Source: Bradyrhizobium sp. Ec3.3 (GTDB lineage Bacteria > Pseudomonadota > Alphaproteobacteria > Rhizobiales > Xanthobacteraceae). From it: 64,000 bases of DNA. The position numbers were made by a program, and so were the translations under genes. The notes under the pieces were generated by a model. The model did no database searches and had not been told where the DNA came from. It saw nothing but the letters and a program-made list of their open reading frames with translations. The stretch spans positions 124,001 through 188,000 of the forward strand of contig NZ_AXAS01000001.1 in the NCBI RefSeq assembly GCF_000472925.1, written 5' to 3'. Positions 1-64,000 of this stretch are shown here, piece after piece (position 1 is the stretch's first letter; every line of letters starts with the position of its first letter).

Positions 1-1613
1 AATGAGACCTCCTGGTCACCCATCGAATGAGCAAGGCGGCTGCGGCCCTCGTCTTCCATTTCGGTCAGGGACTGGTTGACTGCATCCCAGTCCATTTGCT
101 CGAGCCGCGCGGGGCTCGACCGGACGAAATCAAACGCCAGCGGGGCCGTGAGGAAGCCAACCGCCGACATAACGCCCGCCCCAAACGGATAGATGATCTT
201 GGGCAGCTTCAGCACGCGAGCGACGCCATAGGCATGAACCGGTCCCGCGCCACCGAAGGCAAACATCGGAAACTGGGAAATCATGCGACCACGCTCGATC
301 GCGTGGATGCGCGCAGCCGAGGCCATCGCTTCGTTCGCGAGCTGGTGAATACCCCAGGCCGCCGCGATGGCGTCGAGATTGAGCGGCTCGCCCACCTGTT
401 TCGTGATTGCATGTTCTGCGGCGGCACTGTCGAGCTTCATGTCGCCACCGAGGAAGAAGCCTGCGTTGAGATAGCCGAGCAGCAAATCCGCATCTGTGAC
501 GGTGGGCTTTTGCCCACCCGCTCCGTAGCAGGCAGGCCCGGGCACGGAGCCCGCACTGTGAGGTCCGACCTTGAGGCGACCCAGCGCATCGATCTGCGCA
601 ATGGACCCACCGCCGGTGCCGATCTCGATCATCTCGATGACGGGCACCTTGACCGGAAGACCGCTTCCCTTCTTGAACTGATATTGGCGGTCAACTTCGA
701 ATTCCGGTGCCAGCAAAGGTTCGCCGTTTACGATCAGGCAGGCCTTGGCGGTCGTGCCACCCATATCGAAGGAGAGAACGTCGGATAGCCCAAGCGACTT
801 GGCATAATGTGCCGCCGCTAGCGCGCCGGCTGCCGGACCTGATTCAACGAGACGGATCGGCGCCTCGATGGCTTGGCCGGCGGTGAGCAGGCCGCCATTC
901 GACTGCATGACGTAGAGACCCGACGCTTCGCTCAGTTCGTCGCGCGTACGCTTTTCAAGGCGCGTGAGATATTTCTCGGCGATACTCTTCACATAGACGT
1001 TGCAGAGAGCCGTCGTGGAGCGTTCAAATTCCTTGATCTCGGGAGAGATGTCGCTTGAAAGCGTGATCGCGACTCCCGACAACTTCTCCCGCAGGATCCG
1101 GCCAACGATACGCTCGTGATCGGGACGGACATAGGCATTGATGAGGCTGACCGCGACCGCCTCAATTCCAATGCCACGCATTTCCTCGGCGAGGCGCTCG
1201 ATCTCTTCCACGTCCGGCACTTGGCGAATAGTCCCATCCGACAGAATGCGCTCGGAGATTTCGAACCGGTGGCGACGACGCGCGATCGGCGCGGGGCGGC
1301 GCAGCCGGAGGTCGTACATGTCGTAGCGATGCTCGCGGGCGATTTCGACAGCGTCGCGGAAGCCGCGGGTCGTGACGAGAGCGGTGAGCGCTCCCTTCCG
1401 CTCGATCAGGGCATTGGTGAAGAGTGTCGTTCCGTGGACAACATGCGATACATCGCCTGCGTCACCATTGATAACTTGCTTGATACCATTGATGACGCCG
1501 TTATCGGGTTGATCTGGCGTCGTCAAAACCTTACCCAGGCGAAACAGCCCGGTCGTGTCGTCGACGAGGACGATATCTGTGAATGTTCCCCCAATATCGG
1601 CGCCTAAACGCAT
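1..1613 (-). CDS. Hydantoinase A / oxoprolinase family ATPase subunit, 3' end cut by window
   Basis: The reading frame starts at an ATG preceded by GGAGGAG and runs off the left edge, giving 537 visible residues of a family usually near 690. The N-terminal actin-like ATPase signature DIGGTFTD is at residues 6-13, HGTT at 60-63, and a second phosphate-binding motif DMGGTTAK and a GGGSIA loop follow. These are typical of HyuA, acetone carboxylase beta and 5-oxoprolinase relatives, which hydrolyse ATP to open or carboxylate cyclic amides or ketones together with a HyuB partner. The partner would lie beyond the window. The upstream LysR gene on the same strand is a likely regulator. The exact substrate cannot be read from sequence. 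Confidence 0.85.
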   Translation of the reverse strand, partial: MRLGADIGGTFTDIVLVDDTTGLFRLGKVLTTPDQPDNGVINGIKQVINGDAGDVSHVVHGTTLFTNALIERKGALTALVTTRGFRDAVEIAREHRYDMYDLRLRRPAPIARRRHRFEISERILSDGTIRQVPDVEEIERLAEEMRGIGIEAVAVSLINAYVRPDHERIVGRILREKLSGVAITLSSDISPEIKEFERSTTALCNVYVKSIAEKYLTRLEKRTRDELSEASGLYVMQSNGGLLTAGQAIEAPIRLVESGPAAGALAAAHYAKSLGLSDVLSFDMGGTTAKACLIVNGEPLLAPEFEVDRQYQFKKGSGLPVKVPVIEMIEIGTGGGSIAQIDALGRLKVGPHSAGSVPGPACYGAGGQKPTVTDADLLLGYLNAGFFLGGDMKLDSAAAEHAITKQVGEPLNLDAIAAAWGIHQLANEAMASAARIHAIERGRMISQFPMFAFGGAGPVHAYGVARVLKLPKIIYPFGAGVMSAVGFLTAPLAFDFVRSSPARLEQMDWDAVNQSLTEMEDEGRSRLAHSMGDQEVS

Positions 1614-1691
1614 CCGCTCCTCCAAATTCAGGATTTGGTAGGATTAGCGACAATGCAGTGACGATCGAATTACCGTTTGGGCAATTCAGCT

Positions 1692-2660
1692 TTAAGGCTC
1701 GGTATTGGCCTTGCGTCGAATGTTTTTGCGGTCACGGACCTCAATGAAGCCATGCCGTGGTTCGTCCGACACGATCCGCCGTAGGGTTTCGAGAAGGAGT
1801 TCGATCACCTGCGCGGCCACACGGGTCGGGGGCCGATCGGCTAGATATATGAGATTGAGATCGCTTCTGATTTCGGGATCGACGATCGGACAGGCGCTCA
1901 ACGCTCCCGTCCTCAGTTCATGTTTGATCGCGCCGAAAGGAAGCACGGCTGGAGCGAGACCTTGGTGGACCAAATCCTTGAGCAGCGTGACCGAGTCGAT
2001 CTCCAACACTGTCGAGACACTCAATCCAAGGTTCGCAGCGCCGGCGTCGAGAAGCCCCCGAACCGGATTTTGCGCTGACGGAAGCAGGAGCGGGCTTTGG
2101 AGCAGTTCGGCGAGCGCAATACTGGGCGGGTTTTCAAATTTACCGGCAGGTCCGATGGCGAACAGCCGTTCCACAGCCAAACACTCGCTGACGAGCCTCG
2201 GACTGTCTGGCTGAAGCCCATTCACGATCGCAATGTCGACCGAGCCCGTGAGGACCCAGTTCTGAAGATATCCGCTGTACCCCTCGAGCAGACGAGGGCG
2301 GACGCGCGGCAATCGCTCCCGACATCTATTGACGAGTTCCGCGCCGGCCATCGCAATGACAGACGGCGTCGCGCCGATGATGACGTCCCCCGTGAGGTGC
2401 TTACCCTCGGCCATCACCTCCTGGCGGACAAGCTCGACATCCCGAAGGATTTGCGACGCGCTGCGGTGCAGAAGGACGCCGGCGGGCGTCATCTGCATGC
2501 CGCGACCGTCCCGCTCGAAGAGCGCAGTTTGCAGCTCTTCCTCGAGAGCGCTGATGGACCGACTGAGTGCTGGGCCGGCCACACCCAGGTGAGCAGATGC
2601 CCGTGCGATACTGTGAAGATCTGCAACGAAAACAAAATATCGAAGTTGGCGAAGATCCAT
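1692..2660 (-). CDS. LysR-family transcriptional regulator
   Basis: A 322-residue LysR protein: an N-terminal winged helix-turn-helix (residues about 1-60, with LGVAGPALSRSISALEEEL as recognition region) followed by a periplasmic-binding-like effector domain. I chose the ATG that gives MDLRQLRYF, the usual LysR N-terminus; an upstream in-frame start would add 16 atypical residues. It lies 78 bp upstream of the hydantoinase gene on the same strand, so it probably controls that gene. The effector is unknown. Confidence 0.85.
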   Translation of the reverse strand: MDLRQLRYFVFVADLHSIARASAHLGVAGPALSRSISALEEELQTALFERDGRGMQMTPAGVLLHRSASQILRDVELVRQEVMAEGKHLTGDVIIGATPSVIAMAGAELVNRCRERLPRVRPRLLEGYSGYLQNWVLTGSVDIAIVNGLQPDSPRLVSECLAVERLFAIGPAGKFENPPSIALAELLQSPLLLPSAQNPVRGLLDAGAANLGLSVSTVLEIDSVTLLKDLVHQGLAPAVLPFGAIKHELRTGALSACPIVDPEIRSDLNLIYLADRPPTRVAAQVIELLLETLRRIVSDEPRHGFIEVRDRKNIRRKANTEP

Positions 2661-3182
2661 GCGGATTATCGCGAGAGGTACAGCGAACTTCTCGCCGTGA
2701 CTGCACAAAACTTAAAAGTATGATCGCAGCAGCGAGTTCGGTTGATCACCGGACGCTCTCTTTCCGACGCTGCGGGTATTCTATCGCACGAGGTAACTCA
2801 ATTTCCATCATCCAACACTATTTGACCAGACTTGCCGAAACAACTTTCGATCCGAAAGCAAAACTTATGCCAATAGCCTGCTGCCGCAGGAGCGAGAGGT
2901 TTGCCGACCATTGCTGCTCAACAGTCTTCTGCCGGTGGCCGCTCCCGATACACTTTTCACCGCAACACCGTAAAACCTGACCTGATCGGAGAGCCACAAA
3001 ATGACGCACGAGCGCAGCCTGACGCGGGAGCCGATTGCTTCAACTTACTTGTAAGTCATCCATCCTGTTGAAGTCGACTTCTGCGACGCCAGCGTCCGGC
3101 CGACGCGGCACGGGTCGATCCAGGATTTCCGCATCAGCGGGCCGCAGCTCCATGGCTTCTTCGATCTGTCAAACTCGCTTGA
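2661..3182. other. Gene-poor stretch with decayed coding scraps
   Basis: About 520 bp with no intact gene. At 3001 there is a ribosome-binding-site-like GGAGAG and an ATG that opens a frame of only 17 codons before a stop. The downstream DNA up to 3182 has frames that look neither conserved nor complete. It reads as the broken 5' side of whatever locus left the substrate-binding-protein fragment at 3183-3398. Confidence 0.5.
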
Positions 3183-3398
3183 ACCGAACCCTATGGCCTC
3201 ATTATCCGCAAGGACGATCTGGAATTCAAAACGTTGGTCGACAAGACACTGACCGCCATGATGAAAGACGATCAGTTTCAGAAGCTCTATGCAAAATGGT
3301 TCATGAGTTCGATACCGCCCAAGAACGTCAACTTGAATTTTCCGATGACGCAGCCGCTAAAAGACGCAGTCGCAAATCCCAATGACAAGGGAGTTTAG
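3183..3398 (+). pseudogene. C-terminal remnant of glutamate/aspartate ABC substrate-binding protein (GltI-like)
   Basis: An open stretch of 71 codons directly after an in-frame TGA encodes TEPYGLIIRKDD, then the family's typical C-terminal block with YAKWFMSSIPPK and a final ANPNDKGV before TAG. This matches the end of GltI-type polar amino-acid binding proteins, which are about 300 residues long. No start codon, signal peptide or first lobe is present, so the fragment cannot make a functional binding protein. No matching permease or ATPase genes are adjacent, which points to deletion or a rearrangement. Confidence 0.75.
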
Positions 3399-3479
3399 TT
3401 GCGGATTTGCAACGATGACGAAAGCGAGACTGATCGCCAACGGCTGCTGTACATCTCTGGGTAAGTCGGCCCGGATTCT

Positions 3480-3497
3480 GGCTCGGTTTCCCGAGCC
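3480..3497. terminator. Hairpin between convergent genes
   Basis: GGCTCGG and CCGAGCC form a perfect 7-bp stem with a TTTC loop. It sits 16 bp beyond the stop of the - strand dehydratase gene and after the + strand gltI remnant. There is no long T run on either side, so it is a plausible but not certain terminator. Confidence 0.45.
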
Positions 3498-3512
3498 AAA
3501 CATCCTCGGTCG

Positions 3513-4709
3513 TTATGGTCTCTTACCAACCTCGTGAGTATTTCGCACCCACGCCCGGGCCTGCTCCGACAGGCTGAAGCCGAGGCCGGGACGGTTCGGC
3601 ACGATCATACGGCCGTTACGAACCTCCAGCGTTTCGTTGAACATCGCCTCCGACCACTCGAAATGCTCGACCCAGGGCTCACGGCCGTAAGCAGCCGTGA
3701 GATGAAGATGAATCTCCATACAGTAGTGCGGCGCGAGCTGCAGCTTCTTGTGATCGGCGAGCGCAAGAATCTTGAGAAACGGCGTGATGCCGCCGACCCG
3801 CGGCGCATCAGGCTGGATGAAATCGACCGAATTGTGCCTGATCAGCTCATAGTGCTCGTCAACGCTGGTCAGCATCTCGCCCGTGGCGATCGGCGTCGCC
3901 AACTCCGTGGCAAGTGCGGCATGTCCTTCGTAATCGTAGGCGTCGAGCGGCTCCTCGATCCAGGTTAGGCTGTACTGTTCGGCAATGCGCCCAAAGCGTA
4001 GCGCGGTGGTGCGGTCCCATTGCTGATTGGCATCGATGGCCAGCGGCACGTCGCCGATGTGCTTGCGTACGGCTTCGATGCGCTGGAGATCGATCATGGG
4101 ATCGGGCTGACCGACCTTCAGCTTGATCGCCCCGATGCCCTTGTCGAGCGCCATCGAGACGCGCTCCTTGACCTCTTCGATGGGCATGGAGAGATAGCCG
4201 CCCGACGTGTTATAACAACGCACGGAATCGCGATGCGCGCCGAGCAGCTTGGCGAGCGGGAGTTTTGCCCGCTTGGCCTTGAGGTCCCACAGCGCGATGT
4301 CGAACGCCGCGATCGCCTGCGTGGAGAGGCCGCTACGGCCGACCGACGCGCCGGCCCAAACGAGCTTGTCCCAGATGCGCGCGATATCGTTCGGATCCTC
4401 GCCGACGAGTTCGCCGGCAATCTCCTTGGCGTGAACGAATTGACCGAGACCTCCGGCGCGCTTGGAATAGCTGTAGCCGATGCCACTGTGACCCTGCTCG
4501 GTCTCGATCTCGGCGAACAGGAATGCGATCTCGGTCAGCGGCTTCTGCCGCCCCGTGAGCACCTTGGCGTCGCTGATCGGCGCTGCCAGCGGCAGAATCA
4601 CCAGCGACAGCTTGACCCAAGCGATCCGGTCGGTCGTGGCCTCGCCCGGCGCCAACCCTGCCGCTAGCGGGTTGGCAATGATCCGCGGCGCGTTTTGCAT
4701 GAAGTTCAT
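3513..4709 (-). CDS. L-talarate/galactarate dehydratase (enolase superfamily)
   Basis: A 398-residue mandelate racemase/muconate lactonizing enzyme family protein, the same length as characterised talarate/galactarate dehydratases. I recognise long similarity to that group (VLTGRQKPLTE, SYSKRAGG, CYNTSGGYL, EPWVEHFEW). Active-site residues are visible: K196 and K198 in KLK, metal ligands D226, E252 and E278, and H328. The enzyme dehydrates hexarates to 5-keto-4-deoxyglucarate. The start has AAGGAGA upstream. It lies 38 bp downstream of the sugar-acid transporter on the same strand, a two-gene uptake and dehydration operon. A 2-keto-deoxyglucarate aldolase is not next to it. Function confidence is high for the subgroup and moderate for the exact substrate. 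Confidence 0.85.
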   Translation of the reverse strand: MNFMQNAPRIIANPLAAGLAPGEATTDRIAWVKLSLVILPLAAPISDAKVLTGRQKPLTEIAFLFAEIETEQGHSGIGYSYSKRAGGLGQFVHAKEIAGELVGEDPNDIARIWDKLVWAGASVGRSGLSTQAIAAFDIALWDLKAKRAKLPLAKLLGAHRDSVRCYNTSGGYLSMPIEEVKERVSMALDKGIGAIKLKVGQPDPMIDLQRIEAVRKHIGDVPLAIDANQQWDRTTALRFGRIAEQYSLTWIEEPLDAYDYEGHAALATELATPIATGEMLTSVDEHYELIRHNSVDFIQPDAPRVGGITPFLKILALADHKKLQLAPHYCMEIHLHLTAAYGREPWVEHFEWSEAMFNETLEVRNGRMIVPNRPGLGFSLSEQARAWVRNTHEVGKRP

Positions 4710-4747
4710 CTCTGCTTTCTCCTTGAGAGGTGCTTTGAGGGGATTTT

Positions 4748-6103
4748 CTATTCAGCCGGAACAGGAGCGCCGCCAGGCAGCGCTGCGCTCTCCCGAATGA
4801 CCATGCGCTTGATGGGGCCGACGACGACCCAATAGCTGACGATCGCGAGCAGGCCGTGCAGGCCCACATAGAGCAGCGCGCCGTTGAACGATCCGGTCGC
4901 GGCCAGGATGTACCCGATCGCAACGGGCGTCACGATGCCGGCCGTATTGCCGATCGCGTTGAACACGCCGCCGGTCAGTCCAACCACTTCCTTCGGCGCG
5001 GTATCGGCAACGACGGTCCAGCCCAGCGAGCCAAATCCCTTTCCGAAGAAGGCTGCGCTCATCAGAGCCAGGATCAGGGCAGTCGAGTCGGTGTAGTTGC
5101 AGCCGATGATCAGCATCGTCATCAACAGACCGATCGTGATCGGGGTTTTTCGCGCAACGCCGAGCGATCCGCTCCGCTTCAACAGCCAGTCCGAGAAAAA
5201 GCCTGTCGCCACGCCGCCGATGAAGCCCGCGATCGCCGGGATGGTTGCGATCAGGCTGGCGTCCAGCACGGAAAAGCCGCGCGCCTTGACGAGATAGCTC
5301 GGAAACCACGACACAAAGAACCAGGTGATCGAGCTGATGCCGTATTGCGCGAGAAAGATGCCGACGAGCATTCGGCTGCGGAAAATCTCGGCGAGGTCAG
5401 ACCATTTCGGTCCGGCATTTTCGGCGGCGTTCGCTGGCGTCGATCCCAAATCGACAAGTGCGCCACCGGCCCGGATGTAATCCAGTTCGACGGGGCTGAC
5501 CTTGGGATGAACTGCCGGTGGAAAGTAGGTGATGAACCAGAGGGCCGCGAATGCAAGGCCCAGCACGCCCATGACGGTGAAGATGTGCTCCCACCCGAAG
5601 CGATGGTCAAGAAAGCCCATCAGCGGCGTGAAGATCACGAGCGATACATACTGGGCACTGTTGAAGATCGCGCCCGCGATGCCGCGTTCGCTCGACGGAA
5701 ACCAGGCGGCGATGATGCGGCCGGCCACCGGGCCAACTGGAGACTCAAAGACGCCGAGCAGGAAGCGCAGCGCCAGCATCGCCAGAAACGGATAGGCCAG
5801 CCACCCCACGCCGCTCATCAGGAAGGTAACGATCGACCAGAGCGTCAATCCGACTAGGATCGTGACTTTCGCGCCGAGCTTGTCGGTGATCCAGCCTGCG
5901 GGAATGTGAGCCAGCACATAGGCCCAGGCGAATGCAGAGAACATCCAGCCGAGTTCGACCGGGCTGATACCCAGGTCCTTAGACATGTTGGGACCTGCGA
6001 TCGACAAGGTCGCACGGTCGCCGCTGCTTAACGCCAGAAGCATCGTGATGAGCGCCAAGATCACGAAACGATATTGAATTTGCCTGAACCGAATCCCCGG
6101 CAT
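4748..6103 (-). CDS. MFS D-glucarate/galactarate-type transporter (GudP family)
   Basis: A 451-residue anion:cation symporter family MFS protein with twelve predicted membrane segments. Residues 25-36 contain SSGDRATLSIAG, a hallmark of hexuronate and hexarate transporters, and the C-terminal half has SLGWTVVADTAPKE and NTAGIVTPVAIGYI. Overall it closely resembles GudP of enteric bacteria, a proton symporter for glucarate and galactarate. The start ATG has GGAGGAGG seven bases upstream. It is the first gene of the operon with the talarate/galactarate dehydratase and diverges from a LysR gene. Its role is import of hexarates across the inner membrane. Confidence 0.85.
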   Translation of the reverse strand: MPGIRFRQIQYRFVILALITMLLALSSGDRATLSIAGPNMSKDLGISPVELGWMFSAFAWAYVLAHIPAGWITDKLGAKVTILVGLTLWSIVTFLMSGVGWLAYPFLAMLALRFLLGVFESPVGPVAGRIIAAWFPSSERGIAGAIFNSAQYVSLVIFTPLMGFLDHRFGWEHIFTVMGVLGLAFAALWFITYFPPAVHPKVSPVELDYIRAGGALVDLGSTPANAAENAGPKWSDLAEIFRSRMLVGIFLAQYGISSITWFFVSWFPSYLVKARGFSVLDASLIATIPAIAGFIGGVATGFFSDWLLKRSGSLGVARKTPITIGLLMTMLIIGCNYTDSTALILALMSAAFFGKGFGSLGWTVVADTAPKEVVGLTGGVFNAIGNTAGIVTPVAIGYILAATGSFNGALLYVGLHGLLAIVSYWVVVGPIKRMVIRESAALPGGAPVPAE

Positions 6104-6199
6104 GCTTGATCCTCCTCCCGTCGAAGTTTTTTGGATCGATCTCGCGTCGATCGCGAGCGCGAACCTAGACGGCGGATCAATTCACGTCTAAGTTCAATT

Positions 6200-6220
6200 T
6201 TAGATCAGATTAATACCTAA
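6200..6220. promoter_or_regulatory. Candidate LysR operator between gudP-like and lysR genes
   Basis: TTAG and CTAA form an inverted repeat with 13 bp between, inside an AT-rich stretch directly before the lysR start at 6230. It contains the T-N11-A spacing expected for LysR-type sites. The position between divergent genes is right for autoregulation and control of the transporter-dehydratase operon. This is inference from symmetry and position. Confidence 0.4.
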
Positions 6221-6229
6221 TGAGTATCA

Positions 6230-7108
6230 ATGATCGAGTTCGCCCAAATCCGCGCCTTCGTGGCGGTGGCTGATGAGCTGCATTTCGGACGCGCGGCCAA
6301 GCGTCTGAACATGACGCAGCCGCCGCTGAGCCGACACATCCAGTTGCTCGAGCAGCAGCTCGATGTGACGCTGCTCGAACGAACAAGCCGCCTGGTCGAA
6401 CTGACTGCGGCCGGTCGTGCCTTCCTGATTGAAGCCCGTACGCTGCTTCAGCAGCGGGAGAATGCGATCAAAGCTGCGCGAGAAGCCGCCGTCCGCACCG
6501 GCGGCTCACTCAGGATCGGCTTCGTCGGCGCCACCACTTACGGATATCTGCCTTGGCTGGCCTCCCGCCTCCACGCCGAGCTGCCGCATGTCGAGACTGA
6601 CTTCGTCGAACTCACCTCACGCGAGCAGCTCGAGGCACTGAAGTCCGGTCAGATCGATTTCGGTCTGGTGCGGCCACTGCAGACGGCCAACCCGATCAGG
6701 AGCGCCTGCGTCTTTCGCGAGGACTTGGCGCTCGCTTTGCCGCTGGATCATCCGCTGGCGGTGCGTCGCCGTCCCGAGCTTGCCCAGGTCGATGGCCAAC
6801 CCTTCATCATGTATTCGAAGGCAGGGCCCTATATGAATGCGCTGCTGACCTTGGCGTTTGCCGCCGCCGGAATTCGGCCGAACTTCGTCCAATCGATGAG
6901 CCAGGCCCAGGCCATTCTCGCGCTGGTCAGCACGGGTCTTGGCTTGGCGATTGTTCCCGGCGAGACCCGCAATGCCTGCTTCGACAACGTTGTGTTCCGG
7001 CCGATTCGGCTCGGCCCATCGGTCTTCGCGGAGTTGCATGCCATCTGGCGCAGCGACAACAAGAATCCCTTTCTGACACGGCTGCGCGAACTGAGCTTTC
7101 GGACTTGA
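6230..7108 (+). CDS. LysR-family regulator, probably of the sugar-acid operon
   Basis: A 292-residue LysR protein. The N-terminal helix-turn-helix reads FVAVADELHFGRAAKRLN followed by MTQPPLSRHIQLLE, the CbbR/BenM/CatR style. The effector domain begins near residue 92 (SLRIGFVGATTYGYLP). It is transcribed away from the GudP-like transporter and the dehydratase, a classical arrangement for a substrate-responsive activator. The likely effector is a hexarate or its keto-deoxy product, but this is inferred only from position. Confidence 0.88.
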   Translation: MIEFAQIRAFVAVADELHFGRAAKRLNMTQPPLSRHIQLLEQQLDVTLLERTSRLVELTAAGRAFLIEARTLLQQRENAIKAAREAAVRTGGSLRIGFVGATTYGYLPWLASRLHAELPHVETDFVELTSREQLEALKSGQIDFGLVRPLQTANPIRSACVFREDLALALPLDHPLAVRRRPELAQVDGQPFIMYSKAGPYMNALLTLAFAAAGIRPNFVQSMSQAQAILALVSTGLGLAIVPGETRNACFDNVVFRPIRLGPSVFAELHAIWRSDNKNPFLTRLRELSFRT

Positions 7109-7239
7109 GGTCGGGGTGCGGAGACATGATCGCCCACGCCGCAGCCAAGTCTCATGATGTGGGCACTTCAGGCACTTGAGGCGCGTGGGTGCAGCGCAGC
7201 AGTCTGGATCGTCTCATCCATTGAAACTAGAATCGAGCC

Positions 7240-8892
7240 ATGCCTGAACGCGAGATCGATTGGTCACCGGACTTGATCCATCCCAAAAGCGTCGCCGGAA
7301 CGGCGCTGCTGGGCAAGGCCTGCGACGTCCTCGAATTGATCGGCAGATCGCCGGGCTCGCTGGATCAAGCGACCCTGGCCGAGCAGACCGGCATTCCACG
7401 TGCAACGCTTTACCGCATCCTGGCTGCGTTGATCTCGCGCGGGCTGATCCGCGCCGATCCCCGAACGCAGAACTATACGCTCGGCTTCAACTTCCTCGAT
7501 TTGGCGCAGAACGCCTGGTCGTCCTCGGACCTGGCATCGATCGCCTCCGTCGAACTGCGGCGACTACGCGACCTGACGGGTGAGACCGCCTACCTCGCGG
7601 TGCAAGAGGGTTGTCATGTACTGTCGCTCGGCCGTTTCGAAAGCGTCCATTCCGAGCGATCCAATGCAAGGCTCGGGGCACTGAAGCCGATGCACTGCAC
7701 GAGCCAGGGCAAGTCGATTCTGGCTCATCTCTCTGACACCCAGCTTGAGTTCGCGCTGCGCACCGAACTCGCGAAATTTACCGACAATACCATCTGCGAT
7801 CCCGAGCAATTGCGCGCTCATCTCGCGGTCGTACGCGCGCGCGGCTATGCCATCGACGACGAGGAGATCATCCTCGGCACCCGCTGCGTCGGAACGGCAA
7901 TTCTTGACCCCGGCGGAAAGCCTTTGGCAGCCATCAGTGTGGCCGGTCCGACCTTCCGCATCACCGCTCAGCGCGCCGAGCAATTGGGACAAGAGCTCGT
8001 CGAGGTCGCCAAGCGAATCTCGGACCTGCTTGCACCCGCGATCAAGAGCGCCAGGCATGCACCCGATGGTTACAAGGTCTGGACCAAGGACGCCGCCTTC
8101 ATCGGATCGGCCCCGCACTGGGATTTGCGGACCCGGACATTGGTGTGGGCCGACCTTCTGGCGCCCGCCATCAGGGCGGACGGCGAGCGCCCTTACATGA
8201 TCTCGCTGCAGGATCTGTCCGAAAGTATCAACTCGATTTGCCTCGTCGAAAATGGCGTCGCCTTTGCCGTCGGCAATGACGTGGTCATCGACGACCTTTC
8301 AGGTCGGCAGGTGCGCATCACGGGAACGCCGGGCATCTCGCTCAAAGTCCTTCGCGTCTCTCCGGATCGTGAGATTTGGGCCGCAGCGTTCGACGCGGAG
8401 GCCAACCTTTCCAAGATCGGGCCTTGGCAAAAACAGTCAGGCGTCAAGCCCGCGTTCGAACTACAGGGCGAGGTAGCCGACCTCGCCTTCGCTAGCGATG
8501 CAACGCTGTTCGCCACACAGCCACGACGGCAATGCGTCTACTCCCTGGAACGCAAGACCGGCCGACGGCGCAAGTTCGCCGACATCCCCAAAGTCGCCGG
8601 CGCGCCGTGCGCCCTCGCCGTCGACGAAGGCTTCAATCCATGGATCGGCCTATCCGATGGCTGGAGCGTCATCAAGCTCAATGACAGCGGAGAAATCGAG
8701 CGAACGGTTGCGCTGCCGGTGCCAAACCCGACCGGTATCACCTTCGGCGGGGCGTCCTTGTCTGAGCTTTTTGTAACCAGCGCGCGAACCGGTCTCTCCC
8801 GGGAAAGTCTCACCAAGGCTCCCTTGTCCGGCCACCTCCTGTCGATTGACGTCGGCGAGCGCGGCCTCGCCGAGCCGATCGCCAACGCCTAG
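7240..8892 (+). CDS. IclR-family regulator fused to SMP-30/gluconolactonase domain
   Basis: A 550-residue two-part protein. Residues about 20-265 are a complete IclR regulator: winged helix with TLAEQTGIPRATLYRILAAL, then an effector domain with HCTSQGKSILAHL and GTRCVGTAI. Residues about 270-545 form a second unit that looks like an SMP-30/gluconolactonase/LRE propeller, with NPTGITFGG, LFVTSARTGLS and a GHLLSID ending, the typical closing blades of that family. Ordinary IclR proteins are about 260 residues, so this is a true fusion with no stop between. The propeller could sense or hydrolyse a sugar lactone. It precedes an enolase-superfamily gene by 8 bp, suggesting co-transcription. Confidence 0.82.
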   Translation: MPEREIDWSPDLIHPKSVAGTALLGKACDVLELIGRSPGSLDQATLAEQTGIPRATLYRILAALISRGLIRADPRTQNYTLGFNFLDLAQNAWSSSDLASIASVELRRLRDLTGETAYLAVQEGCHVLSLGRFESVHSERSNARLGALKPMHCTSQGKSILAHLSDTQLEFALRTELAKFTDNTICDPEQLRAHLAVVRARGYAIDDEEIILGTRCVGTAILDPGGKPLAAISVAGPTFRITAQRAEQLGQELVEVAKRISDLLAPAIKSARHAPDGYKVWTKDAAFIGSAPHWDLRTRTLVWADLLAPAIRADGERPYMISLQDLSESINSICLVENGVAFAVGNDVVIDDLSGRQVRITGTPGISLKVLRVSPDREIWAAAFDAEANLSKIGPWQKQSGVKPAFELQGEVADLAFASDATLFATQPRRQCVYSLERKTGRRRKFADIPKVAGAPCALAVDEGFNPWIGLSDGWSVIKLNDSGEIERTVALPVPNPTGITFGGASLSELFVTSARTGLSRESLTKAPLSGHLLSIDVGERGLAEPIANA

Positions 8893-8900
8893 GAAAATTC

Positions 8901-10016
8901 ATGACCGTCGACCGCAACAGCATCGCCGTGCCGAAAATCGTCTCGCTGCAAACCTTTCCGGTCCGGATTCCGTTTGCCGACGGTGGACCTGGCACGGGCG
9001 GCACGCCCTCTCGCTGGCACATGCTGGACATAGTGCTCATCCGCCTCGAAGACGAGGCAGGAAACGTCGGCTGGGGCGATGCCTTCGCTTACTTCTGCCT
9101 GGAGGCGGTGAAGGCTGCGGTCGACCACATGATCGCACCCTTCGTCACGATGGCGAGCATTGACGACATCCCTGCATGGAACTTCGACGTGCAGCGCAAA
9201 CTGCATCTGTTCGGCCGCTACGGTATCACGCTGTTCGCGCTGTCCGGCGTCGACATCGCGCTGTGGGACTTGAAGGCGAAGCGCCATGGCCTGCCGCTCT
9301 GGCGCTTGCTTGGAGCTGAGGCTCCAACGTCGCACCACGCTTATGCAAGTCTCGTCCGATACGGTGAGAAGGACCTGGTCACCCGGCAGTGCGAGCGTGC
9401 GATTGGGCTTGGCTACCGTCATATCAAGCTGCATGAGATCGCACCCGATGTCATCACGCGCGCCCGCGAGGCGATCGGGCCCGGCATCCCGCTGATGGTG
9501 GACGCCAATTGCGCCTGGTCAGTGGAGGAGACGTTGGCGCTGCGGGACACCTTCAGGAGCTGTGACCTGCTCTGGGTAGAAGAGCCGGTGTTTCCACCCG
9601 ACGATTATCAGGCCATGGCTGAGATCGAGGCGGCTGGTGTACGGGTCGGAACCGGCGAGAACGCCTGCACCGCCTTCGATTTCAACCGCATCATCAGCAA
9701 TGTCACCTACCCGCAGCCGAGCATGACGAAGGTCGGCGGAGTATCTGAGTTTCTCAAGGTCCTGGCGGCCTGCAAGGGGGCGGGAAAAATCCCAATGCCA
9801 CACACCCCGTATTTCGGGCCGGGATATTTTGCGACATTGGCAATGCTGCCTTTGATGCCCAAGGAAACGCTGGTTGAATTCCTGTTCGTCGAACCAGCGG
9901 CGTGGCTCGCCGCGACTCCAGAGCCGATCGAAGGTTTCATCACGGCATCGAACAACAGTGGAATCGGTTTTGAAGCCAATCTCGATATCATCGAGTGCTA
10001 TGCAGTTTGGACGTGA
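8901..10016 (+). CDS. Mandelate racemase/muconate lactonizing enzyme family dehydratase
   Basis: A 371-residue enolase-superfamily enzyme. Visible active-site elements are K176-L-H178 at the end of the second barrel strand, metal ligands D201, E227 and E253, K277 in MTKVGG, and H301. The KxH pair and H301 suggest a mandelate-racemase-like acid sugar dehydratase rather than a lactonizing enzyme. It differs clearly from the talarate/galactarate dehydratase at 3513. It starts 8 bp after the IclR-SMP-30 fusion with AGGAAA upstream, so a sugar-acid lactone or sugar-acid substrate is a fair inference. The exact reaction is not assigned. Confidence 0.8.
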   Translation: MTVDRNSIAVPKIVSLQTFPVRIPFADGGPGTGGTPSRWHMLDIVLIRLEDEAGNVGWGDAFAYFCLEAVKAAVDHMIAPFVTMASIDDIPAWNFDVQRKLHLFGRYGITLFALSGVDIALWDLKAKRHGLPLWRLLGAEAPTSHHAYASLVRYGEKDLVTRQCERAIGLGYRHIKLHEIAPDVITRAREAIGPGIPLMVDANCAWSVEETLALRDTFRSCDLLWVEEPVFPPDDYQAMAEIEAAGVRVGTGENACTAFDFNRIISNVTYPQPSMTKVGGVSEFLKVLAACKGAGKIPMPHTPYFGPGYFATLAMLPLMPKETLVEFLFVEPAAWLAATPEPIEGFITASNNSGIGFEANLDIIECYAVWT

Positions 10017-10176
10017 TCTCACGATATGAGACGCCGTGTCACCGCGGCAGCCGGCAGACCTTTCCTCCGCGTCAACCGGAGCTATGGTGCCCTCAGTCAA
10101 GGAGCGCTGGGCGCGACGCTTTGCGTGAAGGCACACTCCGTCATTCGATCGCCGATCACTCTGGAGAGAGACCACA

Positions 10177-10908
10177 ATGGCCCCGATTTCAAACCAAGTC
10201 CTGGACAAGCTGAAGGCCTGTTCGACCGCGACGCTCACCACGCAGCTTTTCAAGCGCAACTATCGCCAGCAGTTCCTCGTCGGCGTGAAGCCGCTCAATC
10301 CGAATGCCGGATCGTTTGCCGGTGAAGCCTTCACCCTTCGGTTCATTCCCTCGCGCGAAGACAAGGATTGGGATCTGGCTGATTTGCGGAAGCGCGGCGA
10401 GGACAACATGCAGTGGGAGGCGGTCGAAGCGATCGGTGCGGGCCAGGTTCTGATGATTGACAGCCGCAACGATCCACGCGCGGCGTCCGCGGGCAACATG
10501 CTGATGACACGCATGATGCGCAAGGGTGTCGCAGCCGCGATCACCGACGGTGCGTTCCGCGACGGAACGGAAATCTCCAAAATGCCGTTTCCCGCCTACT
10601 GCACGGCCAACACGGCATCGACACGCCCGGCCTATCATCGCGCCGTCGACATGCAGTTGCCGATCGGCTGCGCCGATGTCGCCGTCTATCCCGGCGACAT
10701 CATTGTCGGCGATAGCGACGGTGTGGTCGTCGTGCCGCGCACGATCGCCGACGAGTTGGCGAACGATTCCTACGAACAGGAGCTTCGCGAGAAATTCCTG
10801 TTCACGAAAATCGATGCAGGCGCGCCGCTGTGGGGGACCTACCCGCCGAACGAGGTGACGCTGAAGGAATACGCCGAATGGCGTGCACGTCAGCAGGCGG
10901 CGGAGTGA
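10177..10908 (+). CDS. RraA-like / 4-hydroxy-4-methyl-2-oxoglutarate aldolase family protein
   Basis: A 243-residue RraA-fold protein. The conserved aldolase core is visible: a GNMLMTRMMRKG stretch, then AAITDGAFRD with the Asp and Arg used for metal and pyruvate binding, and GDIIVGDSDGVVVVP near the C-terminus. Members of this fold act as retro-aldolases on 4-hydroxy-2-oxo acids or as sugar-acid dehydratases; true RraA inhibitors of RNase E are shorter. Its place after a dehydratase fits cleavage of a 2-keto-deoxy acid. A GGAGAGAG lies before the ATG. The 160-bp gap to the previous gene leaves room for a promoter. Confidence 0.8.
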   Translation: MAPISNQVLDKLKACSTATLTTQLFKRNYRQQFLVGVKPLNPNAGSFAGEAFTLRFIPSREDKDWDLADLRKRGEDNMQWEAVEAIGAGQVLMIDSRNDPRAASAGNMLMTRMMRKGVAAAITDGAFRDGTEISKMPFPAYCTANTASTRPAYHRAVDMQLPIGCADVAVYPGDIIVGDSDGVVVVPRTIADELANDSYEQELREKFLFTKIDAGAPLWGTYPPNEVTLKEYAEWRARQQAAE

Positions 10909-10912
10909 GCCG

Positions 10913-11386
10913 ATGACCGCGCCGACCAAGGCCCAGCAAGCCGAAGCTCTCATTCGGCGTTACTTCGACGCCTGCAACGACGCCGATCATCGCGCGCTGC
11001 TCGATTGCTTCACGGCCGACGCCATCCACTATTTCCCGCCGGGCCTGCCCGGCGCGCCCTGGCGAGGTGCCGAGGCGATCGCAGACGGCTGGGTGTGGTG
11101 CGTCAATACCTTGGGGTCGCGCTGGACGATCGAGAAGGTGCTTGCGAGCGAGAATGGGCGCGAAGCCGTCATCGAATGGACGCACTGGAAGACCGCCATC
11201 GGCGAGGTCCTGCGCGGCGACGAATGGTACGTCTTCAATGACGACATCACGCGCATCACCGAAATCCGTGCCTACTACGCCTCGCCCGTCAACAAGGCCG
11301 AGCCCGTGAACAAGCTCTACGCGTTCGATTACGAGGCCAGAGGTTATGCCATGACGCCGCCCTCGCCGGCGCCGAAATTGTCCTGA
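10913..11386 (+). CDS. SnoaL-like / NTF2-fold protein
   Basis: A 157-residue protein of the NTF2-like superfamily: YFDACNDADHRALLDCFTAD near residue 20, PWRGAEAIADGW in the middle and RITEIRAYYASP near the end are typical of SnoaL-like polyketide-cyclase-type domains. I chose the ATG at 10913, which lies 4 bp after the RraA-like stop with GGAG inside the end of that gene; an earlier frame start would overlap it. Such proteins act as small isomerases, hydrolases or binding proteins. Its substrate is not evident, but tight coupling suggests it acts on the same pathway. Confidence 0.75.
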   Translation: MTAPTKAQQAEALIRRYFDACNDADHRALLDCFTADAIHYFPPGLPGAPWRGAEAIADGWVWCVNTLGSRWTIEKVLASENGREAVIEWTHWKTAIGEVLRGDEWYVFNDDITRITEIRAYYASPVNKAEPVNKLYAFDYEARGYAMTPPSPAPKLS

Positions 11387-11413
11387 GCGGCGAACGGAAC
11401 TCGGATCATCGTC

Positions 11414-12211
11414 ATGGCCCCTGCACTCACTGGAAAGACGCGCGTTCATGCGCTGATCGGTTCGCCCATTGCCCAGGTTCTCGCGCCGGGCTGGCTGACC
11501 GAGCGGATGCGAGAGGCCGGCTATGACGGCGTTCTGGTTCCCCTGCAGGTCGAGAAAGGCAGTCTCGATTGGGCGCTGCCTGTGCTCAAGGCGATGCCGA
11601 ACATCGACAGCATCCTCATTACCCTGCCGCACAAGTTCGGAGCGATCGCTCACTGCGATCGTCTATCGGAGCGCGCGCGGGTACTCGGCGCCATCAATGC
11701 AATGCGTCGCGAAGAAGATGGCCGCTGGTTCGGAGACAATTTCGACGGCGCTGGCCTGACCGCCGGGCTCAAGAAGGCCGGGCATACCATCAGAGGCAAG
11801 GGCGTATACATGATCGGCGCCGGCGGCGCGGGATCATCGATTGGCGTTTCCATGCTGGAGGAAGGCGCGCGTCACCTGACATTCCACGACATCAACGCCA
11901 ACAGCCAGAACACATTACTCGCCAAACTCAGCGCAGCATACGGCGGCCGGGTTGCCGTTGGCACCACGGTTCCACCGGATTGCGAGATAGTCGTCAATGC
12001 GACCTCGGCGGGCTTGCGTGACAGTGATCCGCTTCCCGTCAATCCGGGCGAACTTACATCGCGGATGGTCGTCGCCGACGTCATCACCGATCCGGTGCCG
12101 ACGAGATTGCTCCTTGAGGCCGCAAAATGCGGCTGCGCAACGCGGGACGGCACTCACATGCTGGACGGCCAGATCGATCTGCTGTTCGCGTTCATGCTCG
12201 GCAAGCGCTGA
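11414..12211 (+). CDS. Shikimate/quinate dehydrogenase-like oxidoreductase, atypical substrate motif
   Basis: A 265-residue AroE-family protein. The catalytic Lys (K74 in LPHK), N95 and the catalytic Asp (D111 in GDNFDG) are present, and GAGGAGSSIG forms the dinucleotide-binding loop near residue 138. The N-terminal substrate motif, normally HSLSP, reads QVLAPG, so both serines that hold the shikimate carboxylate are missing. It is therefore unlikely to be the biosynthetic AroE. Its operon position after sugar-acid enzymes suggests oxidation of a cyclic or linear hydroxy acid. The family call is firm; the substrate is unknown. Confidence 0.78.
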   Translation: MAPALTGKTRVHALIGSPIAQVLAPGWLTERMREAGYDGVLVPLQVEKGSLDWALPVLKAMPNIDSILITLPHKFGAIAHCDRLSERARVLGAINAMRREEDGRWFGDNFDGAGLTAGLKKAGHTIRGKGVYMIGAGGAGSSIGVSMLEEGARHLTFHDINANSQNTLLAKLSAAYGGRVAVGTTVPPDCEIVVNATSAGLRDSDPLPVNPGELTSRMVVADVITDPVPTRLLLEAAKCGCATRDGTHMLDGQIDLLFAFMLGKR

Positions 12212-12545
12212 GGGACCGACCACTATTTGCAAGCGGCATCAGCAATCTGTGCGGCGCCGGGAGGCGCGGCCGTCATCTTCGGTCGGTCGTCGCGACTGCA
12301 TGACCACCGCATACAGTCTCACGAAGTGAGACGACTATTTCTGAGCTGCGAAAGATGCGCTTCTCCTTGAAGCCGGCGCTAGATAACGTCTCGATCAAGT
12401 AATCAAAACAACCGATGAGCTTCGGGAGGACGAATTGGAAAAATTCGCTCAAGTTGATCGTCGATACACTTTCGCCGCTGTCTTGCTGACTCGGCGGAAT
12501 AAATTCGCCGGTGCTCTGACCAATCATTTCCATCAGGAGGGACGA
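12212..12545. other. Intergenic region before ABC importer operon
   Basis: About 330 bp with no supported gene. It must carry the promoter of the downstream importer. A good ribosome-binding site AGGAGG ends 5 bp before the ATG at 12546. No clear terminator or operator was recognised. Confidence 0.5.
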
Positions 12546-13343
12546 ATGAAACGTCTTGCAAGCCTCTTCGCGTTCACCATGGTCTCGCTCGTCGCGATGG
12601 GCCAGGTGGCATCCGCCGACACGCTGGAGAAGATCAAATCAGCCGGCACGATCCGGATCGCGATCGATCTCAGCGTGCCGCCATGGTCATTCAAGGACGA
12701 GAACCTGAATCCCACGGGATCGGAAGTCGAGGCCGCCAAGCTGTTGGCAGCGGATCTCGGTGCGAGGATGGAGATCGTTGCGACGAACGGCGCCAACCGC
12801 ATTCCGTTCCTGCTCTCCAACAGAGCCGATGTCATCATGTCGGCCCTGTCGATTACCGACGAACGTAAGAAGCTGATCGCATTCTCGCTTCCTTACGCCG
12901 GCGCGACAACGTACGTCGCCGCGCCAAAGAGCATGGACATCAAAACTTTCGTCGACCTTTCGGGCAAGCGCATTGCAGTCACGCGCGGGACCACCAATGA
13001 CGCCGACCTGACCGCAGCGGCGCCCCGTGATGCCCAAATCATCCGCTTCGAGGACGAGGCCACGACCATGACCGCGGTGGTGTCGAATCAGGTCGATCTC
13101 GTGGCCCAGGTGCCGACCCTGATCGATCTCATCAACAAGAAGAGCCCGGACAAGCACCTCGAGCCGAAGCTGCCGCTTCGTACCGCGCTGATGGGCGTCG
13201 GCCTGCGCAAGGAGGACACGGAGCTGAAGCAGTGGGTAGACGGCTGGGTCAAGACGAACGTCGTCAACGGCAAGCTGCAGGAGATATTCAAGAAGTTTCA
13301 GGGCACCGATCTTCCCAAAGAGGTCGCCGCCGCATCCCAGTGA
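12546..13343 (+). CDS. ABC transporter substrate-binding protein, family 3
   Basis: A 265-residue periplasmic binding protein. Residues 1-22 form a signal peptide ending in ASA, and the mature part starts ADTLEKIKSAGTIRIAIDLSVPP, the usual first strand of the SBP_bac_3 fold. The start chosen has a strong Shine-Dalgarno AGGAGG. It is the first gene of a four-gene polar amino-acid type importer with overlapping or tight junctions. Given neighbours in sugar-acid and shikimate-like chemistry, the ligand could be an amino acid or a carboxylate; sequence alone does not decide. Confidence 0.85.
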   Translation: MKRLASLFAFTMVSLVAMGQVASADTLEKIKSAGTIRIAIDLSVPPWSFKDENLNPTGSEVEAAKLLAADLGARMEIVATNGANRIPFLLSNRADVIMSALSITDERKKLIAFSLPYAGATTYVAAPKSMDIKTFVDLSGKRIAVTRGTTNDADLTAAAPRDAQIIRFEDEATTMTAVVSNQVDLVAQVPTLIDLINKKSPDKHLEPKLPLRTALMGVGLRKEDTELKQWVDGWVKTNVVNGKLQEIFKKFQGTDLPKEVAAASQ

Positions 13344-13375
13344 TGTCGCATTCGGCGGTGGCCAAGCGAGGGTCC

Positions 13376-14059
13376 ATGACATATCAATTCGACTTCGGAG
13401 CCGTGCTGGCCTACTGGCCCCTCCTGCTCGAGGGCATCTGGACGACGCTCCGCCTCACTTTCTTCTCTACCGTGTTCGGCATCCTGATCGGCGCCTTTTG
13501 CGCCGTGATCCGGACCGGCGGTTCATCCTGGGCACGCGCCGTCATCTCGCTCTATGTCGAGTTCATCCGCAACACGCCCCTGCTGGTGCAGGCCTACTTC
13601 CTGATCTTCGGTATCGCGAGCCTCGGCATCCGGCTGCCGATCCTGGTTGGCGCGACCATCGCGCTGACGGTCAATATCGGTGCCTACACGACCGAGATCG
13701 TCCGCGCGGGCATTGAATCCATCCATCGCGGCCAGCTCGAGGCGGCGACGTGCCTCGGCCTGTCCCGCACGCAAACTTATCTGCACGTGGTCATTCGGCC
13801 CGCGCTCGAGCGCGTCTATCCCGCGCTGTCGAGCCAATATGTCCTCCTGATGCTGGCCTCCAGCATCGTCTCGTCCGTCGGCGTCGAGGAACTCTTTGGA
13901 ATGTCGAACCGGATACAGAGCGAGACATTTCGCAACTTCGAAATCTTCGTGGTTCTTGGAATTATCTACCTGCTGCTCGCCATGCTTGTACGCACAGGAT
14001 TTACGTTGCTCGGGCTCGCAATGTTTCCACGCCGCCGCAAGCTCGGAACCTCTCTCTAA
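13376..14059 (+). CDS. Amino-acid type ABC transporter permease
   Basis: A 227-residue inner-membrane permease of the HisMQ type with several hydrophobic segments and the EAA loop EAATCLGLSRTQTYLHVVIRPAL, which docks to the ATPase. I chose the ATG giving MTYQFDFGAV, the usual N-terminus; an ATG at 13343 overlapping the preceding stop would add 11 residues and cannot be excluded. It pairs with the next permease as a heterodimer. Confidence 0.82.
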   Translation: MTYQFDFGAVLAYWPLLLEGIWTTLRLTFFSTVFGILIGAFCAVIRTGGSSWARAVISLYVEFIRNTPLLVQAYFLIFGIASLGIRLPILVGATIALTVNIGAYTTEIVRAGIESIHRGQLEAATCLGLSRTQTYLHVVIRPALERVYPALSSQYVLLMLASSIVSSVGVEELFGMSNRIQSETFRNFEIFVVLGIIYLLLAMLVRTGFTLLGLAMFPRRRKLGTSL

Positions 14060-14076
14060 GCGTTGGAAATTGGCCC

Positions 14077-14724
14077 ATGAACAGCGCTTTCATCCTCTCG
14101 TTGCTCAAGGGACTTTGGGGCACCATCGTCCTGAGCCTGCTGACCTTCCTGTTCGGCGGCCTGATCGGCTTCGTCATCGCCCTCGCCCGCATCTCGCCGA
14201 TCGCGGCGGTCTCGCGCGCGGCCGCCGCCTACATCGAAATCACGCAAGGCCTGCCGCTTCTGGTCCTGATGGGGCTGTGCTTCTACGGGCCTAGCATCTT
14301 CGGCTACGATTCTTTCTCTCCACTTGCGGCCGCCACCTTCGCGCTCACACTCTATGCCAGCGCCTATCTCGGTGAGATCTGGCGCGGCTGCATCCAGGCG
14401 GTCGCGAAGCCGCAATGGGAGGCCGCCGAGTGCCTCGGCTTCACCCGCTGGCAGCGCATGCGCGCAGTCATCCTGCCGCAGGCGCTGCGGATCGCCATCC
14501 CACCGACTGTCGGCTTCATGGTTCAGATTGTGAAGAACACCTCAATCGCCTCGCTCGTCGTCGGTTACGCCGAGCTGTCCTACAACGCCAAGATCATTAA
14601 CAACGCGACGTTTCAGCCGTTCCTCTATTTCGGGATCGCGGCGCTGATGTACTTCGCGATCTGCTATCCGCTGTCGGTCCAGAGCAGGGCTCTCGAAAGG
14701 AAACTCAATGTCGGCCATCGTTGA
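14077..14724 (+). CDS. Amino-acid type ABC transporter permease, second subunit
   Basis: A 215-residue permease. It opens with MNSAFILSLLKGLWGTIVLS and carries the EAA loop WEAAECLGFTRWQRMRAVILPQA. It lies 17 bp after the first permease and overlaps the ATPase gene by 17 bp, which implies translational coupling. Together the two permeases form the membrane channel of the importer. Confidence 0.85.
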   Translation: MNSAFILSLLKGLWGTIVLSLLTFLFGGLIGFVIALARISPIAAVSRAAAAYIEITQGLPLLVLMGLCFYGPSIFGYDSFSPLAAATFALTLYASAYLGEIWRGCIQAVAKPQWEAAECLGFTRWQRMRAVILPQALRIAIPPTVGFMVQIVKNTSIASLVVGYAELSYNAKIINNATFQPFLYFGIAALMYFAICYPLSVQSRALERKLNVGHR

Positions 14725-15442
14725 ACTGAAGGACGTCCGCAAGAGTTTTGGCAATCTCGAGGTCCTCAGGGGCGTCACCTTCAACGTCAACCGGGGCGAG
14801 GTCGCCGCAATCATCGGCCAGAGCGGCTCAGGCAAGAGCACGGCGCTGCGCTGCATGGACCGCCTTGAGACGATCCAGGGCGGCTCGATGCTGATCTGCG
14901 GTCACCAGCTTCACGATGACGACGTCGACCTGAAATCGCTGCGCCGCGACGTCGGCATGGTCTTCCAGAGCTACAATCTCTTCCCGCATTTGACCGTCGT
15001 CCAGAACATCATGCTGGCGCCGCGCATGGTGAAGGGCATCAAGGCCAAAGAAGCGCGCGAGATCGCTGATACCGTCATTTCAAAGGTCGGGCTACGCGAG
15101 AAGATGGATTACTATCCCGAACAGCTGTCCGGCGGGCAGCAGCAGCGCGTGGCAATTGCCCGCAGCCTCGCCATGGAGCCCAAGCTGATGCTGTTCGACG
15201 AGGTCACCTCGGCGCTCGATCCGCAACTCACCGGCGAGGTGCTCCGCGTCATGGAGCAGCTCGCCGCCGATGGGATGACCATGATCCTGGTCACGCATGA
15301 GATGGCGTTCGCCCGCAAGGTAGCGGATCGGGTGATCTACATGCGGGACGGCAAGGTCCATGAAATGGGATCTTCGGACATCCTTCGCACCCCCGCGACG
15401 CCCGAACTGGCCAGCTTCGTCTCGGAGTCGGCGGAGCACTGA
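14708..15442 (+). CDS. Amino-acid type ABC transporter ATP-binding protein
   Basis: A 244-residue ATPase of the GlnQ/HisP family. Walker A is GQSGSGKST near residue 37, the Q-loop is GMVFQSYNLFPH, the signature is LSGGQQQRVAIARSL, Walker B is LMLFDEVTSALDP and the switch His is in LVTHEM. The start overlaps the end of the second permease, with AAAGGAAA as ribosome-binding site. It powers the importer at 12546-14724. Confidence 0.9.
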   Translation: MSAIVELKDVRKSFGNLEVLRGVTFNVNRGEVAAIIGQSGSGKSTALRCMDRLETIQGGSMLICGHQLHDDDVDLKSLRRDVGMVFQSYNLFPHLTVVQNIMLAPRMVKGIKAKEAREIADTVISKVGLREKMDYYPEQLSGGQQQRVAIARSLAMEPKLMLFDEVTSALDPQLTGEVLRVMEQLAADGMTMILVTHEMAFARKVADRVIYMRDGKVHEMGSSDILRTPATPELASFVSESAEH

Positions 15443-15472
15443 GCCGTCGGCCGAGCGACTGAAGGATCCTCC

Positions 15473-16396
15473 ATGAGTAAGGTACCCCTCCTGATTGCCG
15501 GCGCGGCGCGTCTAGGCTTCTCCGCAGTGGCGGGCGGTCGCGTCACTTCGCTGCGGCTGGGCCGAACTGAGCGAGGCGATGTCGCGCGTGACGTGTTGCG
15601 GCCGTTTCCGGACGGCGTCGCGCCGAACGAGCTACTGCACTGGCCCAAGGGCGGAATCTATCCACTCGTTCCCTACAGCAACCGCATCAAGGATGGGACC
15701 CTTCTGTTCCGGGGCAGGCGATACGACCTGTTGCCGCATCCCGACGCCCACCCGCATACATTGCACGGACATGCCCACAGGATGGCCTGGGAGACGGTCG
15801 CGCAGATCCAATCTCGGGTGACGATGCGATACAGCCACAGTGGAGGCGCCGAATGGCCGTGGCCGTTCAGTGCGACGCTGGACATCGAGCTCGAACCGAC
15901 CCGCGCCCTCTTCTCATTGAGCCTTCAGAATGATGGGCAATCGCCGATGCCGGGCGGAATCGGACTGCATCCTTACTTCCTGCACGGCTCTGAGGACCGC
16001 ATCGCGTTCGACGCCCCGATCGATTGGCCGGTGAGGACGGACTATCTTGCAGCACTGCCGCGAGATCGCTGCGATCGGGCCAATGCTGGTCCGCTACCAC
16101 TTGGTGAGGTCACGCTCTATCGCGGCGGATGGCGCGGTCTCTGCGTCATCGATCGCGCCAATGGCGATCGGATCGAGATGCGCGCGGATCCGATATTTTC
16201 GCACTTCGTCTTGCATCGACCAGCAAGCGCAGAGCATCTTTGTGTAGAGCCTGTGAGCCACGTCGCGGATGGATTCAATCTGTCCGCCGATGGACAGCCC
16301 GACACCGGAACATTCGTTCTCGAACCAGGAGAGAGCCTGAGTGGTTCTATGACCATCTCGCTTAGCGCGGCTGAAAACGCATGTCACCTTGATTGA
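15473..16396 (+). CDS. Aldose 1-epimerase family protein (galactose mutarotase-like)
   Basis: A 307-residue beta-sandwich sugar-binding protein. The family motifs are HTLHGHAHRMAW near residue 103, GGIGLHPYF with the catalytic-type His near 166, and CVEPVSHVADGFN near 262 with the catalytic-type Glu. Aldose epimerases interconvert anomers of hexoses. It starts 30 bp after the ABC ATPase gene with GGATCC-type spacing and a weak AAGGA, so it is probably the last gene of this operon and links it to sugar substrates. Confidence 0.82.
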   Translation: MSKVPLLIAGAARLGFSAVAGGRVTSLRLGRTERGDVARDVLRPFPDGVAPNELLHWPKGGIYPLVPYSNRIKDGTLLFRGRRYDLLPHPDAHPHTLHGHAHRMAWETVAQIQSRVTMRYSHSGGAEWPWPFSATLDIELEPTRALFSLSLQNDGQSPMPGGIGLHPYFLHGSEDRIAFDAPIDWPVRTDYLAALPRDRCDRANAGPLPLGEVTLYRGGWRGLCVIDRANGDRIEMRADPIFSHFVLHRPASAEHLCVEPVSHVADGFNLSADGQPDTGTFVLEPGESLSGSMTISLSAAENACHLD

Positions 16397-16912
16397 GCTG
16401 GTATCGCTCCCGTCCTCGCACTTGGCATTATCGTGTAGATCCGCCCGCTCGCGAGCGTGCCGACACGCCGTCATTTCGATCCGCGGAGATCAGACCCTCT
16501 GGACGCTTGCTCGCCTAATCGGTCGTCAGATAGCGCGCGAGCGCTTTCAGTAGAAGCAAAGGGAACACACTCCGATCTCGCCGGGATGAACGGATCGCAG
16601 CTCAGAAGAGGTCGTAACTTCAATTCGCCCCATCTGACACCGATGTTGAAATTAGGCCGGAGCGTTGGCGCGTTTGAGCTACACCACCGCTCCGCCTCGA
16701 GCTTGTTGAGATCACACGTCATTGGTCGGCCCGGTCTGCAGTGCAATCGGTTCGACTACCCGCTGCAGGCCGTCACTCTACCAAGCAACTCGTTATCGGA
16801 GAAAATCAATCCCCTCTAGAGGCTGTGGCGAGCTCGCATCCCGGATACGAGACTGGCAAGCTTCCGCGCATGGCACGAGCACCAAAGGTGAAGCACATTG
16901 CAAAACGAGAGA

Positions 16913-17152
16913 TCAGCCTGAGTTAGGCTGCTCCCCATAGACACACCCGAAGAACTTGTCCGGCGTCTCCGACCGGTTCTTCTGAGCGCTATACTTTTCT
17001 GGCGGCGTCGCAAACCGGTACCCGCTTGGCGAAGTAGCCGCGACGTACGCGATGCGTTCGTCGAGATCCTTTAGCAGGTCCCGCAGGATCGCCAGCAGGC
17101 CCGTTTTGGTAACCCGATGGTCGACGCACAAGGCGTCCAGGCCGTCGCGCAT
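16913..17152 (-). CDS. Small hypothetical protein
   Basis: A 79-residue frame starting MRDGLDALCVDHRV, with a helix-like acidic/basic stretch (LLAILRDLLKDLDERI) and a polar Pro/Ser-rich tail. Composition is protein-like and the start lies 10 bp from the tRNA-Glu fragment. I do not recognise a family. It may be a small accessory-element gene or a chance frame in decayed DNA. Confidence 0.35.
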   Translation of the reverse strand: MRDGLDALCVDHRVTKTGLLAILRDLLKDLDERIAYVAATSPSGYRFATPPEKYSAQKNRSETPDKFFGCVYGEQPNSG

Positions 17153-17161
17153 AGCATCTGG

Positions 17162-17210
17162 TGGCGCTCCCTAGGGGAATCGAACCCCTATTTCAGCCTT
17201 GAGAGGCCCT
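17162..17210 (-). other. 3' fragment of tRNA-Glu(CTC), probable attachment-site remnant
   Basis: On the - strand the sequence gives an anticodon loop CTCTCAA, a variable region, a perfect T-arm (AGGGG, TTCGATT, CCCCT), an acceptor strand AGGGAGC, discriminator G and an encoded CCA. The 5' half is missing: no D-arm and no GCTCCCT acceptor partner occur in the next 80 bases. Such 3' tRNA halves are typical scars of tyrosine-integrase insertion. Confidence 0.65.
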
Positions 17211-17584
17211 AGTCACAACCACACAGATCCGTTTCGACAATGACAGTCCTAAGGCGCAAGTTTCGGACCCACGGTACGGGCCATACATGGATGCGATTTG
17301 AGTCACCGCGACGGGGTTGCACCGGGGGTCGTAAAATAAGAATTCGAAATATCCCCATATAATCAACAGTACGTGGCGGAGAGAGTGTCAGTCAATCCCC
17401 ATGGAAGCATAAGACATTTTCGGCTTCCCCCGACCAAAACCCACCGTTCGAGCTACGTCCACAATAAGGTTTTTGTCACCGACAATGCCATCACGCGACC
17501 AGGGAAAGACAAATCGGCGTCGGGCCGTTTAGCTTGATCGACGTCCAGTCCTCTGGCGCCGTTCAACGCGGCATGTCGATTTCG

Positions 17585-18484
17585 TCATGCGGACAAAAAT
17601 TGCTCGCGGCTTAGTTCAATCAGCAGTTGGCGCAAGTGGCTTGTCAGCTGCCGCTTTCGCTCGCTCTCCATGAAACCGATTTCCCGCCTGCCGTCGGGAA
17701 AGCCGAGATGCTCGATCCTGAGCCTTGGGTTCTCCTCCCAGGACGAGAAACGGGCGAGCGGCACGATCGTCACCCCGGCGTCCTGCTCGACCAACTCGAC
17801 CAACGTCCGCGACAACTGCATTTCGAGACTCTCACCGAAGCTGATCCTCTTGTCCTTCAAAAACCTGTCGATCAATGCTCCGGTATGTGTGGTGAGCGTA
17901 GGGCGAAGGAACAGGCGCTCGTGCATCAGGCGTTCCCTGTCGAAGCCCTCCGTCGATTGCCGGTTCGCGATGAAAACGAACGGCTCGAAGTAGAGCGTCG
18001 TCCAGAGCGTTCCTGCCGCTATCGGGCGCTGACTCCTGACCGCGACGGCTGCATCAGACTGTCCAGCCTCTACGCGGGCGCTGAGATCGGTAGAATAGCC
18101 AACCGCAGGTCTTATCGTGAGGCGACGAAATCGCTCACGCGCGTGGAAAGTGGCCTTCACCAGCAGGCTCATGCAAGACGCAATCGCCTCGGCGTTGATC
18201 GTACCGACCGGATCGTCCGCGTCGTCTGGACTGGTCATGAGCTCGTCGAACTGATCCATCAGCCGGCGAGCCCGCGGAAGGAATCTCAGGCCGCGCTCAT
18301 TGAGCGAGAGCTTTTTGCCAATTCGATCAAACAATTGATGGCCAAGTGAATCCTCAAGGAGGCGCATCTGTTGGCTGACACCGGCCGGCGTGAGACCCAC
18401 CTTCTCCGCTGCGGCAGCAAAGCTGCCGGACTGCGCTACGCATAGGAATGTCTTCAGAGCCCGGATGGTCGCCATAATTGTCAT
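17585..18484 (-). CDS. LysR-family regulator of the peptide importer operon
   Basis: A 299-residue LysR protein. The helix-turn-helix reads FAAAAEKVGLTPAGVSQQMRLLED near residue 20 and the effector domain follows from about residue 90. A much longer open frame continues upstream through the divergent permease gene, but the LysR N-terminus (MTIMATIRALKTFL) fixes the start here. It diverges from the dpp/gsi-type operon with 111 bp between starts, and a repeated GACAA motif lies at its start, consistent with autoregulation and operon control. Confidence 0.85.
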   Translation of the reverse strand: MTIMATIRALKTFLCVAQSGSFAAAAEKVGLTPAGVSQQMRLLEDSLGHQLFDRIGKKLSLNERGLRFLPRARRLMDQFDELMTSPDDADDPVGTINAEAIASCMSLLVKATFHARERFRRLTIRPAVGYSTDLSARVEAGQSDAAVAVRSQRPIAAGTLWTTLYFEPFVFIANRQSTEGFDRERLMHERLFLRPTLTTHTGALIDRFLKDKRISFGESLEMQLSRTLVELVEQDAGVTIVPLARFSSWEENPRLRIEHLGFPDGRREIGFMESERKRQLTSHLRQLLIELSREQFLSA

Positions 18485-18485
18485 C

Positions 18486-18512
18486 GACAAATTTGAATTG
18501 TCTATCTGACAA
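18486..18512. promoter_or_regulatory. Candidate LysR operator
   Basis: GACAA and TTGTC form an inverted repeat with 7 bp between at 18486-18502, and a further GACAA follows at 18508-18512. The site lies directly at the lysR start and upstream of the divergent permease gene. It is a likely autoregulatory and activation site, inferred from symmetry and position. Confidence 0.4.
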
Positions 18513-18595
18513 TAACTTCTAGTTTTTCTTTCGAAGGCGCAAGCATTAGCAATGGCCGGATTGGCCCCCAGGGTGGGGCTAACCGGATAAATGGC

Positions 18596-19540
18596 ATGCT
18601 TCGATTTGCGCTGACGCGGATAGGAATGGCATTGCCGACGCTGCTGATCGTGGCGGTTTCGGTCTTCGTCCTGATCCGGCTGATCCCCGGCGACCCGGCC
18701 CAGCTGATGCTGGGCGACCTCGCGACGCCGGCGAGCCTTGCCGACCTCAGGGGCCGGCTCGGCCTCGATCAGAGCCTGCCGGTACAATTCGGCATCTGGT
18801 TCGGTAAAGTCCTGAGCGGTGATTTCGGCCAGTCGATCGCGTCGCAGCAAGCGGTCCTGCCGCTCATCCTGCAGCGCTTCTCGATCAGCGCGCAGGTCGT
18901 GCTCGTCGCGGTGCTGCTGGCGAGTCTGGTCGCGGTGCCGGCCGGCGTGATCGCCGCCTGGAAGCAAAATTCCTCGCTCGACCTCTCGCTGGTCACGCTG
19001 GCGACGCTGCTGCTCTCGATCCCGACCTTCTGGCTCGGCCTGCTGTTCCTGCTGTTCTTCGGCCTGAAGCTCGAATGGTTGCCGGTCGTCGGCTATGTCT
19101 CGATCTCGGAGAACGTCGAGGCCGGCCTGCTCTATCTCCTGATGCCGATCATGACGCTGTTCCTGCATGAGATCGGTGTGATTCTGCGCATGGCGCGCGC
19201 CTCGACGCTGGAGGTGCTCCGGCTCGACTACATCACCCATGCCCGCGCCAAGGGCCTTTCGGAAATGGCGGTGCTCTGGCGCCACGCCTTCAAGAACGCC
19301 TTCGGCCCGACCTGGACCCTGATCGGCCTCGTCCTCGGCAATCTGCTCGGGGGCATCGCGGTGGTGGAAACGGTTTTCACCATCCCTGGTCTCGGCCGGT
19401 TGCTGGTCGATTCGATTTTTGCCCGTGACTATCCGGTGATCCAGGGCTGCTTGCTGTTCGTCGCCTGCACCTATGTGCTGGTGAATCTCGTCATCGACCT
19501 CTGCTATCCACTGTTCGATCCCAGGGTGACGGCCGCATGA
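18596..19540 (+). CDS. Dipeptide/glutathione-type ABC transporter permease (DppB/GsiC-like)
   Basis: A 314-residue inner-membrane permease. It begins MLRFALTRIGMALPTLLIV and carries IRLIPGDPAQLMLG, a standard DppB/OppB N-terminal block, and the EAA loop with ITHARAKGLSEMAVLWRHAFKNA. Six membrane segments are visible. It is the first gene of a coupled operon; its stop overlaps the next start by four bases (ATGA). With the fused ATPase it most resembles Gsi-type glutathione importers, but dipeptide transport is equally possible. Confidence 0.87.
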   Translation: MLRFALTRIGMALPTLLIVAVSVFVLIRLIPGDPAQLMLGDLATPASLADLRGRLGLDQSLPVQFGIWFGKVLSGDFGQSIASQQAVLPLILQRFSISAQVVLVAVLLASLVAVPAGVIAAWKQNSSLDLSLVTLATLLLSIPTFWLGLLFLLFFGLKLEWLPVVGYVSISENVEAGLLYLLMPIMTLFLHEIGVILRMARASTLEVLRLDYITHARAKGLSEMAVLWRHAFKNAFGPTWTLIGLVLGNLLGGIAVVETVFTIPGLGRLLVDSIFARDYPVIQGCLLFVACTYVLVNLVIDLCYPLFDPRVTAA

Positions 19541-20355
19541 AACGTCCCGCCCCCAATGCGATCGTCGGCGGCACGCTGATCGGCATCGTGCTTGCAGCAG
19601 CTGGCACCGGCGCCCTGTGGACGCCCTACGACCCGCTCAAGCTCTCCTTCCGCGCGAAACTCGCGGCGCCGAGCTCCGTCCACTGGCTCGGCACCGACGA
19701 ATTCGGCCGCGACGTCCTCTCCCGCCTGATGGCGGGCGCGACGACCTCGGTCTGGGTCAGCCTCGTCACCGTCTCGTTCGCCGTCGTACTCGGCACGCTG
19801 ATCGGCTTGTTGTCGGGCTACATGCGCGGCTGGGTCGATCGGGTGATCATGGCCTTCAACGACGCGCTGCTCGCCTTCCCGGGCATCCTGCTGGCACTCG
19901 GCCTGCTCGCCGTGGTCGGTGCCAACAAATACGGCATCATCGTCGCACTCGGCATCGCCTATACGCCGTCGGTCGCCCGCATCGTGCGCGGCGCTGTGCT
20001 GTCGCTGCGCGAGCGCGAGTTCATTGCCGCCTCGCGCGTCATGGGCAACTCCGAGGCCTTCACGATGGCCCGCCATATCCTGCCGAACTGCATCGCGCCG
20101 CTGACCGTGCTCGCAACCTCGATGTTCGGCTATGTGCTGCTGGCAGAGAGCGCGCTCTCCTTCCTCGGTCTCGGCGTGCCGCCGCCAGCCCCGACCTGGG
20201 GCAACATGCTCGCAGGCTCACGGCCCTATATCGGCCAGGCCGTCTGGCTCGGCGTATTTCCGGGTCTCGCCATCTCGCTGACCCTGCTCGGTATCAACCT
20301 GCTCGGCGACGCCGCGCGCGACAAGCTCGACCCGCGGATGAGGGGCGCGCGATGA
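19537..20355 (+). CDS. Dipeptide/glutathione-type ABC transporter permease (DppC/GsiD-like)
   Basis: A 272-residue permease of the DppC/OppC type. The motifs HWLGTDEFGRDVLSRLMAG and EFIAASRVMGNSEAFTMARHILPN (EAA loop) are typical, as is the ending LLGDAARDKLDPRMRG. It overlaps both neighbours by four bases, so the three genes are translationally coupled. Confidence 0.88.
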   Translation: MKRPAPNAIVGGTLIGIVLAAAGTGALWTPYDPLKLSFRAKLAAPSSVHWLGTDEFGRDVLSRLMAGATTSVWVSLVTVSFAVVLGTLIGLLSGYMRGWVDRVIMAFNDALLAFPGILLALGLLAVVGANKYGIIVALGIAYTPSVARIVRGAVLSLREREFIAASRVMGNSEAFTMARHILPNCIAPLTVLATSMFGYVLLAESALSFLGLGVPPPAPTWGNMLAGSRPYIGQAVWLGVFPGLAISLTLLGINLLGDAARDKLDPRMRGAR

Positions 20356-22034
20356 CCATGACCGCCCCACTCCTCGACGTCGCCGGCTTGACGCTCAAGG
20401 TCGGCACGACCGGCCGCACCGTCGTCAACGACGTCTCCTTCCAGGTTTTCCCCGGCGAAATCGTCGGCATCGTCGGCGAATCCGGCTCCGGCAAGACGCT
20501 CGCCGCCCGCGCCGTGATGGGCTTCGTCCCGCCTGCCGTTGTGCTTGCTTCCGGCACGATCCGCTTCGACGGGCAGGACGTGATGGCAATGAGCGGCAAG
20601 GACCTGCGCGCCATGCGCGGCTCCCGCGTCGGCATGGTCTTCCAGGAACCGATGACCTCGCTCAACCCCTCCACGCTGATCGGCCGCCAGCTCGACGAGG
20701 GCCTGGCGCTGCACCGCAAGCTCGCCGCGCCGGCGCGCCGCGCGCTGATCCTGGAGATGCTCAGGCGCATCGGCCTGCGCGATCCGGAAGGGGCGCTCAC
20801 TGCCTATCCGCACCAGTTCTCCGGCGGCATGCGCCAGCGCATCATGCTGGCCTCGGTGATGCTGCTGAAGCCGGCGCTGCTGCTCGCCGACGAGCCGACA
20901 ACGGCGCTCGACGCCGTCGTCCAGCGCGACGTGATGGAGCTGATGGTCGACCTGACCAAGGCCAACAACACCGCCGTGCTGCTGATCTCGCACGATCTCG
21001 GCATGGTCGCACGCTATTGCAGCCGCATCGTCGTGATGTGCCGGGGCGACGTAATCGAGCAGGGAAAGAGCGAGGACATCCTCGCCCGGCCGCAACATGA
21101 CTATACACGCAAGCTGCTCTCGGCGATGCCGCACCGACTGCCGGCGCGGCCGCTCCCGCAGGCGAACACGCCGATCGTTTCGTTGCGCGACCTCGTCGTC
21201 GAGTATCCCGGCAGGCAAGGCTTCTTTCGCAAGGAGGCGGCCAAGCGCGCGCTCCACGGCATCAGCCTCGACATTCAACCCGGCGAAGTCGTCGCGGTGG
21301 TCGGCGGCTCGGGCTCGGGCAAGACCACGCTCGGCCAGTCGATCGCGGGGCTCATCAAGCCGGCCGGCGGCGAGATTCGCTTCAACGGCAAGCCGATCGC
21401 GAAGAGCGAGGCGGCCTACCGAGACTATCGGCTCAACTGCCAGATGGTGTTCCAGGATCCCTATTCCTCGCTCGACCCGCGCATGACCATCGGCCAGCTG
21501 GTCGGCGAGCCGTTGCGGCAGGTCGCCGCCATGAGCCAGGCGGAGCGAAAGACGCGCGTCACCGAAGTCCTGGCCGAGGTCGGGCTCGCGGACGGCTTCG
21601 CCGAGCGCTATCCGCACGAACTCTCGGGCGGACAGCGCCAGCGCATCGCGATCGCGCGGGCCGTCGTGCGCCGGCCGAGCTTCGTCATCGCCGACGAGCC
21701 GGTCTCGGCGCTCGACGTCACCGTGCGCGCGCAGGTACTCGAGCTCTTCGATGAGCTGCAGAAGAAGCACGGTTTCTCCTGCCTGTTCATCAGCCATGAT
21801 CTCTGTGTAGTCGAGCAGGTCGCCGACCGCGTGATCGTCATGCAGGACGGCCGCATCGTCGAGGAGGGCCCCCGCGACGCCATCTTCGACGCCCCCCAGC
21901 ACGCCTATACCCAAAAGCTCCTCGCCGCCGTCCCAGGCCTCGAATCCACCGGCGACGGAGGCGTCAAATTGTTCTGGCGGCTGAGCCAGGCGGAGAAGGC
22001 TCTCGCCGGTGCGGCGGCTTCAGCGTCGACATAG
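20352..22034 (+). CDS. Fused double ATP-binding subunit of peptide ABC transporter (DppD-DppF / GsiA-like)
   Basis: A 560-residue protein with two complete ATPase cassettes. The first has GESGSGKT, FSGGMRQRI and LLADEPTTALD; the second has GGSGSGKT, LSGGQRQRIAIARA and VIADEPVSALD. A second cassette-specific IVSLRDLVVEYPGR begins near residue 275. Most Dpp and Opp systems encode two separate ATPases; a fusion like this is known for GsiA of the glutathione importer. Its start overlaps the DppC-like stop (ATGA). Confidence 0.9.
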   Translation: MTMTAPLLDVAGLTLKVGTTGRTVVNDVSFQVFPGEIVGIVGESGSGKTLAARAVMGFVPPAVVLASGTIRFDGQDVMAMSGKDLRAMRGSRVGMVFQEPMTSLNPSTLIGRQLDEGLALHRKLAAPARRALILEMLRRIGLRDPEGALTAYPHQFSGGMRQRIMLASVMLLKPALLLADEPTTALDAVVQRDVMELMVDLTKANNTAVLLISHDLGMVARYCSRIVVMCRGDVIEQGKSEDILARPQHDYTRKLLSAMPHRLPARPLPQANTPIVSLRDLVVEYPGRQGFFRKEAAKRALHGISLDIQPGEVVAVVGGSGSGKTTLGQSIAGLIKPAGGEIRFNGKPIAKSEAAYRDYRLNCQMVFQDPYSSLDPRMTIGQLVGEPLRQVAAMSQAERKTRVTEVLAEVGLADGFAERYPHELSGGQRQRIAIARAVVRRPSFVIADEPVSALDVTVRAQVLELFDELQKKHGFSCLFISHDLCVVEQVADRVIVMQDGRIVEEGPRDAIFDAPQHAYTQKLLAAVPGLESTGDGGVKLFWRLSQAEKALAGAAASAST

Positions 22035-22053
22035 CAAGAGGCGAGGGAGGAAC

Positions 22054-23604
22054 ATGCGCAAGACACTATTAGTCCTCGCCACCGCCGTGACGGGTTTCGG
22101 CTTTGCGGCCGGGCAAGCAACCGCGACGACGCTTAGGGTGTATCTGGACGCAGACATCCGCAGCACGGACCCCGGCGTCAACCGGGACGGCAACACCGAT
22201 GGCGTCGTGTTGCACATGGTCGAGGGCCTGGTCGGCTACGATGCGCGGGGAGTGCCGAAGCCGCTTCTGGCCGAGAATATCGCGGTGTCCCCGGACGGGT
22301 TGACCTACACCTTCAAGCTCCGCGCCGACGTGAAATTCCACAATGGCGCGACACTCACGGCAGACGACGTCGTGTGGAGCTGGAACCGTTATCTGAACCC
22401 CAAGACAGGCTGGCGCTGCCTGACCGACTTCAACGGTGATGTCGGTCTGAAAGTCGAGAGCGTGACGGCGGTCGACCCGTTGACCGTCACGATCCGGATC
22501 AACGAGCCATCCCCCCTGTTCCTTGCCAACATCGCGCGCAGCGACTGCGGCATGACGGCGATCACGCATCGTTCGTCGGTGAAGCCGGACGGCAGCTGGG
22601 ACAAGCCGATCGGCACCGGGCCGTTCAAGCTGGCCGAGTGGCGCCGCAGGGAGTTCGTCAGCCTGGCCCGCTTCGACGACTATTCGAATCCCGACAGCGA
22701 GCCGGACGGCTATGTCGGCAGCAAGCGGCCGCTGGTTGATGAAGTGCGCTTCGTCGTCATCAGCGATCCGGCAACCGCGAAGGCGGCGTTCATCCGCGGC
22801 GACATCGACATCCTGCCGCGACTTCCGTATTCGGAGGCGGATGAGCTCAAGCCGAACCCGAATATCACCATCTCCGCCCAGCCGGGCCTGGCTGCGACGA
22901 CCTTCCTGTTGCAGACACGCGACAAGCTGCTGTCGAACGTCAAATTGCGCCAGGCGATCGCGGCGGCGATCGATTACGATGAGCTCGTCGGCAGCGTGAC
23001 CTACGATCTTGCCACGTCCAACAGCTCTCTTGTCCCGGTCGCCTCGCTCTTTCACACTAACGTGCACCAGAACGGCTTCCGCCATGATCCGGCGCTTGCG
23101 AAAAAGCTGCTGCAGGAAGCCGGCTACAAGGGGCAGACACTCAAGATCACGACCAACAAGCGCAACCAGGCGAATTTCGATGCGGCCATCATCCTGCAAG
23201 CGATGCTGGAAGCTGTCGGTATCAAGGCCGAAGTCGAAGTGCTCGAATGGGGTGTGCAGACGGATCGCTGGCAATCGGGCAAGTATCAGATCATGTCGTT
23301 CAGCTATTCGAGCCGGATGGACCCCGCGCTCAACTACGAGGGTGCGGTCGGTCCAAAGGACTCGCAACCGCGCAAGGTCTGGGAAGACAAGATGGCGCTC
23401 GATGCACTCGCAGAGGTCACCGGCGAAGCCCGAAACGAGGAGCGTCAGAAGCTATTCGACCGGCTGCACGCGGCCATGATCGACCAGGTCCCACTGATCC
23501 CCTTGTTCAGCACGGTCACCGCGGGCGCGAGCCGCAAGAACGTCAAGGGTTTCGTCTCCAACGTGTTCGGCGCGCCGCTGCTCTGGGAGGTCCGGAAGGA
23601 CTGA
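22054..23604 (+). CDS. Peptide ABC transporter substrate-binding protein, family 5
   Basis: A 516-residue periplasmic binding protein of the DppA/OppA/GsiB family. Residues 1-24 are a signal peptide ending ATA. The mature part has DADIRSTDPGVNRD, a GLVGYD strand and FHNGATLTADDVVWSWNR, the standard family landmarks. GGGAGG precedes the ATG. It lies 19 bp after the fused ATPase and its stop overlaps the next start. It determines substrate choice; the ligand is probably a small peptide. Confidence 0.88.
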   Translation: MRKTLLVLATAVTGFGFAAGQATATTLRVYLDADIRSTDPGVNRDGNTDGVVLHMVEGLVGYDARGVPKPLLAENIAVSPDGLTYTFKLRADVKFHNGATLTADDVVWSWNRYLNPKTGWRCLTDFNGDVGLKVESVTAVDPLTVTIRINEPSPLFLANIARSDCGMTAITHRSSVKPDGSWDKPIGTGPFKLAEWRRREFVSLARFDDYSNPDSEPDGYVGSKRPLVDEVRFVVISDPATAKAAFIRGDIDILPRLPYSEADELKPNPNITISAQPGLAATTFLLQTRDKLLSNVKLRQAIAAAIDYDELVGSVTYDLATSNSSLVPVASLFHTNVHQNGFRHDPALAKKLLQEAGYKGQTLKITTNKRNQANFDAAIILQAMLEAVGIKAEVEVLEWGVQTDRWQSGKYQIMSFSYSSRMDPALNYEGAVGPKDSQPRKVWEDKMALDALAEVTGEARNEERQKLFDRLHAAMIDQVPLIPLFSTVTAGASRKNVKGFVSNVFGAPLLWEVRKD

Positions 23605-24632
23605 TGCCGGTGACACATTCCCTCTATCTGCTTGGCGACATCAATCTCAAAGGCATTGCCGATCCGGCCCGGATCTTCGACGTCCTCGGCCCCCGGCTCG
23701 CGAAGGCCGACATGGTCTTCGCGAATCTGGAGTGCTGCCTTTTCGATGGCGCCGAAAACGCCGCAGAGAAACGCGGCTTCTACGTTCCGACGCGATCGGC
23801 TGCGCTGCTGAGGGACGGCGGCTTGCAGGTCGTCGGCGCAGCGAACAACGTCAACATCGGCGCGGAGGCTATCGCCTCCTCGCTGACCGCGCTCGCCTCC
23901 GCCGGGATCGCGCAGGTCGGCGCCGGGCTGGAGCCGGCGGCCGCCTACCGGACACTTGTCGTCGAACGGAACGGGCTGCGCTTTGGCTTCTTGCAGCGCA
24001 CGGCCGTGTATTGGCCAGATGGTCACGAGGTCCAGGTTGGGCAACCGGGCGTGGCCGTGGTCAAGGCGCACACCGCCTATCGTCCGCGATACGAACAGCA
24101 GGCTGCCCGCACGCGCCCGGGCGTGCCGCCGGAGGTCGTAACCTGGGCCGATCCCGATTCATTGGCAGAGGTTTCGCGTGCAGTCGCGGAACTAAGGACG
24201 CGCGCCGATATTGTCATCGCCTCGTTCCACTGGGGATACCGGCGCGAGGTCCTGCAATATCAGCGCCAGTTCGCGCATGCCGCGATCGACGCCGGGGCCG
24301 ACATTGTTCTTGGCCACGGGCCGCACATGATCATGCCGCTGGAGCTTCATGCCGGGCGGCCCGTCATCTACGGCGGCGGCAACTTCGCGTTCCTGTACGA
24401 GCACGGCAACAAACCGCATCCAGACTGGGTCGGCATGGTCGTGCACGCGGAGATCGTCGAACGGTCGATCCGGCGCCTTCAGATCTCGTTCGTCCGCCGC
24501 GACGAAGCAGGTCGGACGATCGTCCGTTCGGTTCACGACGAGTCCGGAGAGCGCGACGCCTTGATCGCCTCCTCCGCCGCCAGCGGCGCCGCCTTGACGG
24601 TCGACGGCGACAGGCTGGTTCTGCAACTCTAG
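23604..24632 (+). CDS. CapA-family metallophosphatase-like protein
   Basis: A 342-residue protein of the CapA/PgsA family (poly-gamma-glutamate associated, calcineurin-like fold). The metal-site motifs are LLGDINL near the N-terminus, VFANLECCL, GAANNVNIG, VIASFHWG and LGHGPHMIMP. The start ATG overlaps the stop of the binding-protein gene. No signal peptide or membrane anchor is seen, unlike membrane-bound CapA, so it is probably cytoplasmic. Its place between a peptide importer and a gamma-glutamyltransferase suggests action on gamma-glutamyl or polyglutamyl substrates; this is inference. Confidence 0.8.
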   Translation: MPVTHSLYLLGDINLKGIADPARIFDVLGPRLAKADMVFANLECCLFDGAENAAEKRGFYVPTRSAALLRDGGLQVVGAANNVNIGAEAIASSLTALASAGIAQVGAGLEPAAAYRTLVVERNGLRFGFLQRTAVYWPDGHEVQVGQPGVAVVKAHTAYRPRYEQQAARTRPGVPPEVVTWADPDSLAEVSRAVAELRTRADIVIASFHWGYRREVLQYQRQFAHAAIDAGADIVLGHGPHMIMPLELHAGRPVIYGGGNFAFLYEHGNKPHPDWVGMVVHAEIVERSIRRLQISFVRRDEAGRTIVRSVHDESGERDALIASSAASGAALTVDGDRLVLQL

Positions 24633-24670
24633 CTCATGGCCCTGGCGACGGGGAAAGAGGACGCTGCATC

Positions 24671-26284
24671 ATGGTTACAATGAAGAACGCGATGATCGTC
24701 GCGCCGCAGCCTGAAGCGGCAGAGGCCGGTGCCGAAGTGCTGGAGCGCGGCGGCAACGCCATCGACGCCGCCATCGCCTGCGCTTTCATGCAGGGCGTCG
24801 TCGATCCGCTGATGTGCGGCATCGGCGGCTTCGGCTCGATGCAGGTCTACATGCCGCGCCGCGGCGTTCACGAGATCGTCGAGTTCTACGCCAGGGCTCC
24901 GCTCTCTGCCACGCCCGACATGTGGCTGAAACATCTGCAAGGGCAAACGCGGGACGGCTTTGCCTTTTTGCTCAAGGGCGGAATCAATGAGTTCGGCCAC
25001 CTCGCCGTCTGCACGCCGGGGAGCGTCAAGGGTTACTCTCACGCGCTCTCGCAGTTCGGCACGATGGACTGGCAGGACGTGATGGCGCCCGCAATCCGCC
25101 AGGCTCGAAGCGGCGTGCTCGTAAGGCCTCACATGCATTGGTTCTGGACCCAGGACCAAAGCGGCGGCGGCGAGGTGAACACCGGCGACAAGCTGCGCTA
25201 CAGCCGGACCGGACGAGAGGTATTTTTTCGACCCGACGGTAGCCCCAAGCGGCCCGGCGACACATTGTCCAACCCCGACCTCGCCGCGACGCTCGAGCAC
25301 CTCGCCAGACGCGGTCCGGACGACTTCTACCATGGCGCGCTCGCCAGTCGCATGGCAGCGGACTTCGCCTCGCAGGGAGGGCTTCTCACCGAACGTGACT
25401 TCGCGGAATACAAACTATCCGTCGCCAGCCCGATCTGGGGCTCGTACCGGGGCCGCCGAATCTCGACGAGCCCGCCGCCGGCGAGCGGTATGTCCATGTT
25501 GCAGATTCTGCACATCCTCGAGAATTTCGACATCGGCGCGCTGCGCCACGGCAGTGCCGAGCACATCGCCTTGCTCGCCGAAGCCATGAAGCGCATGACC
25601 ATAGACAAGGATCGCTTCATGGGCGACCCAGCCTATGTCGACGTGCCCGTCGAGCGGCTGATCTCGAAAGAGCACGCGGCCGAGCAGGCCGACGCAATCA
25701 AGCGTGGCGAGCGTGCGGTGGTCGAAAGGCTTGACCGCTCGCAGCGTGAGACGACGCACGTCTCGGTGATCGACCGCGAAGGCAACGCCGTCGCGTTGAC
25801 CCACACGCTGGGCAGCCCTTCCGGCGCCATCTCCGACGGCCTCGGATTCATCTACAACGGGACGATGAGCCGCTTCGATCCACGCCCCGGGCGGGCGGCA
25901 TCGATCGCACCCGGCAAGCGCCGCGCTTCGTCCGCCGCGCCGACCATCGTCTTCGATGGCGAAGTACCGCGGATCGTGATCGGCGCGCCGGGCGGCAGCT
26001 ATGTCGCGCCGGCCGTGGCGCAAGGCATCATGAACATGCTCGATTTCGGCATGTCGACCTTCGAAGCCGTGGCGGCGCCACGGATCATGGGCGTTTCAAA
26101 CGCGATCGACATCTCGAACCGCATTCGTCGCAATGTTAGTGACGAGCTCACCGCCGCCGGCTATGACGTCAGACGTTCGGCCCAGACGTTCCCTTTCGCC
26201 GCGCTCCATGCGATCGGGATCGTCGACGGTACCTGTACGGGAGGAGCCGATCCGCAGCGCGATGGAATGGCAATCGCCGTCTGA
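24671..26284 (+). CDS. Gamma-glutamyltransferase family protein, cytoplasmic
   Basis: A 537-residue Ntn-hydrolase of the GGT family. The catalytic threonine is T361 in ETTHVSVID, where autocleavage would produce large and small subunits. The N-terminal block ERGGNAIDAAIA and a GGSYVAPAVAQGI block near the C-terminus also match. There is no signal peptide, unlike periplasmic GGT, so it likely works on imported substrate inside the cell. It lies 38 bp after the CapA-like gene in the same operon. It removes glutamyl groups from gamma-glutamyl peptides or related amides. Confidence 0.85.
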   Translation: MVTMKNAMIVAPQPEAAEAGAEVLERGGNAIDAAIACAFMQGVVDPLMCGIGGFGSMQVYMPRRGVHEIVEFYARAPLSATPDMWLKHLQGQTRDGFAFLLKGGINEFGHLAVCTPGSVKGYSHALSQFGTMDWQDVMAPAIRQARSGVLVRPHMHWFWTQDQSGGGEVNTGDKLRYSRTGREVFFRPDGSPKRPGDTLSNPDLAATLEHLARRGPDDFYHGALASRMAADFASQGGLLTERDFAEYKLSVASPIWGSYRGRRISTSPPPASGMSMLQILHILENFDIGALRHGSAEHIALLAEAMKRMTIDKDRFMGDPAYVDVPVERLISKEHAAEQADAIKRGERAVVERLDRSQRETTHVSVIDREGNAVALTHTLGSPSGAISDGLGFIYNGTMSRFDPRPGRAASIAPGKRRASSAAPTIVFDGEVPRIVIGAPGGSYVAPAVAQGIMNMLDFGMSTFEAVAAPRIMGVSNAIDISNRIRRNVSDELTAAGYDVRRSAQTFPFAALHAIGIVDGTCTGGADPQRDGMAIAV

Positions 26285-26342
26285 GGTTGGCGACTGACGC
26301 ACGGCCTGTCGCACAGGAAACAGGTTCGACCAGAGGCGTGTG

Positions 26343-27722
26343 ATGTTTCTGAGCGTATTCGACGTCTTCAAGATCGGCATCGGCCCGTCGTCATCGCATA
26401 CGATGGGACCCATGACGGCCGCGGGGCACTTCCTGAATCTCTTGCGGCAGCATCCGTCCGGTCGCCAAGCGGCCGCCGTCGGAGCGACCTTGCATGGGTC
26501 GCTCGCATTCACGGGGAAAGGCCACGCCACGGATCGCGCCGTGGCGCTAGGCCTGCTCGGCTGGACGCCCGCCGAGTTCGATTTCGACGCGGCCGAACGC
26601 CAGCTCGAGGAGCTCCGCCGCAGTCGTTTGCTGCGCCCCAATGGGCTGCCACCGCTCAGGTTCGACCCAGCCCTCGACATCGTCTTCGACTACGGACCGC
26701 CGTTGCCCGGCCATGCCAACGGGCTCGTTCTGTCCGCCCGCGATTCCACCGGGGCCGTAATGTTGAACGAGACCTATTATTCCATCGGCGGCGGTTTCGT
26801 GGTGACGGCGCGGGAGCGCGAAACACCTCCGGCTGCCGCTGACGCGGTACCGTGGCCCTATCCATTTGCGAACGCGAGCGCGATGCTGCGCATGGCGCGC
26901 GAAAGCGGATTGTCCATCGCGGACATGAAGCGCGCGAATGAGATCCACCTCCGCACACCTGAAGACGTCGAACGCGGCCTCGCCCGTCTCTGGTCGGTCA
27001 TGAACGGATGCATCGAACGGGGGCTGAGCCAGGAAGGCGAGTTGCCCGGGGGGCTCCACGTGCGTCGCAGGGCCGCGCGGATTCATCAGCAATTGATGGC
27101 TGAGCGGCGGGCCAATCGCTCTCAACCCCACGCGGCAGCAGACTGGCTGAGTGTCTATGCGATGGCCGTGAACGAGGAAAACGCGGCCGGCGGCAGGGTG
27201 GTGACCTCGCCGACCAACGGGGCCGCCGGCGTCGTGCCCGCCGTGCTGAGATACTATCTGGATCACTGCATCGGGGCAGAGCCCGACAAGATTGCCGATT
27301 ACCTGCTCACGGCGGCGGGGATCGGCGGGTTGATCAAGCACAACGCCTCGATCTCCGGAGCCGAGGCAGGTTGTCAAGGCGAAGTCGGGTCAGCGGCCGC
27401 GATGGCTGCGGCCGGGTTCTGTGCCGTGCTGGGCGGATCGCCCGAACAGGTTGAGAATGCCGCGGAGATCGCCCTCGAGCACCACCTCGGCATGACTTGC
27501 GATCCGGCAGCGGGCCTGGTCCAAGTCCCATGCATCGAGCGCAACGGCATCGGCGCCATCAAGGCAGTCGCGGCGGCCTCGCTCGCCCTCCGCGGCGACG
27601 GATCGCATTTCATGCCGCTGGACAACTGCATCGAGGCAATGCGCCAGACAGGCGAAGCCATGAATGCGAAGTTCAAGGAAACGAGCCTTGGCGGATTGGC
27701 GGTCAACCTGCCGGAGTGCTGA
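26343..27722 (+). CDS. sdaA: L-serine dehydratase (L-serine ammonia-lyase), iron-sulfur type
   Basis: A 459-residue single-chain L-serine deaminase. The N-terminus has [16 protein letters not shown], and the iron-sulfur cluster cysteines lie near 343 (GCQGEVGSA), 385 ([11 protein letters not shown]) and 396 (VPCIERNG). The C-terminus has [14 protein letters not shown]. It converts serine to pyruvate and ammonia. It starts 58 bp after the gamma-glutamyltransferase gene and probably closes that operon. An in-frame GTG just before the ATG would add only one residue. Confidence 0.9.
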
Positions 27723-27854
27723 GATTGAGTGTGCGCAAACACCTCGCGGACAGAGGCATAAATCCGCCGCGCAAAGTTTCTACGGCCGGCGCCACTTTCC
27801 ACCGAGAAAGCGCCATCGTGGAAAATCGCAGACTGGCGCACAAAATCGTGCAAA

Positions 27855-27882
27855 TGGCGGAGAGAGTGGGAGTCAAACTCAC
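27855..27882 (-). other. Degenerate 3' end of tRNA-Ser
   Basis: The + strand begins TGGCGGAGAGAGTGGGAGTC, which on the - strand resembles a T-arm followed by the acceptor end and CCA of a tRNA-Ser. The T-loop is altered and no anticodon or D-arm can be found. A shorter similar piece is at 17374-17387. Probably an old integration scar. Confidence 0.4.
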
Positions 27883-27950
27883 AATCTTTGATCACTCTTC
27901 TTGAAGAAAACTGAAAGCTGCTGAGTAAGCGCTCGCCCGCCTCCCTAAAG

Positions 27951-28167
27951 ATTTCGAGTCTGAACCGGGTTCGACTCCGGCCGGCGGTTATGAAAGCAAG
28001 AACCGCAAGACTGTGCGTGCTGCAGAGCGCTCGCAAATTATTTTTTGCGAACGCCTCCCGTCCATCATCTTGTCGGTATTCCTGTCGGTATCTGAGGCAA
28101 TCGACGACTAAAAGTATCGCAACTTCAATCTGTTATGCGACTAGTTGATTATCGGCCAGGGGCACCA
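27951..28167. repeat. Left 217-bp direct repeat of genomic island
   Basis: Nearly identical to 41927-42143, with about ten differences and no net length change. It begins with a tRNA T-arm-like GGGTTCGACTCCGG, contains an inverted repeat around 28027-28054 (GCGCTCGCAA against TTGCGAACGC), and two TGTCGGTAT copies at 28071 and 28083 spaced 12 bp apart, like integrase arm sites. It ends GGCCAGGGGCACCA. The two copies flank the peptide-export island, so they are likely attL/attR-type junctions. Confidence 0.75.
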
Positions 28168-28562
28168 AGACGAAAACATCAATAATAACAATAGCTTACA
28201 ATGATGGTTCGATTCCAGATTTTCGGGAAAATTCTCAACGCACATTGAAAACACGCGTAAAAATTCGCTCCAGCCGTGCGTGTTGTCGGTATTTTTGTCG
28301 GTATTTGGGAGAACAACTGTTCGCAAGCTTCGGCTTGGCAAGCCAGTGCCACGAACTCCGGGCGAAGCGAGTGAAGGCTGTCACGCCGAAGCTCGCAAGG
28401 CGAAGGCGGACTGGCGCAAGATCAGAGGCACCACACCAGCAATGCCTCACTTCAATGCTCATCCAGCAGTCCGCAGACTACCGCTCCATGGTCCGAATAC
28501 CGTGTCGGTCGCTCGATCGTAGATCCGGCTGCTTGCGCATACGAGAACGACATCAACGGGAA

Positions 28563-28584
28563 TGCCGGCCGCCTGAGGCCGGCA
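28563..28584 (-). terminator. Hairpin downstream of precursor peptide 1
   Basis: TGCCGGCC and GGCCGGCA form a perfect 8-bp stem with a 6-nt loop, 32 bp beyond the stop of the peptide gene on the - strand. A short T-containing stretch follows rather than a clear U tract. It probably terminates the peptide transcript. Confidence 0.5.
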
Positions 28585-28616
28585 CTGAGCTTCGTATTTC
28601 CAGGATCAGATGGAGA

Positions 28617-28814
28617 CTAACCGCCGATGCCGGTGTTGGCGTACGTGGTAATGACAAGCGGGTAAGCGCCGCCCGAGACCGCGTCGAGTTGATCATCCGG
28701 CAGCGCCTCATTCAGGGCCGCGACGGGCGTCTTCGCCGGGGCGGGATCGCCGGGTTTGATAGTCTCTTGATGTGCCGCGTTCGCCGTGGAATTCGTGTCC
28801 TGCCTATTGGTCAT
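28617..28814 (-). CDS. Double-glycine precursor peptide 1
   Basis: A 65-residue peptide with a GGAG ribosome-binding site before the ATG. The leader starts MTNRQDTNSTA and ends LPDDQLDAVSGG, the hydrophobic-acidic pattern before GG that C39 peptidases cleave. The core would be AYPLVITTYANTGIGG, 16 residues. Leader start and core both align without gaps to precursor peptide 2. The gene lies at the far end of the transporter cluster, with its own promoter block at 28931-28980. No cysteine is present, so no thioether or disulfide is possible. It resembles microcin or RiPP precursors but I do not recognise a named family. Confidence 0.75.
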   Translation of the reverse strand: MTNRQDTNSTANAAHQETIKPGDPAPAKTPVAALNEALPDDQLDAVSGGAYPLVITTYANTGIGG

Positions 28815-28930
28815 CCTTCAATCTCCAATTCAAAATTTGCAGCGGTCCGATGAGGTCATTTCCCGAATATTCAAGGGCTTGAGAACCGGTTTCCCGGCGC
28901 CGCCCTGTGGTTCAGGCGCCTCGGGGGGTG

Positions 28931-28980
28931 AAGTTATCGCTGGATCCATTTGCCCGCGATACGGCAGATGCCGTATTTCC
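28931..28980 (-). promoter_or_regulatory. Conserved promoter block with perfect 18-bp dyad, site 1
   Basis: The dyad ATACGGCAGATGCCGTAT at 28959-28976 is a perfect inverted repeat (8-bp arms, GA centre). Reading along the - strand it is followed by a conserved segment ending near GATAACTT. The same block occurs upstream of precursor peptide 2 and at 38538. It lies 145 bp upstream of the peptide 1 start. A dimeric regulator, possibly the NarL-type protein at 40500, is the likely ligand. Confidence 0.6.
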
Positions 28981-29038
28981 GTCGTCGTTCACGGGGACGT
29001 GTCGAAAGGCCCCTCTTCGAAAGGCTCTGCCTTCGACC

Positions 29039-29338
29039 TCAGGGATGCAAAGAGAAATTATACGCGCCGAGATTCATTACCGACAGTCCTCTGCTCAGCC
29101 CACCTGAGTTTTGTACACTGTCACCGTTATCCTTCCAGAACCCACCTTGCCGCCGGCTGTAGTAGCGGCTGATTTGACCAATCTCTTCATCCAGAGACAC
29201 TGCGATGTACTGCTCAAACGCTTCCGCCCTGTGTGGAGGCGCAAGAAGTCGATTGACCCTGACAAATAGACGACGGACTTGGTCTGCGTCCTCTTCGGCA
29301 AACGGCCGTATGATGATCCCAGGTTCCAACTGATCCAC
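29039..29338 (-). pseudogene. Truncated GNAT acetyltransferase fragment
   Basis: The first 70 or so residues (GIIIRPFAEEDADQVRRLF, then EQYIAVSLDEEIG and YYSRRQGGFW) look like the start of a GNAT N-acetyltransferase. The acetyl-CoA-binding R/QxxGxG/A core that should follow is absent; the frame runs into unrelated sequence. Functional GNAT proteins need about 150 residues. It sits between precursor peptides, so it could be the wreck of a peptide-modifying or self-resistance acetyltransferase, or unrelated debris. Confidence 0.55.
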
Positions 29339-29594
29339 CTGCTGCGCTCGTCGCGTCCTTCAGAAAACGGCAACACGTGGCGCACATACTATCGAATTGC
29401 AGAAAGCCCGCTACGATTCACACAAGCTGACGCCGCAGCAAATGCCATCGGACGTGCGCTTTGGGGCCAATACGCGACATCCGAATTCCGTCATCAGACC
29501 GTGTAAAGGCGGCTGCAGAGACCCTGGTCGGTGATTGCCAAGACAGACGGCGCGTTGCTTTGGGAGCAATAAGCGGTGTGTAAGATCGCGACGG

Positions 29595-29888
29595 CTAAGA
29601 TGATCTGCTGGAATAGACCAGCGTGGAGGGAATGGAGCTTGGCATGGTTTCCGATGATTTTCGGAAGAACGTCTTGGCGTACGGGCTGACCGCGGCACAG
29701 ATCCCGGCGAGCGCTTTTCGGTTAGCCCCCGGGCCTGAACTGCCGATGCTGGCATACGTAGCGGTACCGTACGGCCAAGAGCCGCCTGACAGATGGCCCA
29801 GCGAGCTGTCGCTGAGCGCATCAAAATCGCGGGAGAGCGCTTTCTCCCCGCCCTTGTTTCCCCCGGGGGGTGACAGGGCTCCCTGCAC
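29595..29888 (-). pseudogene. Degenerate precursor peptide 3, in frame after peptide 2
   Basis: A 97-codon frame that follows the TAG of peptide 2 directly and in the same frame, opening with GTG. It keeps the second half of the leader (DFDALSDSSLGHLSGG) and a core starting SWPYGTATYASIGSSGPG, but has lost the N-terminal QDTNSTA segment, and its core runs on for 61 residues. At the DNA level 29742-29823 duplicates 29910-29991 with an offset of 168 bp. No good ribosome-binding site is seen. It is probably a partial tandem duplication, decayed or expressed only by readthrough. Confidence 0.6.
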
Positions 29889-30092
29889 CTAGCCCCCGCC
29901 ACCTGCGGAGCCGATGCCGGCACGCACAGTGGTATTGTACGGCCAAGAGCCGCCCGACACTTCGTCCAGCGAGCTGTCGCTGAGCGCATCAGAGGTCGCC
30001 GAGATCTGGGACGCCTGGTTCTGAGCGCCGTCCTTCAGGCTCTCGCCAGGCTCGGCTTGCGCCGTCGAATTCGTATCCTGCCCGCCTGTCAT
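29889..30092 (-). CDS. Double-glycine precursor peptide 2
   Basis: A 67-residue peptide. The ATG at 30092 has GGTGGAG seven bases upstream, which is preferred over a TTG six bases earlier. The leader begins MTGGQDTNSTA and ends ALSDSSLDEVSGG; the predicted core is SWPYNTTVRAGIGSAGGGG, 19 residues. Shared with peptide 1: the QDTNSTA start, the LDxVSGG cleavage motif and core positions [YW]-P, A10, G13 and G16. The promoter dyad is 83 bp upstream. It is the first small gene after the exporter operon and its probable main cargo. Confidence 0.78.
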   Translation of the reverse strand: MTGGQDTNSTAQAEPGESLKDGAQNQASQISATSDALSDSSLDEVSGGSWPYNTTVRAGIGSAGGGG

Positions 30093-30145
30093 ATTCAATC
30101 TCCACCTTGGTCAATGTTGATCGGCTAAACCCTACATTGAAACCG

Positions 30146-30194
30146 AAAGCTACCGCTGGATCGATTTGCGAGCGATACGGCAGATGTCGTATTT
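30146..30194 (-). promoter_or_regulatory. Conserved promoter block with 18-bp dyad, site 2
   Basis: ATACGGCAGATGTCGTAT at 30175-30192 differs from site 1 by one base. The flanking block toward the peptide (GCTCGCAAATCGATCCAGCG on the - strand) is also conserved. The site lies between the cyclic-nucleotide-binding gene and precursor peptide 2, so peptide 2 has its own promoter. Confidence 0.6.
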
Positions 30195-30237
30195 CGTCGT
30201 CGGTCACGGGGACGTGTCGAAAGCCCTGCCTTCGACC

Positions 30238-30801
30238 TCAGGATTTGGCGCCCTTCATCGCGACCTGCTCGACAAGCTTGAGCAGCCGGTCGAACCTTTC
30301 GCCGGCCATCGACACCTGATCGAGCACGGCAGGATCAAGCTCATCCTTCAAACGCGTGGACTCGTCGCCGAGAGCGCTGTCCTGCTCGCCATAGGCCATC
30401 CGGCGCTCGGTGGCGCGCAGGCGGTCCGACAGCAGGATGGCGAGCGCGCGATAAAAGCGGCTGGCAAAGGCGTGATCGGCTGCGAGCTTGCGCAGCAGGA
30501 CCTGTTTGTCCAGGAACAGGGCAACCGAATCGACCTTCGCGGCCACCGTGGCCGAGGGCGGCCCTGAATCGACCAGCGACATCTCGCCGATGAAGTCGCC
30601 CGCCGCGATCTGGGCGATCTCGCCGATGCCCGATACGCTCACGCCCATTCGTCCCTGCAGCAGCAGAACGACCGAATCGATCGGCACGCCTTCGGCGATC
30701 AGGACGTCCTGCCCCGGGATGGTGCGGCGGGAGCCGGCTCGGGCCATCCAGTCGATGTCGGAATCGTTCAGCACGCCGAATATGAAGAGGACCTTGCGCA
30801 T
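30238..30801 (-). CDS. Cyclic-nucleotide-binding domain protein of the export cluster
   Basis: A 187-residue protein with one CNB domain (residues about 10-130). The phosphate-binding cassette region reads GDFIGEMSLVDSGPPSATV, the common bacterial variant in which the cAMP-contacting Arg is not obvious. A short amphipathic C-terminal tail follows; there is no helix-turn-helix, so it is not a Crp-type regulator. It starts 12 bp after the second ABC exporter gene. Small CNB proteins recur beside NHLM-type exporters and may regulate them. Confidence 0.78.
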   Translation of the reverse strand: MRKVLFIFGVLNDSDIDWMARAGSRRTIPGQDVLIAEGVPIDSVVLLLQGRMGVSVSGIGEIAQIAAGDFIGEMSLVDSGPPSATVAAKVDSVALFLDKQVLLRKLAADHAFASRFYRALAILLSDRLRATERRMAYGEQDSALGDESTRLKDELDPAVLDQVSMAGERFDRLLKLVEQVAMKGAKS

Positions 30802-30813
30802 ATCGGTGACCCC

Positions 30814-33720
30814 CTAGATCAGTTGACGTTCCGCGAAATCGGCAAACAGGCCCGGCTGCGCCATCAGTTCGGCAAAGGTGCCACTCTGCACGATCCTGCC
30901 GCCGGCCAGGACGAGAATTCGGTCTGCCGACTGAACGGTGCTGAGCCGGTGCGCGATGACGATGCGGGTCAGGTTGAGCCTGGATATTGAATCGCTGACA
31001 ATAGCCTGGGACCGGTTGTCGAGCGCGCTGGTGGCCTCATCCATCAGCAGGAGCCGCGGCTGATGCGCCAGCGCCCGCGCGATCAGCAATCGCTGGCGCT
31101 GGCCGCCCGAGAGCGTGCTGACGCCCTCGGCAATGAGTGTCTGCATGCCCATGGGCATGGCCTCGAGGTCGCGGTCCAGTCCTGCCAAGCGCGCGATCTC
31201 CCAGGCCTGATCAAGCGACAGCTCGGCGCCGCCGCAGATGTTCTCGTAGACGCTGCCGGAGGCGAGCCTGGAGTTCTGCAGCACGACGCCGACCTCGCGG
31301 CGCAACAGTCCGAGATCGATGGTGTCGAGCGATTTACCGTCCACGAAAATCACGCCGGATTCCGGCTTCTCGAAGCCGAGCAGCAGACGGAACAGCGTCG
31401 ACTTGCCGCTTCCGGAGGGGCCGACAATGGCAAGGTATTCTCCCTTGCGCACGCTGAAGCTGACATCATCGAGAATCAGTGGCCCGCCCTCGCCGTAGCT
31501 GAACGACACGTTGGCAAACTCGATCGAGCCGCCGATCTCACCAACCGATTTCTGCTCGTCGCTGATTTCGGTCGCGCTCGCGATGATCGGCCTCAGCCGC
31601 TCGATCCTGGGGATTGCGATTAGCAGCTCTCCGATCGCCAGCGCCCATTCGCCGATCGCGGCAAGCGCCAGCCCGAACGCCGCGTAAAATGCCAGGAACG
31701 TGCCGAGATCATGCTGCAGCCTGAGGCTGGACACGTTCTCGGCGAGGGCAAAGATGAGCAGCGTCGCCACGGCAGGAAACGCCGCATCAAAACTCTTCTG
31801 GAGGTTTGCCGCACGCTGCGATGCGATGAAATTGCGCTTCTGCTCGCCGAAGTGTTCGACCCAGATCGCAAGCGCGTGCATGGTCGCGTTCGCAATCCGC
31901 AGTTTTCCGACGCCGGTGAGAAACTGCAGAACCAGCCCCTCCAGCCGTCCCTGCTGATGCAGGCTCTCCCGTTCGTTGGACAGTCGCGCCAGATTGATCG
32001 CCACCACCACGGCGACCCGCACGCCCGCGAGCGCAGCCGCGAGCATGCCGAGCCTGACATCGAGGTACAGCATCACGGCAAAACTGAAGAAGCACGACAC
32101 CAGGGCCAGGCAACCGCGGATCGCCCGGCCGGTGATGACCGTGCGGACGGCCTCGATGCCAAGCGTGCGATCCGCGAGGTCGCCGACGGAAAAGTTGCGG
32201 AAAAAAGCCGCCGGCATCCGCAGCAGACGGTCGACGACCGCGGCCTGCAAGACCCAGTCCAACCGGCTCTCGAGCCGCAGCATGGCGATGCCCTGCATCA
32301 TCTGAAAACCGCCGGCCACCAGGGTGACGACAATGAGCGCGATGGCGCAGATCAGGAGCTGGTCCGCCTCGGCGCGCGGGATGACGGAATCGATCAGCAG
32401 CTTGGTGACCAGGGGCGTCGCCAGCGCGAGAAGGCCGAGGCACAAGGCCGCCAGCATGATCCGCAGGACATCGGCGCGAACCGTCGCGGCGCCGAATCGC
32501 AGGAGATCGCGGACCGTCAGGGCGCGCGACGGCAGTGGCCGATAGAACATTACCGCCTCGGGCGCGAGTTCAGCGGCTGTTGACGGCGTCAGTTCGCGGT
32601 GCGTGCCGGCGCCGGGATCGACGATGATGTGGCGCCCGCCTGCCACCGGAAGGATCGCGACGGCCCGCCGGTCTTCACCGAGAAACGCGACGAATGGACC
32701 GGCGCCGTTGGTCCACCAATCCGTTCGTAGCAGCAGGCGCCGCATCCGCACCCGCGAGGCCCGTGCGATCATCACGGCGTCCACGAAATCGTCGTTGCCG
32801 GACATCATGCTGGCCGGAGCCTGGAGCGAAATGCCCATGGCGTCGGCGACCTCCCGACAGGCGGAAAGCAGATGGCTGGCGCCAACCGCGCTGGCTTGCG
32901 ATACGCCGGATCCGGCCGTGATGATGCCGGCAAGACGGCTGACAATGCTGGTTGTGCGTAGCCGGTTCAGGTTCGAGCGCAGGCGCAGACGGTCGGCTTC
33001 CGCAACGTGTTCCTCGTCGATCCTGCGACGCAGGCTCTCCATGACGCGCAGGTGGAAGCGATCGAGCGCAGCCCAGACCTCGGCAAGCGGGAATGCCGCG
33101 CTCTCCAAAACCTCCAGCGTCGTCTCCTCGCGGGCGACGATCCACGAGCCCGCCGGCATCGGCAAGGGACGCTCGCCGGCGCCATGCAGCTGCGGCATCT
33201 CCATCATGAAGACGGTGCCATGCTCGATCGCGATCCAGCCGGTTCGCTGGCCGGACAGCCGGAGAATATCGCCGGATGCCAGCGCGTATCGCGAGCCGAT
33301 CGCAGCCTGCTGCACCACCGCTCCTCGAGGAGACGTTGCGATGATCTCCGACACAAGCGCGGTCCATGCGTCGATCGCGTCACGATCGGCAAAACGGCCG
33401 CGATGGACGATCATGACTTCGGTCTCGAGGCCGCCGACCGCAATGACGCTCAGCGAAGTCCCGTTTCCATCGCCGATGGTTGGCAGGCCGAAAATGACGG
33501 CGCCCTGCTCGACCCGGAACAGATGGTGCCGCCGGCTCGGCGCGCCGTTCCCGCTCTCCCTCACAGCGAACAGGTCCACATAGCCGCTCACGACGTGCAG
33601 AACGAGATCGACATCATTGATCGGCAACGGCCGGTGGCTCTCGAGCGCGACCGGAGCGGACGCCGTGCCGGGACGGCGGGGCGCGATTTCAAGCGGCGGA
33701 GGCTGGTAGGCGCTGCTCAT
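30814..33720 (-). CDS. NHLM-type bacteriocin ABC transporter, ATP-binding/permease with long N-terminal region
   Basis: A 968-residue exporter. The first 400 residues or so are a cupin/cNMP-like and accessory region (VEQGAVIFGLP near residue 90), followed by an ABC membrane domain from about 450 and a nucleotide-binding domain with Walker A GPSGSGKST near 767, signature LSGGQ at 870 and Walker B LLLMDE near 890. This architecture matches the second ABC protein of NHLM systems, which lacks the protease. The start overlaps the stop of the protease-bearing exporter (ATGA), so the two likely form a heterodimer that secretes the small peptides. Confidence 0.85.
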   Translation of the reverse strand: MSSAYQPPPLEIAPRRPGTASAPVALESHRPLPINDVDLVLHVVSGYVDLFAVRESGNGAPSRRHHLFRVEQGAVIFGLPTIGDGNGTSLSVIAVGGLETEVMIVHRGRFADRDAIDAWTALVSEIIATSPRGAVVQQAAIGSRYALASGDILRLSGQRTGWIAIEHGTVFMMEMPQLHGAGERPLPMPAGSWIVAREETTLEVLESAAFPLAEVWAALDRFHLRVMESLRRRIDEEHVAEADRLRLRSNLNRLRTTSIVSRLAGIITAGSGVSQASAVGASHLLSACREVADAMGISLQAPASMMSGNDDFVDAVMIARASRVRMRRLLLRTDWWTNGAGPFVAFLGEDRRAVAILPVAGGRHIIVDPGAGTHRELTPSTAAELAPEAVMFYRPLPSRALTVRDLLRFGAATVRADVLRIMLAALCLGLLALATPLVTKLLIDSVIPRAEADQLLICAIALIVVTLVAGGFQMMQGIAMLRLESRLDWVLQAAVVDRLLRMPAAFFRNFSVGDLADRTLGIEAVRTVITGRAIRGCLALVSCFFSFAVMLYLDVRLGMLAAALAGVRVAVVVAINLARLSNERESLHQQGRLEGLVLQFLTGVGKLRIANATMHALAIWVEHFGEQKRNFIASQRAANLQKSFDAAFPAVATLLIFALAENVSSLRLQHDLGTFLAFYAAFGLALAAIGEWALAIGELLIAIPRIERLRPIIASATEISDEQKSVGEIGGSIEFANVSFSYGEGGPLILDDVSFSVRKGEYLAIVGPSGSGKSTLFRLLLGFEKPESGVIFVDGKSLDTIDLGLLRREVGVVLQNSRLASGSVYENICGGAELSLDQAWEIARLAGLDRDLEAMPMGMQTLIAEGVSTLSGGQRQRLLIARALAHQPRLLLMDEATSALDNRSQAIVSDSISRLNLTRIVIAHRLSTVQSADRILVLAGGRIVQSGTFAELMAQPGLFADFAERQLI

Positions 33721-35942
33721 TCGCTCGACACCAGCTCGACATATTCGCCACCTTCGGCCAGCAGCTCCTGATGCGTTCCCCGCTGCACGACCCGCCCGCT
33801 GCTCATCACGAGGATCTCGTCGCAATCGCGAATCGTGCTGAGCCGGTGCGCAACAATGATGCAGGTGCAGCCCCGGCGCCGGAGATTATCGTCGATCGCC
33901 TTCTCGACGATCGGGTCCAGCGCCGAGGTTGCCTCGTCGAGGACGACGACGGAAGGATTGCCCGCCAGCGCCCGCGCGATCTCGAGCCGCTGCCGCTGGC
34001 CGCCGCTGAAATTCCTGCCGTCCTCGGCCACATGGCAATCGTAGTTGCCGGCGCGGACGGCAATCTCCCCGTGGATCAGCGCGTCCTTGAGCGCCCGCGA
34101 CACGCTGGCTTCCAGCACGGTGTCGTCCCAGAGCGTAAGGTTGTCGCGCGCCGTGCCTTCGAACAGAAGGATTTCCTGATCAATATAGGCGACCGAGTTG
34201 GTGAAGATTTCCTGGGGGATCTCGACCATCGACCAGCCGTCGATGCGGATGTCGCCGGACCACGGGCGGTAGAGTCCGGCGACGAGCCGTCCAACGGTGG
34301 ATTTGCCACTGCCAGACGATCCGACCAGGGCCACGCGGCGGCCCGGTTCGACGATCAGCGAAAAATCCTCGATCAGCGGCGGCTCGAGCGCCGAATAGCC
34401 GAACGAGATGTCCTTCAATTCGACCCGGCCCGACAGTTTCGCCGGTAGCATTGCCGGCGCGCGTTCGATTCCCACCAGGGGACGGGCGGGATAGTTGAAG
34501 ACGTCCTCGATCCGGAACAGGTTGCCCTTGATGGCCAGGAAGGCTGTGGTCTGCTGCACGAGCGCGTTGATCGGCTCGACCAGGCTGGTGAGCAGCGCCT
34601 GCAAAGCGACGAGGCCGCCGATCGTCAATGCACCATCGACGATCCGTAAGCCGCCCAACCCAAGCACCATCGCGGTCGTCAATCCGGTCAGAAAGATCGG
34701 GCAGGTGTCGAGGAAGGTGGAGTAGACGCCGAGATCACGCTCGGCGTTCAGGACTTTGGCCTGAAACCCTGCCCAGCGCGCAAAGGCGTCGTCCTCCAGA
34801 CCACCGGCCTTGATGGTTTCGATCGTGCGGATGATTTCGATGGTGCTTCCATTCAGCTTGGCACGCTCGATTGACAGTTTGCGGTTGAGGTCCTCGCGCT
34901 GGCGCGCGACCAGCCTGAGGACGATGACATTGAGGAGAGCCATGGCGATGCTGATCGCGGCCAGCAAAGCATCGTAGCACGCCATCGTAACGGCGATGAA
35001 GATGACCGAGATCAGGTTCAGTGCATTGGCAGCCACCCCGTTCGAAAGCAGCTGGGCGATCTGTTCGCTGGCGGCGATGCGGTTGGCGAGGTCGCCCGAG
35101 TGCCGCTGGGTGAAGAACTCCATCGGAAGGGTCAGGACGTGCCATAATAGCTGGCTGACCATCGTCACCGTCAGCTTGGTCTGGATGCGCAGAAGCAGCG
35201 ACTGTTGAAACGCCGTGATCAGCGCGCGCGCCAGGGCTGTGATCGCCATTCCGATCAGCAAAGGCGTGAACCAGCCCTCGACATGCTTGATCAGGACGTC
35301 ATCGATGAAGATCTTTGCAAATGCCGGAACCAGGATGGTGGGCACTACGAGCGCCATGCTGAGCGCAACCAGCAACAGCGCCGCCGCAGCCGAATTCGAC
35401 AGTCGCCGCAGCAGCAGCGGAAAGAAATCGGGCTCGCGCCCGCCCGGCTTGAAGTCGGGTCCCGGCTCCATCGCCAGCACGACACCGGTGAAGGAGGAGT
35501 CAAACTCGTCGTGACCGACCTTGCGGCGCCCGGTCGAGGGATCGTTGATATAGGCGTAGTTCGCGTCCAGCCGCTCCAGGACCACGAAGTGGTTGAAGTT
35601 CCAATGAACGATCGATGGCATCGGAAGCTCATGGAGCGTCGCCGGCTCCTTCCTGAACCCTTTCGCCGTCAGTCCGAACTGCCGCGCAGCCTTCAGCACG
35701 TTGCTGGCCTTGCTGCCGTCCCGGGACACGCCGCATGCCTCGCGCAGCTTTTCCAGCGGCACCCACTGACCGTGATAGGCGAGGACCATCGCGAGCGAGG
35801 CGGCGCCGCATTCCAGTGCTTCCATCTGGAACACCGTGGGCGTGACCCAGCGCCGCCGCCCCGGCAACGGGAGACGCCCGATCCAGTTGCCGAGACGATC
35901 GAGGAGCGGCGGCCGGGCGTCGGTTTGGCGCGATGGGATCAT
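33717..35942 (-). CDS. NHLM-type bacteriocin ABC transporter with C39 peptidase domain
   Basis: A 741-residue peptidase-exporter. The N-terminal C39 domain has an intact catalytic triad: C45 in ALECGAASLAM, H118 in WNFNHFVVL and D134 in INDPSTG. Membrane segments start near 200 and the ATPase domain has GSSGSGKST, FSGGQRQRLEIARAL and [12 protein letters not shown]. It should cut leaders after GG and export the core. It lies 12 bp after the HlyD gene and overlaps the next exporter by four bases. The double-glycine peptides at 28617 and 29889 are the obvious substrates. Confidence 0.9.
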   Translation of the reverse strand: MIPSRQTDARPPLLDRLGNWIGRLPLPGRRRWVTPTVFQMEALECGAASLAMVLAYHGQWVPLEKLREACGVSRDGSKASNVLKAARQFGLTAKGFRKEPATLHELPMPSIVHWNFNHFVVLERLDANYAYINDPSTGRRKVGHDEFDSSFTGVVLAMEPGPDFKPGGREPDFFPLLLRRLSNSAAAALLLVALSMALVVPTILVPAFAKIFIDDVLIKHVEGWFTPLLIGMAITALARALITAFQQSLLLRIQTKLTVTMVSQLLWHVLTLPMEFFTQRHSGDLANRIAASEQIAQLLSNGVAANALNLISVIFIAVTMACYDALLAAISIAMALLNVIVLRLVARQREDLNRKLSIERAKLNGSTIEIIRTIETIKAGGLEDDAFARWAGFQAKVLNAERDLGVYSTFLDTCPIFLTGLTTAMVLGLGGLRIVDGALTIGGLVALQALLTSLVEPINALVQQTTAFLAIKGNLFRIEDVFNYPARPLVGIERAPAMLPAKLSGRVELKDISFGYSALEPPLIEDFSLIVEPGRRVALVGSSGSGKSTVGRLVAGLYRPWSGDIRIDGWSMVEIPQEIFTNSVAYIDQEILLFEGTARDNLTLWDDTVLEASVSRALKDALIHGEIAVRAGNYDCHVAEDGRNFSGGQRQRLEIARALAGNPSVVVLDEATSALDPIVEKAIDDNLRRRGCTCIIVAHRLSTIRDCDEILVMSSGRVVQRGTHQELLAEGGEYVELVSSE

Positions 35943-35954
35943 GCACTGCCGATC

Positions 35955-37223
35955 CTAGCCGCCGATTCCGCTCAGCCGCTTCATCAACGGGATCACCAGA
36001 TCGATCGGCGGCTGCTCGCGCGTCGTGACTTCGGCGCGCGTCAACGTACCGCTCGAGAGCAGGATCGGTGGCCCCTTGCCGGACGTCCAGCGATAGCTGC
36101 TGAAGGTTGAAGGATCGCGCTCCAGGGCCACCTTCGCCGCATAGGGTGCCCCGTCCTGCGAGAAGCGTTTGACAAGGGCGTCGTTGTGAAGGTCCGCCAG
36201 CATGCCCTGGGGCGTCACCGGGAAGTCCGAGACGGCCACCACACTACCGACAATCGCGCCGTATTCTTCCCGCTTGATCGTCGTCGGTTCGACACGAACC
36301 TCCATGCCGGGCCTGATGGTCTTACCGCGATCCGGCGGCATGTAGATAGTCGCCTCCAACCTTTGCCCCGCGGTCTCGATCTCGATAATGGGCGTCCCCA
36401 GGGCGAGCACGGCGCCGCCGGACACTTTGACCTCGACGACACGACCGTCTGCGGGACTGACAATCCGCGACCCTCGCTCGAGCTCGGCCGCAAGCTGCTC
36501 AACCGACCGCTTCGCATCATTGACCCTGAATTCCGAAAGCAACCGATCACGCTCGCGTTGGCTGCGCAAATCCAGCCGCTGCGCATTGAGCTTGAGAATG
36601 TCGTTGTTGGCGTCGGTAATGCGCTCCCGCGCATTGTTGAGCTCGACGCGGCGGTCCTCGAGATATTTGCGCGTCACGATTCCGCTTGCCGCCGCCGGCT
36701 CGAGCTTGCCCACCTCGTCCGTGAGATAGGCGGTGCGCTTCTCGGCGGCCGCAATCACGTTGGCCAGACCCGCTTCCTGAGCCGCATAGTTGGCAAGCTT
36801 GGCATCGATCTCCCGCGAGATCGCGCCGGTGAGCTCGGCATGTTCGCGCTCGCGCTCGCGCAGAACATCCCTCGCCTGCTCGAGCCGCTGCTCGGTCTCG
36901 GTCTGCGCGACGTGGGCGATCACCTGATCACGACGGACCTCGTCGCCGATGCCGACGTCGAGCGAGGCCAGCTTTCCGCTCACGGCGGACACGGCGTCGA
37001 CCAGGCGACCGCCACTGCTTAGCAAAATGCCATCGCCGGATACGCGCGTTGGAATGCGCCCCAGCACACTCCAGGCCAATAGCACGGCAAGACCCAGCGC
37101 CAGCGTCGCGGCGGCCAACCAGTCAAACGGGCGGGTAACGCCGACAACATGGTCGAGCTGCTCGGGATTCGAAAGCCGCTCGATGGCCGCTTCACGAAAG
37201 ATTCGCTCTGTGCCTCGTTTCAT
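35955..37223 (-). CDS. HlyD-family periplasmic adaptor of NHLM-type exporter
   Basis: A 422-residue membrane fusion protein. One membrane segment lies near residues 38-60, followed by a biotinyl-lipoyl strand, a long coiled coil (residues about 115-265, rich in Glu, Arg and Ala) and a beta-barrel part with GRVVEVKVSGGAVLALGTPI. I chose the ATG giving MKRGTERIFREAA; a start six codons earlier is possible. It links the two ABC proteins to an outer-membrane channel, presumably a host TolC, since none is encoded here. Confidence 0.85.
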   Translation of the reverse strand: MKRGTERIFREAAIERLSNPEQLDHVVGVTRPFDWLAAATLALGLAVLLAWSVLGRIPTRVSGDGILLSSGGRLVDAVSAVSGKLASLDVGIGDEVRRDQVIAHVAQTETEQRLEQARDVLREREREHAELTGAISREIDAKLANYAAQEAGLANVIAAAEKRTAYLTDEVGKLEPAAASGIVTRKYLEDRRVELNNARERITDANNDILKLNAQRLDLRSQRERDRLLSEFRVNDAKRSVEQLAAELERGSRIVSPADGRVVEVKVSGGAVLALGTPIIEIETAGQRLEATIYMPPDRGKTIRPGMEVRVEPTTIKREEYGAIVGSVVAVSDFPVTPQGMLADLHNDALVKRFSQDGAPYAAKVALERDPSTFSSYRWTSGKGPPILLSSGTLTRAEVTTREQPPIDLVIPLMKRLSGIGG

Positions 37224-37420
37224 GCAGCCCCCGCAACACACCGGGCCATTCTCGACCAGGCTCGATTTGGCCGGAACGCTTTCGTTTTTTCAAGCAGATA
37301 TTGCTCGCCAGCACAGGCAAAGTTTTGACCGTTCGCTTGCCGCGACACGACTGGATCAAAAGCGTGAACTCCGAACCGGCCGCACGCAGGAGCCACGCAC
37401 GCCTTGCCACGAGACCCCAG

Positions 37421-38152
37421 CTAGATCACAAGGAAGAGTCCAGAAATCAGCAGCAAGCCAAGGATGATGCGTTTGAAGGCTGCTTCGTTGATCCGACCGA
37501 ACAGGACGATCCCTGCAGCCGTTCCGGCAGCCAGGGCGGGCAGAGAAATGCCAAAGTCGATCAAGACCTTTAACGAGAGGCTGTGATGCGAGAGCATGAG
37601 AGCGAGGGCAAATATTTGCATCACCCCGATGTAGGGTTGAACCAGGCCGCGCTGCTGTGTTTTCGGAAGACCATGGATGTCGCACCAGATCACAGGAAGC
37701 GCGCCGGGCATCGCGGTCAAGCCGCCGACCAGCCCGCCGCCAAACCCCACCAGCGCGTTCCTGCTCTGGCTCTCCATTTGACGCAGGTAGGCAGCCGTCG
37801 GCCGCACCAAGGCATATGCCGCGTAAAGCGACACCAGAGCTCCAAATCCCAGCCTGAAAACGCCGGTATCCACATTCTGGAGCAGGTAGATCGCGATCGG
37901 AATGCCCAATAGTCCACCAGCGATGAACACCAGGCTGGTTTTCCATTGCATGCTCTTGCGTAGCGCATAAAGATTGGCCGCTTGCACGGTGATGCTGCAG
38001 GCCATCATCAATGGGACAGCTTCTATGGGCGGAAACACGTGTAGCAGGATGGCGCCCGCGACCGCCGAGAAGGCAAACCCGGATAGGCCAGACACAAACG
38101 CGCCAGCAAAAACCGCCGCGCTTAGCACCAAATAAACCGCTATATCCGACAT
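37421..38152 (-). CDS. TSUP-family (TauE/SafE) membrane transporter
   Basis: A 243-residue protein with about eight membrane segments. GAFVSGLSGFAFSAVAGAILL at the N-terminus and GGGLVGGLTAMPGALPVIW in the middle are the two family repeats. Members export sulfite or sulfonates. I chose the ATG giving MSDIAVYLVL because an 18-residue upstream extension is polar. It lies 197 bp upstream of hlyD on the same strand, so it may be co-transcribed, but a role in peptide export is not evident. Confidence 0.8.
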   Translation of the reverse strand: MSDIAVYLVLSAAVFAGAFVSGLSGFAFSAVAGAILLHVFPPIEAVPLMMACSITVQAANLYALRKSMQWKTSLVFIAGGLLGIPIAIYLLQNVDTGVFRLGFGALVSLYAAYALVRPTAAYLRQMESQSRNALVGFGGGLVGGLTAMPGALPVIWCDIHGLPKTQQRGLVQPYIGVMQIFALALMLSHHSLSLKVLIDFGISLPALAAGTAAGIVLFGRINEAAFKRIILGLLLISGLFLVI

Positions 38153-38666
38153 GGCATTGTTTTCTGGAAAATACGTTTTCAACCGGGCGACAAATAACCA
38201 ATCCATCTAGTCGCAGTGGATCGCCATCGCTGCCGTTTCGACCGGGTGGTCACCCGGCGCGTGATGCAGCATGTCTCCCGCGACGACGTGCAAAATGCCG
38301 AAGCCGGCAAGGACAGCGATTGTCCACGTCTTGAGCGGCGGCGGTGGTCGCCGCGCGTGGCAGCTATCGGCATTGCCATATCCAAATTACCTTTCTGTCC
38401 GCGTTCGAAGCGAAGCTGCCCCGTCTTGATAGGCCCTCGTGATGGTGCAGCCCTGCTCCCAGCCGGATTCAAGTTCGGGGGGCTGTCCAAACGCGTTTAG
38501 TTGTGGGGAAAGATATCGCCGGGTCGATTCGCGGACGATACGGCAGATGTCGTATTTCGGCGCTCTCAGGAGGCTGATGTCGAAAGGCCCAACTCGCCGC
38601 AATCGGCGGCGCGGTGCGAGATCAGGGCCGCCTCACAATCTCAACCGTAGCCGCACCTGGGAGCAG
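38153..38666. other. Intergenic region upstream of the export operon
   Basis: About 510 bp between TSUP and the kinase. It contains promoter block site 3 (38509-38557) and, on the - strand at 38207-38335, a protein-like frame of 42 codons (LKTWTIAVLAGFGILHVVAG, ending AMAIHCD) that lacks any ATG, GTG or TTG start and is cut upstream by TAA. That frame may be a decayed small membrane protein. No double-glycine motif is seen. Confidence 0.5.
38509..38557 (-). promoter_or_regulatory. Conserved promoter block with 18-bp dyad, site 3
   Basis: ATACGGCAGATGTCGTAT at 38538-38555, identical to the site 2 dyad, with the same flank toward the export genes (GAATCGACCCGGCGATATCTT on the - strand in place of the peptide-gene version). 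It stands 386 bp upstream of the TSUP start and downstream of the kinase. It probably drives TSUP and the HlyD-ABC operon. Confidence 0.55.
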
Positions 38667-40448
38667 CTACACGTGCTCTTGCCAGCCACTACTGATCGAT
38701 CGCTTGCGATCTACAAAGGCCGCAATGATCGCTTCGTGCAATTGCTCGCCGGTGATCGGCTTGTGAAGAATACGATGACCGCTGGCGGTGGCTTCCTTGA
38801 TGCGCGCCGGCGAGGTATCGCCAGTCACGATGATTGCAGGCAGGGAGCGGCCGATATAGGCGCAAAGAGCCTCGATTGCGTCCTGGCCAGTCGCACCACC
38901 CCCGAGGCGGTAGTCGGCCACGATCAGATCGACCGGCGCATCGCCGGCCGCCATCGCCTCCGCATGAATCTTTTGCACCTCGGCGGCAGATCGGCCGGCA
39001 TAGACCCGATGCCCCTGCAGCGTGAGCAGCTGCACCATGATATCGAGAACATCCTCCTCGTCCTCCACTACCATGACGCTGACGGCGATGTCTGCGGATG
39101 GTGCCCTATGATCGGGCGGGGAAGGCGCTACTGCGCTGGCTAGCGGAACCGTCACGGAAAACATCGAACCGCGGCCGACGACGGAGACCAGCTTCAGCGG
39201 ATGTTGCAGCAGAGCGGCAGTGCGGCGAACGATGGCTAGGCCGAGGCCAAGGCCTTGCGCGCGATCCCTGGCAGGGTTCTGCAACTGCACGAATTCCTCG
39301 AAGATCATCGTTTGCTGATCTGCGGGGATGCCGGGTCCGGTATCCCATATCTGGATCTCCACCGAAGCACCGCGCCTGCGGCAACCGAGCAGAACGCCTC
39401 CGGATCTCGTGTATCGAAAGGCATTCGACAGCAGGTTGCCCAGGACCCGTTTCAGCATCATGGGATCGCTGTCCACCTGGAGACGGCTTTCAACGACACG
39501 CCAGTCAAGGCCGCGATCCTCTGCCTCCGCGCCGAATTCGTTGCTGAGCTGGTTGAAAAGCTGGGACAGGTTCATCGTCTCCCTCGCAACAGTGACGACG
39601 CCGGCATCCAGCCGGGAGATGTCGAGCAGTCCGTTCAGAAGAGCGCTGAGGTTTCCGACGATGGATTTTGCCTTGCCGGCGAGATCGCGCGCATCGCCGG
39701 ATTGGACGACGCCGCGACGACCCAGCGCCGCCAGCGTGGCGATCAGCAGGCTCAAGGCATGAATCGGCTGGCGCAGGTCATGACTGGCGGCAGCAAGGAA
39801 GCGCGTTTTCGCATGATCGGCGGCTTGCGCGCGGTCGCGTTCTTCCTGGAGGTGGCCAACCAGCTCGACATTTTCCAAACGCAATCTGATGGACTCACGC
39901 AGCATACGGTGCGTTGTGCGGCAATAATAGAGATTGATGGTCACAAGCCCCGTGAACAGGACGAGATATGCGCCGGAGCCATCACCTCCAATGATAAAGG
40001 AGCGCACCATGACCGGCAGCACAGTTACGATGATCGAGCCGACGAGAGCCGGCGGAAAGGCCGAGAGCGACGGAACTGTGCCGCAGACCAGACCGGCCAA
40101 TGCAATAATGGTGAATATGAAAGGAACGGGCTGTTCAGGAACGAACCCAACCCAGCCGAGCATTCCCCACAGCAGCCCCGACACGCAGGAAAACCCGGCC
40201 GCGAGCCACGCCCATCGCGACACAGACGCTGGTTCTCGTTTCCGGCTGAAGAACCGGCGCGCCGCCAGGACGCGTATGGCGGTGAGTAGATAAATCGCAC
40301 CGAGCCATCCGACCACCCAATTCGCCGGTACGGTGGTCCTCAGTACGTATGCTGCCGCCAGGGAGATGAGGACGTTGGAAGCCACGACTCCATAGGAATT
40401 GCGATACAGGAGCTCTACGAGCGCTTCACGTATCTTGTCCTCTTGCAT
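38667..40448 (-). CDS. Hybrid sensor histidine kinase with C-terminal receiver
   Basis: A 593-residue kinase. Six hydrophobic segments fill residues 20-175 with little periplasmic loop. A short coiled coil leads to the dimerisation domain with the phospho-acceptor H223 in SHDLRQP. The ATPase domain has NLLSNAFRYT, DTGPGIP and GLGLGLAI. A receiver domain follows with phospho-acceptor D512 in VADYRLGG and K near 564 (HKPI). Membrane-buried sensing suggests a lipophilic or envelope signal. The NarL regulator gene lies 51 bp upstream on the same strand; together they could control the dyad sites. Confidence 0.87.
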   Translation of the reverse strand: MQEDKIREALVELLYRNSYGVVASNVLISLAAAYVLRTTVPANWVVGWLGAIYLLTAIRVLAARRFFSRKREPASVSRWAWLAAGFSCVSGLLWGMLGWVGFVPEQPVPFIFTIIALAGLVCGTVPSLSAFPPALVGSIIVTVLPVMVRSFIIGGDGSGAYLVLFTGLVTINLYYCRTTHRMLRESIRLRLENVELVGHLQEERDRAQAADHAKTRFLAAASHDLRQPIHALSLLIATLAALGRRGVVQSGDARDLAGKAKSIVGNLSALLNGLLDISRLDAGVVTVARETMNLSQLFNQLSNEFGAEAEDRGLDWRVVESRLQVDSDPMMLKRVLGNLLSNAFRYTRSGGVLLGCRRRGASVEIQIWDTGPGIPADQQTMIFEEFVQLQNPARDRAQGLGLGLAIVRRTAALLQHPLKLVSVVGRGSMFSVTVPLASAVAPSPPDHRAPSADIAVSVMVVEDEEDVLDIMVQLLTLQGHRVYAGRSAAEVQKIHAEAMAAGDAPVDLIVADYRLGGGATGQDAIEALCAYIGRSLPAIIVTGDTSPARIKEATASGHRILHKPITGEQLHEAIIAAFVDRKRSISSGWQEHV

Positions 40449-40499
40449 CGAGACCTCTCCAAGCGCCGACAGCGGCTTCCTTTGCGAGTTGCCGTAGCG

Positions 40500-41150
40500 C
40501 TACCCCGCTGGAAGGCCGAGACGAACCGCGTAGGCGGTCAACTCCGCACCACTGTGCAGATCCAGCTTCCGCATGAGATTCTCGCGATGTTTCCGGGCCG
40601 TGAGCAGACTAATGCCGAGACGGCTGGCGATGTCGCGGTTGCTGGCGCCGTGAGGGATCATCGCCAGGATTTGCAGCTCGCGCCTTGTCAGCGTGACCGG
40701 AGATATGTTCGCTGCCGAGGGCTCGGGGATTTCGCTCGGGCCGTCGTGGTGGTCCACCGCAAAGCGAACCTCCTGCGCCACATAGGTGTTGCCTTTCCTG
40801 ACGGCATCGATCGCAGCGACGAGTTCGGACGGATCGCCGCTTTTGGTCAAATACCCGCTCGCGCCCGCGGAAAGAGCCGCTCGAACGGAACGCGGCTCGA
40901 CATTGGCGGTGAGGACAAGAATCCGTAGCTCCGGCCAGGCGGTTCTGAGGTGAGCTATGAATTGAAAGCCGCTCACACCCGGCATGCCGAGATCAAGGAT
41001 GAGAAGATCGGCGGAGTATTCGTTCAGCAGCCGATGAACAGCTTCTGCGTCCGCCGCCTCTCCGCTGATAATCAGCCCGTCCACGGTCGACAGAAGCTGC
41101 TTCAGACCCTCCCGCATAATGGCGTGATCGTCAGCAATGATCGTCCGCAC
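40500..41150 (-). CDS. NarL/FixJ-family response regulator
   Basis: A 216-residue regulator: receiver domain with acidic pair D7/D8 and phospho-acceptor D53 (LILDLGMPG), K near 103, and a LuxR-type helix-turn-helix (residues about 150-210: LTRRELQILAMIPHGASNRDIA). It precedes the hybrid kinase in the same direction. NarL-type dimers bind two-fold symmetric sites, so it is the best local candidate for the ATACGGCA-GA-TGCCGTAT dyad. Confidence 0.88.
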   Translation of the reverse strand: MRTIIADDHAIMREGLKQLLSTVDGLIISGEAADAEAVHRLLNEYSADLLILDLGMPGVSGFQFIAHLRTAWPELRILVLTANVEPRSVRAALSAGASGYLTKSGDPSELVAAIDAVRKGNTYVAQEVRFAVDHHDGPSEIPEPSAANISPVTLTRRELQILAMIPHGASNRDIASRLGISLLTARKHRENLMRKLDLHSGAELTAYAVRLGLPAG

Positions 41151-41164
41151 CGATCCGCACCTTT

Positions 41165-41179
41165 GTTGCCGTCAGCAAC
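41165..41179. promoter_or_regulatory. Dyad upstream of the NarL-type regulator
   Basis: GTTGC and GCAAC flank a 5-bp centre, 15 bp before the regulator start. It differs from the ATACGGCA dyad. Possible operator or part of the 5' untranslated leader. Confidence 0.3.
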
Positions 41180-41829
41180 GGTATTACGGTATCAACCAAC
41201 TTCAATCAAGGATTGGGATCCACAAATCCATTTGCCGGATGTGGTCGCCTAGGCAATTTCGCTGTGGTCGTGCTCCGGTGCGGTGCTCGCGGCTGGCGGC
41301 GAGTGGGCGCTGATCCTGGTCGATCCACCGTCAGATTCTCATCTCTTTTGGTGGCCGACGCTCGCGTTTCGGCTTTCCAAGACCGGGCTCATGACCATTT
41401 CCGGTTGCGTGTACTGTGCGAGGCATGGTTGCCGGATTTCACGACGAAGTGGCGGCGCTGCATCTTCGCAGCACAAGGGCCTGACAATGCGCCATGACGG
41501 CAATGGCTGTGACGCTCGCCACTGCGATCGCGCTGGGGCTACATGCCAGCACACTTGCCGGGGCCGTGGTCTGTGCGTTCGTTTCGGTACGGATCACCGC
41601 CCCTGCTTCCATGCAGCACGTCGCCCTTCGCATCATGGGGGTAGACTGTCCGCTTTGCTCGCCCCGATATCCTATTCTACGACGAGCGGGCAATTGACCT
41701 GTATCATCGGGGCTGCGCTGTATCGAACAGGTCAAGATACAAGAAATCGCACAACAGGCTGGCCGCGCGACGTCCGACCCCATAGGCGTCGCACGAGACG
41801 CGTTTTGTTCTGATGCCGAAAATGAAGAA

Positions 41830-41847
41830 GCCCTGCATCAACAGGGC
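41830..41847 (-). terminator. tRNA-Lys-type terminator
   Basis: GCCCTG and CAGGGC form a 6-bp stem with a 6-nt loop. On the - strand it is followed by TTCTTCATTTT, a reasonable T-rich tail. It lies just downstream of the tRNA-Lys 3' fragment and is probably that tRNA's original terminator. Confidence 0.55.
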
Positions 41848-41854
41848 CTTGAAA

Positions 41855-41905
41855 TGGTGGGCGCACCAGGGCTCGAACCTGGGACCCGCTGATTAAGAGG
41901 CAGCT
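41855..41905 (-). other. 3' fragment of tRNA-Lys(CTT), probable attachment remnant
   Basis: The - strand reads an anticodon loop CTCTTAA (anticodon CTT), an anticodon stem, a perfect T-arm (CCAGG, TTCGAGC, CCTGG), an acceptor strand and encoded CCA. The D-arm and 5' acceptor strand are absent: beyond 41905 the sequence diverges and the direct repeat begins 21 bp later. With the terminator kept, this looks like a tRNA gene split by integration. Confidence 0.72.
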
Positions 41906-41926
41906 ACTGGGCAAGAACAATCAATA

Positions 41927-42143
41927 ATTTCGAGTCTGACCCGGGTTCGACTCCGGCCGGCGATTATGAAGACAAGAACCGCAAGACTGTGCGTGCTGCA
42001 GAGCGCTCGCAAGTTTATTTTTTGCGAGCGCCTCCCGTCCATCATCTTGTCGGTATTCCTGTCGGTATCTGAGGCAATTGACGACTAAAAGTATCGCAAA
42101 TTCAATTTGTTATGCGACTAGTTGATTATCGGCCAGGGCACCA
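41927..42143. repeat. Right 217-bp direct repeat of genomic island
   Basis: Same length and about 95% identical by eye to 27951-28167. The inverted repeat is perfect here (GCGCTCGCAA 42003-42012, TTGCGAGCGC 42022-42031), whereas the left copy has one mismatch. TGTCGGTAT occurs at 42048 and 42060. The two repeats enclose 13.8 kb that contains the whole peptide-export cluster and its two-component system. Confidence 0.75.
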
Positions 42144-42347
42144 CGCTACGCCCTTTCGGGCTTCGCGTGGCGCAGCCATGCGAGACCGAAAGCGCGAAGC
42201 GTGTGCGGCGAAGCCTCTTGGCGAAGACGGACCTGGCGAAGACGGACCGGCTCGCCGTTCTTCTCGCAGTGAAGCGAAGCCCTCCCCTAGCAATCATCTG
42301 GTCCGCCTATATTCTCCTCCGCAGGTCTCCACTCAGCGAGCAGCTTG

Positions 42348-42581
42348 ATGGCCAGACGACGCGCGACCGAGGCAGAGCCAGGCGACCTCCCCCGCTATTT
42401 CGTCTGGGTGCGTGGGCTCGAAGGGCCCGAGCCGCAGAAATGGATGGCGATGGATTTCGGCGTCGACGGCTGGAAGCGGGCGCAGGTGCTGGCCTATCTC
42501 GAGTTGCCGGAGGAGGAGCGACATCTGTCGCTGTCGGCGCTCGCGCGGCGCTATCCGCCGCCGCGACTGGAGGCGTCGTAA
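42348..42581 (+). CDS. Small conserved-looking hypothetical protein
   Basis: A 77-residue soluble protein, MARRRATEAEPGDLPRYFV at the start, then WVRGLEGPEPQKWMAMDFG and ELPEEERHLSLSALARRYPP. Codon use and composition resemble the chromosome, not the island. It is the first backbone gene after the right repeat and converges with the AraC gene. No family recognised. Confidence 0.6.
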   Translation: MARRRATEAEPGDLPRYFVWVRGLEGPEPQKWMAMDFGVDGWKRAQVLAYLELPEEERHLSLSALARRYPPPRLEAS

Positions 42582-42598
42582 CCCACCAGAGCGAGCGC

Positions 42599-43558
42599 TC
42601 ACCTCCCCCTCGCCGCCGTCGGCGTCAGGCCGAAGCGGCGGCGGAAGCAGCGGTTGAAATAGGAGAGATCGTTGAATCCGCAGGCGAAGGCGATGTCGCT
42701 GATGCGTCCCTCGCTGCGGGCCAGCAGATCCGCAGCCTTGCGCAGGCGCAGCTCGTTCAAGCGCGTGGTGAAGCTGGCGCCGGCCTCAAACAGCAGTTCG
42801 TTGACATAGCGCTCGGAAAGACCGGCGGCAGCCGCGAGCTTTTGCGCAGAAAAATCCGGCTCCTGGAAACGCGCTTGCAGGATCGCCAGCGCGGCCTGGA
42901 GCCGCACGGCACCCAGGCCCCGCCGGCTGGCGGCGGACGCGATGTCGGCGCGTGCGCCGAGCCCGAGCGCCGCGAGGTCGAGCAGATGCGCCGCAATCGC
43001 CATGCCGGCCTCGTCGACGGCGACCGGATGGCGCAGCAGAAGATCGCTGTAGTCCATCGCGAGCGACAGCGCCCCGCCGGGCGCAAGCTCCTGCCCGACC
43101 AATTCATCGACGTCGGCGACCATCGCGCGCAAGGTTGCGACCGGCAGATGCACGTTGGTGAAGCGCTTGTGGTTCGCGCCGTCAGCTGCGAAGAACGGCT
43201 CGTCGAGCTTGAGCAGCACCATCGATCCCGGCCGCAAGGTGATCTCGCGGCCACGGTGACGCACATAGGAAGCGCGATCACCGGTGTTGCGCACGAGACA
43301 GAAGCGGTCGTCGCCGGTCTCGATCACCTGCCGCTTCTCACGCCGCACCGTGACGAAGCTACCGTCGCAGCGTCCGAGCATGGTGGTGCCGATGTGGATC
43401 GAGTTCATGGCGGCGCGAAACGGCACGTCGAACGCGGGGTCGAGCTCACCGGTGTTGGAAAAATGTTCGAACAATTCCGCAAAGCGAATGAAGCGCTGCC
43501 GCTCAGACAGCCCCTGCGGCAGCATATCGGTCGATAACGCTTTCCGGATGACGGGCAT
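42599..43558 (-). CDS. AraC-family transcriptional regulator
   Basis: A 319-residue regulator with an N-terminal cupin-like domain of the AraC_binding_2 type (DRASYVRHRGREITLRPGSM) and two C-terminal helix-turn-helix motifs (LAAAAGLSERYVNELLFEAG and ISDIAFACGFNDLSYFNRCF). The ATG giving MPVIRKALST was chosen; a start 20 codons upstream is open but less like the family. No target gene is divergent within 300 bp. Confidence 0.85.
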   Translation of the reverse strand: MPVIRKALSTDMLPQGLSERQRFIRFAELFEHFSNTGELDPAFDVPFRAAMNSIHIGTTMLGRCDGSFVTVRREKRQVIETGDDRFCLVRNTGDRASYVRHRGREITLRPGSMVLLKLDEPFFAADGANHKRFTNVHLPVATLRAMVADVDELVGQELAPGGALSLAMDYSDLLLRHPVAVDEAGMAIAAHLLDLAALGLGARADIASAASRRGLGAVRLQAALAILQARFQEPDFSAQKLAAAAGLSERYVNELLFEAGASFTTRLNELRLRKAADLLARSEGRISDIAFACGFNDLSYFNRCFRRRFGLTPTAARGR

Positions 43559-43868
43559 CGGGGAAGGAATTTTTGGGGAAAGGACTTTGAAGAGAGACTT
43601 GTGAAGACTGACTGGCAAGAAACGGAGCGAACTTGCCGGGCGCGGACTGAACGCCCGGTGAACGCACCTCGTCAGGCTATCAGCACGATGACGTGATTTA
43701 AACAGCGCCGGTCAGTCCAAACCCGAAATCATTCGACGCCGGACAGTCCAAGACGGCGCGCGGGCGAGAGCCTTATTCAGGCCGCGGATGCGTCGGGCTC
43801 GTCTTCGCGCCGGCGCATCCCGGCATCCGGGCGGCCGCCGCCTGACGCCCGCTGGAGGAGACAACGAC

Positions 43869-44111
43869 ATGCGAACTTCTCTACCCCGCAGCCTCGCGCT
43901 CGGCGCGACGATCGCCGCAAGCCTCGGCATCGGCTACGCAATCGGCGCCCAGCCGCACATGGACGAGAGCGTCACGATCCTGCAACAGGCCCGCGCCGAG
44001 CTCGCCAAGGCCGAACCGAACAAGGGCGGCCACCGCGAGAAGGCGCTCGGCCTGATCGACCAGGCGATCGCCGAAGTGCGCGCCGGTATCGCTTTTGCCG
44101 CCACGCATTGA
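43869..44111 (+). CDS. Small secreted or anchored helical protein
   Basis: An 80-residue protein with a GGAGGAG ribosome-binding site. Residues 1-27 are a signal peptide or anchor (LGATIAASLGIGYAIGAQ), and the rest is a charged helical region (AELAKAEPNKGGHREKALG). It is followed 22 bp later by another small secreted protein. Function unknown. Confidence 0.65.
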   Translation: MRTSLPRSLALGATIAASLGIGYAIGAQPHMDESVTILQQARAELAKAEPNKGGHREKALGLIDQAIAEVRAGIAFAATH

Positions 44112-44133
44112 GCCGCCGGACGGAGAACAGTAC

Positions 44134-44460
44134 ATGATGCGACACATCCATGCCGCCGCCTTTGCGCTCGCCGCGATCACCGGCTCCGCCCAGGCCGCTC
44201 CTCTCGCGCCGGTCGGCACGCCCGCGACGAGCGACATCGTCGCGGTGGCCGGCGGCTGCGGCGCCGGCTGGCATCGCGGACCCTATGGCGGCTGCCTGAA
44301 GAACTACGCCAATCCCGCCGCCCACGCCTGCCCGCGCGGCTATCACATCGGCCCCAATGGCGGTTGCCGCGGGAACGGAAGGTCAGACGACTCCCCCTCT
44401 CTCCGCACGATCCGCGGGGAGAGGATCGCCGCGGCCGTCAAACGTCCGCGCGCGACTTGA
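44134..44460 (+). CDS. Secreted Gly/Cys-rich small protein
   Basis: A 108-residue protein with a signal peptide (residues 1-21, ending AQA). The mature part carries two similar motifs, CGAGWHRGPYGGC and CPRGYHIGPNGGC, each with paired cysteines. Such GCGxGxHRGPYGGC proteins are frequent in Bradyrhizobium-like genomes and have no assigned function. The basic C-terminal tail (ERIAAAVKRPRAT) is unusual and might be a readthrough of a frame change. Confidence 0.65.
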   Translation: MMRHIHAAAFALAAITGSAQAAPLAPVGTPATSDIVAVAGGCGAGWHRGPYGGCLKNYANPAAHACPRGYHIGPNGGCRGNGRSDDSPSLRTIRGERIAAAVKRPRAT

Positions 44461-44590
44461 TGCAGCTCGCTCCTGATCCGCAAACAACGCACTCCGCCAC
44501 TCCGCCCCATGATTATGGGTGTCGCAGGCGACGCGGCGCAGCTAAGCTCGGTTTTGCGCCGCGGGGGACACGCGGCCCAAGGTTTTTGCC

Positions 44591-45262
44591 ATGACGGAAC
44601 GGGACGGGGCTCCTGCTGCGATCACCATACTCCTCGTCGAGGATGATGCGCCGACCTGCTGGCGCTTGCAGGATGCGCTGGTCAAGGCGGAGTACGAGGT
44701 GCGCACGGCCGGCACGCTCGGTGAGGCGCGCCAAGCCCTCAATGCACGCGCGCCGCGGGTGCTCTTGACCGACCTCCGCCTGCCCGACGGCCATGGCATC
44801 GAGCTGATCCGCGAGACGCGGCGGCGCTTTCCCGACACCGAGATCATGGTGATCTCCGCACTCGGCGACGAGGAAAGCGTGATCTCGGCAATCACGGTCG
44901 GCGCCACCGGCTATCTCCTGAAGGACGCCTTCCCGACCGACATCGCGACCACCGTGCGCGAACTGGTCGCCGGGCATTCGCCGATTTCGGCCTCGATCGC
45001 GCGCTTCATCGTGCGGCGAACGCAAACCACCGCCGAGCCGCCGCCGGGGCCGGCGCTCAACACCGCAAGGCTCACGCCGCGCGAGATCGACATCCTCTGG
45101 GGCATCGCCAAAGGCTTCAGCTACGCCGAGATCGCGAGCCATCTCGGCCTGTCGCGCCAGACCGTGCCCGGCCACATCAAGAACATCTATCGCAAGCTCG
45201 AGGTGCATACCCGCAGCGAAGCTGTGTTCGAGGCGGTGCAGCAGGGCCTGATCAAGCTGTGA
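44591..45262 (+). CDS. NarL/FixJ-family response regulator
   Basis: A 223-residue regulator: acidic pair E17-D18-D19, phospho-acceptor D61 (LLTDLRLPDGHG), K near 117, and a C-terminal LuxR-type helix-turn-helix (LTPREIDILWGIAKGFSYAEIA). Its stop overlaps the start of the kinase gene by four bases. The pair is separate from the island two-component system. Confidence 0.88.
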   Translation: MTERDGAPAAITILLVEDDAPTCWRLQDALVKAEYEVRTAGTLGEARQALNARAPRVLLTDLRLPDGHGIELIRETRRRFPDTEIMVISALGDEESVISAITVGATGYLLKDAFPTDIATTVRELVAGHSPISASIARFIVRRTQTTAEPPPGPALNTARLTPREIDILWGIAKGFSYAEIASHLGLSRQTVPGHIKNIYRKLEVHTRSEAVFEAVQQGLIKL

Positions 45263-47193
45263 GCGAGGTCGCCGTAAAGCCGCTCGTGACCGCAAGGGCG
45301 CGGCTGCGGCTGGCGCGGCTGGTGCCTTATCTGCTGCTCCAGGTGCTGATCGTGATCGCCTGCATCCTGGTGCTGCGGCTGTTGCAGCCGAGCGACCCCG
45401 ACGATTTTGCGCTGAGCGAGTTCACGCAGCTGGAGGATGGCGTGACACGCCCGGTGACGCTGCCGCATTTCACCAACTCGCGCTATTCGCTCGCGGATCC
45501 GCCGCTCTACACGGGCAGCTTCACCTTCAGGACTGCTGACGCGGCGGCGTGGTCGGTGTTCCTGCCGCGCTTCAGCAACGCCGTGGAGGTCGCGGTCAAC
45601 GACGTGGTGATCCTCGATTCGAGGCGCGACGCCACCGCCAACCGGCCCGACCGCAACACGCCGGAGATCGCACCGATCCCGTCGGCGCTGTTGCGCGACG
45701 GCGCCAACACCTTCACGTTGCGGCTGTTCGTGTGGGGGCCGTTGAAGGGCTTTCTCGACACCGTCTATGTCGGACCGGATGAGAGCCTGCGCGGCGCCTA
45801 CGAGACGCGTATGCTGCTGTTCGTCACGCTGCCCGTGGTGTTCTCCGCCTGGCAATCGATCCTGGCGGTCATTCTCGCGATCATGTGGCTGATGCGGCGC
45901 CACGAGCCGGTCTATGGCGTGCTGGCAATCGCGATGGTGCTCGGCGTGATCCAGGCGTTCCTGCCGCCGCCGGTGCCGCCAGCCCACCCCTCGCGGCTCG
46001 CCGCGGTGCTGCTGGCCTCCGCCCCGATCGAGAGCGCCCTGATCGTGGTTTTCGCCGTGCTGTTCTTCGGCTGGCGCTGGCCGCGCTATGGCACGCTACT
46101 GTTCGCGCCCGGTCTCTCCGTGTTCGCGGTCGGGCTGGTCGCGGGCCAGCCGCTGCCGCGCATCCTTTTTCTGCTTCTCGGCATCCCGACGGTCGGCATC
46201 TGCCTGTTGCTGATGGCCGGCGTCACGGCAACGGCGGTGGTACGGCGCCAGGATGCGGCGAGCCTCACACTCGGCTGCGCGGTGACCATCGTGCTGGCCT
46301 GCTGGGGCCACGACATGCTCTCGGTGTTCGAGATCCTGCCCAATGAACGCACCTTTGTCTCGCGCCTGTCCTATTCGGCGATGCTGGTGGCGATCGGCGC
46401 CGGCCTGACCTGGCGGTTCGCCCGCGCGTTGAACCAGGTCGACAGTTTCGCCGGTCAGTTGATCGCACGCGTGCGCGAGGCCGAGGACCGATTGAAGGCA
46501 AGCTTTGCCCGCGAGGAGGAGCGTGCGCGGGCCGCAGCCCTCGCCAATGAGCGCACCCGGCTGATGCGCGACCTGCATGACGGCCTCGGCGGTCAGCTCG
46601 TCAGCATCGTCGCGCTCTCCGAACGCGGCGCGGACGGCAGGCCGATCGCTGACGCCGCGCGCGCCGCGCTGAAGGATCTGCGGCTCGTGATCGATTCCAT
46701 GGACGATATCGGCGGCGATCTGATGCTGGCGCTCGGCTCATGGCGCGAGCGCGCCGCGGCACAATTGCGCCCGCACGACATCGCGCTCGACTGGCACGTG
46801 ACGACGCCACAGGGCCTGCCGCTGCATCCGGAGCTGCGGCCATGGCACGTCATCCAGATCGTGCGCATCCTGGATGAGGCCGTGACCAACGCGGTCAAGC
46901 ACGCGAAGGCACGCAGGATCACGGTGACGATCGAGATGCTCGGCGGGGCGCCGCAAGATCAGCGCGGCGTGATCAGCATCGCGGACGACGGCCAGGGTTT
47001 TGCTCTTCCCATCGATGGTGCCGGCAATGGCGAGGCGACAGGGGCGAGCCAGACCGCGCGGGGCTTGCGCAACATGAAGAGCCGCGCCGGCCGTTGTGGT
47101 GCAACGCTCGAACTCGACTCCTCCCCTTCGGGCACATCCGTGCGGCTGCAACTGCCGCAGCGCTTTCCCGACAGCGATGCGGCCGAGGGCTGA
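45259..47193 (+). CDS. Sensor histidine kinase, NarX/DegS type
   Basis: A 644-residue kinase starting at GTG inside the regulator's stop. One N-terminal membrane segment, an extracytoplasmic beta-rich domain (residues about 50-180) and a block of seven hydrophobic segments (about 190-390) precede a HisKA_3 domain with H440 in MRDLHDGLGGQLVS and a HATPase domain with NAVKHAKAR and DDGQGF. The layout resembles 7TM-DISM receptors with an extracytoplasmic sugar-like binding domain. Partner is the upstream NarL regulator. Confidence 0.85.
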   Translation: MSEVAVKPLVTARARLRLARLVPYLLLQVLIVIACILVLRLLQPSDPDDFALSEFTQLEDGVTRPVTLPHFTNSRYSLADPPLYTGSFTFRTADAAAWSVFLPRFSNAVEVAVNDVVILDSRRDATANRPDRNTPEIAPIPSALLRDGANTFTLRLFVWGPLKGFLDTVYVGPDESLRGAYETRMLLFVTLPVVFSAWQSILAVILAIMWLMRRHEPVYGVLAIAMVLGVIQAFLPPPVPPAHPSRLAAVLLASAPIESALIVVFAVLFFGWRWPRYGTLLFAPGLSVFAVGLVAGQPLPRILFLLLGIPTVGICLLLMAGVTATAVVRRQDAASLTLGCAVTIVLACWGHDMLSVFEILPNERTFVSRLSYSAMLVAIGAGLTWRFARALNQVDSFAGQLIARVREAEDRLKASFAREEERARAAALANERTRLMRDLHDGLGGQLVSIVALSERGADGRPIADAARAALKDLRLVIDSMDDIGGDLMLALGSWRERAAAQLRPHDIALDWHVTTPQGLPLHPELRPWHVIQIVRILDEAVTNAVKHAKARRITVTIEMLGGAPQDQRGVISIADDGQGFALPIDGAGNGEATGASQTARGLRNMKSRAGRCGATLELDSSPSGTSVRLQLPQRFPDSDAAEG

Positions 47194-47315
47194 AAAAGCC
47201 CCCTCCCCGAACGTGTGGGCGACGCGCGGAGAGAGGGGGTGCGCTTGCAGGCATCCCTGCGCCCGAGATCTTCTTCCTCTCCCCGCAAACCGGCCGAGGT
47301 GGAGAAGGAGCTCGC

Positions 47316-47603
47316 TCAGCGCACGCCGACGCGGTTGACCGGGCCGCCGCGGTTCATCGGCGTGCCCGCTCGAACACCGACCCCGGGCGCACCGACGCCG
47401 GGGGTCGCTACCACAGTGGCAGCGACCGGCGCGGCCGGAGCCACCACCGCCGCGGTGGGCCGCACGACGCAGCCCTTGGGCACGCCGACCGTCTTGCAAT
47501 AGACCACTGCCTGCGCCGGACTTGTGCCCAGCGACAGCATCGCTGCACCCGCCAGCGCCGCAATCGCCAAGCCGATGCTCAGCGTTCCTGCTTTCCTTGC
47601 CAT
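47316..47603 (-). CDS. Secreted small hypothetical protein, Pro/Ala/Val-rich
   Basis: A 95-residue protein. The ATG giving MARKAGTLSIGL has AGGAG upstream. Residues 1-31 form a signal peptide ending AQA; the mature part begins VVYCKTVGVPKGCVVRP with two cysteines and then turns into a low-complexity Val/Ala/Pro/Gly tail. The VVYCKxxGVPxGCVVRP motif is typical of small exported proteins in this family of bacteria. Confidence 0.68.
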   Translation of the reverse strand: MARKAGTLSIGLAIAALAGAAMLSLGTSPAQAVVYCKTVGVPKGCVVRPTAAVVAPAAPVAATVVATPGVGAPGVGVRAGTPMNRGGPVNRVGVR

Positions 47604-47844
47604 CTCAGCTCTCCTGCTTGCCGTCCGGCCTGTCGATGCAACCATCGCTTCTCGCGGGCCGACGTAAGGGCTCAATGGCAAAAGATCGCGCGCCGATACA
47701 TGCCATGAAGATGGGGGGGGCGCGTGTGCGGTCGCAGAGACCGGACGTTTCGGCTGCCATGAACATGGCATGGACCCGCGGGCCCGCTCCGCAGATGGTC
47801 GCGCCGCCTGGTTTCAAGCCGGACAACGAAACCCGAAGAGGTGA

Positions 47845-48090
47845 ATGATGAAGATTTCAGTTATTGCCGCGCTCGTGCTTACGTCGACCGTCATGCTCGC
47901 ATCGACCGTCGCGCCCGTATCGGCGCAATCGGGCCCGACGCCGCAGGAGCAGATGGCCTGCCGCGGCGACGCCAGCAAGTTCTGCGCCGAACATATCGGC
48001 AAGCCGCCGCAGATGAACGCATGCCTGCGCGACAACAAGGCCAAGCTCTCGGACGCCTGCCGCAAGGTCGTAGAGTCGCACGGAGGCTGA
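47845..48090 (+). CDS. Cysteine-rich-repeat secreted protein
   Basis: An 81-residue protein with signal peptide (residues 1-28, ending SAQ) and four cysteines in the pattern CRGDASKFC ... CLRDNKAKLSDAC, which matches the single Cys-rich repeat family. GAAGAGGTGA precedes two consecutive ATGs; the first is taken. Function unknown, periplasmic. Confidence 0.72.
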   Translation: MMKISVIAALVLTSTVMLASTVAPVSAQSGPTPQEQMACRGDASKFCAEHIGKPPQMNACLRDNKAKLSDACRKVVESHGG

Positions 48091-48098
48091 TGCGCGCG

Positions 48099-48133
48099 CT
48101 AAAGCGCGATGAGATTAGGATGAACCGTCATCT
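48099..48133. repeat. Short palindromic element between convergent genes
   Basis: AAAGCGCGATGAGATTAGGA continues into TGAACCGTCATC; GATGA and TCATC are inverted. This resembles a short dispersed element common in related genomes and also lies between two convergent genes, where it may help end transcription. Confidence 0.35.
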
Positions 48134-48136
48134 GCT

Positions 48137-48808
48137 CTAATCGTCGTCATCAGCTCCGAATAATCTGAGCTGCGGAGAGCCGCGGCTCTGCGGGACGAAG
48201 CTGCGGCGCGGACTGGATCCGAATTCGCGGACATCGGCATCTTCGCGAGTATTGCGTGCGACGTCGTCCCAGTCGGTCCGATCGCGCGTCTCGCGAGGAT
48301 CGCGCATGTCGTAGCGGCGGCGCTCGGCCCAGCGCTGCCGCCGGTCGGCACGATGCCGCTCCGACGCCGCGCGCTTCACGTCGGCGTCCTTCGCTTTCGC
48401 ATAGGCATTATCCGGCGAGGCAGCCTGCTCGGTCGCGGCTTGCTGCTCCGCAGGCTTGGCAGGGTGCGCAGCTTGCGTGTTGGCCTGCTGGGACTCATGG
48501 CTGGCAGCCGGCTGTGCCGGCGGCGCGGAAGGTTCGGCATTGGCCGTGGCGGTCGGCGCCGCAGCCTGGACAGGCGGAGCGACCACGGCGCCGAAGACCT
48601 GCGATCCCGTGAGATATTGCACGCGCTCGGATGGCGCATGGGTTATTGCCGTCGAGTCTGCACGCCGCTCCTGCTTGCCCGTATCGGGGCCGTGCTTGAG
48701 CGCGATGGGGTTCATGATGTTGCCGGCAACGATGCCGCCACCAAGACCGATGGCGATGGCTGCGACGATGGTTCCCCCACCGACGAAATAGGCTGTCAAG
48801 GCGCGCAT
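48137..48808 (-). CDS. Membrane-anchored hypothetical protein
   Basis: A 223-residue protein with an N-terminal membrane helix (residues 6-32, FVGGGTIVAAIAIGLGGGIVAG), a long Ala/Pro/Gln-rich linker (about 70-135) and a highly charged C-terminal part rich in Arg and Asp (RRQRWAERRRYDMRD), ending GADDDD. Family not recognised. The charged end may bind envelope or nucleic acid. Confidence 0.65.
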   Translation of the reverse strand: MRALTAYFVGGGTIVAAIAIGLGGGIVAGNIMNPIALKHGPDTGKQERRADSTAITHAPSERVQYLTGSQVFGAVVAPPVQAAAPTATANAEPSAPPAQPAASHESQQANTQAAHPAKPAEQQAATEQAASPDNAYAKAKDADVKRAASERHRADRRQRWAERRRYDMRDPRETRDRTDWDDVARNTREDADVREFGSSPRRSFVPQSRGSPQLRLFGADDDD

Positions 48809-48927
48809 CGATCCACTCCCTCTTTCGAGCGAGCAACGCGTCGCGCAATTTGATGTTCCGGGAACGGAGCAACGTCAGGGAAAATGCTGCAGCTCCGCCG
48901 CCAAGCGCGCGGAACTTGCGAGCTACG

Positions 48928-49638
48928 TCAGATCTGCTGGGCGACCTTCTCGAGCCCGATGATGCGGGCGAGCTTGCGCACTTCCTCTTTCTGATCGTCG
49001 CGCAACTGGAACAGCAGGGGCATCGCGGCCGACTTCAGCTGCTGGACCTCATCGCAGTTCGGATCGATCGGCACGCCCTGCACCTGCGGATTGGAGAGCT
49101 TGTTCGCCTGGATCTTGCGCGCGACGTTGCGCAGCGCGGTCTCAACCGAGGGCCAGTAATATTCCTGCGACGACGACAGCTTCAGCCGCTCCTTGATGCC
49201 CGCGATCTGCACGTCGGAGAGCAGCGAATAGGATTTCTGCGGCTGCGGTTTTGCGACCACTTTCGGCTTGGCAGGCGCGTCGGTCGCTGCGGCCGGCGCC
49301 TCGGAAGCGTTCGCCCTGGGCGCCGGGGGGAAATCGGATGGCGTGGCGGCGGCGAAGGCCTGGCGCAGCGTCTCGGTAAGAACAGGCCTGTCCACCGGCT
49401 CGACGGCAGCGGAGGCTAGCGCGAGCGTCGGCACGTTCAGCCGGTCGGCCTTGCTGGCGCGGTTGGCGGCGACCGGCTTGGGGACGGCCTGCGAGACCAT
49501 GTCGCTGCTCGCGGCCGGCACGCTGTCACGGCCGAAAATGGCGGTGGCGGCGGCGCCAAGAACCAGGAAGCACGTCAGCACGACGATGGTGATGGCTTTC
49601 GACAAACGTCCCTCCGCGTCCGGCTCTCGATCGCTCAA
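48928..49638 (-). CDS. Membrane-anchored protein with helical C-terminal domain
   Basis: A 236-residue protein: one membrane segment (residues 14-35), an Ala/Pro-rich linker, then a conserved-looking C-terminal domain from about residue 135 (YSLLSDVQIAGIKERLKLSSSQEYYWPSVE is the region; key pieces LSDVQ and LKLSSSQ) that is reminiscent of Spy/LTXXQ-type helical folds. Probably anchored in the inner membrane and facing the periplasm. Confidence 0.62.
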   Translation of the reverse strand: MSDREPDAEGRLSKAITIVVLTCFLVLGAAATAIFGRDSVPAASSDMVSQAVPKPVAANRASKADRLNVPTLALASAAVEPVDRPVLTETLRQAFAAATPSDFPPAPRANASEAPAAATDAPAKPKVVAKPQPQKSYSLLSDVQIAGIKERLKLSSSQEYYWPSVETALRNVARKIQANKLSNPQVQGVPIDPNCDEVQQLKSAAMPLLFQLRDDQKEEVRKLARIIGLEKVAQQI

Positions 49639-49732
49639 TGCCCCGAAACTGGGCAGGAATTAAGGCCTAACCGTGCCACCACAGCGGAAAACGCTGGGCC
49701 GATGGCGACATGGCATTGGAAATTCAACGAAA

Positions 49733-49981
49733 TCAGGCGGCTAGCGCCAAGTCATAGGCGTCCTGGATATCGGCGACGATCTCGGAGGCCTCCCACACCG
49801 CACGCGGCTCGACCGCCTGCAGCGTCACGGTCCAGTTGCCGCCGCGACGGGTGCGGGGCACGCTGACGATGTCGAAGCGCACGTTGCGGCAGAGCGGGTG
49901 ACGGGCGAGTGCATGCGCAACGCGGACGCGGATTTCATCCAGCGAAGCCTGCGTCCTGGCGTTGAGAAAATCGTAGTCCAT
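49733..49981 (-). CDS. Small hypothetical protein
   Basis: An 82-residue soluble protein starting MDYDFLNARTQASLDEIRVR. It has an alpha-beta pattern (VRFDIVSVPRTRRGGNWTVTL) and no membrane segment. No family recognised. It stands alone between two unrelated genes. Confidence 0.6.
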   Translation of the reverse strand: MDYDFLNARTQASLDEIRVRVAHALARHPLCRNVRFDIVSVPRTRRGGNWTVTLQAVEPRAVWEASEIVADIQDAYDLALAA

Positions 49982-50106
49982 CGCCCGTCCCCTCTTCGTG
50001 CCGATTGGCGGCTGCGAGGAGATTCTGGGAGCGCGATGGTTAATGCTGCGTTAAATGGCGTTTGTTCAGCCCGCGGCATGTAGCGGCTGCCGATTTGCCG
50101 AGTCCC

Positions 50107-50892
50107 TCAGCGCTTCTCGATCACGAGGCTTTGCACCGCGCGGCCGAAATAGCCTTGCCGGTCGGCGAGCCGCGACATCGCGAGGCCCGTGCCGTCTGCG
50201 CCGATCCAGGATTCGCCGTCGAGCAGGATCCAGTCGCCGACCGGCTGCCGAGCAAAGCTCACGGTGAGGTCGGCGTTGATGTAGGTCCAGGCGCGAAAAT
50301 CGAGCGTCGAGGCCGTGCCGTTGGAGAAGTCGGCGGCGACGACCGCGCGCATGGCCTGCGAGACGGCTTGTCCCTCGATCAGTGGCTTATCGACGCGAAA
50401 CCAGATTGCGCCGGCGCCGGCCTGGCCGAAGCGGCCGCGCGCCGCACGCATCGAGACCGAACGCACGAACGGGCTGGTGGCAGCATGTCCGTCCTCGACC
50501 AGCGACTGCTCCGGCGCCGGGAGGGTCACCGGCAGCTCCTTGACGTCGTCGGGCAGCGTCAGCGCCTGCCGCTTGATCTTCAGCACGGTTGCCCCGACCA
50601 CGACCACGCCGTCCGCCAGGAGCTTGATTCCGCAGAGCTGGATCTTGCGGCCTTCGCGCAAGATTTCGGTCGCGATGGTGAGGGGCGCCACCGGAACCGG
50701 ACGCATCAGATCGATAGTGACGCGCGCGATGTCCATCGGCACGGAAGTCGCCATCCGCTCGGCCGCCCACACCACGAGCGAAGCCGGCGCCGAGCCGTGC
50801 TGCATGCGCGGATCCCATGGACCCGCAGCATCAGGGCTGGTGACGACGCTGTTGCCGTCGACGCGATAGATGGCGGTCATCGCGAGAGCCAT
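50107..50892 (-). CDS. Acyl-CoA thioesterase-like protein, double hotdog fold
   Basis: A 261-residue protein. The N-terminal half has GPWDPRMQHGSAPASLVVWAAE (key pieces MQHGSAPASL and ARVTIDLMRPVP), the hotdog helix and strand of TesB-like thioesterases. The C-terminal half has the second hotdog with GRAVQSLVIEK. The ATG overlaps the TAA of the preceding nitronate monooxygenase gene, which supports this start and translational coupling. A fused longer frame upstream belongs to another reading frame. Acts on an acyl-CoA of unknown chain length. Confidence 0.78.
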   Translation of the reverse strand: MALAMTAIYRVDGNSVVTSPDAAGPWDPRMQHGSAPASLVVWAAERMATSVPMDIARVTIDLMRPVPVAPLTIATEILREGRKIQLCGIKLLADGVVVVGATVLKIKRQALTLPDDVKELPVTLPAPEQSLVEDGHAATSPFVRSVSMRAARGRFGQAGAGAIWFRVDKPLIEGQAVSQAMRAVVAADFSNGTASTLDFRAWTYINADLTVSFARQPVGDWILLDGESWIGADGTGLAMSRLADRQGYFGRAVQSLVIEKR

Positions 50893-51860
50893 TACAACGG
50901 CGGATCGATCGCTTCTTCGTATTCCTTCTTGAAGCGCGCGATCAGCTCGGCGGCGGGCACAATTCCTTCGACGCTGCCGATGCCTTGGCCCGAGCCCCAG
51001 ATCTCCTTCCATGCCTTCGGCTTGGCGCGATCGCCGGAAGCATCGGTGCCGAAATTCATCTTGGAGGGATCGGACGTCGGCAGGTTCTCCGGATCCATGC
51101 CGGCAGCGAGGATCGACGGCTTCAGATAGTTGCCATGCACGCCGGTGAAGAGATTCGAATAGACGATGTCGTCGGCCGAGGAGCCCGCGATCATCTCCTT
51201 GTACTTCTCGACCGCGTTGGCTTCCTTGGTCGCAATGAAGGCCGAGCCGATATAGGCGAAGTCGGCGCCGAGGATGCGCGCAGCGCGGATCGCCTTGCCG
51301 TTGCCGATCGCGCCCGACAGCGCGATCGGGCCGTCGAACCATTTGCGCGTTTCGGCGACGAAAGCCAGCGGCGAGATCGTGCCGGCGTGGCCTCCGGCGC
51401 CGGCCGCGACCAGGATCAGACCGTCGGCGCCCTTCTCGATCGCCTTGCGAGCGAATTTCTGGTTGATCACGTCATGGAAGACGATGCCGCCCCAATTGTG
51501 CACGGCCTGATTGAGCTCCTCGCGCGCACCGAGCGAGGAGATGATCATCGGCACCTTGTACTTGGCGCAAAGCGCCATGTCATGATCGAGCCGGTTGTTC
51601 GACTTGTGCACGATCTGGTTTACCGCGAACGGCGCGGAAGGACGCTCGGGATGCGCGCGATCATAGGCCGCGAGCTCTTCGGTGATGCGCGCCAGCCATT
51701 CGTCGAGCAGCTCCGGCGGCCGCGCGTTCAGCGCCGGGAACGAGCCGACCACACCCGCCTTGCACTGCGCGATCACAAGATCGGGCACCGAGATGATGAA
51801 GAGCGGCGAGCCGATCACGGGGATCGACAGACGCCCCTTGAACAAGGCAGGCATGGACAT
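50892..51860 (-). CDS. Nitronate monooxygenase family flavoprotein
   Basis: A 322-residue FMN-dependent TIM-barrel enzyme. Landmarks are IPVIGSPLFIISVPDLV at the N-terminus, NQIVHKSN, the phosphate-binding GADGLILVAAGAGGHAG and GADFAYIGSAFIAT. The ATG with MSMPALFKGR was chosen. It oxidises nitronates or acts as an enoyl reductase-like enzyme. It is coupled to the thioesterase gene, suggesting an acyl-CoA related pathway. Confidence 0.83.
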   Translation of the reverse strand: MSMPALFKGRLSIPVIGSPLFIISVPDLVIAQCKAGVVGSFPALNARPPELLDEWLARITEELAAYDRAHPERPSAPFAVNQIVHKSNNRLDHDMALCAKYKVPMIISSLGAREELNQAVHNWGGIVFHDVINQKFARKAIEKGADGLILVAAGAGGHAGTISPLAFVAETRKWFDGPIALSGAIGNGKAIRAARILGADFAYIGSAFIATKEANAVEKYKEMIAGSSADDIVYSNLFTGVHGNYLKPSILAAGMDPENLPTSDPSKMNFGTDASGDRAKPKAWKEIWGSGQGIGSVEGIVPAAELIARFKKEYEEAIDPPL

Positions 51861-52016
51861 TGCGAAACGATCCTTTATTGGCGGACAAGTTGAAGGCTTG
51901 GCGCCATACCAACAAGGCAATCTTTCCACTGTCAAGTATTGCGTTTTAGCGCCGCCAGGCGGACGCCATTACCGCAATTCCAAGGCGCGGAATTCACCAC
52001 ACGGACGCGAAAGCTC

Positions 52017-53417
52017 TCACTCGGTCAGATCCGGATTGATCAGCCGCTCGAACGAGAACATCTCGTCCCATTTCTCCTGCGTCAGCAGCTTGCGCTCGAC
52101 CACCACGATCTGGTGCAGCGACTTGCCGCTCTTGTAGCCCTCGCGGGCGATCTCGGCGCATTGCTTGTAGCCGAGCAGCGGCTTCAGAACGGTGACGATG
52201 CCGAGCGAGTTGAGCACCATGTTGCGGGTGTGCTCTTCGTTGGCGGTGATGCCGACGACGCAGTTCTCGCGCAGGCTGTTGACCGCGCGCTCCATGGTGC
52301 GGATCGAGAAGAACAGCGCGAACGAGATCACCGGCTCCATCACGTTGAGCTGGAGCTGGCCGGCGGAGGCCGCGAGCGTCACCGTGGTGTCGAGGCCGAT
52401 GACGAGGAAGCTGGTCTGGTTGACCACCTCGGGAATCACAGGGTTGACCTTGCCGGGCATGATGGACGAGCCCGGCTGAAGCTGCGGCAGGTTGATCTCG
52501 TTGAAGCCGGCGCGCGGGCCGGAGGCCAGCAGACGAATGTCGTTGCAGATCTTGGTGAGCTTGCTCGCGGTGCGCTTCAAGACGCCGGAGAGCTGCACAT
52601 AGGCGCCGGTGTCCGACGTCGCCTCCACGAGGTCGCCGGCGAGCACGAAGTCGACACCGGTCAGCGCGCTCAAATGCCGGACCGCGACCTTTGGATAGCC
52701 GGGCGCCGCGGTGACCGAGGTGCCGATCGCGGTGGCGCCGAGATTGATCTCGCGCAACAGCGCGCGAGCTTCCGAGATACGATCGACCTCTTCGCCGATC
52801 GTGGTGCCCCAGCCGCGGAATTCGGCGCCGAGCGACATCGGCACCGCGTCCTGGAGGTGCGTGCGGCCCATCTTCAGCACGCGATCGAACTCGCGCCCCT
52901 TGGCGAAGAATGCCTCCTGCAGCTGCCGCAGCGCCGTCATGTAGCTTTCGAGCCGCAGGATCAGCGCCAGGCGGAAGGCGGTCGGATAGGTGTCGTTGGT
53001 CGACTGGCCGTAATTGACATGGTCGTTCGGGCTGACGTGCTGGTAGTCGCCCTTCGCAAAGCCGAGCGATTCCAGCGCGAGGTTGGCGATCACCTCGTTG
53101 GCATTCATGTTGGTCGAGGTGCCCGCGCCGCCCTGGATGAAATCGGTGACGAACTGATCCATCATGTCGCCGGCGATGACGCGGTCGCAGCCGAGGATGA
53201 TCGCGTCCGCGACCTTGGCGTCGATCGCGCCGAGGTCGCGATTGGCCATCGCTGCGGCCTTCTTCACGTAGCCAAGCGCCTTCACGAAGTAAGGCTCCTG
53301 GTTCATCGGAATGCCGGTGATGTGGAAGTTCTCCTTCCCGCGGATGGTCTGGACGCCGTAGTAGATGTTGTCGGCGATCTCACGCTGTCCGAGGAAGTCC
53401 TGCTCCGTACGGCTCAT
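52017..53417 (-). CDS. aspA: Aspartate ammonia-lyase
   Basis: A 466-residue enzyme of the fumarase/aspartase superfamily. The signature GSSIMPGKVNP lies near residue 320, and the N-terminal YYGVQTIRGKENF and GAGTSTNMNANEV blocks are typical of aspartase rather than fumarase. It converts aspartate to fumarate and ammonia. It stands alone, with no transporter beside it. Confidence 0.9.
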   Translation of the reverse strand: MSRTEQDFLGQREIADNIYYGVQTIRGKENFHITGIPMNQEPYFVKALGYVKKAAAMANRDLGAIDAKVADAIILGCDRVIAGDMMDQFVTDFIQGGAGTSTNMNANEVIANLALESLGFAKGDYQHVSPNDHVNYGQSTNDTYPTAFRLALILRLESYMTALRQLQEAFFAKGREFDRVLKMGRTHLQDAVPMSLGAEFRGWGTTIGEEVDRISEARALLREINLGATAIGTSVTAAPGYPKVAVRHLSALTGVDFVLAGDLVEATSDTGAYVQLSGVLKRTASKLTKICNDIRLLASGPRAGFNEINLPQLQPGSSIMPGKVNPVIPEVVNQTSFLVIGLDTTVTLAASAGQLQLNVMEPVISFALFFSIRTMERAVNSLRENCVVGITANEEHTRNMVLNSLGIVTVLKPLLGYKQCAEIAREGYKSGKSLHQIVVVERKLLTQEKWDEMFSFERLINPDLTE

Positions 53418-53456
53418 AGGCGCTCCTTAAGGTTTGCTCGCGCGCAGGTCATCGCC

Positions 53457-54002
53457 TCAGTTCTGGCACAGCGCGCTGGTGACGAACGTATCGGTGCGGC
53501 AGTCATCCGACTTGCGGGTCCTGCCGGGAATCAGGACCTTTGCCGAACAGCTTTGCGCGGAGTCCGCGTTCAGGCTCTTGCCTTCCTTGTAGCCTTTGCC
53601 CTGGCAGAGCCTGTCGGCGGCCTGCTTGCAATCGGGCGCGCCGTTTGGCGAGGCCGGACAGGCCACACGCCCCGACACCAAGCTCGATGGCTTTGCCATG
53701 CGCGACAGATCGTCGATGGTCTCGCTCGGACTTTTGATCGGCGGCAGGATCGAGGGCAGCTTGTCGAACAGCTTGCCCATTTCGTTGATCAGACCGGGAT
53801 TTTCCTCGCGCGCCGGTGGGGCTGATGCCGTGGGAGTAGATTGTGGCGGCGGCGCCTGCGGCCCGGCGTCTTGAAGGCCGAGCGACGGCGCGGGGGCCGT
53901 TGACTGTGCCCATCCGGGCCCGGCGATACCAGGCAGTAGGAATAGCGCCGCTGTCACAATCATCCAGAGTCGCGTGACCGGATTGCCGGATCGAACCATC
54001 AT
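53457..54002 (-). CDS. Secreted hypothetical protein with six cysteines
   Basis: A 181-residue protein with a signal peptide (residues 1-33, ending GWAQ), a Pro/Ala-rich linker and a C-terminal domain with six cysteines (CPASPNGAPDCKQAADRLC, then CSAK, DDCRTD and ALCQN). The linker region has a helix LINEMGKLFDKLPSIL. Family not recognised; periplasmic. Confidence 0.68.
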   Translation of the reverse strand: MMVRSGNPVTRLWMIVTAALFLLPGIAGPGWAQSTAPAPSLGLQDAGPQAPPPQSTPTASAPPAREENPGLINEMGKLFDKLPSILPPIKSPSETIDDLSRMAKPSSLVSGRVACPASPNGAPDCKQAADRLCQGKGYKEGKSLNADSAQSCSAKVLIPGRTRKSDDCRTDTFVTSALCQN

Positions 54003-54066
54003 GGCCCAACCGTAACCGAAGCCGGCGCGCCGGCAAAGCGCCTGACGCGCCGTCAGATAAGCTTGA

Positions 54067-54648
54067 TCAGATCAGCTTGATCGCGATCACGAAGCCGAGC
54101 ACCAGCACCGCAGCGAAGATCGCCACCCACAATCCGAGATGCCGCTCGATCCTGACCCGAATCCAATCGCCATAGCGGTTGAGCAGGATGGCCGCGATGA
54201 AGAAGCGGCCGCCGCGTGCAATGATGGAGAACAGGACGAACAGAAGCAGATTGTAGCCGGCAAAGCCCGAGGTGATGGTGACGAGCTTGTAGGGGATCGG
54301 TGTCAGGCCCTTGAGCAGGATGATCACGGCGCCCCATTCGGCGTATTTGGCACGGAATCCCTCGACCTGGTCGCCGAGCCCGTAGAGCTGGATCAGCCAA
54401 TGACCTAGCGAGTCATAGAGCAGCGCACCGATGGCGTAGCCCAGGATGCCGCCCAGCACCGAGGTCGCGGTGCAGACCGTGGCGTAGACCCAGGCGCGCT
54501 GCGGGCGCGCCAACGACATCGGCACCAGCATCACGTCCGGAGGGACGGGAAAGAACGAGCTTTCTGCGAAAGCCACGGCGCCCATGATCCAGAGCGCGTA
54601 GGGCTTGTGGGCGGCGTCGATGCACCAATCGTAGATACGTTTCAGCAT
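54067..54648 (-). CDS. YqaA/DedA-type membrane protein
   Basis: A 193-residue membrane protein with a VTT domain. ESSFFPVPPDVMLVPM near residue 28 and GLTPIPYKLVTITSGFAG near 115 are the paired reentrant motifs. The ATG giving MLKRIYDWCID was chosen. DedA-like proteins help lipid flipping and membrane homeostasis. Confidence 0.8.
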   Translation of the reverse strand: MLKRIYDWCIDAAHKPYALWIMGAVAFAESSFFPVPPDVMLVPMSLARPQRAWVYATVCTATSVLGGILGYAIGALLYDSLGHWLIQLYGLGDQVEGFRAKYAEWGAVIILLKGLTPIPYKLVTITSGFAGYNLLLFVLFSIIARGGRFFIAAILLNRYGDWIRVRIERHLGLWVAIFAAVLVLGFVIAIKLI

Positions 54649-54714
54649 GGCGCCGCGATGAAGCACCATGGGACGGATTTGTCCATCGCAAGATGGGGCC
54701 GGTTTGTTCCGCTT

Positions 54715-55119
54715 CTAGTGGCGCTTGCGTGCCGCGCGGCCCTCGAGCGCGACAATTGGCCGCCGGGTGGCAACGCGGGGCGAGGCAACTTTGGGCAGTT
54801 TCATCGGCGATTTCGGCAGCTTCTCGGCGATGCCGAGCATGTCTTCCCGCCGCGCCATCTCGCGCCAGACATCCTGAGGCCGCACGCCGGCCGCGGCCCA
54901 GAGCACGGTGAGATTGTAGAGAAGGTCGGCGCTTTCCCGGATCACGGCTTCGCTATCGCCATGAACCGCGTCGATGACCACCTCGATGGCTTCCTCAGCC
55001 AGTTTTTTCGCCATTTTGGCCGGGCCGCGCTGAAACAGCCGGGCGGTGCGCGATGTTGCCGGATCAAGATCCCTGGCCGCGAGCACAGCCAGATATAGCC
55101 GCTCAAGCGAATCACTCAT
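54715..55119 (-). CDS. Phosphoribosyl-ATP pyrophosphatase-like protein (HisE family)
   Basis: A 134-residue all-alpha NTP pyrophosphohydrolase. The metal-binding motif KLAEEAIEVVIDA and the ESADLLYNLTVLW block match HisE. A basic tail of about 35 residues follows the domain (residues 100-134). No other histidine-biosynthesis gene is nearby, so it is either an orphan hisE or a paralogue. Confidence 0.75.
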   Translation of the reverse strand: MSDSLERLYLAVLAARDLDPATSRTARLFQRGPAKMAKKLAEEAIEVVIDAVHGDSEAVIRESADLLYNLTVLWAAAGVRPQDVWREMARREDMLGIAEKLPKSPMKLPKVASPRVATRRPIVALEGRAARKRH

Positions 55120-55184
55120 GTACTCAAAACTACTCTAAACCAATGGTAGACGCGTTAACGTCCGACAATAAAAGCAAAATTTAA

Positions 55185-55207
55185 GCCGGCGCGGCAAGCG
55201 CGCCGGC
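55185..55207 (-). terminator. Strong terminator after the Gly/Tyr-rich protein gene
   Basis: GCCGGCGCG and CGCGCCGGC form a 9-bp stem with a GCAAG loop; on the - strand it is followed by TTAAATTTTGCTTTTATT. It lies 17 bp after the stop of the gene at 55225-55596. Confidence 0.75.
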
Positions 55208-55224
55208 TCGTCGTGGTCAACGGC

Positions 55225-55596
55225 TTACCAACAATACGCGCCGCTTCGGCTACAAGTGGCAAAGGGATCGCGACCGACATTGCCATTGTACGGGTAGTTC
55301 GGATCGCTCCCGTAGTAACCCGGGCCCCTGTAGTAGGCCGGCCCACCGTAATAGACTGGCCCGCCGTAGTAGGCGGGTCCGCCATAGTCATAGGCGTATG
55401 CATCGCGGGCGGCGGCGATCGCAAGGCCCGTGCCGACGATGCCGGCGAAGGCCGCGGCCGCAGCGGCTCCGCCACCACCATGCCAGTGGCGGCCGCCCGC
55501 GAACGAGGTCGAGGGGATAGCGGTCGTGAGCGCCAGCACGGCGGCGGTGGCGAATATGGCCTTGCGGCCTGCAAATCTTGAAGCTTGGTCGAACAT
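55225..55596 (-). CDS. Secreted Gly/Tyr-rich repeat protein
   Basis: A 123-residue protein with AGGAG upstream of ATG. Residues 1-33 form a signal peptide; a Gly/His/Ala segment follows, then a tandem run of five to six GGPxYY units (PAYYGGPVYYGGPAYYRGPG is the repeat region) and a C-terminal end with CSRSGAYCW. Such proteins are common in Bradyrhizobium-like genomes; function unknown. Confidence 0.72.
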   Translation of the reverse strand: MFDQASRFAGRKAIFATAAVLALTTAIPSTSFAGGRHWHGGGGAAAAAAFAGIVGTGLAIAAARDAYAYDYGGPAYYGGPVYYGGPAYYRGPGYYGSDPNYPYNGNVGRDPFATCSRSGAYCW

Positions 55597-55818
55597 GACT
55601 TTGGACTCCTTGGGACCTTCAATGGGTGCCTGGGGACAGGCTTTATTCGCTTAAAACCCGCGCATCCCATGTTGGGTTCCCCAACCCAACAGAAGCTGAA
55701 CGGCGACAAATTCGCGCGGAGATTGCGAAATCGTGATGCGTTCCGCTCATCAACCGTTCAGGTTTGATCGGCCAGGATGACGACCGCCGGCGCTTTGCAA
55801 GCGTCACAAAAAGAAACA

Positions 55819-56898
55819 ATGCTGGTCCGGCCTGAATTCATGCGCGCATGCCCGACATCCCTCTCCCGCTGTCTGTTGGCTCTCTGGATCGGGCTCGCGG
55901 TGCTGGCGTGCTCGGGCCCGCGCTCGGCGAGCGCCGCAGACGACGCCGCTCGGCATGTCGCGATCCAGTTCACTTTCGACCGCCCGATTGAATCGAGCAT
56001 GGCGCCGTTCTTCATGGCGGCGAAGGACGGATTGTTCGGCGCCGAGCATCTCGCCGTGTCGTTCGGCAGCGCCGCGGGCTCGCCGGAGGCGCTTGCGCGC
56101 ATCGCCAGGGGCGACAGCGATCTCGCCCTCGTCGACATCAACGAATTGATCCGCTTTCGCGACAGGACAGACGCCCCGCCGATCAAGGCCGTGTTCGTGC
56201 TGTTCAACCGCGCGCCCTACGCGATCGTCGCGCGCAGGAGCCGGGGCATCCATACGCTGTCCGATCTCGAGGGCAAGACGGTCGGCGTTGCCGACAGCGA
56301 TCTGTCGATCCGGCTGTGGCCGGCGCTCGCGCATCAGAACGGGGTCAACGCGGCGCACGTGAAATTCTACAAGATGAGTGCTGCGGTGCGCGAACCGATC
56401 CTGTCCGCCGGACAGGTCGATGCCGTCGCCGGGTTCAGCTATCTGTCGGCCGTGAATTTGCGCGACCGTGGCGTGCCGGCCGACGATCTCGCGGTGCTGC
56501 GCTATGCCGATTATGGCTGCGAGGCCTATGGCTTTGCCGTGGTGGTGAACCCGTCCTTTGCCGCGTCGAAGTCGGACGCCGTGAAAGGTTTCGTTCGCGC
56601 GCTGATCGGCGGGCTCAATGCAACGGTCAAGGAGCCGGAGCGCGCGGTCGACGAGACCGTTAGCCGGATGGAGGACGGCGTGCGCGACCTCGAGCTCGCG
56701 CGGCTATCCACCGTGCTTGCCGACAACATCCTGACCGACGAGGTCCGGCGCAACGGCCTCGGCAGCGTCGATCCCGCCCGCTTCGATCGCGCGATCGACC
56801 AGATCGGGCTGGATTTCAAGTTCCGCAAGCGCCCCACCGCGAGCGATATTTTCGACGAACAGTTCCTGCCGCCTGTGGCTGGCCGGCTGATCAATTGA
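55819..56898 (+). CDS. ABC transporter substrate-binding protein, NMT1/SsuA type
   Basis: A 359-residue periplasmic binding protein. A signal peptide with AVLACSGPRSASA precedes IQFTFDRPIESSMAPFFMAAKDGLF (key pieces MAPFFMAAKDGLF and SFGSAAGSPEALARI), the standard NMT1/THI5-like start. A lipobox-like LACS may make it a lipoprotein. The ATG at 55819 is chosen; 55840 is an alternative. No permease or ATPase is adjacent, so it is an orphan binding protein. Confidence 0.78.
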   Translation: MLVRPEFMRACPTSLSRCLLALWIGLAVLACSGPRSASAADDAARHVAIQFTFDRPIESSMAPFFMAAKDGLFGAEHLAVSFGSAAGSPEALARIARGDSDLALVDINELIRFRDRTDAPPIKAVFVLFNRAPYAIVARRSRGIHTLSDLEGKTVGVADSDLSIRLWPALAHQNGVNAAHVKFYKMSAAVREPILSAGQVDAVAGFSYLSAVNLRDRGVPADDLAVLRYADYGCEAYGFAVVVNPSFAASKSDAVKGFVRALIGGLNATVKEPERAVDETVSRMEDGVRDLELARLSTVLADNILTDEVRRNGLGSVDPARFDRAIDQIGLDFKFRKRPTASDIFDEQFLPPVAGRLIN

Positions 56899-56990
56899 AT
56901 AAAACTGACAGCTTCGGCTGTATCTTGCGGCCCATCCCTGATTAGAATGCTACCTCGTTCGATCCCGCCCGCGCGAGTGCCGTGCCTTTC

Positions 56991-58787
56991 ATGTCGATCC
57001 TTCGTCTCTACACCCGCGTTCTTGAGCTGCTCGGCAAGGAGGCGCGGCTGGGCTGGCTGCTGGCAGTCGCCAACCTGCTGCTTGCGGCGGCGCAGTTCGC
57101 CGAGCCCGTGCTGTTCGGCAAGATCGTCGACGTGCTCTCCGGCAAGACCGTCGCGGGTTCGAACTCCGCCTGGCCGTTCCTGTTCGCCTGGGTCGCGTTC
57201 GGGCTGTTCACGATCGGCTGCAGCGCGCTGGTGGCGCTGCATGCCGACCGGCTCGCCCATCGCCAGCGCCAGGCGGTACTGACGGATTATTTCGAGCATA
57301 TCCTGCAACTGCCGCTGACCTTCCACTCCGGCACCCATTCCGGACGGCTGATGAAGGTGATGCTGAACGGCACCGACGCGCTGTGGCGGCTGTGGCTCGG
57401 CTTCTTCCGCGAGCATTTTGCCGCGATCCTGTCGGTGTTCGTGCTGCTGCCGCTGTCGCTCTATCTGAACTGGCGGCTCGCGATCCTGCTGTTCGCGCTC
57501 TGCATCGTGTTCACGGCGCTGACGACCTTCGTCGTGCGCAAGACCTACGGCATGCAGATGACGGTCGAGGAGCACTATAGCGACCTCTCCGCGCGCGCCT
57601 CCGACGCGCTCGGCAATGTCGCGCTGGTGCAGAGTTTCGTGCGCGTCGAAGCCGAGGTGCAGGGACTGCGCTTCGTTGCCGACCAGTTGCTCGCGGCACA
57701 AATGCCCGTACTGTCCTGGTGGGCGCTCGTCACCGTCATCACGCGCGCCTCCACCACCATTACGGTGCTCGCGATCTTCACGCTCGGCATCGCGCTGCAC
57801 GACCAGGGGCTGACGACGGTCGGCGAGATCGTGATGTTCGTGAGCTTTGCAACGCTGCTGATCCAGAAGCTCGAGCAGGTCGTGGGCTTCGTCAACAACG
57901 TCTTCATGGAGGCGCCACGCTTACGCGAATTCTTCAACGTGCTCGATGCCGTGCCCGCCGTGCACGACCGGCCCGATGCGATCGACGTCGGGCGCCTGTC
58001 GGGCCTTGTCGAGTTCCACGACGTCACCTTCTCCTATGACGGCAAGCGGCCGGCGGTCGAGGACCTCTCCTTCACCGCACTGCCCGGACAGACGATCGCA
58101 CTGGTCGGTTCGACCGGCGCCGGCAAGTCGACCGCGATCGCGCTTCTGCATCGTGCGTTCGATCCGCAATCCGGCTTCATCAAGATCGACGGCATGGACG
58201 TGCGCGGCGTGACGCTGACATCGCTGCGGCGGAACATAGGCGTGGTGTTCCAGGAGGCGCTGCTGTTCAACCGCTCGATCACGGAGAATTTGCGCGTCGG
58301 CAAGCCGGACGCAACCGACGCGGAGATGCGGCTCGCGGCCGAGCGCGCGCAGGCGCTCGAATTCATCGAGCGCAGCGGCGGCTTCGAGACCAATGCCGGC
58401 GAGCGCGGGCGCATGCTGTCCGGCGGCGAGCGGCAGCGGCTGTCGATCGCGCGTGCGCTGCTGAAGGACCCGCCAATCCTGATCCTGGACGAGGCCACCA
58501 GCGCGCTCGATGCCGTCACCGAGGCGAAGGTCAACGCTGCTCTCGATGAAGTGATGCGAGGCCGCACCACCTTCGTGATTGCCCATCGCCTCTCCACCAT
58601 CCGCAACGCCACGCGGATCCTGGTGTTCGACAGCGGCCGCGTGATCGAAAGCGGAACTTTCGATGAACTCGTGGCCAAAGGCGGCCATTTCGCCGCGCTC
58701 GCCAAGGCCCAGTTCATGGTGCAGGAAAATGCACGGGCGAGCGTGGCGGCGGCAGAGGCCGCAGCCTCGGCTGTGAAGTCCCGGTAA
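56991..58787 (+). CDS. ndvA: Cyclic beta-1,2-glucan ABC exporter (NdvA/ChvA)
   Basis: A 598-residue half-transporter. The first 300 residues hold six membrane segments, beginning [19 protein letters not shown], and [16 protein letters not shown] matches the NdvA first helix region. The ATPase domain has [25 protein letters not shown] and [10 protein letters not shown]. NdvA exports cyclic glucans to the periplasm for osmoadaptation and plant interaction. The ATG at 56991 is preferred over a GTG nine bases earlier. Confidence 0.85.
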
Positions 58788-58968
58788 AACCGTCGAAATT
58801 CGGCCTATTTCATCGCTGAATACCGGGCCCAGCCCCCTGTTCTCGGTGAACGAGCCGGTATAGGTTTGCACCCGCCGCAAGCGGCGGCACTGACATACGC
58901 TTCATACCCGAACCTCAGATCATGAGAACCGCATTATCGAGCGGCTCTCCAAGGACCGGAATCGGATA

Positions 58969-60426
58969 GTGCACTTCTTTCGCCCGCTGCTTCGCCTCGC
59001 CCCGTTGAACCTGGCCGTCGTGGCCGCCGCGCTGATGCTGCTCGCGCCGCGCGACGCGCGCGCCGAGGCGCTGCTTCTGATCGAGGCCGAGAGCGGCAAG
59101 GTCTTGCAGGCGGAGAATGCGACCATTCCCTGGTATCCCGCCTCGGTGACCAAGATCATGACCGCCTATGTCACGCTGAAGGCGGTGAAGGACGGCAAGC
59201 TCACGCTCGACACGCTGCTGACGGTCTCACCGACGGCCGCTTCGCAATCGCCCTCGAAGATGGGCTTTCGCCCCGGCACGCAGGTCACCGTCGACAACGC
59301 GCTGAAGATGATGATGGTCAAGTCTGCGAACGACATGGCCGTGGTGCTCGCCGAGGGCGTCGGCGGTTCGATCGACGGCTTCTCGGCGATGATGAACCAG
59401 ACCGCGCAAAAGCTCGGCATGACGCAGACGAGCTACGTCAATCCCAACGGCCTGCCCGCCGACGGCCAGATCACCTCGGCGCGCGATCTCGGAATCCTTT
59501 CGCGCTCGTTCCTGCGCGACCTGCCGGAATACGAATATTTCGTGCATATCCCGGCGATCCGTTTCGGCAAGCGCATCACGCCAAACTTCAACAAGCTGAT
59601 CGGCCGCTATCCCGGCGCCGACGGTTTCAAGACCGGCTTCATCTGCGCCTCCGGCTACAACCTCGTGGCATCGGCGTCGCGCAACGGACGGCGGCTGATC
59701 GCGGTGGTGCTCGGCGCCAATTCCGGCACCGCGCGCGCGGTCAAGGCGGCGCAGCTTCTCGAGCGCGGTTTCTCGCAGGACACGCTGTCGTGGTTGCGTC
59801 CCGCGCTCGGCACGGTCGACAGCCTCGCGCCGGTCGACGCCTCGCCGCCGAATCTGCGCGACGAGATGTGCGGCGGCCACCGCAAGCGGCCGGCCAGCGA
59901 CGACGACGATGCACTGATCGCAACCAATGGCGGCACGGGCGGATCGACGTCCCTGACCGGCGGCGAAGCCCAGGTGACGTTCTTCACCGCCGGCCTGCAA
60001 CCGCCCACGATGAAGGCTTCGGATCTGATGGCCTCGGCCGCGGCGGCCGTCGAGCCAGTGCCGGTCTATACCGGCCCGACCCGGACCGGCGCCGCCCTGA
60101 TTGCGGCGGTCGCGGCCGATGCCGACCAGCAGGCGACCCCAAAGGCGCGAGGCAAGAAGTCGCGCGTTGCGGCGAAGAAGCCTGACGCGAGCGACAAGCC
60201 AAAAGATGCGGGCAAGGACGCCAAGTCGAGCGCCAAGCTCGATGCCAAGCCGGATGCGAAGGGCGAAGCCAAACCCGCAGCCAGGCCGGTCAAGCACGCC
60301 AATGCGAAACCCGACGCGGCTGCGAAGGGCGCGGAAAAGCCGGCGGCGAACGGCGATTCCGCTGCCAAACCCGCCAAGCCGAAGACGACCACCAAGCCCG
60401 CGAAGCCTGCGCCCAATAACAGTTAA
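58969..60426 (+). CDS. D-alanyl-D-alanine carboxypeptidase with long basic tail
   Basis: A 485-residue penicillin-binding protein of the DacA/DacC family. A signal peptide (residues 1-32, ending ARA) precedes the catalytic motifs S59-V-T-K62, S119-A-N121 and K221-T-G223. The catalytic domain ends near 275; after a linker, residues about 385-485 are a Lys/Ala/Pro low-complexity tail. The start is GTG. It trims peptidoglycan pentapeptides. The tail is much longer than usual and may bind the cell wall or membrane. Confidence 0.85.
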   Translation: MHFFRPLLRLAPLNLAVVAAALMLLAPRDARAEALLLIEAESGKVLQAENATIPWYPASVTKIMTAYVTLKAVKDGKLTLDTLLTVSPTAASQSPSKMGFRPGTQVTVDNALKMMMVKSANDMAVVLAEGVGGSIDGFSAMMNQTAQKLGMTQTSYVNPNGLPADGQITSARDLGILSRSFLRDLPEYEYFVHIPAIRFGKRITPNFNKLIGRYPGADGFKTGFICASGYNLVASASRNGRRLIAVVLGANSGTARAVKAAQLLERGFSQDTLSWLRPALGTVDSLAPVDASPPNLRDEMCGGHRKRPASDDDDALIATNGGTGGSTSLTGGEAQVTFFTAGLQPPTMKASDLMASAAAAVEPVPVYTGPTRTGAALIAAVAADADQQATPKARGKKSRVAAKKPDASDKPKDAGKDAKSSAKLDAKPDAKGEAKPAARPVKHANAKPDAAAKGAEKPAANGDSAAKPAKPKTTTKPAKPAPNNS

Positions 60427-60616
60427 CGGCGCGCCGGCCGACGGCTGCACCTGCACTTCGCAACTGCGACAGCGCCGTTTGCGACGATTCCAGTAGCCAC
60501 TTTCGGGCCGTTGTCCTAAGCCTCAACCGCTTGCCAGCGGTTGCGGCAGGCTCAATACTGCGTGAAACGAGGCAAGCCTGAGACACATCGGGCTCTGGTT
60601 TAGGAGGGGAGTACCT

Positions 60617-62302
60617 ATGGAGCGCATCTGGCTCAAGCAATATCCGCCCGGCGTGCCAGCCGATATCGAGCCGACGCAATACGCATCGCTGGTCGATCTC
60701 CTGGAGGAGAGCTTTGCGAAGTTCGCCGACCGCAAGGCCTTCATCTGCATGGACAAGGCGATCAGCTACCGCGATCTCGACCAGATGTCGCTGGCGCTTG
60801 CCTCCTATCTGCAAGGCCGCGGCCTGCAGCGCGGCGCGCGCGTCGCGATCATGATGCCGAACGTGCTGCAATATCCGGTCGCGACCGCGGCCGTGCTGCG
60901 CGCGGGCTTCGCGGTCGTCAACGTCAACCCGCTCTATACGCCGCGCGAGCTCGAGCACCAGCTCAAGGACTCCGGCGCCGAAGCCATTTTCGTGCTGGAG
61001 AATTTTGCCCACACCGTCGAGCAGGTGATCGCCAAGACGTCCGTCAAGCACGTCGTCATCGCGAGCATGGGCGACCTGCTCGGCTTCAAGGGCGTGATCG
61101 TCAACCTCGTCGTTCGCCGCGTGAAGAAGATGGTGCCGGCCTATTCGCTGCCGGGAGCGATCGCCTTCAACGATGCGCTGGCGGCGGGCCGCAGCGCGAC
61201 CTTCAACAAGCCAAAACTCTCACCCGGCGACGTCGCCTTCCTGCAATATACCGGCGGCACGACCGGCGTCTCCAAGGGCGCGACGCTGCTTCACCGCAAC
61301 ATCGTCGCCAACGTGCTGCAGAACGACGCCTGGCTCCAACCGGCGGTCGCCGCGCCTCCGCATGTCGACCAGCTCATGATCGTCTGCGCGCTGCCGCTCT
61401 ATCACATCTTCGCGCTGACGGCCTGCTACCTGCTCGCGGTGCGTGCCGGCGGCTGCAACCTGTTGATCCCCAACCCGCGCGACATCCCCGGCTTCATCAA
61501 GGAGCTGGCGAAGTACCAGGTCAACAGCTTCCCGGCGGTTAACACGCTCTACAACGGGCTGATGCACCATCCCGACTTCAGGAAGCTCGACTTCTCGAAG
61601 CTGAAGATCTCCAACGGCGGGGGCATGGCCGTGCAGCGCCCGGTCGCCGAGCAGTGGAAATCGGTGACCGGCTGCTTCATCGCGGAAGGCTATGGCCTGT
61701 CGGAGACCGCGCCGACCCTCACCTGCAATCCGGCGACCACGACCGAGTTCTCCGGCTCGATCGGCATTCCCGTGCCCTCGACCTGGATCTCGATCCGCGA
61801 CGACGACGGCAACGAGGTGGCGCTGGGACAGCCCGGCGAAATCTGCGCCAAGGGCCCGCAGGTGATGGCGGGCTACTGGAACAGGCCCGAGGAGACCGCC
61901 AAGGTCATGACCGCGGACGGCTATTTCCGCACAGGCGACATCGGCGTGATGGACGAGAAGGGTTACATCAAGATCGTCGATCGCAAGAAGGACATGATTC
62001 TGGTCTCGGGCTTCAACGTCTATCCGAACGAGATCGAGGAAGTGATCGCGAGCCATCCGGGCGTGCTCGAATGCGCCGTGATCGGCATTCCCGATGCGAA
62101 GTCGGGCGAGGCGGTGAAGGCCTTCGTGGTGAAGAAGGACCCGAACCTGACGGCCGAGGACGTGATCAAGTTCTGCCACGAGCAGCTCACCGGCTACAAA
62201 GTGCCCAAGCACATCGAGTTCAGGACCGAGCTGCCGAAAACCAATGTCGGCAAGATTTTGCGCCGGCAGCTCCGCGACGAGAAGAAGGCCGAGGCGGCGT
62301 AA
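60617..62302 (+). CDS. Long-chain fatty acid-CoA ligase
   Basis: A 561-residue acyl-AMP synthetase. The AMP-binding signature YTGGTTGVSKGATLLHRN, GYGLSETAPT, the GYFRTGDIG hinge and the C-terminal catalytic Lys in LPKTNVGKILRR are all present. GGAGGGGAG lies before the ATG. It activates long-chain fatty acids for beta-oxidation or lipid synthesis. The sequence resembles FadD. Confidence 0.88.
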   Translation: MERIWLKQYPPGVPADIEPTQYASLVDLLEESFAKFADRKAFICMDKAISYRDLDQMSLALASYLQGRGLQRGARVAIMMPNVLQYPVATAAVLRAGFAVVNVNPLYTPRELEHQLKDSGAEAIFVLENFAHTVEQVIAKTSVKHVVIASMGDLLGFKGVIVNLVVRRVKKMVPAYSLPGAIAFNDALAAGRSATFNKPKLSPGDVAFLQYTGGTTGVSKGATLLHRNIVANVLQNDAWLQPAVAAPPHVDQLMIVCALPLYHIFALTACYLLAVRAGGCNLLIPNPRDIPGFIKELAKYQVNSFPAVNTLYNGLMHHPDFRKLDFSKLKISNGGGMAVQRPVAEQWKSVTGCFIAEGYGLSETAPTLTCNPATTTEFSGSIGIPVPSTWISIRDDDGNEVALGQPGEICAKGPQVMAGYWNRPEETAKVMTADGYFRTGDIGVMDEKGYIKIVDRKKDMILVSGFNVYPNEIEEVIASHPGVLECAVIGIPDAKSGEAVKAFVVKKDPNLTAEDVIKFCHEQLTGYKVPKHIEFRTELPKTNVGKILRRQLRDEKKAEAA

Positions 62303-62314
62303 GCCGGCGCCTCG

Positions 62315-62869
62315 GTGCCTGATGCCAACGACATTGCGCCGGCCGGCGTTCTCGCCTTCTGGCGCGAAGCCGGCGGCGAGCGCTGGTACAAGCGCGACGA
62401 TGCCTTCGATGCCGAAATCCGCAGCCGCTTTCTCGAGCTGTGGCGGCGCGCGGCGAATGGAGACTTATCATCGTGGGAAACGGGCGATGACGGCGCGCTG
62501 GCGCTCGTCATCGTGCTCGACCAGTTTCCCCGCAACATGTTCCGCGGCGACGCCATGACCTATGCGAGCGATGCGCTGGCCCGCGAAGTGGCCCGCCGGG
62601 CGCTCGCCCGCGGCGCCGACGGGCGGGTCGATCCAGCCTTGCGCGAATTCTTCTACCTGCCGTTCATGCATTCGGAGCATCTGCCCGATCAGCTGCACTG
62701 CGTCGCGCTGTTTCGGAAGATCGACGACTGCGAAAACCTGAAATACGCCGAGGAGCACGCCGACATCATCCGACGGTTCGGCCGCTTCCCACACCGCAAT
62801 CGCATCCTCGGCCGCGAAACCAAGCCGGACGAGCAAGCGTTCCTGGATGAGGGCGGCTTTTCCGGCTGA
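62315..62869 (+). CDS. DUF924 family protein
   Basis: A 184-residue all-helical protein. The family motifs LAFWREAGGERWYKRDDAFD, LVIVLDQFPRNMFRGD and FFYLPFMHSEH are clear. It starts at GTG 12 bp after the acyl-CoA ligase. Function unknown; a TPR-like fold is described for the family. Confidence 0.82.
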   Translation: MPDANDIAPAGVLAFWREAGGERWYKRDDAFDAEIRSRFLELWRRAANGDLSSWETGDDGALALVIVLDQFPRNMFRGDAMTYASDALAREVARRALARGADGRVDPALREFFYLPFMHSEHLPDQLHCVALFRKIDDCENLKYAEEHADIIRRFGRFPHRNRILGRETKPDEQAFLDEGGFSG

Positions 62870-62978
62870 TGACATCACGGTGAAGGGCTACGAACCCCGC
62901 GCGCTTTGCGCATCGGAAATATTGTGCGGCCCGGCCGCCCGGTCTACAAAGCGGAACCGATTTTCAGGGAGAATGACG

Positions 62979-63464
62979 ATGGCGATCCAGATTGGCGACA
63001 AGCTGCCCGAGGCGAAATTCCGCGTGATGACGGCGGAGGGGCCGCAGGTCAAATCGACCGACGACATTTTCAAGGGCAAGAAGGTGGCGTTGTTCGCGGT
63101 CCCCGGCGCCTACACCGGCACCTGCCACAAGATGCATCTGCCGAGCATCTTCCTCAACGCCTACGCCATCAAGGACAAGGGCGTCGACACCATCGCGATC
63201 GTCTCCGTCAACGACGCCTTCGTGATGAACGCCTGGAAGCGCGACACCGACCAGCGTGACGAAGCGACGTTCCTCGCCGACGGCAATGCCGACTTCACCA
63301 AGGCGATCGGCATGGAGCTCGACGCCTCCGCCAACGGTCTCGGCATCCGCTCCAAGCGCTACTCGATGCTGGTCGAGGACGGCGTGGTGAAGAAGCTGAA
63401 CCTCGAGGCGATGCCCGGCAAGGTCGAGGTGTCCGGCGGCGATACGCTGCTCGGGCAGCTGTAA
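62979..63464 (+). CDS. Peroxiredoxin (PRX5-type)
   Basis: A 161-residue atypical peroxiredoxin. The peroxidatic C49 lies in PGAYTGTCHKMHLP, and the ending GKVEVSGGDTLLGQL is family-typical. The ATG at 62979 is taken because AGGGAG sits at good spacing; an ATG six bases earlier is too close. It reduces peroxides using glutaredoxin or thioredoxin. Confidence 0.88.
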   Translation: MAIQIGDKLPEAKFRVMTAEGPQVKSTDDIFKGKKVALFAVPGAYTGTCHKMHLPSIFLNAYAIKDKGVDTIAIVSVNDAFVMNAWKRDTDQRDEATFLADGNADFTKAIGMELDASANGLGIRSKRYSMLVEDGVVKKLNLEAMPGKVEVSGGDTLLGQL

Positions 63465-63496
63465 GGGGGCCACCGCTTTCAGTCACCTCTGACGCT

Positions 63497-63596
63497 GTCA
63501 TGCCCCGCGAAGGCGGGGCATCCAGTATTCCAGAGGCAGCGAGATTCACAACGACCGCCGCGGCGTACTGGATCGCCCGGTCAAGCCGGGCGATGA
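63497..63596. repeat. Dispersed repeat with two hairpins
   Basis: First hairpin TGCCCCGC / GCGGGGCA (63501-63520) and second ATCGCCCGG / CCGGGCGAT (63572-63594), arranged symmetrically with CCAGTA and TACTGG between and GTCAT and GATGAC at the ends. This matches a palindromic intergenic element typical of Bradyrhizobium-type genomes. It may also end transcription from the peroxiredoxin gene. Confidence 0.65.
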
Positions 63597-63657
63597 CGGC
63601 GGAGAGTGTGGCGGCGTCTGCAGCGATGACTCCCGGAGCGCGCTGCGAGGCGTCCGC

Positions 63658-64000
63658 CTACTCCCCGACCCTCTGCTGCAACCTTGCCTTCGCGATCCCG
63701 TCGCGCGCCAACTGATCGGCGCGCTCGTTTTCGGGGTGGCCGGCGTGGCCCTTGACCCAGTGCCAGCGCACCTCATGCGCTTTCAGCGCAGCGTCGAGGC
63801 GCTGCCATAGCTCGACATTCTTCACCGGCTTCTTGTCGGCGGTGCGCCAGCCGTTGCGCTTCCAGCCATGGATCCAGCCGGTGATGCCCTGCCGGACATA
63901 TTGGCTGTCGGTGTAGAGATCGACGGTGCAGGGCTTCTTCAGCGCTTCGAGCGCCGAGATCGCCGCCATCAGCTCCATCTGATTGTTGGTGGTGTGGCGT
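63658..64000 (-). CDS. rnhA: Ribonuclease HI, 5' end cut by window
   Basis: The visible part includes [11 protein letters not shown] with the catalytic Glu, [12 protein letters not shown] with a catalytic Asp, [20 protein letters not shown] with His and Asp. The N-terminal strand with the first Asp is beyond the right edge. RNase HI removes RNA from RNA-DNA hybrids. The C-terminus is complete with a stop at 63658. Confidence 0.88.

What the first reader, a model, noticed from the sequence alone, without database searches (positions are those of the whole stretch)
29595..30092. Two leader-core modules in one frame separated by a single TAG
Peptide 2 ends in TAG at 29889, and the frame continues without a stop for 97 codons through a second leader end (ALSDSSLGHLSGG) and core (SWPYGTATYASIGSSGPG). 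The DNA of 29742-29823 and 29910-29991 is duplicated with a 168-bp offset (56 codons, in frame). Either a tandem duplication has begun to decay, or readthrough or a GTG restart gives a second peptide.
Basis: seen in the sequence. Interest (0 to 1): 0.6.

Follow-up and report, generated by a model that had tools for sequence, protein, structure and literature searches.

The report
Decayed copy of a secreted-peptide gene
Next to an intact gene for a small exported peptide in a soil bacterium lies the broken remains of a sister gene that has lost its start and happens to sit in the same reading frame; this looks like ordinary gene decay in a family of peptide genes that gains and loses copies.

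Summary
Peptide 2 (ATG 30092, TAG 29891-29889) is an intact 67-aa double-glycine precursor beside an NHLM/NHLP-type exporter. The second module (29823-29722) is best explained as a 5'-truncated, decaying sister gene. It keeps 14 leader codons and a core but no start, RBS or 5' leader of its own. Its stop (TAA 29724-29722) is out of frame by one base. Its tail is antisense to a truncated usg fragment (29516-29704, plus strand). Ten other Bradyrhizobium genomes carry the family. In the 11 loci examined, 6 of 43 copies are defective; in one locus a truncated module follows an intact gene's TAG in another frame. One single in-frame stop also separates 2 other of 25 adjacent pairs, whose second genes are intact. 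So the TAG looks like a normal stop and the shared frame like chance. Counter-evidence: GTG 29888 has a good Shine-Dalgarno-like sequence, the cleavage motif survives, and the tree cannot reject peptide 2 and module 3 as a sister pair. By-product: an 18-bp palindrome found only at this locus (3 sites in 10 Mb).

The parts
29889..30092 (-). Peptide 2: intact double-glycine precursor, 67 aa, leader ...DALSDSSLDEVSGG, core SWPYNTTVRAGIGSAGGGG; stop TAG 29891-29889
   Evidence: 10 other genomes of the genus carry the family; alignment A1
29824..29888 (-). Spacer after the TAG: begins GTG; GC-rich hairpin (about 29856-29822, MFE only, no shuffle control); no match to a leader; loosely like intergenic stretches of G099
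29722..29823 (-). Truncated module: last 14 leader codons DALSDSSLGHLSGG, core SWPYGTATYASIGSSGPG; stop-like TAA 29724-29722 is out of frame by one base
29516..29704 (+). Truncated usg gene fragment (5' flank plus about 24 codons, MELGMVSDDFRKNVLAYGLTAAQI); its antisense supplies the tail of the 97-codon frame
   Evidence: (intact own-genome copy in L058 hits PF06233)
28617..28814 (-). Peptide 1: second intact precursor, 65 aa, ...LDAVSGG, core AYPLVITTYANTGIGG
30175..30192 (.). 18-bp palindrome upstream of peptide 2
28959..28976 (.). 18-bp palindrome upstream of peptide 1
38538..38555 (.). 18-bp palindrome between the kinase gene and the TauE/exporter genes
30238..30801 (-). Cyclic-nucleotide-binding-domain protein, related to TIGR03896 (150.3 bits, below its 161.05 cut-off)
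30814..33825 (-). NHLM ABC transporter 2 (TIGR03797); ORF from its first start codon, true start probably further in
33717..35942 (-). NHLM C39 peptidase/ABC transporter 1 (TIGR03796)
35955..37241 (-). HlyD-like adaptor (TIGR03794)
37421..38206 (-). TauE/SafE family membrane protein
38667..40448 (-). Hybrid sensor kinase (HisKA, HATPase_c, REC)
40500..41150 (-). Response regulator, REC + GerE/LuxR-type DNA-binding domain

Best explanation
The locus is a small array of double-glycine peptide precursors served by an NHLM-type C39 exporter. Peptide 2 is a normal gene that ends at its TAG. The second module is what remains of a neighbouring sister gene. A deletion joined the DNA after peptide 2's stop to the middle of the sister's leader, removing the sister's RBS, start and 5' leader half. 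A one-base slip in a G-run put its stop out of frame. Another rearrangement put a reversed usg fragment right behind it. Shown: the sequence features. Inferred: the order and mechanism of the events, and the lack of expression. Sharing peptide 2's frame with a single stop between is most likely chance.
For: Of 42 leader-end matches of at least 15 bits in 11 loci, 37 have a family start in frame; module 3 is one of 5 that do not (two weaker matches, 9.8 and 12.0 bits, were dropped). Counting one copy with its 3' part lost (G111, L038:14596-14754), 6 of 43 are defective. Module 3's homology to other copies begins at 29823 or 29822 in all the listed matches but one, a G052 copy whose match begins 7 nt earlier. 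V(-4) is the same in 37 of 37 intact copies and D(-6) in over 90%; module 3 has L and G. Its leader-end differences from the other copies are 66% non-synonymous, second of 42 only to a frameshifted copy. Its stop is out of frame. The frame's tail is antisense to usg, whose intact copy is elsewhere in the genome. In G211 (L042) a truncated module follows an intact gene's TAG in a different frame. A single in-frame stop also separates 2 other of 25 adjacent pairs, both in G099, whose second genes have their own start.
Against: GTG 29888, directly after the TAG, has SD-like pairing of -8.6 kcal/mol, better than the mean of 36 family starts (-7.6) and than about 97% of 1630 GTGs in the window. The core keeps SWPY and the double-glycine site keeps L-12, L-7, L-4 and GG. 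The relaxed-constraint argument rests on three leader changes. The G099 gene nearest to module 3 has the same out-of-frame stop and yet an intact start, so that slip alone does not prove decay. The genome is a 154-contig draft, so a base error cannot be excluded. No transcript or peptide data.
Confidence: 0.85

Rival explanations
1. Translational re-initiation: ribosomes ending at TAG 29889 restart at the adjoining GTG 29888 and make a second precursor with a short leader whose core is cut out by the C39 exporter.
For: TAG and GTG are adjacent; SD-like -8.6 kcal/mol; GTG is the family-type start of two relatives' genes (G052 and G071, one search list); the cleavage motif survives.
Against: The new leader part (VQGALSPPGGNKGGEKALSRDF) matches no family leader; the product would carry a long tail read largely from antisense usg; the conserved D-6 and V-4 are lost; 0 of the 37 other copies whose flanks are printed have GTG right after the stop. 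The G-rich SD-like stretch encodes peptide 2's own glycine tail, which is reason enough for it.
Confidence: 0.09
2. Programmed TAG readthrough makes a two-module precursor from which the exporter cuts two cores.
For: The frame is open for 97 codons with an in-frame double-glycine module. Fused tandem precursors exist: NHLP pairs of Burkholderia are fused in Delftia and Acidovorax (PMC2887384, passages seen).
Against: The stop falls at the usual end of the core; the most similar genes end there in TGA (G071, G099, G052) or TAA (G111), though other copies use TAG. After the stops of the 42 copies the frame stays open for a median of 19 codons, and for at least 97 in 1 of 42, this one.
Confidence: 0.02
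3. Recent in-strain tandem duplication of peptide 2, now decaying. It overlaps the best explanation: both say decay and differ in the age and parent of the copy.
For: 84% identity over 82 nt, in frame; the tree cannot reject the two as a pair (p-AU 0.33).
Against: Module 3 scores higher against the G099 copy at L035:12007 (130) than against peptide 2 (100); peptide 2 scores higher against G071 and G099 copies (131, 121) and groups with them at 92/76 (not starred). Module 3 and the G099 gene share the out-of-frame stop.
Confidence: 0.2

Closest known systems
NHLM/NHLP bacteriocin export system (TIGR03794, TIGR03796, TIGR03797; Haft et al. 2010, PMC2887384, passages seen)
   Same: All three exporter proteins pass the curated cut-offs; short double-glycine precursors lie beside them.
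   Different: The precursors match neither the NHLP nor the N11P model at E<=1. No modification enzyme was found among the genes scanned, but not every ORF of the window was scanned.
Double-glycine precursor genes beside C39 exporters in cyanobacteria (PMC3140520, passages seen)
   Same: Several short precursors per cluster, conserved leader, very variable core.
   Different: Here in Bradyrhizobium, with a leader outside the NHLP and N11P models.
Fused tandem NHLP precursors of Delftia/Acidovorax (PMC2887384, passages seen)
   Same: Two precursor modules in one frame.
   Different: There one polypeptide; here a stop between, and the second module is truncated.
usg-like family PF06233
   Same: 29516-29704 (+) is homologous to the 5' end of the intact own-genome usg.
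   Different: Only a fragment, cut after about 24 codons; the fragment's own ORF gives no Pfam match at E<=1.

Membership tests
NHLM/NHLP export system | C39 peptidase-ABC (TIGR03796), ABC (TIGR03797) and HlyD (TIGR03794) proteins over cut-off | tested here: met
   1027.4 of 853.3, 811.2 of 709.4, 313.1 of 156.2 bits
NHLP or N11P precursor | Match to the NHLP/N11P leader models | tested here: not met
   No such NCBIfam match at E<=1 for peptide 1, peptide 2 or the second module; peptide 1 has one weak match to another family (cerein, E 0.057, under cut-off)
Double-glycine leader peptide | GG site with hydrophobic -4, -7, -12 | tested here: met
   By sequence: peptides 1 and 2 and module 3; the rule itself is recalled
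Double-glycine leader peptide | Cleavage and export by the C39 transporter | not testable with these tools
   Needs an experiment
Functional member of this precursor family | Own start and full leader | tested here: not met
   Module 3 lacks them; 37 of 42 leader-end matches have a family start
Functional member of this precursor family | Stop codon in frame at the usual core end | tested here: not met
   TAA 29724-29722 is out of frame; the G099 gene L035:11905-12141 shares this and yet has an intact start
Stop-codon readthrough gene | Stop and downstream frame conserved in relatives | tested here: not met
   Stops differ (TGA, TAA, TAG); median 19 codons open after the stop, 42 copies
Re-initiation (termination-restart) gene | Start next to the stop with ribosome-binding potential | tested here: inconclusive
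   GTG 29888, -8.6 kcal/mol; 0 of 37 other copies printed have GTG after the stop

The most novel reading that the evidence does not exclude
The truncated, start-less modules beside intact precursors are silent cassettes that donate core sequences to the expressed genes by recombination, so that the array diversifies its secreted peptides. Peptide 2 looks mosaic: its UTR and 5' leader score best with G111 and G052 genes, its leader end and core with G071 and G099 genes, and module 3 is identical to it over 26 nt at the leader end.
Probability: 0.05. Interest if true: 0.6.

Novelty: new member of a known kind. Interest (0 to 1): 0.22.

Why it matters
It warns that an in-frame, stop-separated leader-core module can be a relic, and that frame openness in 63% GC DNA is weak evidence of translation. 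The wider locus matters more: a Bradyrhizobium double-glycine peptide family with an NHLM exporter and a locus-specific 18-bp palindrome that accompanies a sensor kinase and a LuxR-type regulator, which makes its regulation directly testable. Of my eight literature searches six named Bradyrhizobium or rhizobia; from their listings, and from passages of two papers, I saw no description of this family. The library holds only open-licence papers, so it may still be in print.

Tried and rejected
A maximum-likelihood tree of 18 of the 42 copies (those with a WP/WS core long enough to align; 119 columns) was meant to settle whether peptide 2 and module 3 are a recent pair. It did not: p-AU 0.33 for that pair and 0.27 for module 3 with the G099 copy at 12007. 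Readthrough was considered and rejected. No sigma-70-like promoter and no terminator-like site was found in 28400-30400, so the hairpin after peptide 2 is not called a terminator. No relative of 28500-30300 was found among 72,556 plasmid records. A family-level search with alignment A1 hit 8 of 391 sampled genomes, 4 of them only weakly. The ORF at 29039-29338 (-) looked acetyltransferase-like by eye but gave no Pfam or NCBIfam match at E<=1, so no name is claimed. No second strain of the window's own species was available in the collections searched.

Full report
Observation. On the minus strand, peptide 2 runs from ATG 30092 to TAG 29891-29889; the same frame is then open for 97 codons (29888-29598) to TAG 29597-29595. 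29742-29823 and 29910-29991 match at 84% over 82 nt, 168 bp apart; a search of the whole own genome gives the copy E = 1.4e-18. Of the 13 differences, 7 are at codon position 1, 4 at position 2 and 2 at position 3. Frame openness alone is weak: 293 of 2581 stop-to-stop frames in the window are as long, and a Markov model gives P = 0.116.

Setting. The genome has 10.03 Mb in 154 contigs. Upstream of the peptides, on the same strand, lie a cyclic-nucleotide-binding protein, two NHLM ABC transporters (one with a C39 peptidase), HlyD, TauE/SafE, a hybrid sensor kinase and a LuxR-type response regulator. A second intact precursor (peptide 1) is at 28814-28617.

Family. 11 of 265 genomes of the genus, own included, have homologues. 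In the stretches fetched, the ten other loci carry 1 to 12 copies, most with a family start, usually ATG, behind a GGAGA-like sequence. In 8 of the 10 loci exporter genes lie in the fetched stretch; in G018 and G145 none were found there. TIGR03796 passes its cut-off in 66 of 257 genomes, so the exporter type is wider than this peptide family.

The second module. Its homology to other copies begins at 29823 or 29822, apart from one G052 copy whose match begins 7 nt earlier. It keeps 14 leader codons and the core and lacks the rest. The 65-nt spacer matches no leader; it can form a GC-rich hairpin, as can the two G099 stretches that I chose to fold (no shuffle control). In a forced global alignment with part of the G099 array, peptide 2 aligns with the gene at L035:11483-11683 and module 3 with the next one, L035:11905-12141; the spacer falls in scattered pieces over the G099 intergenic stretch and the start and 5' leader have no counterpart. 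Module 3's best local match is that second G099 gene (130, then 110, 106, and 100 for peptide 2), and both have the terminal stop out of frame by one base. The tree on 119 columns does not settle it: peptide 2 groups with G071/G099 copies at 92/76, module 3 is unresolved, and neither pairing is rejected. So 'old sister gene' is favoured, not shown.

Decay. Module 3 has lost V(-4), the same in 37 of 37 intact copies, and D(-6), conserved in over 90%. Its leader-end differences from the other copies are 66% non-synonymous, second of 42 only to a frameshifted copy. The plus strand at 29516-29704 is a usg fragment: 73% identical to the intact own-genome copy, whose ORF hits PF06233 at 1.7e-39, and cut at 29704. 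The last part of the 97-codon frame is its antisense. Defective copies recur: 5 of 42 leader-end matches lack a family start (two in G211, one each in G216, G145 and here; two weaker matches of 9.8 and 12.0 bits were dropped), and one more in G111 has lost its 3' part. In G211 a truncated module follows an intact gene's TAG in another frame.

Is the shared frame meaningful? Of 25 adjacent pairs closer than 1500 bp, 14 are in the same frame, 3 and 8 in the two others; the excess of the same frame is not explained, and the pairs are not independent. A single in-frame stop separates 3 of 25: this pair and two in G099, whose second genes have their own start. Nothing seen marks the TAG here as special.

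Against this reading. GTG 29888 has SD-like pairing of -8.6 kcal/mol (family mean -7.6, n = 36; top 3% of 1630 GTGs in the window), and the double-glycine site is still plausible. A restart is therefore kept at 0.09. The SD-like stretch is the coding sequence of peptide 2's glycine tail.

By-product. The palindrome ATACGRCANNTGYCGTAT occurs 3 times in the whole own genome with up to one mismatch allowed, all at this locus; the reversed control has none. In the genus 16 of 257 genomes have it: the 11 with the peptides and 5 others with one site each; the reversed control is 0 in the genomes listed. In those 5 the site lies next to a kinase/response-regulator pair, the kinase being in two pieces in G115. 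Of two further G216 sites, one also lies by such a pair and the other has only a weak kinase match. I infer that the response regulator binds it.

Verdict: an ordinary decayed array member, in a locus that is itself worth a closer look.

Noticed in passing
window 28959-28976, 30175-30192, 38538-38555: 18-bp palindrome, only 3 sites in the genome, present in the 11 peptide-bearing genomes and in 5 others beside the same kinase/response-regulator pair: probably the regulator's operator.
   Followed up: yes
L035 (G099) 10725-13675: Array of ten precursor genes in about 3 kb with differing cores; two more on the other side of the exporter.
   Followed up: partly
L035 (G099) 11905-12141: Precursor with intact start whose usual stop is out of frame by one base, giving a C-terminal extension ADRESTRANDGSS.
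   Followed up: partly
L039 (G018) and L044 (G145): Regulators, TauE, palindrome and one precursor or remnant are present but no exporter was found in the fetched stretch: loci apparently falling apart.
   Followed up: partly
L038 (G111) about 5370-5630, minus strand: A possible Nif11-like precursor (MKIDQWTNFVSSVGDD...ALDAASGA) inside the same locus; the name is recalled, not tested.
   Followed up: no
25 adjacent module pairs in the 11 loci: Neighbouring modules are in the same frame more often than a third of the time (14, 3, 8); unexplained and possibly due to shared ancestry.
   Followed up: no
G000:C84:87911-90022: A second NHLM C39 transporter over cut-off elsewhere in the same genome.
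   Followed up: no
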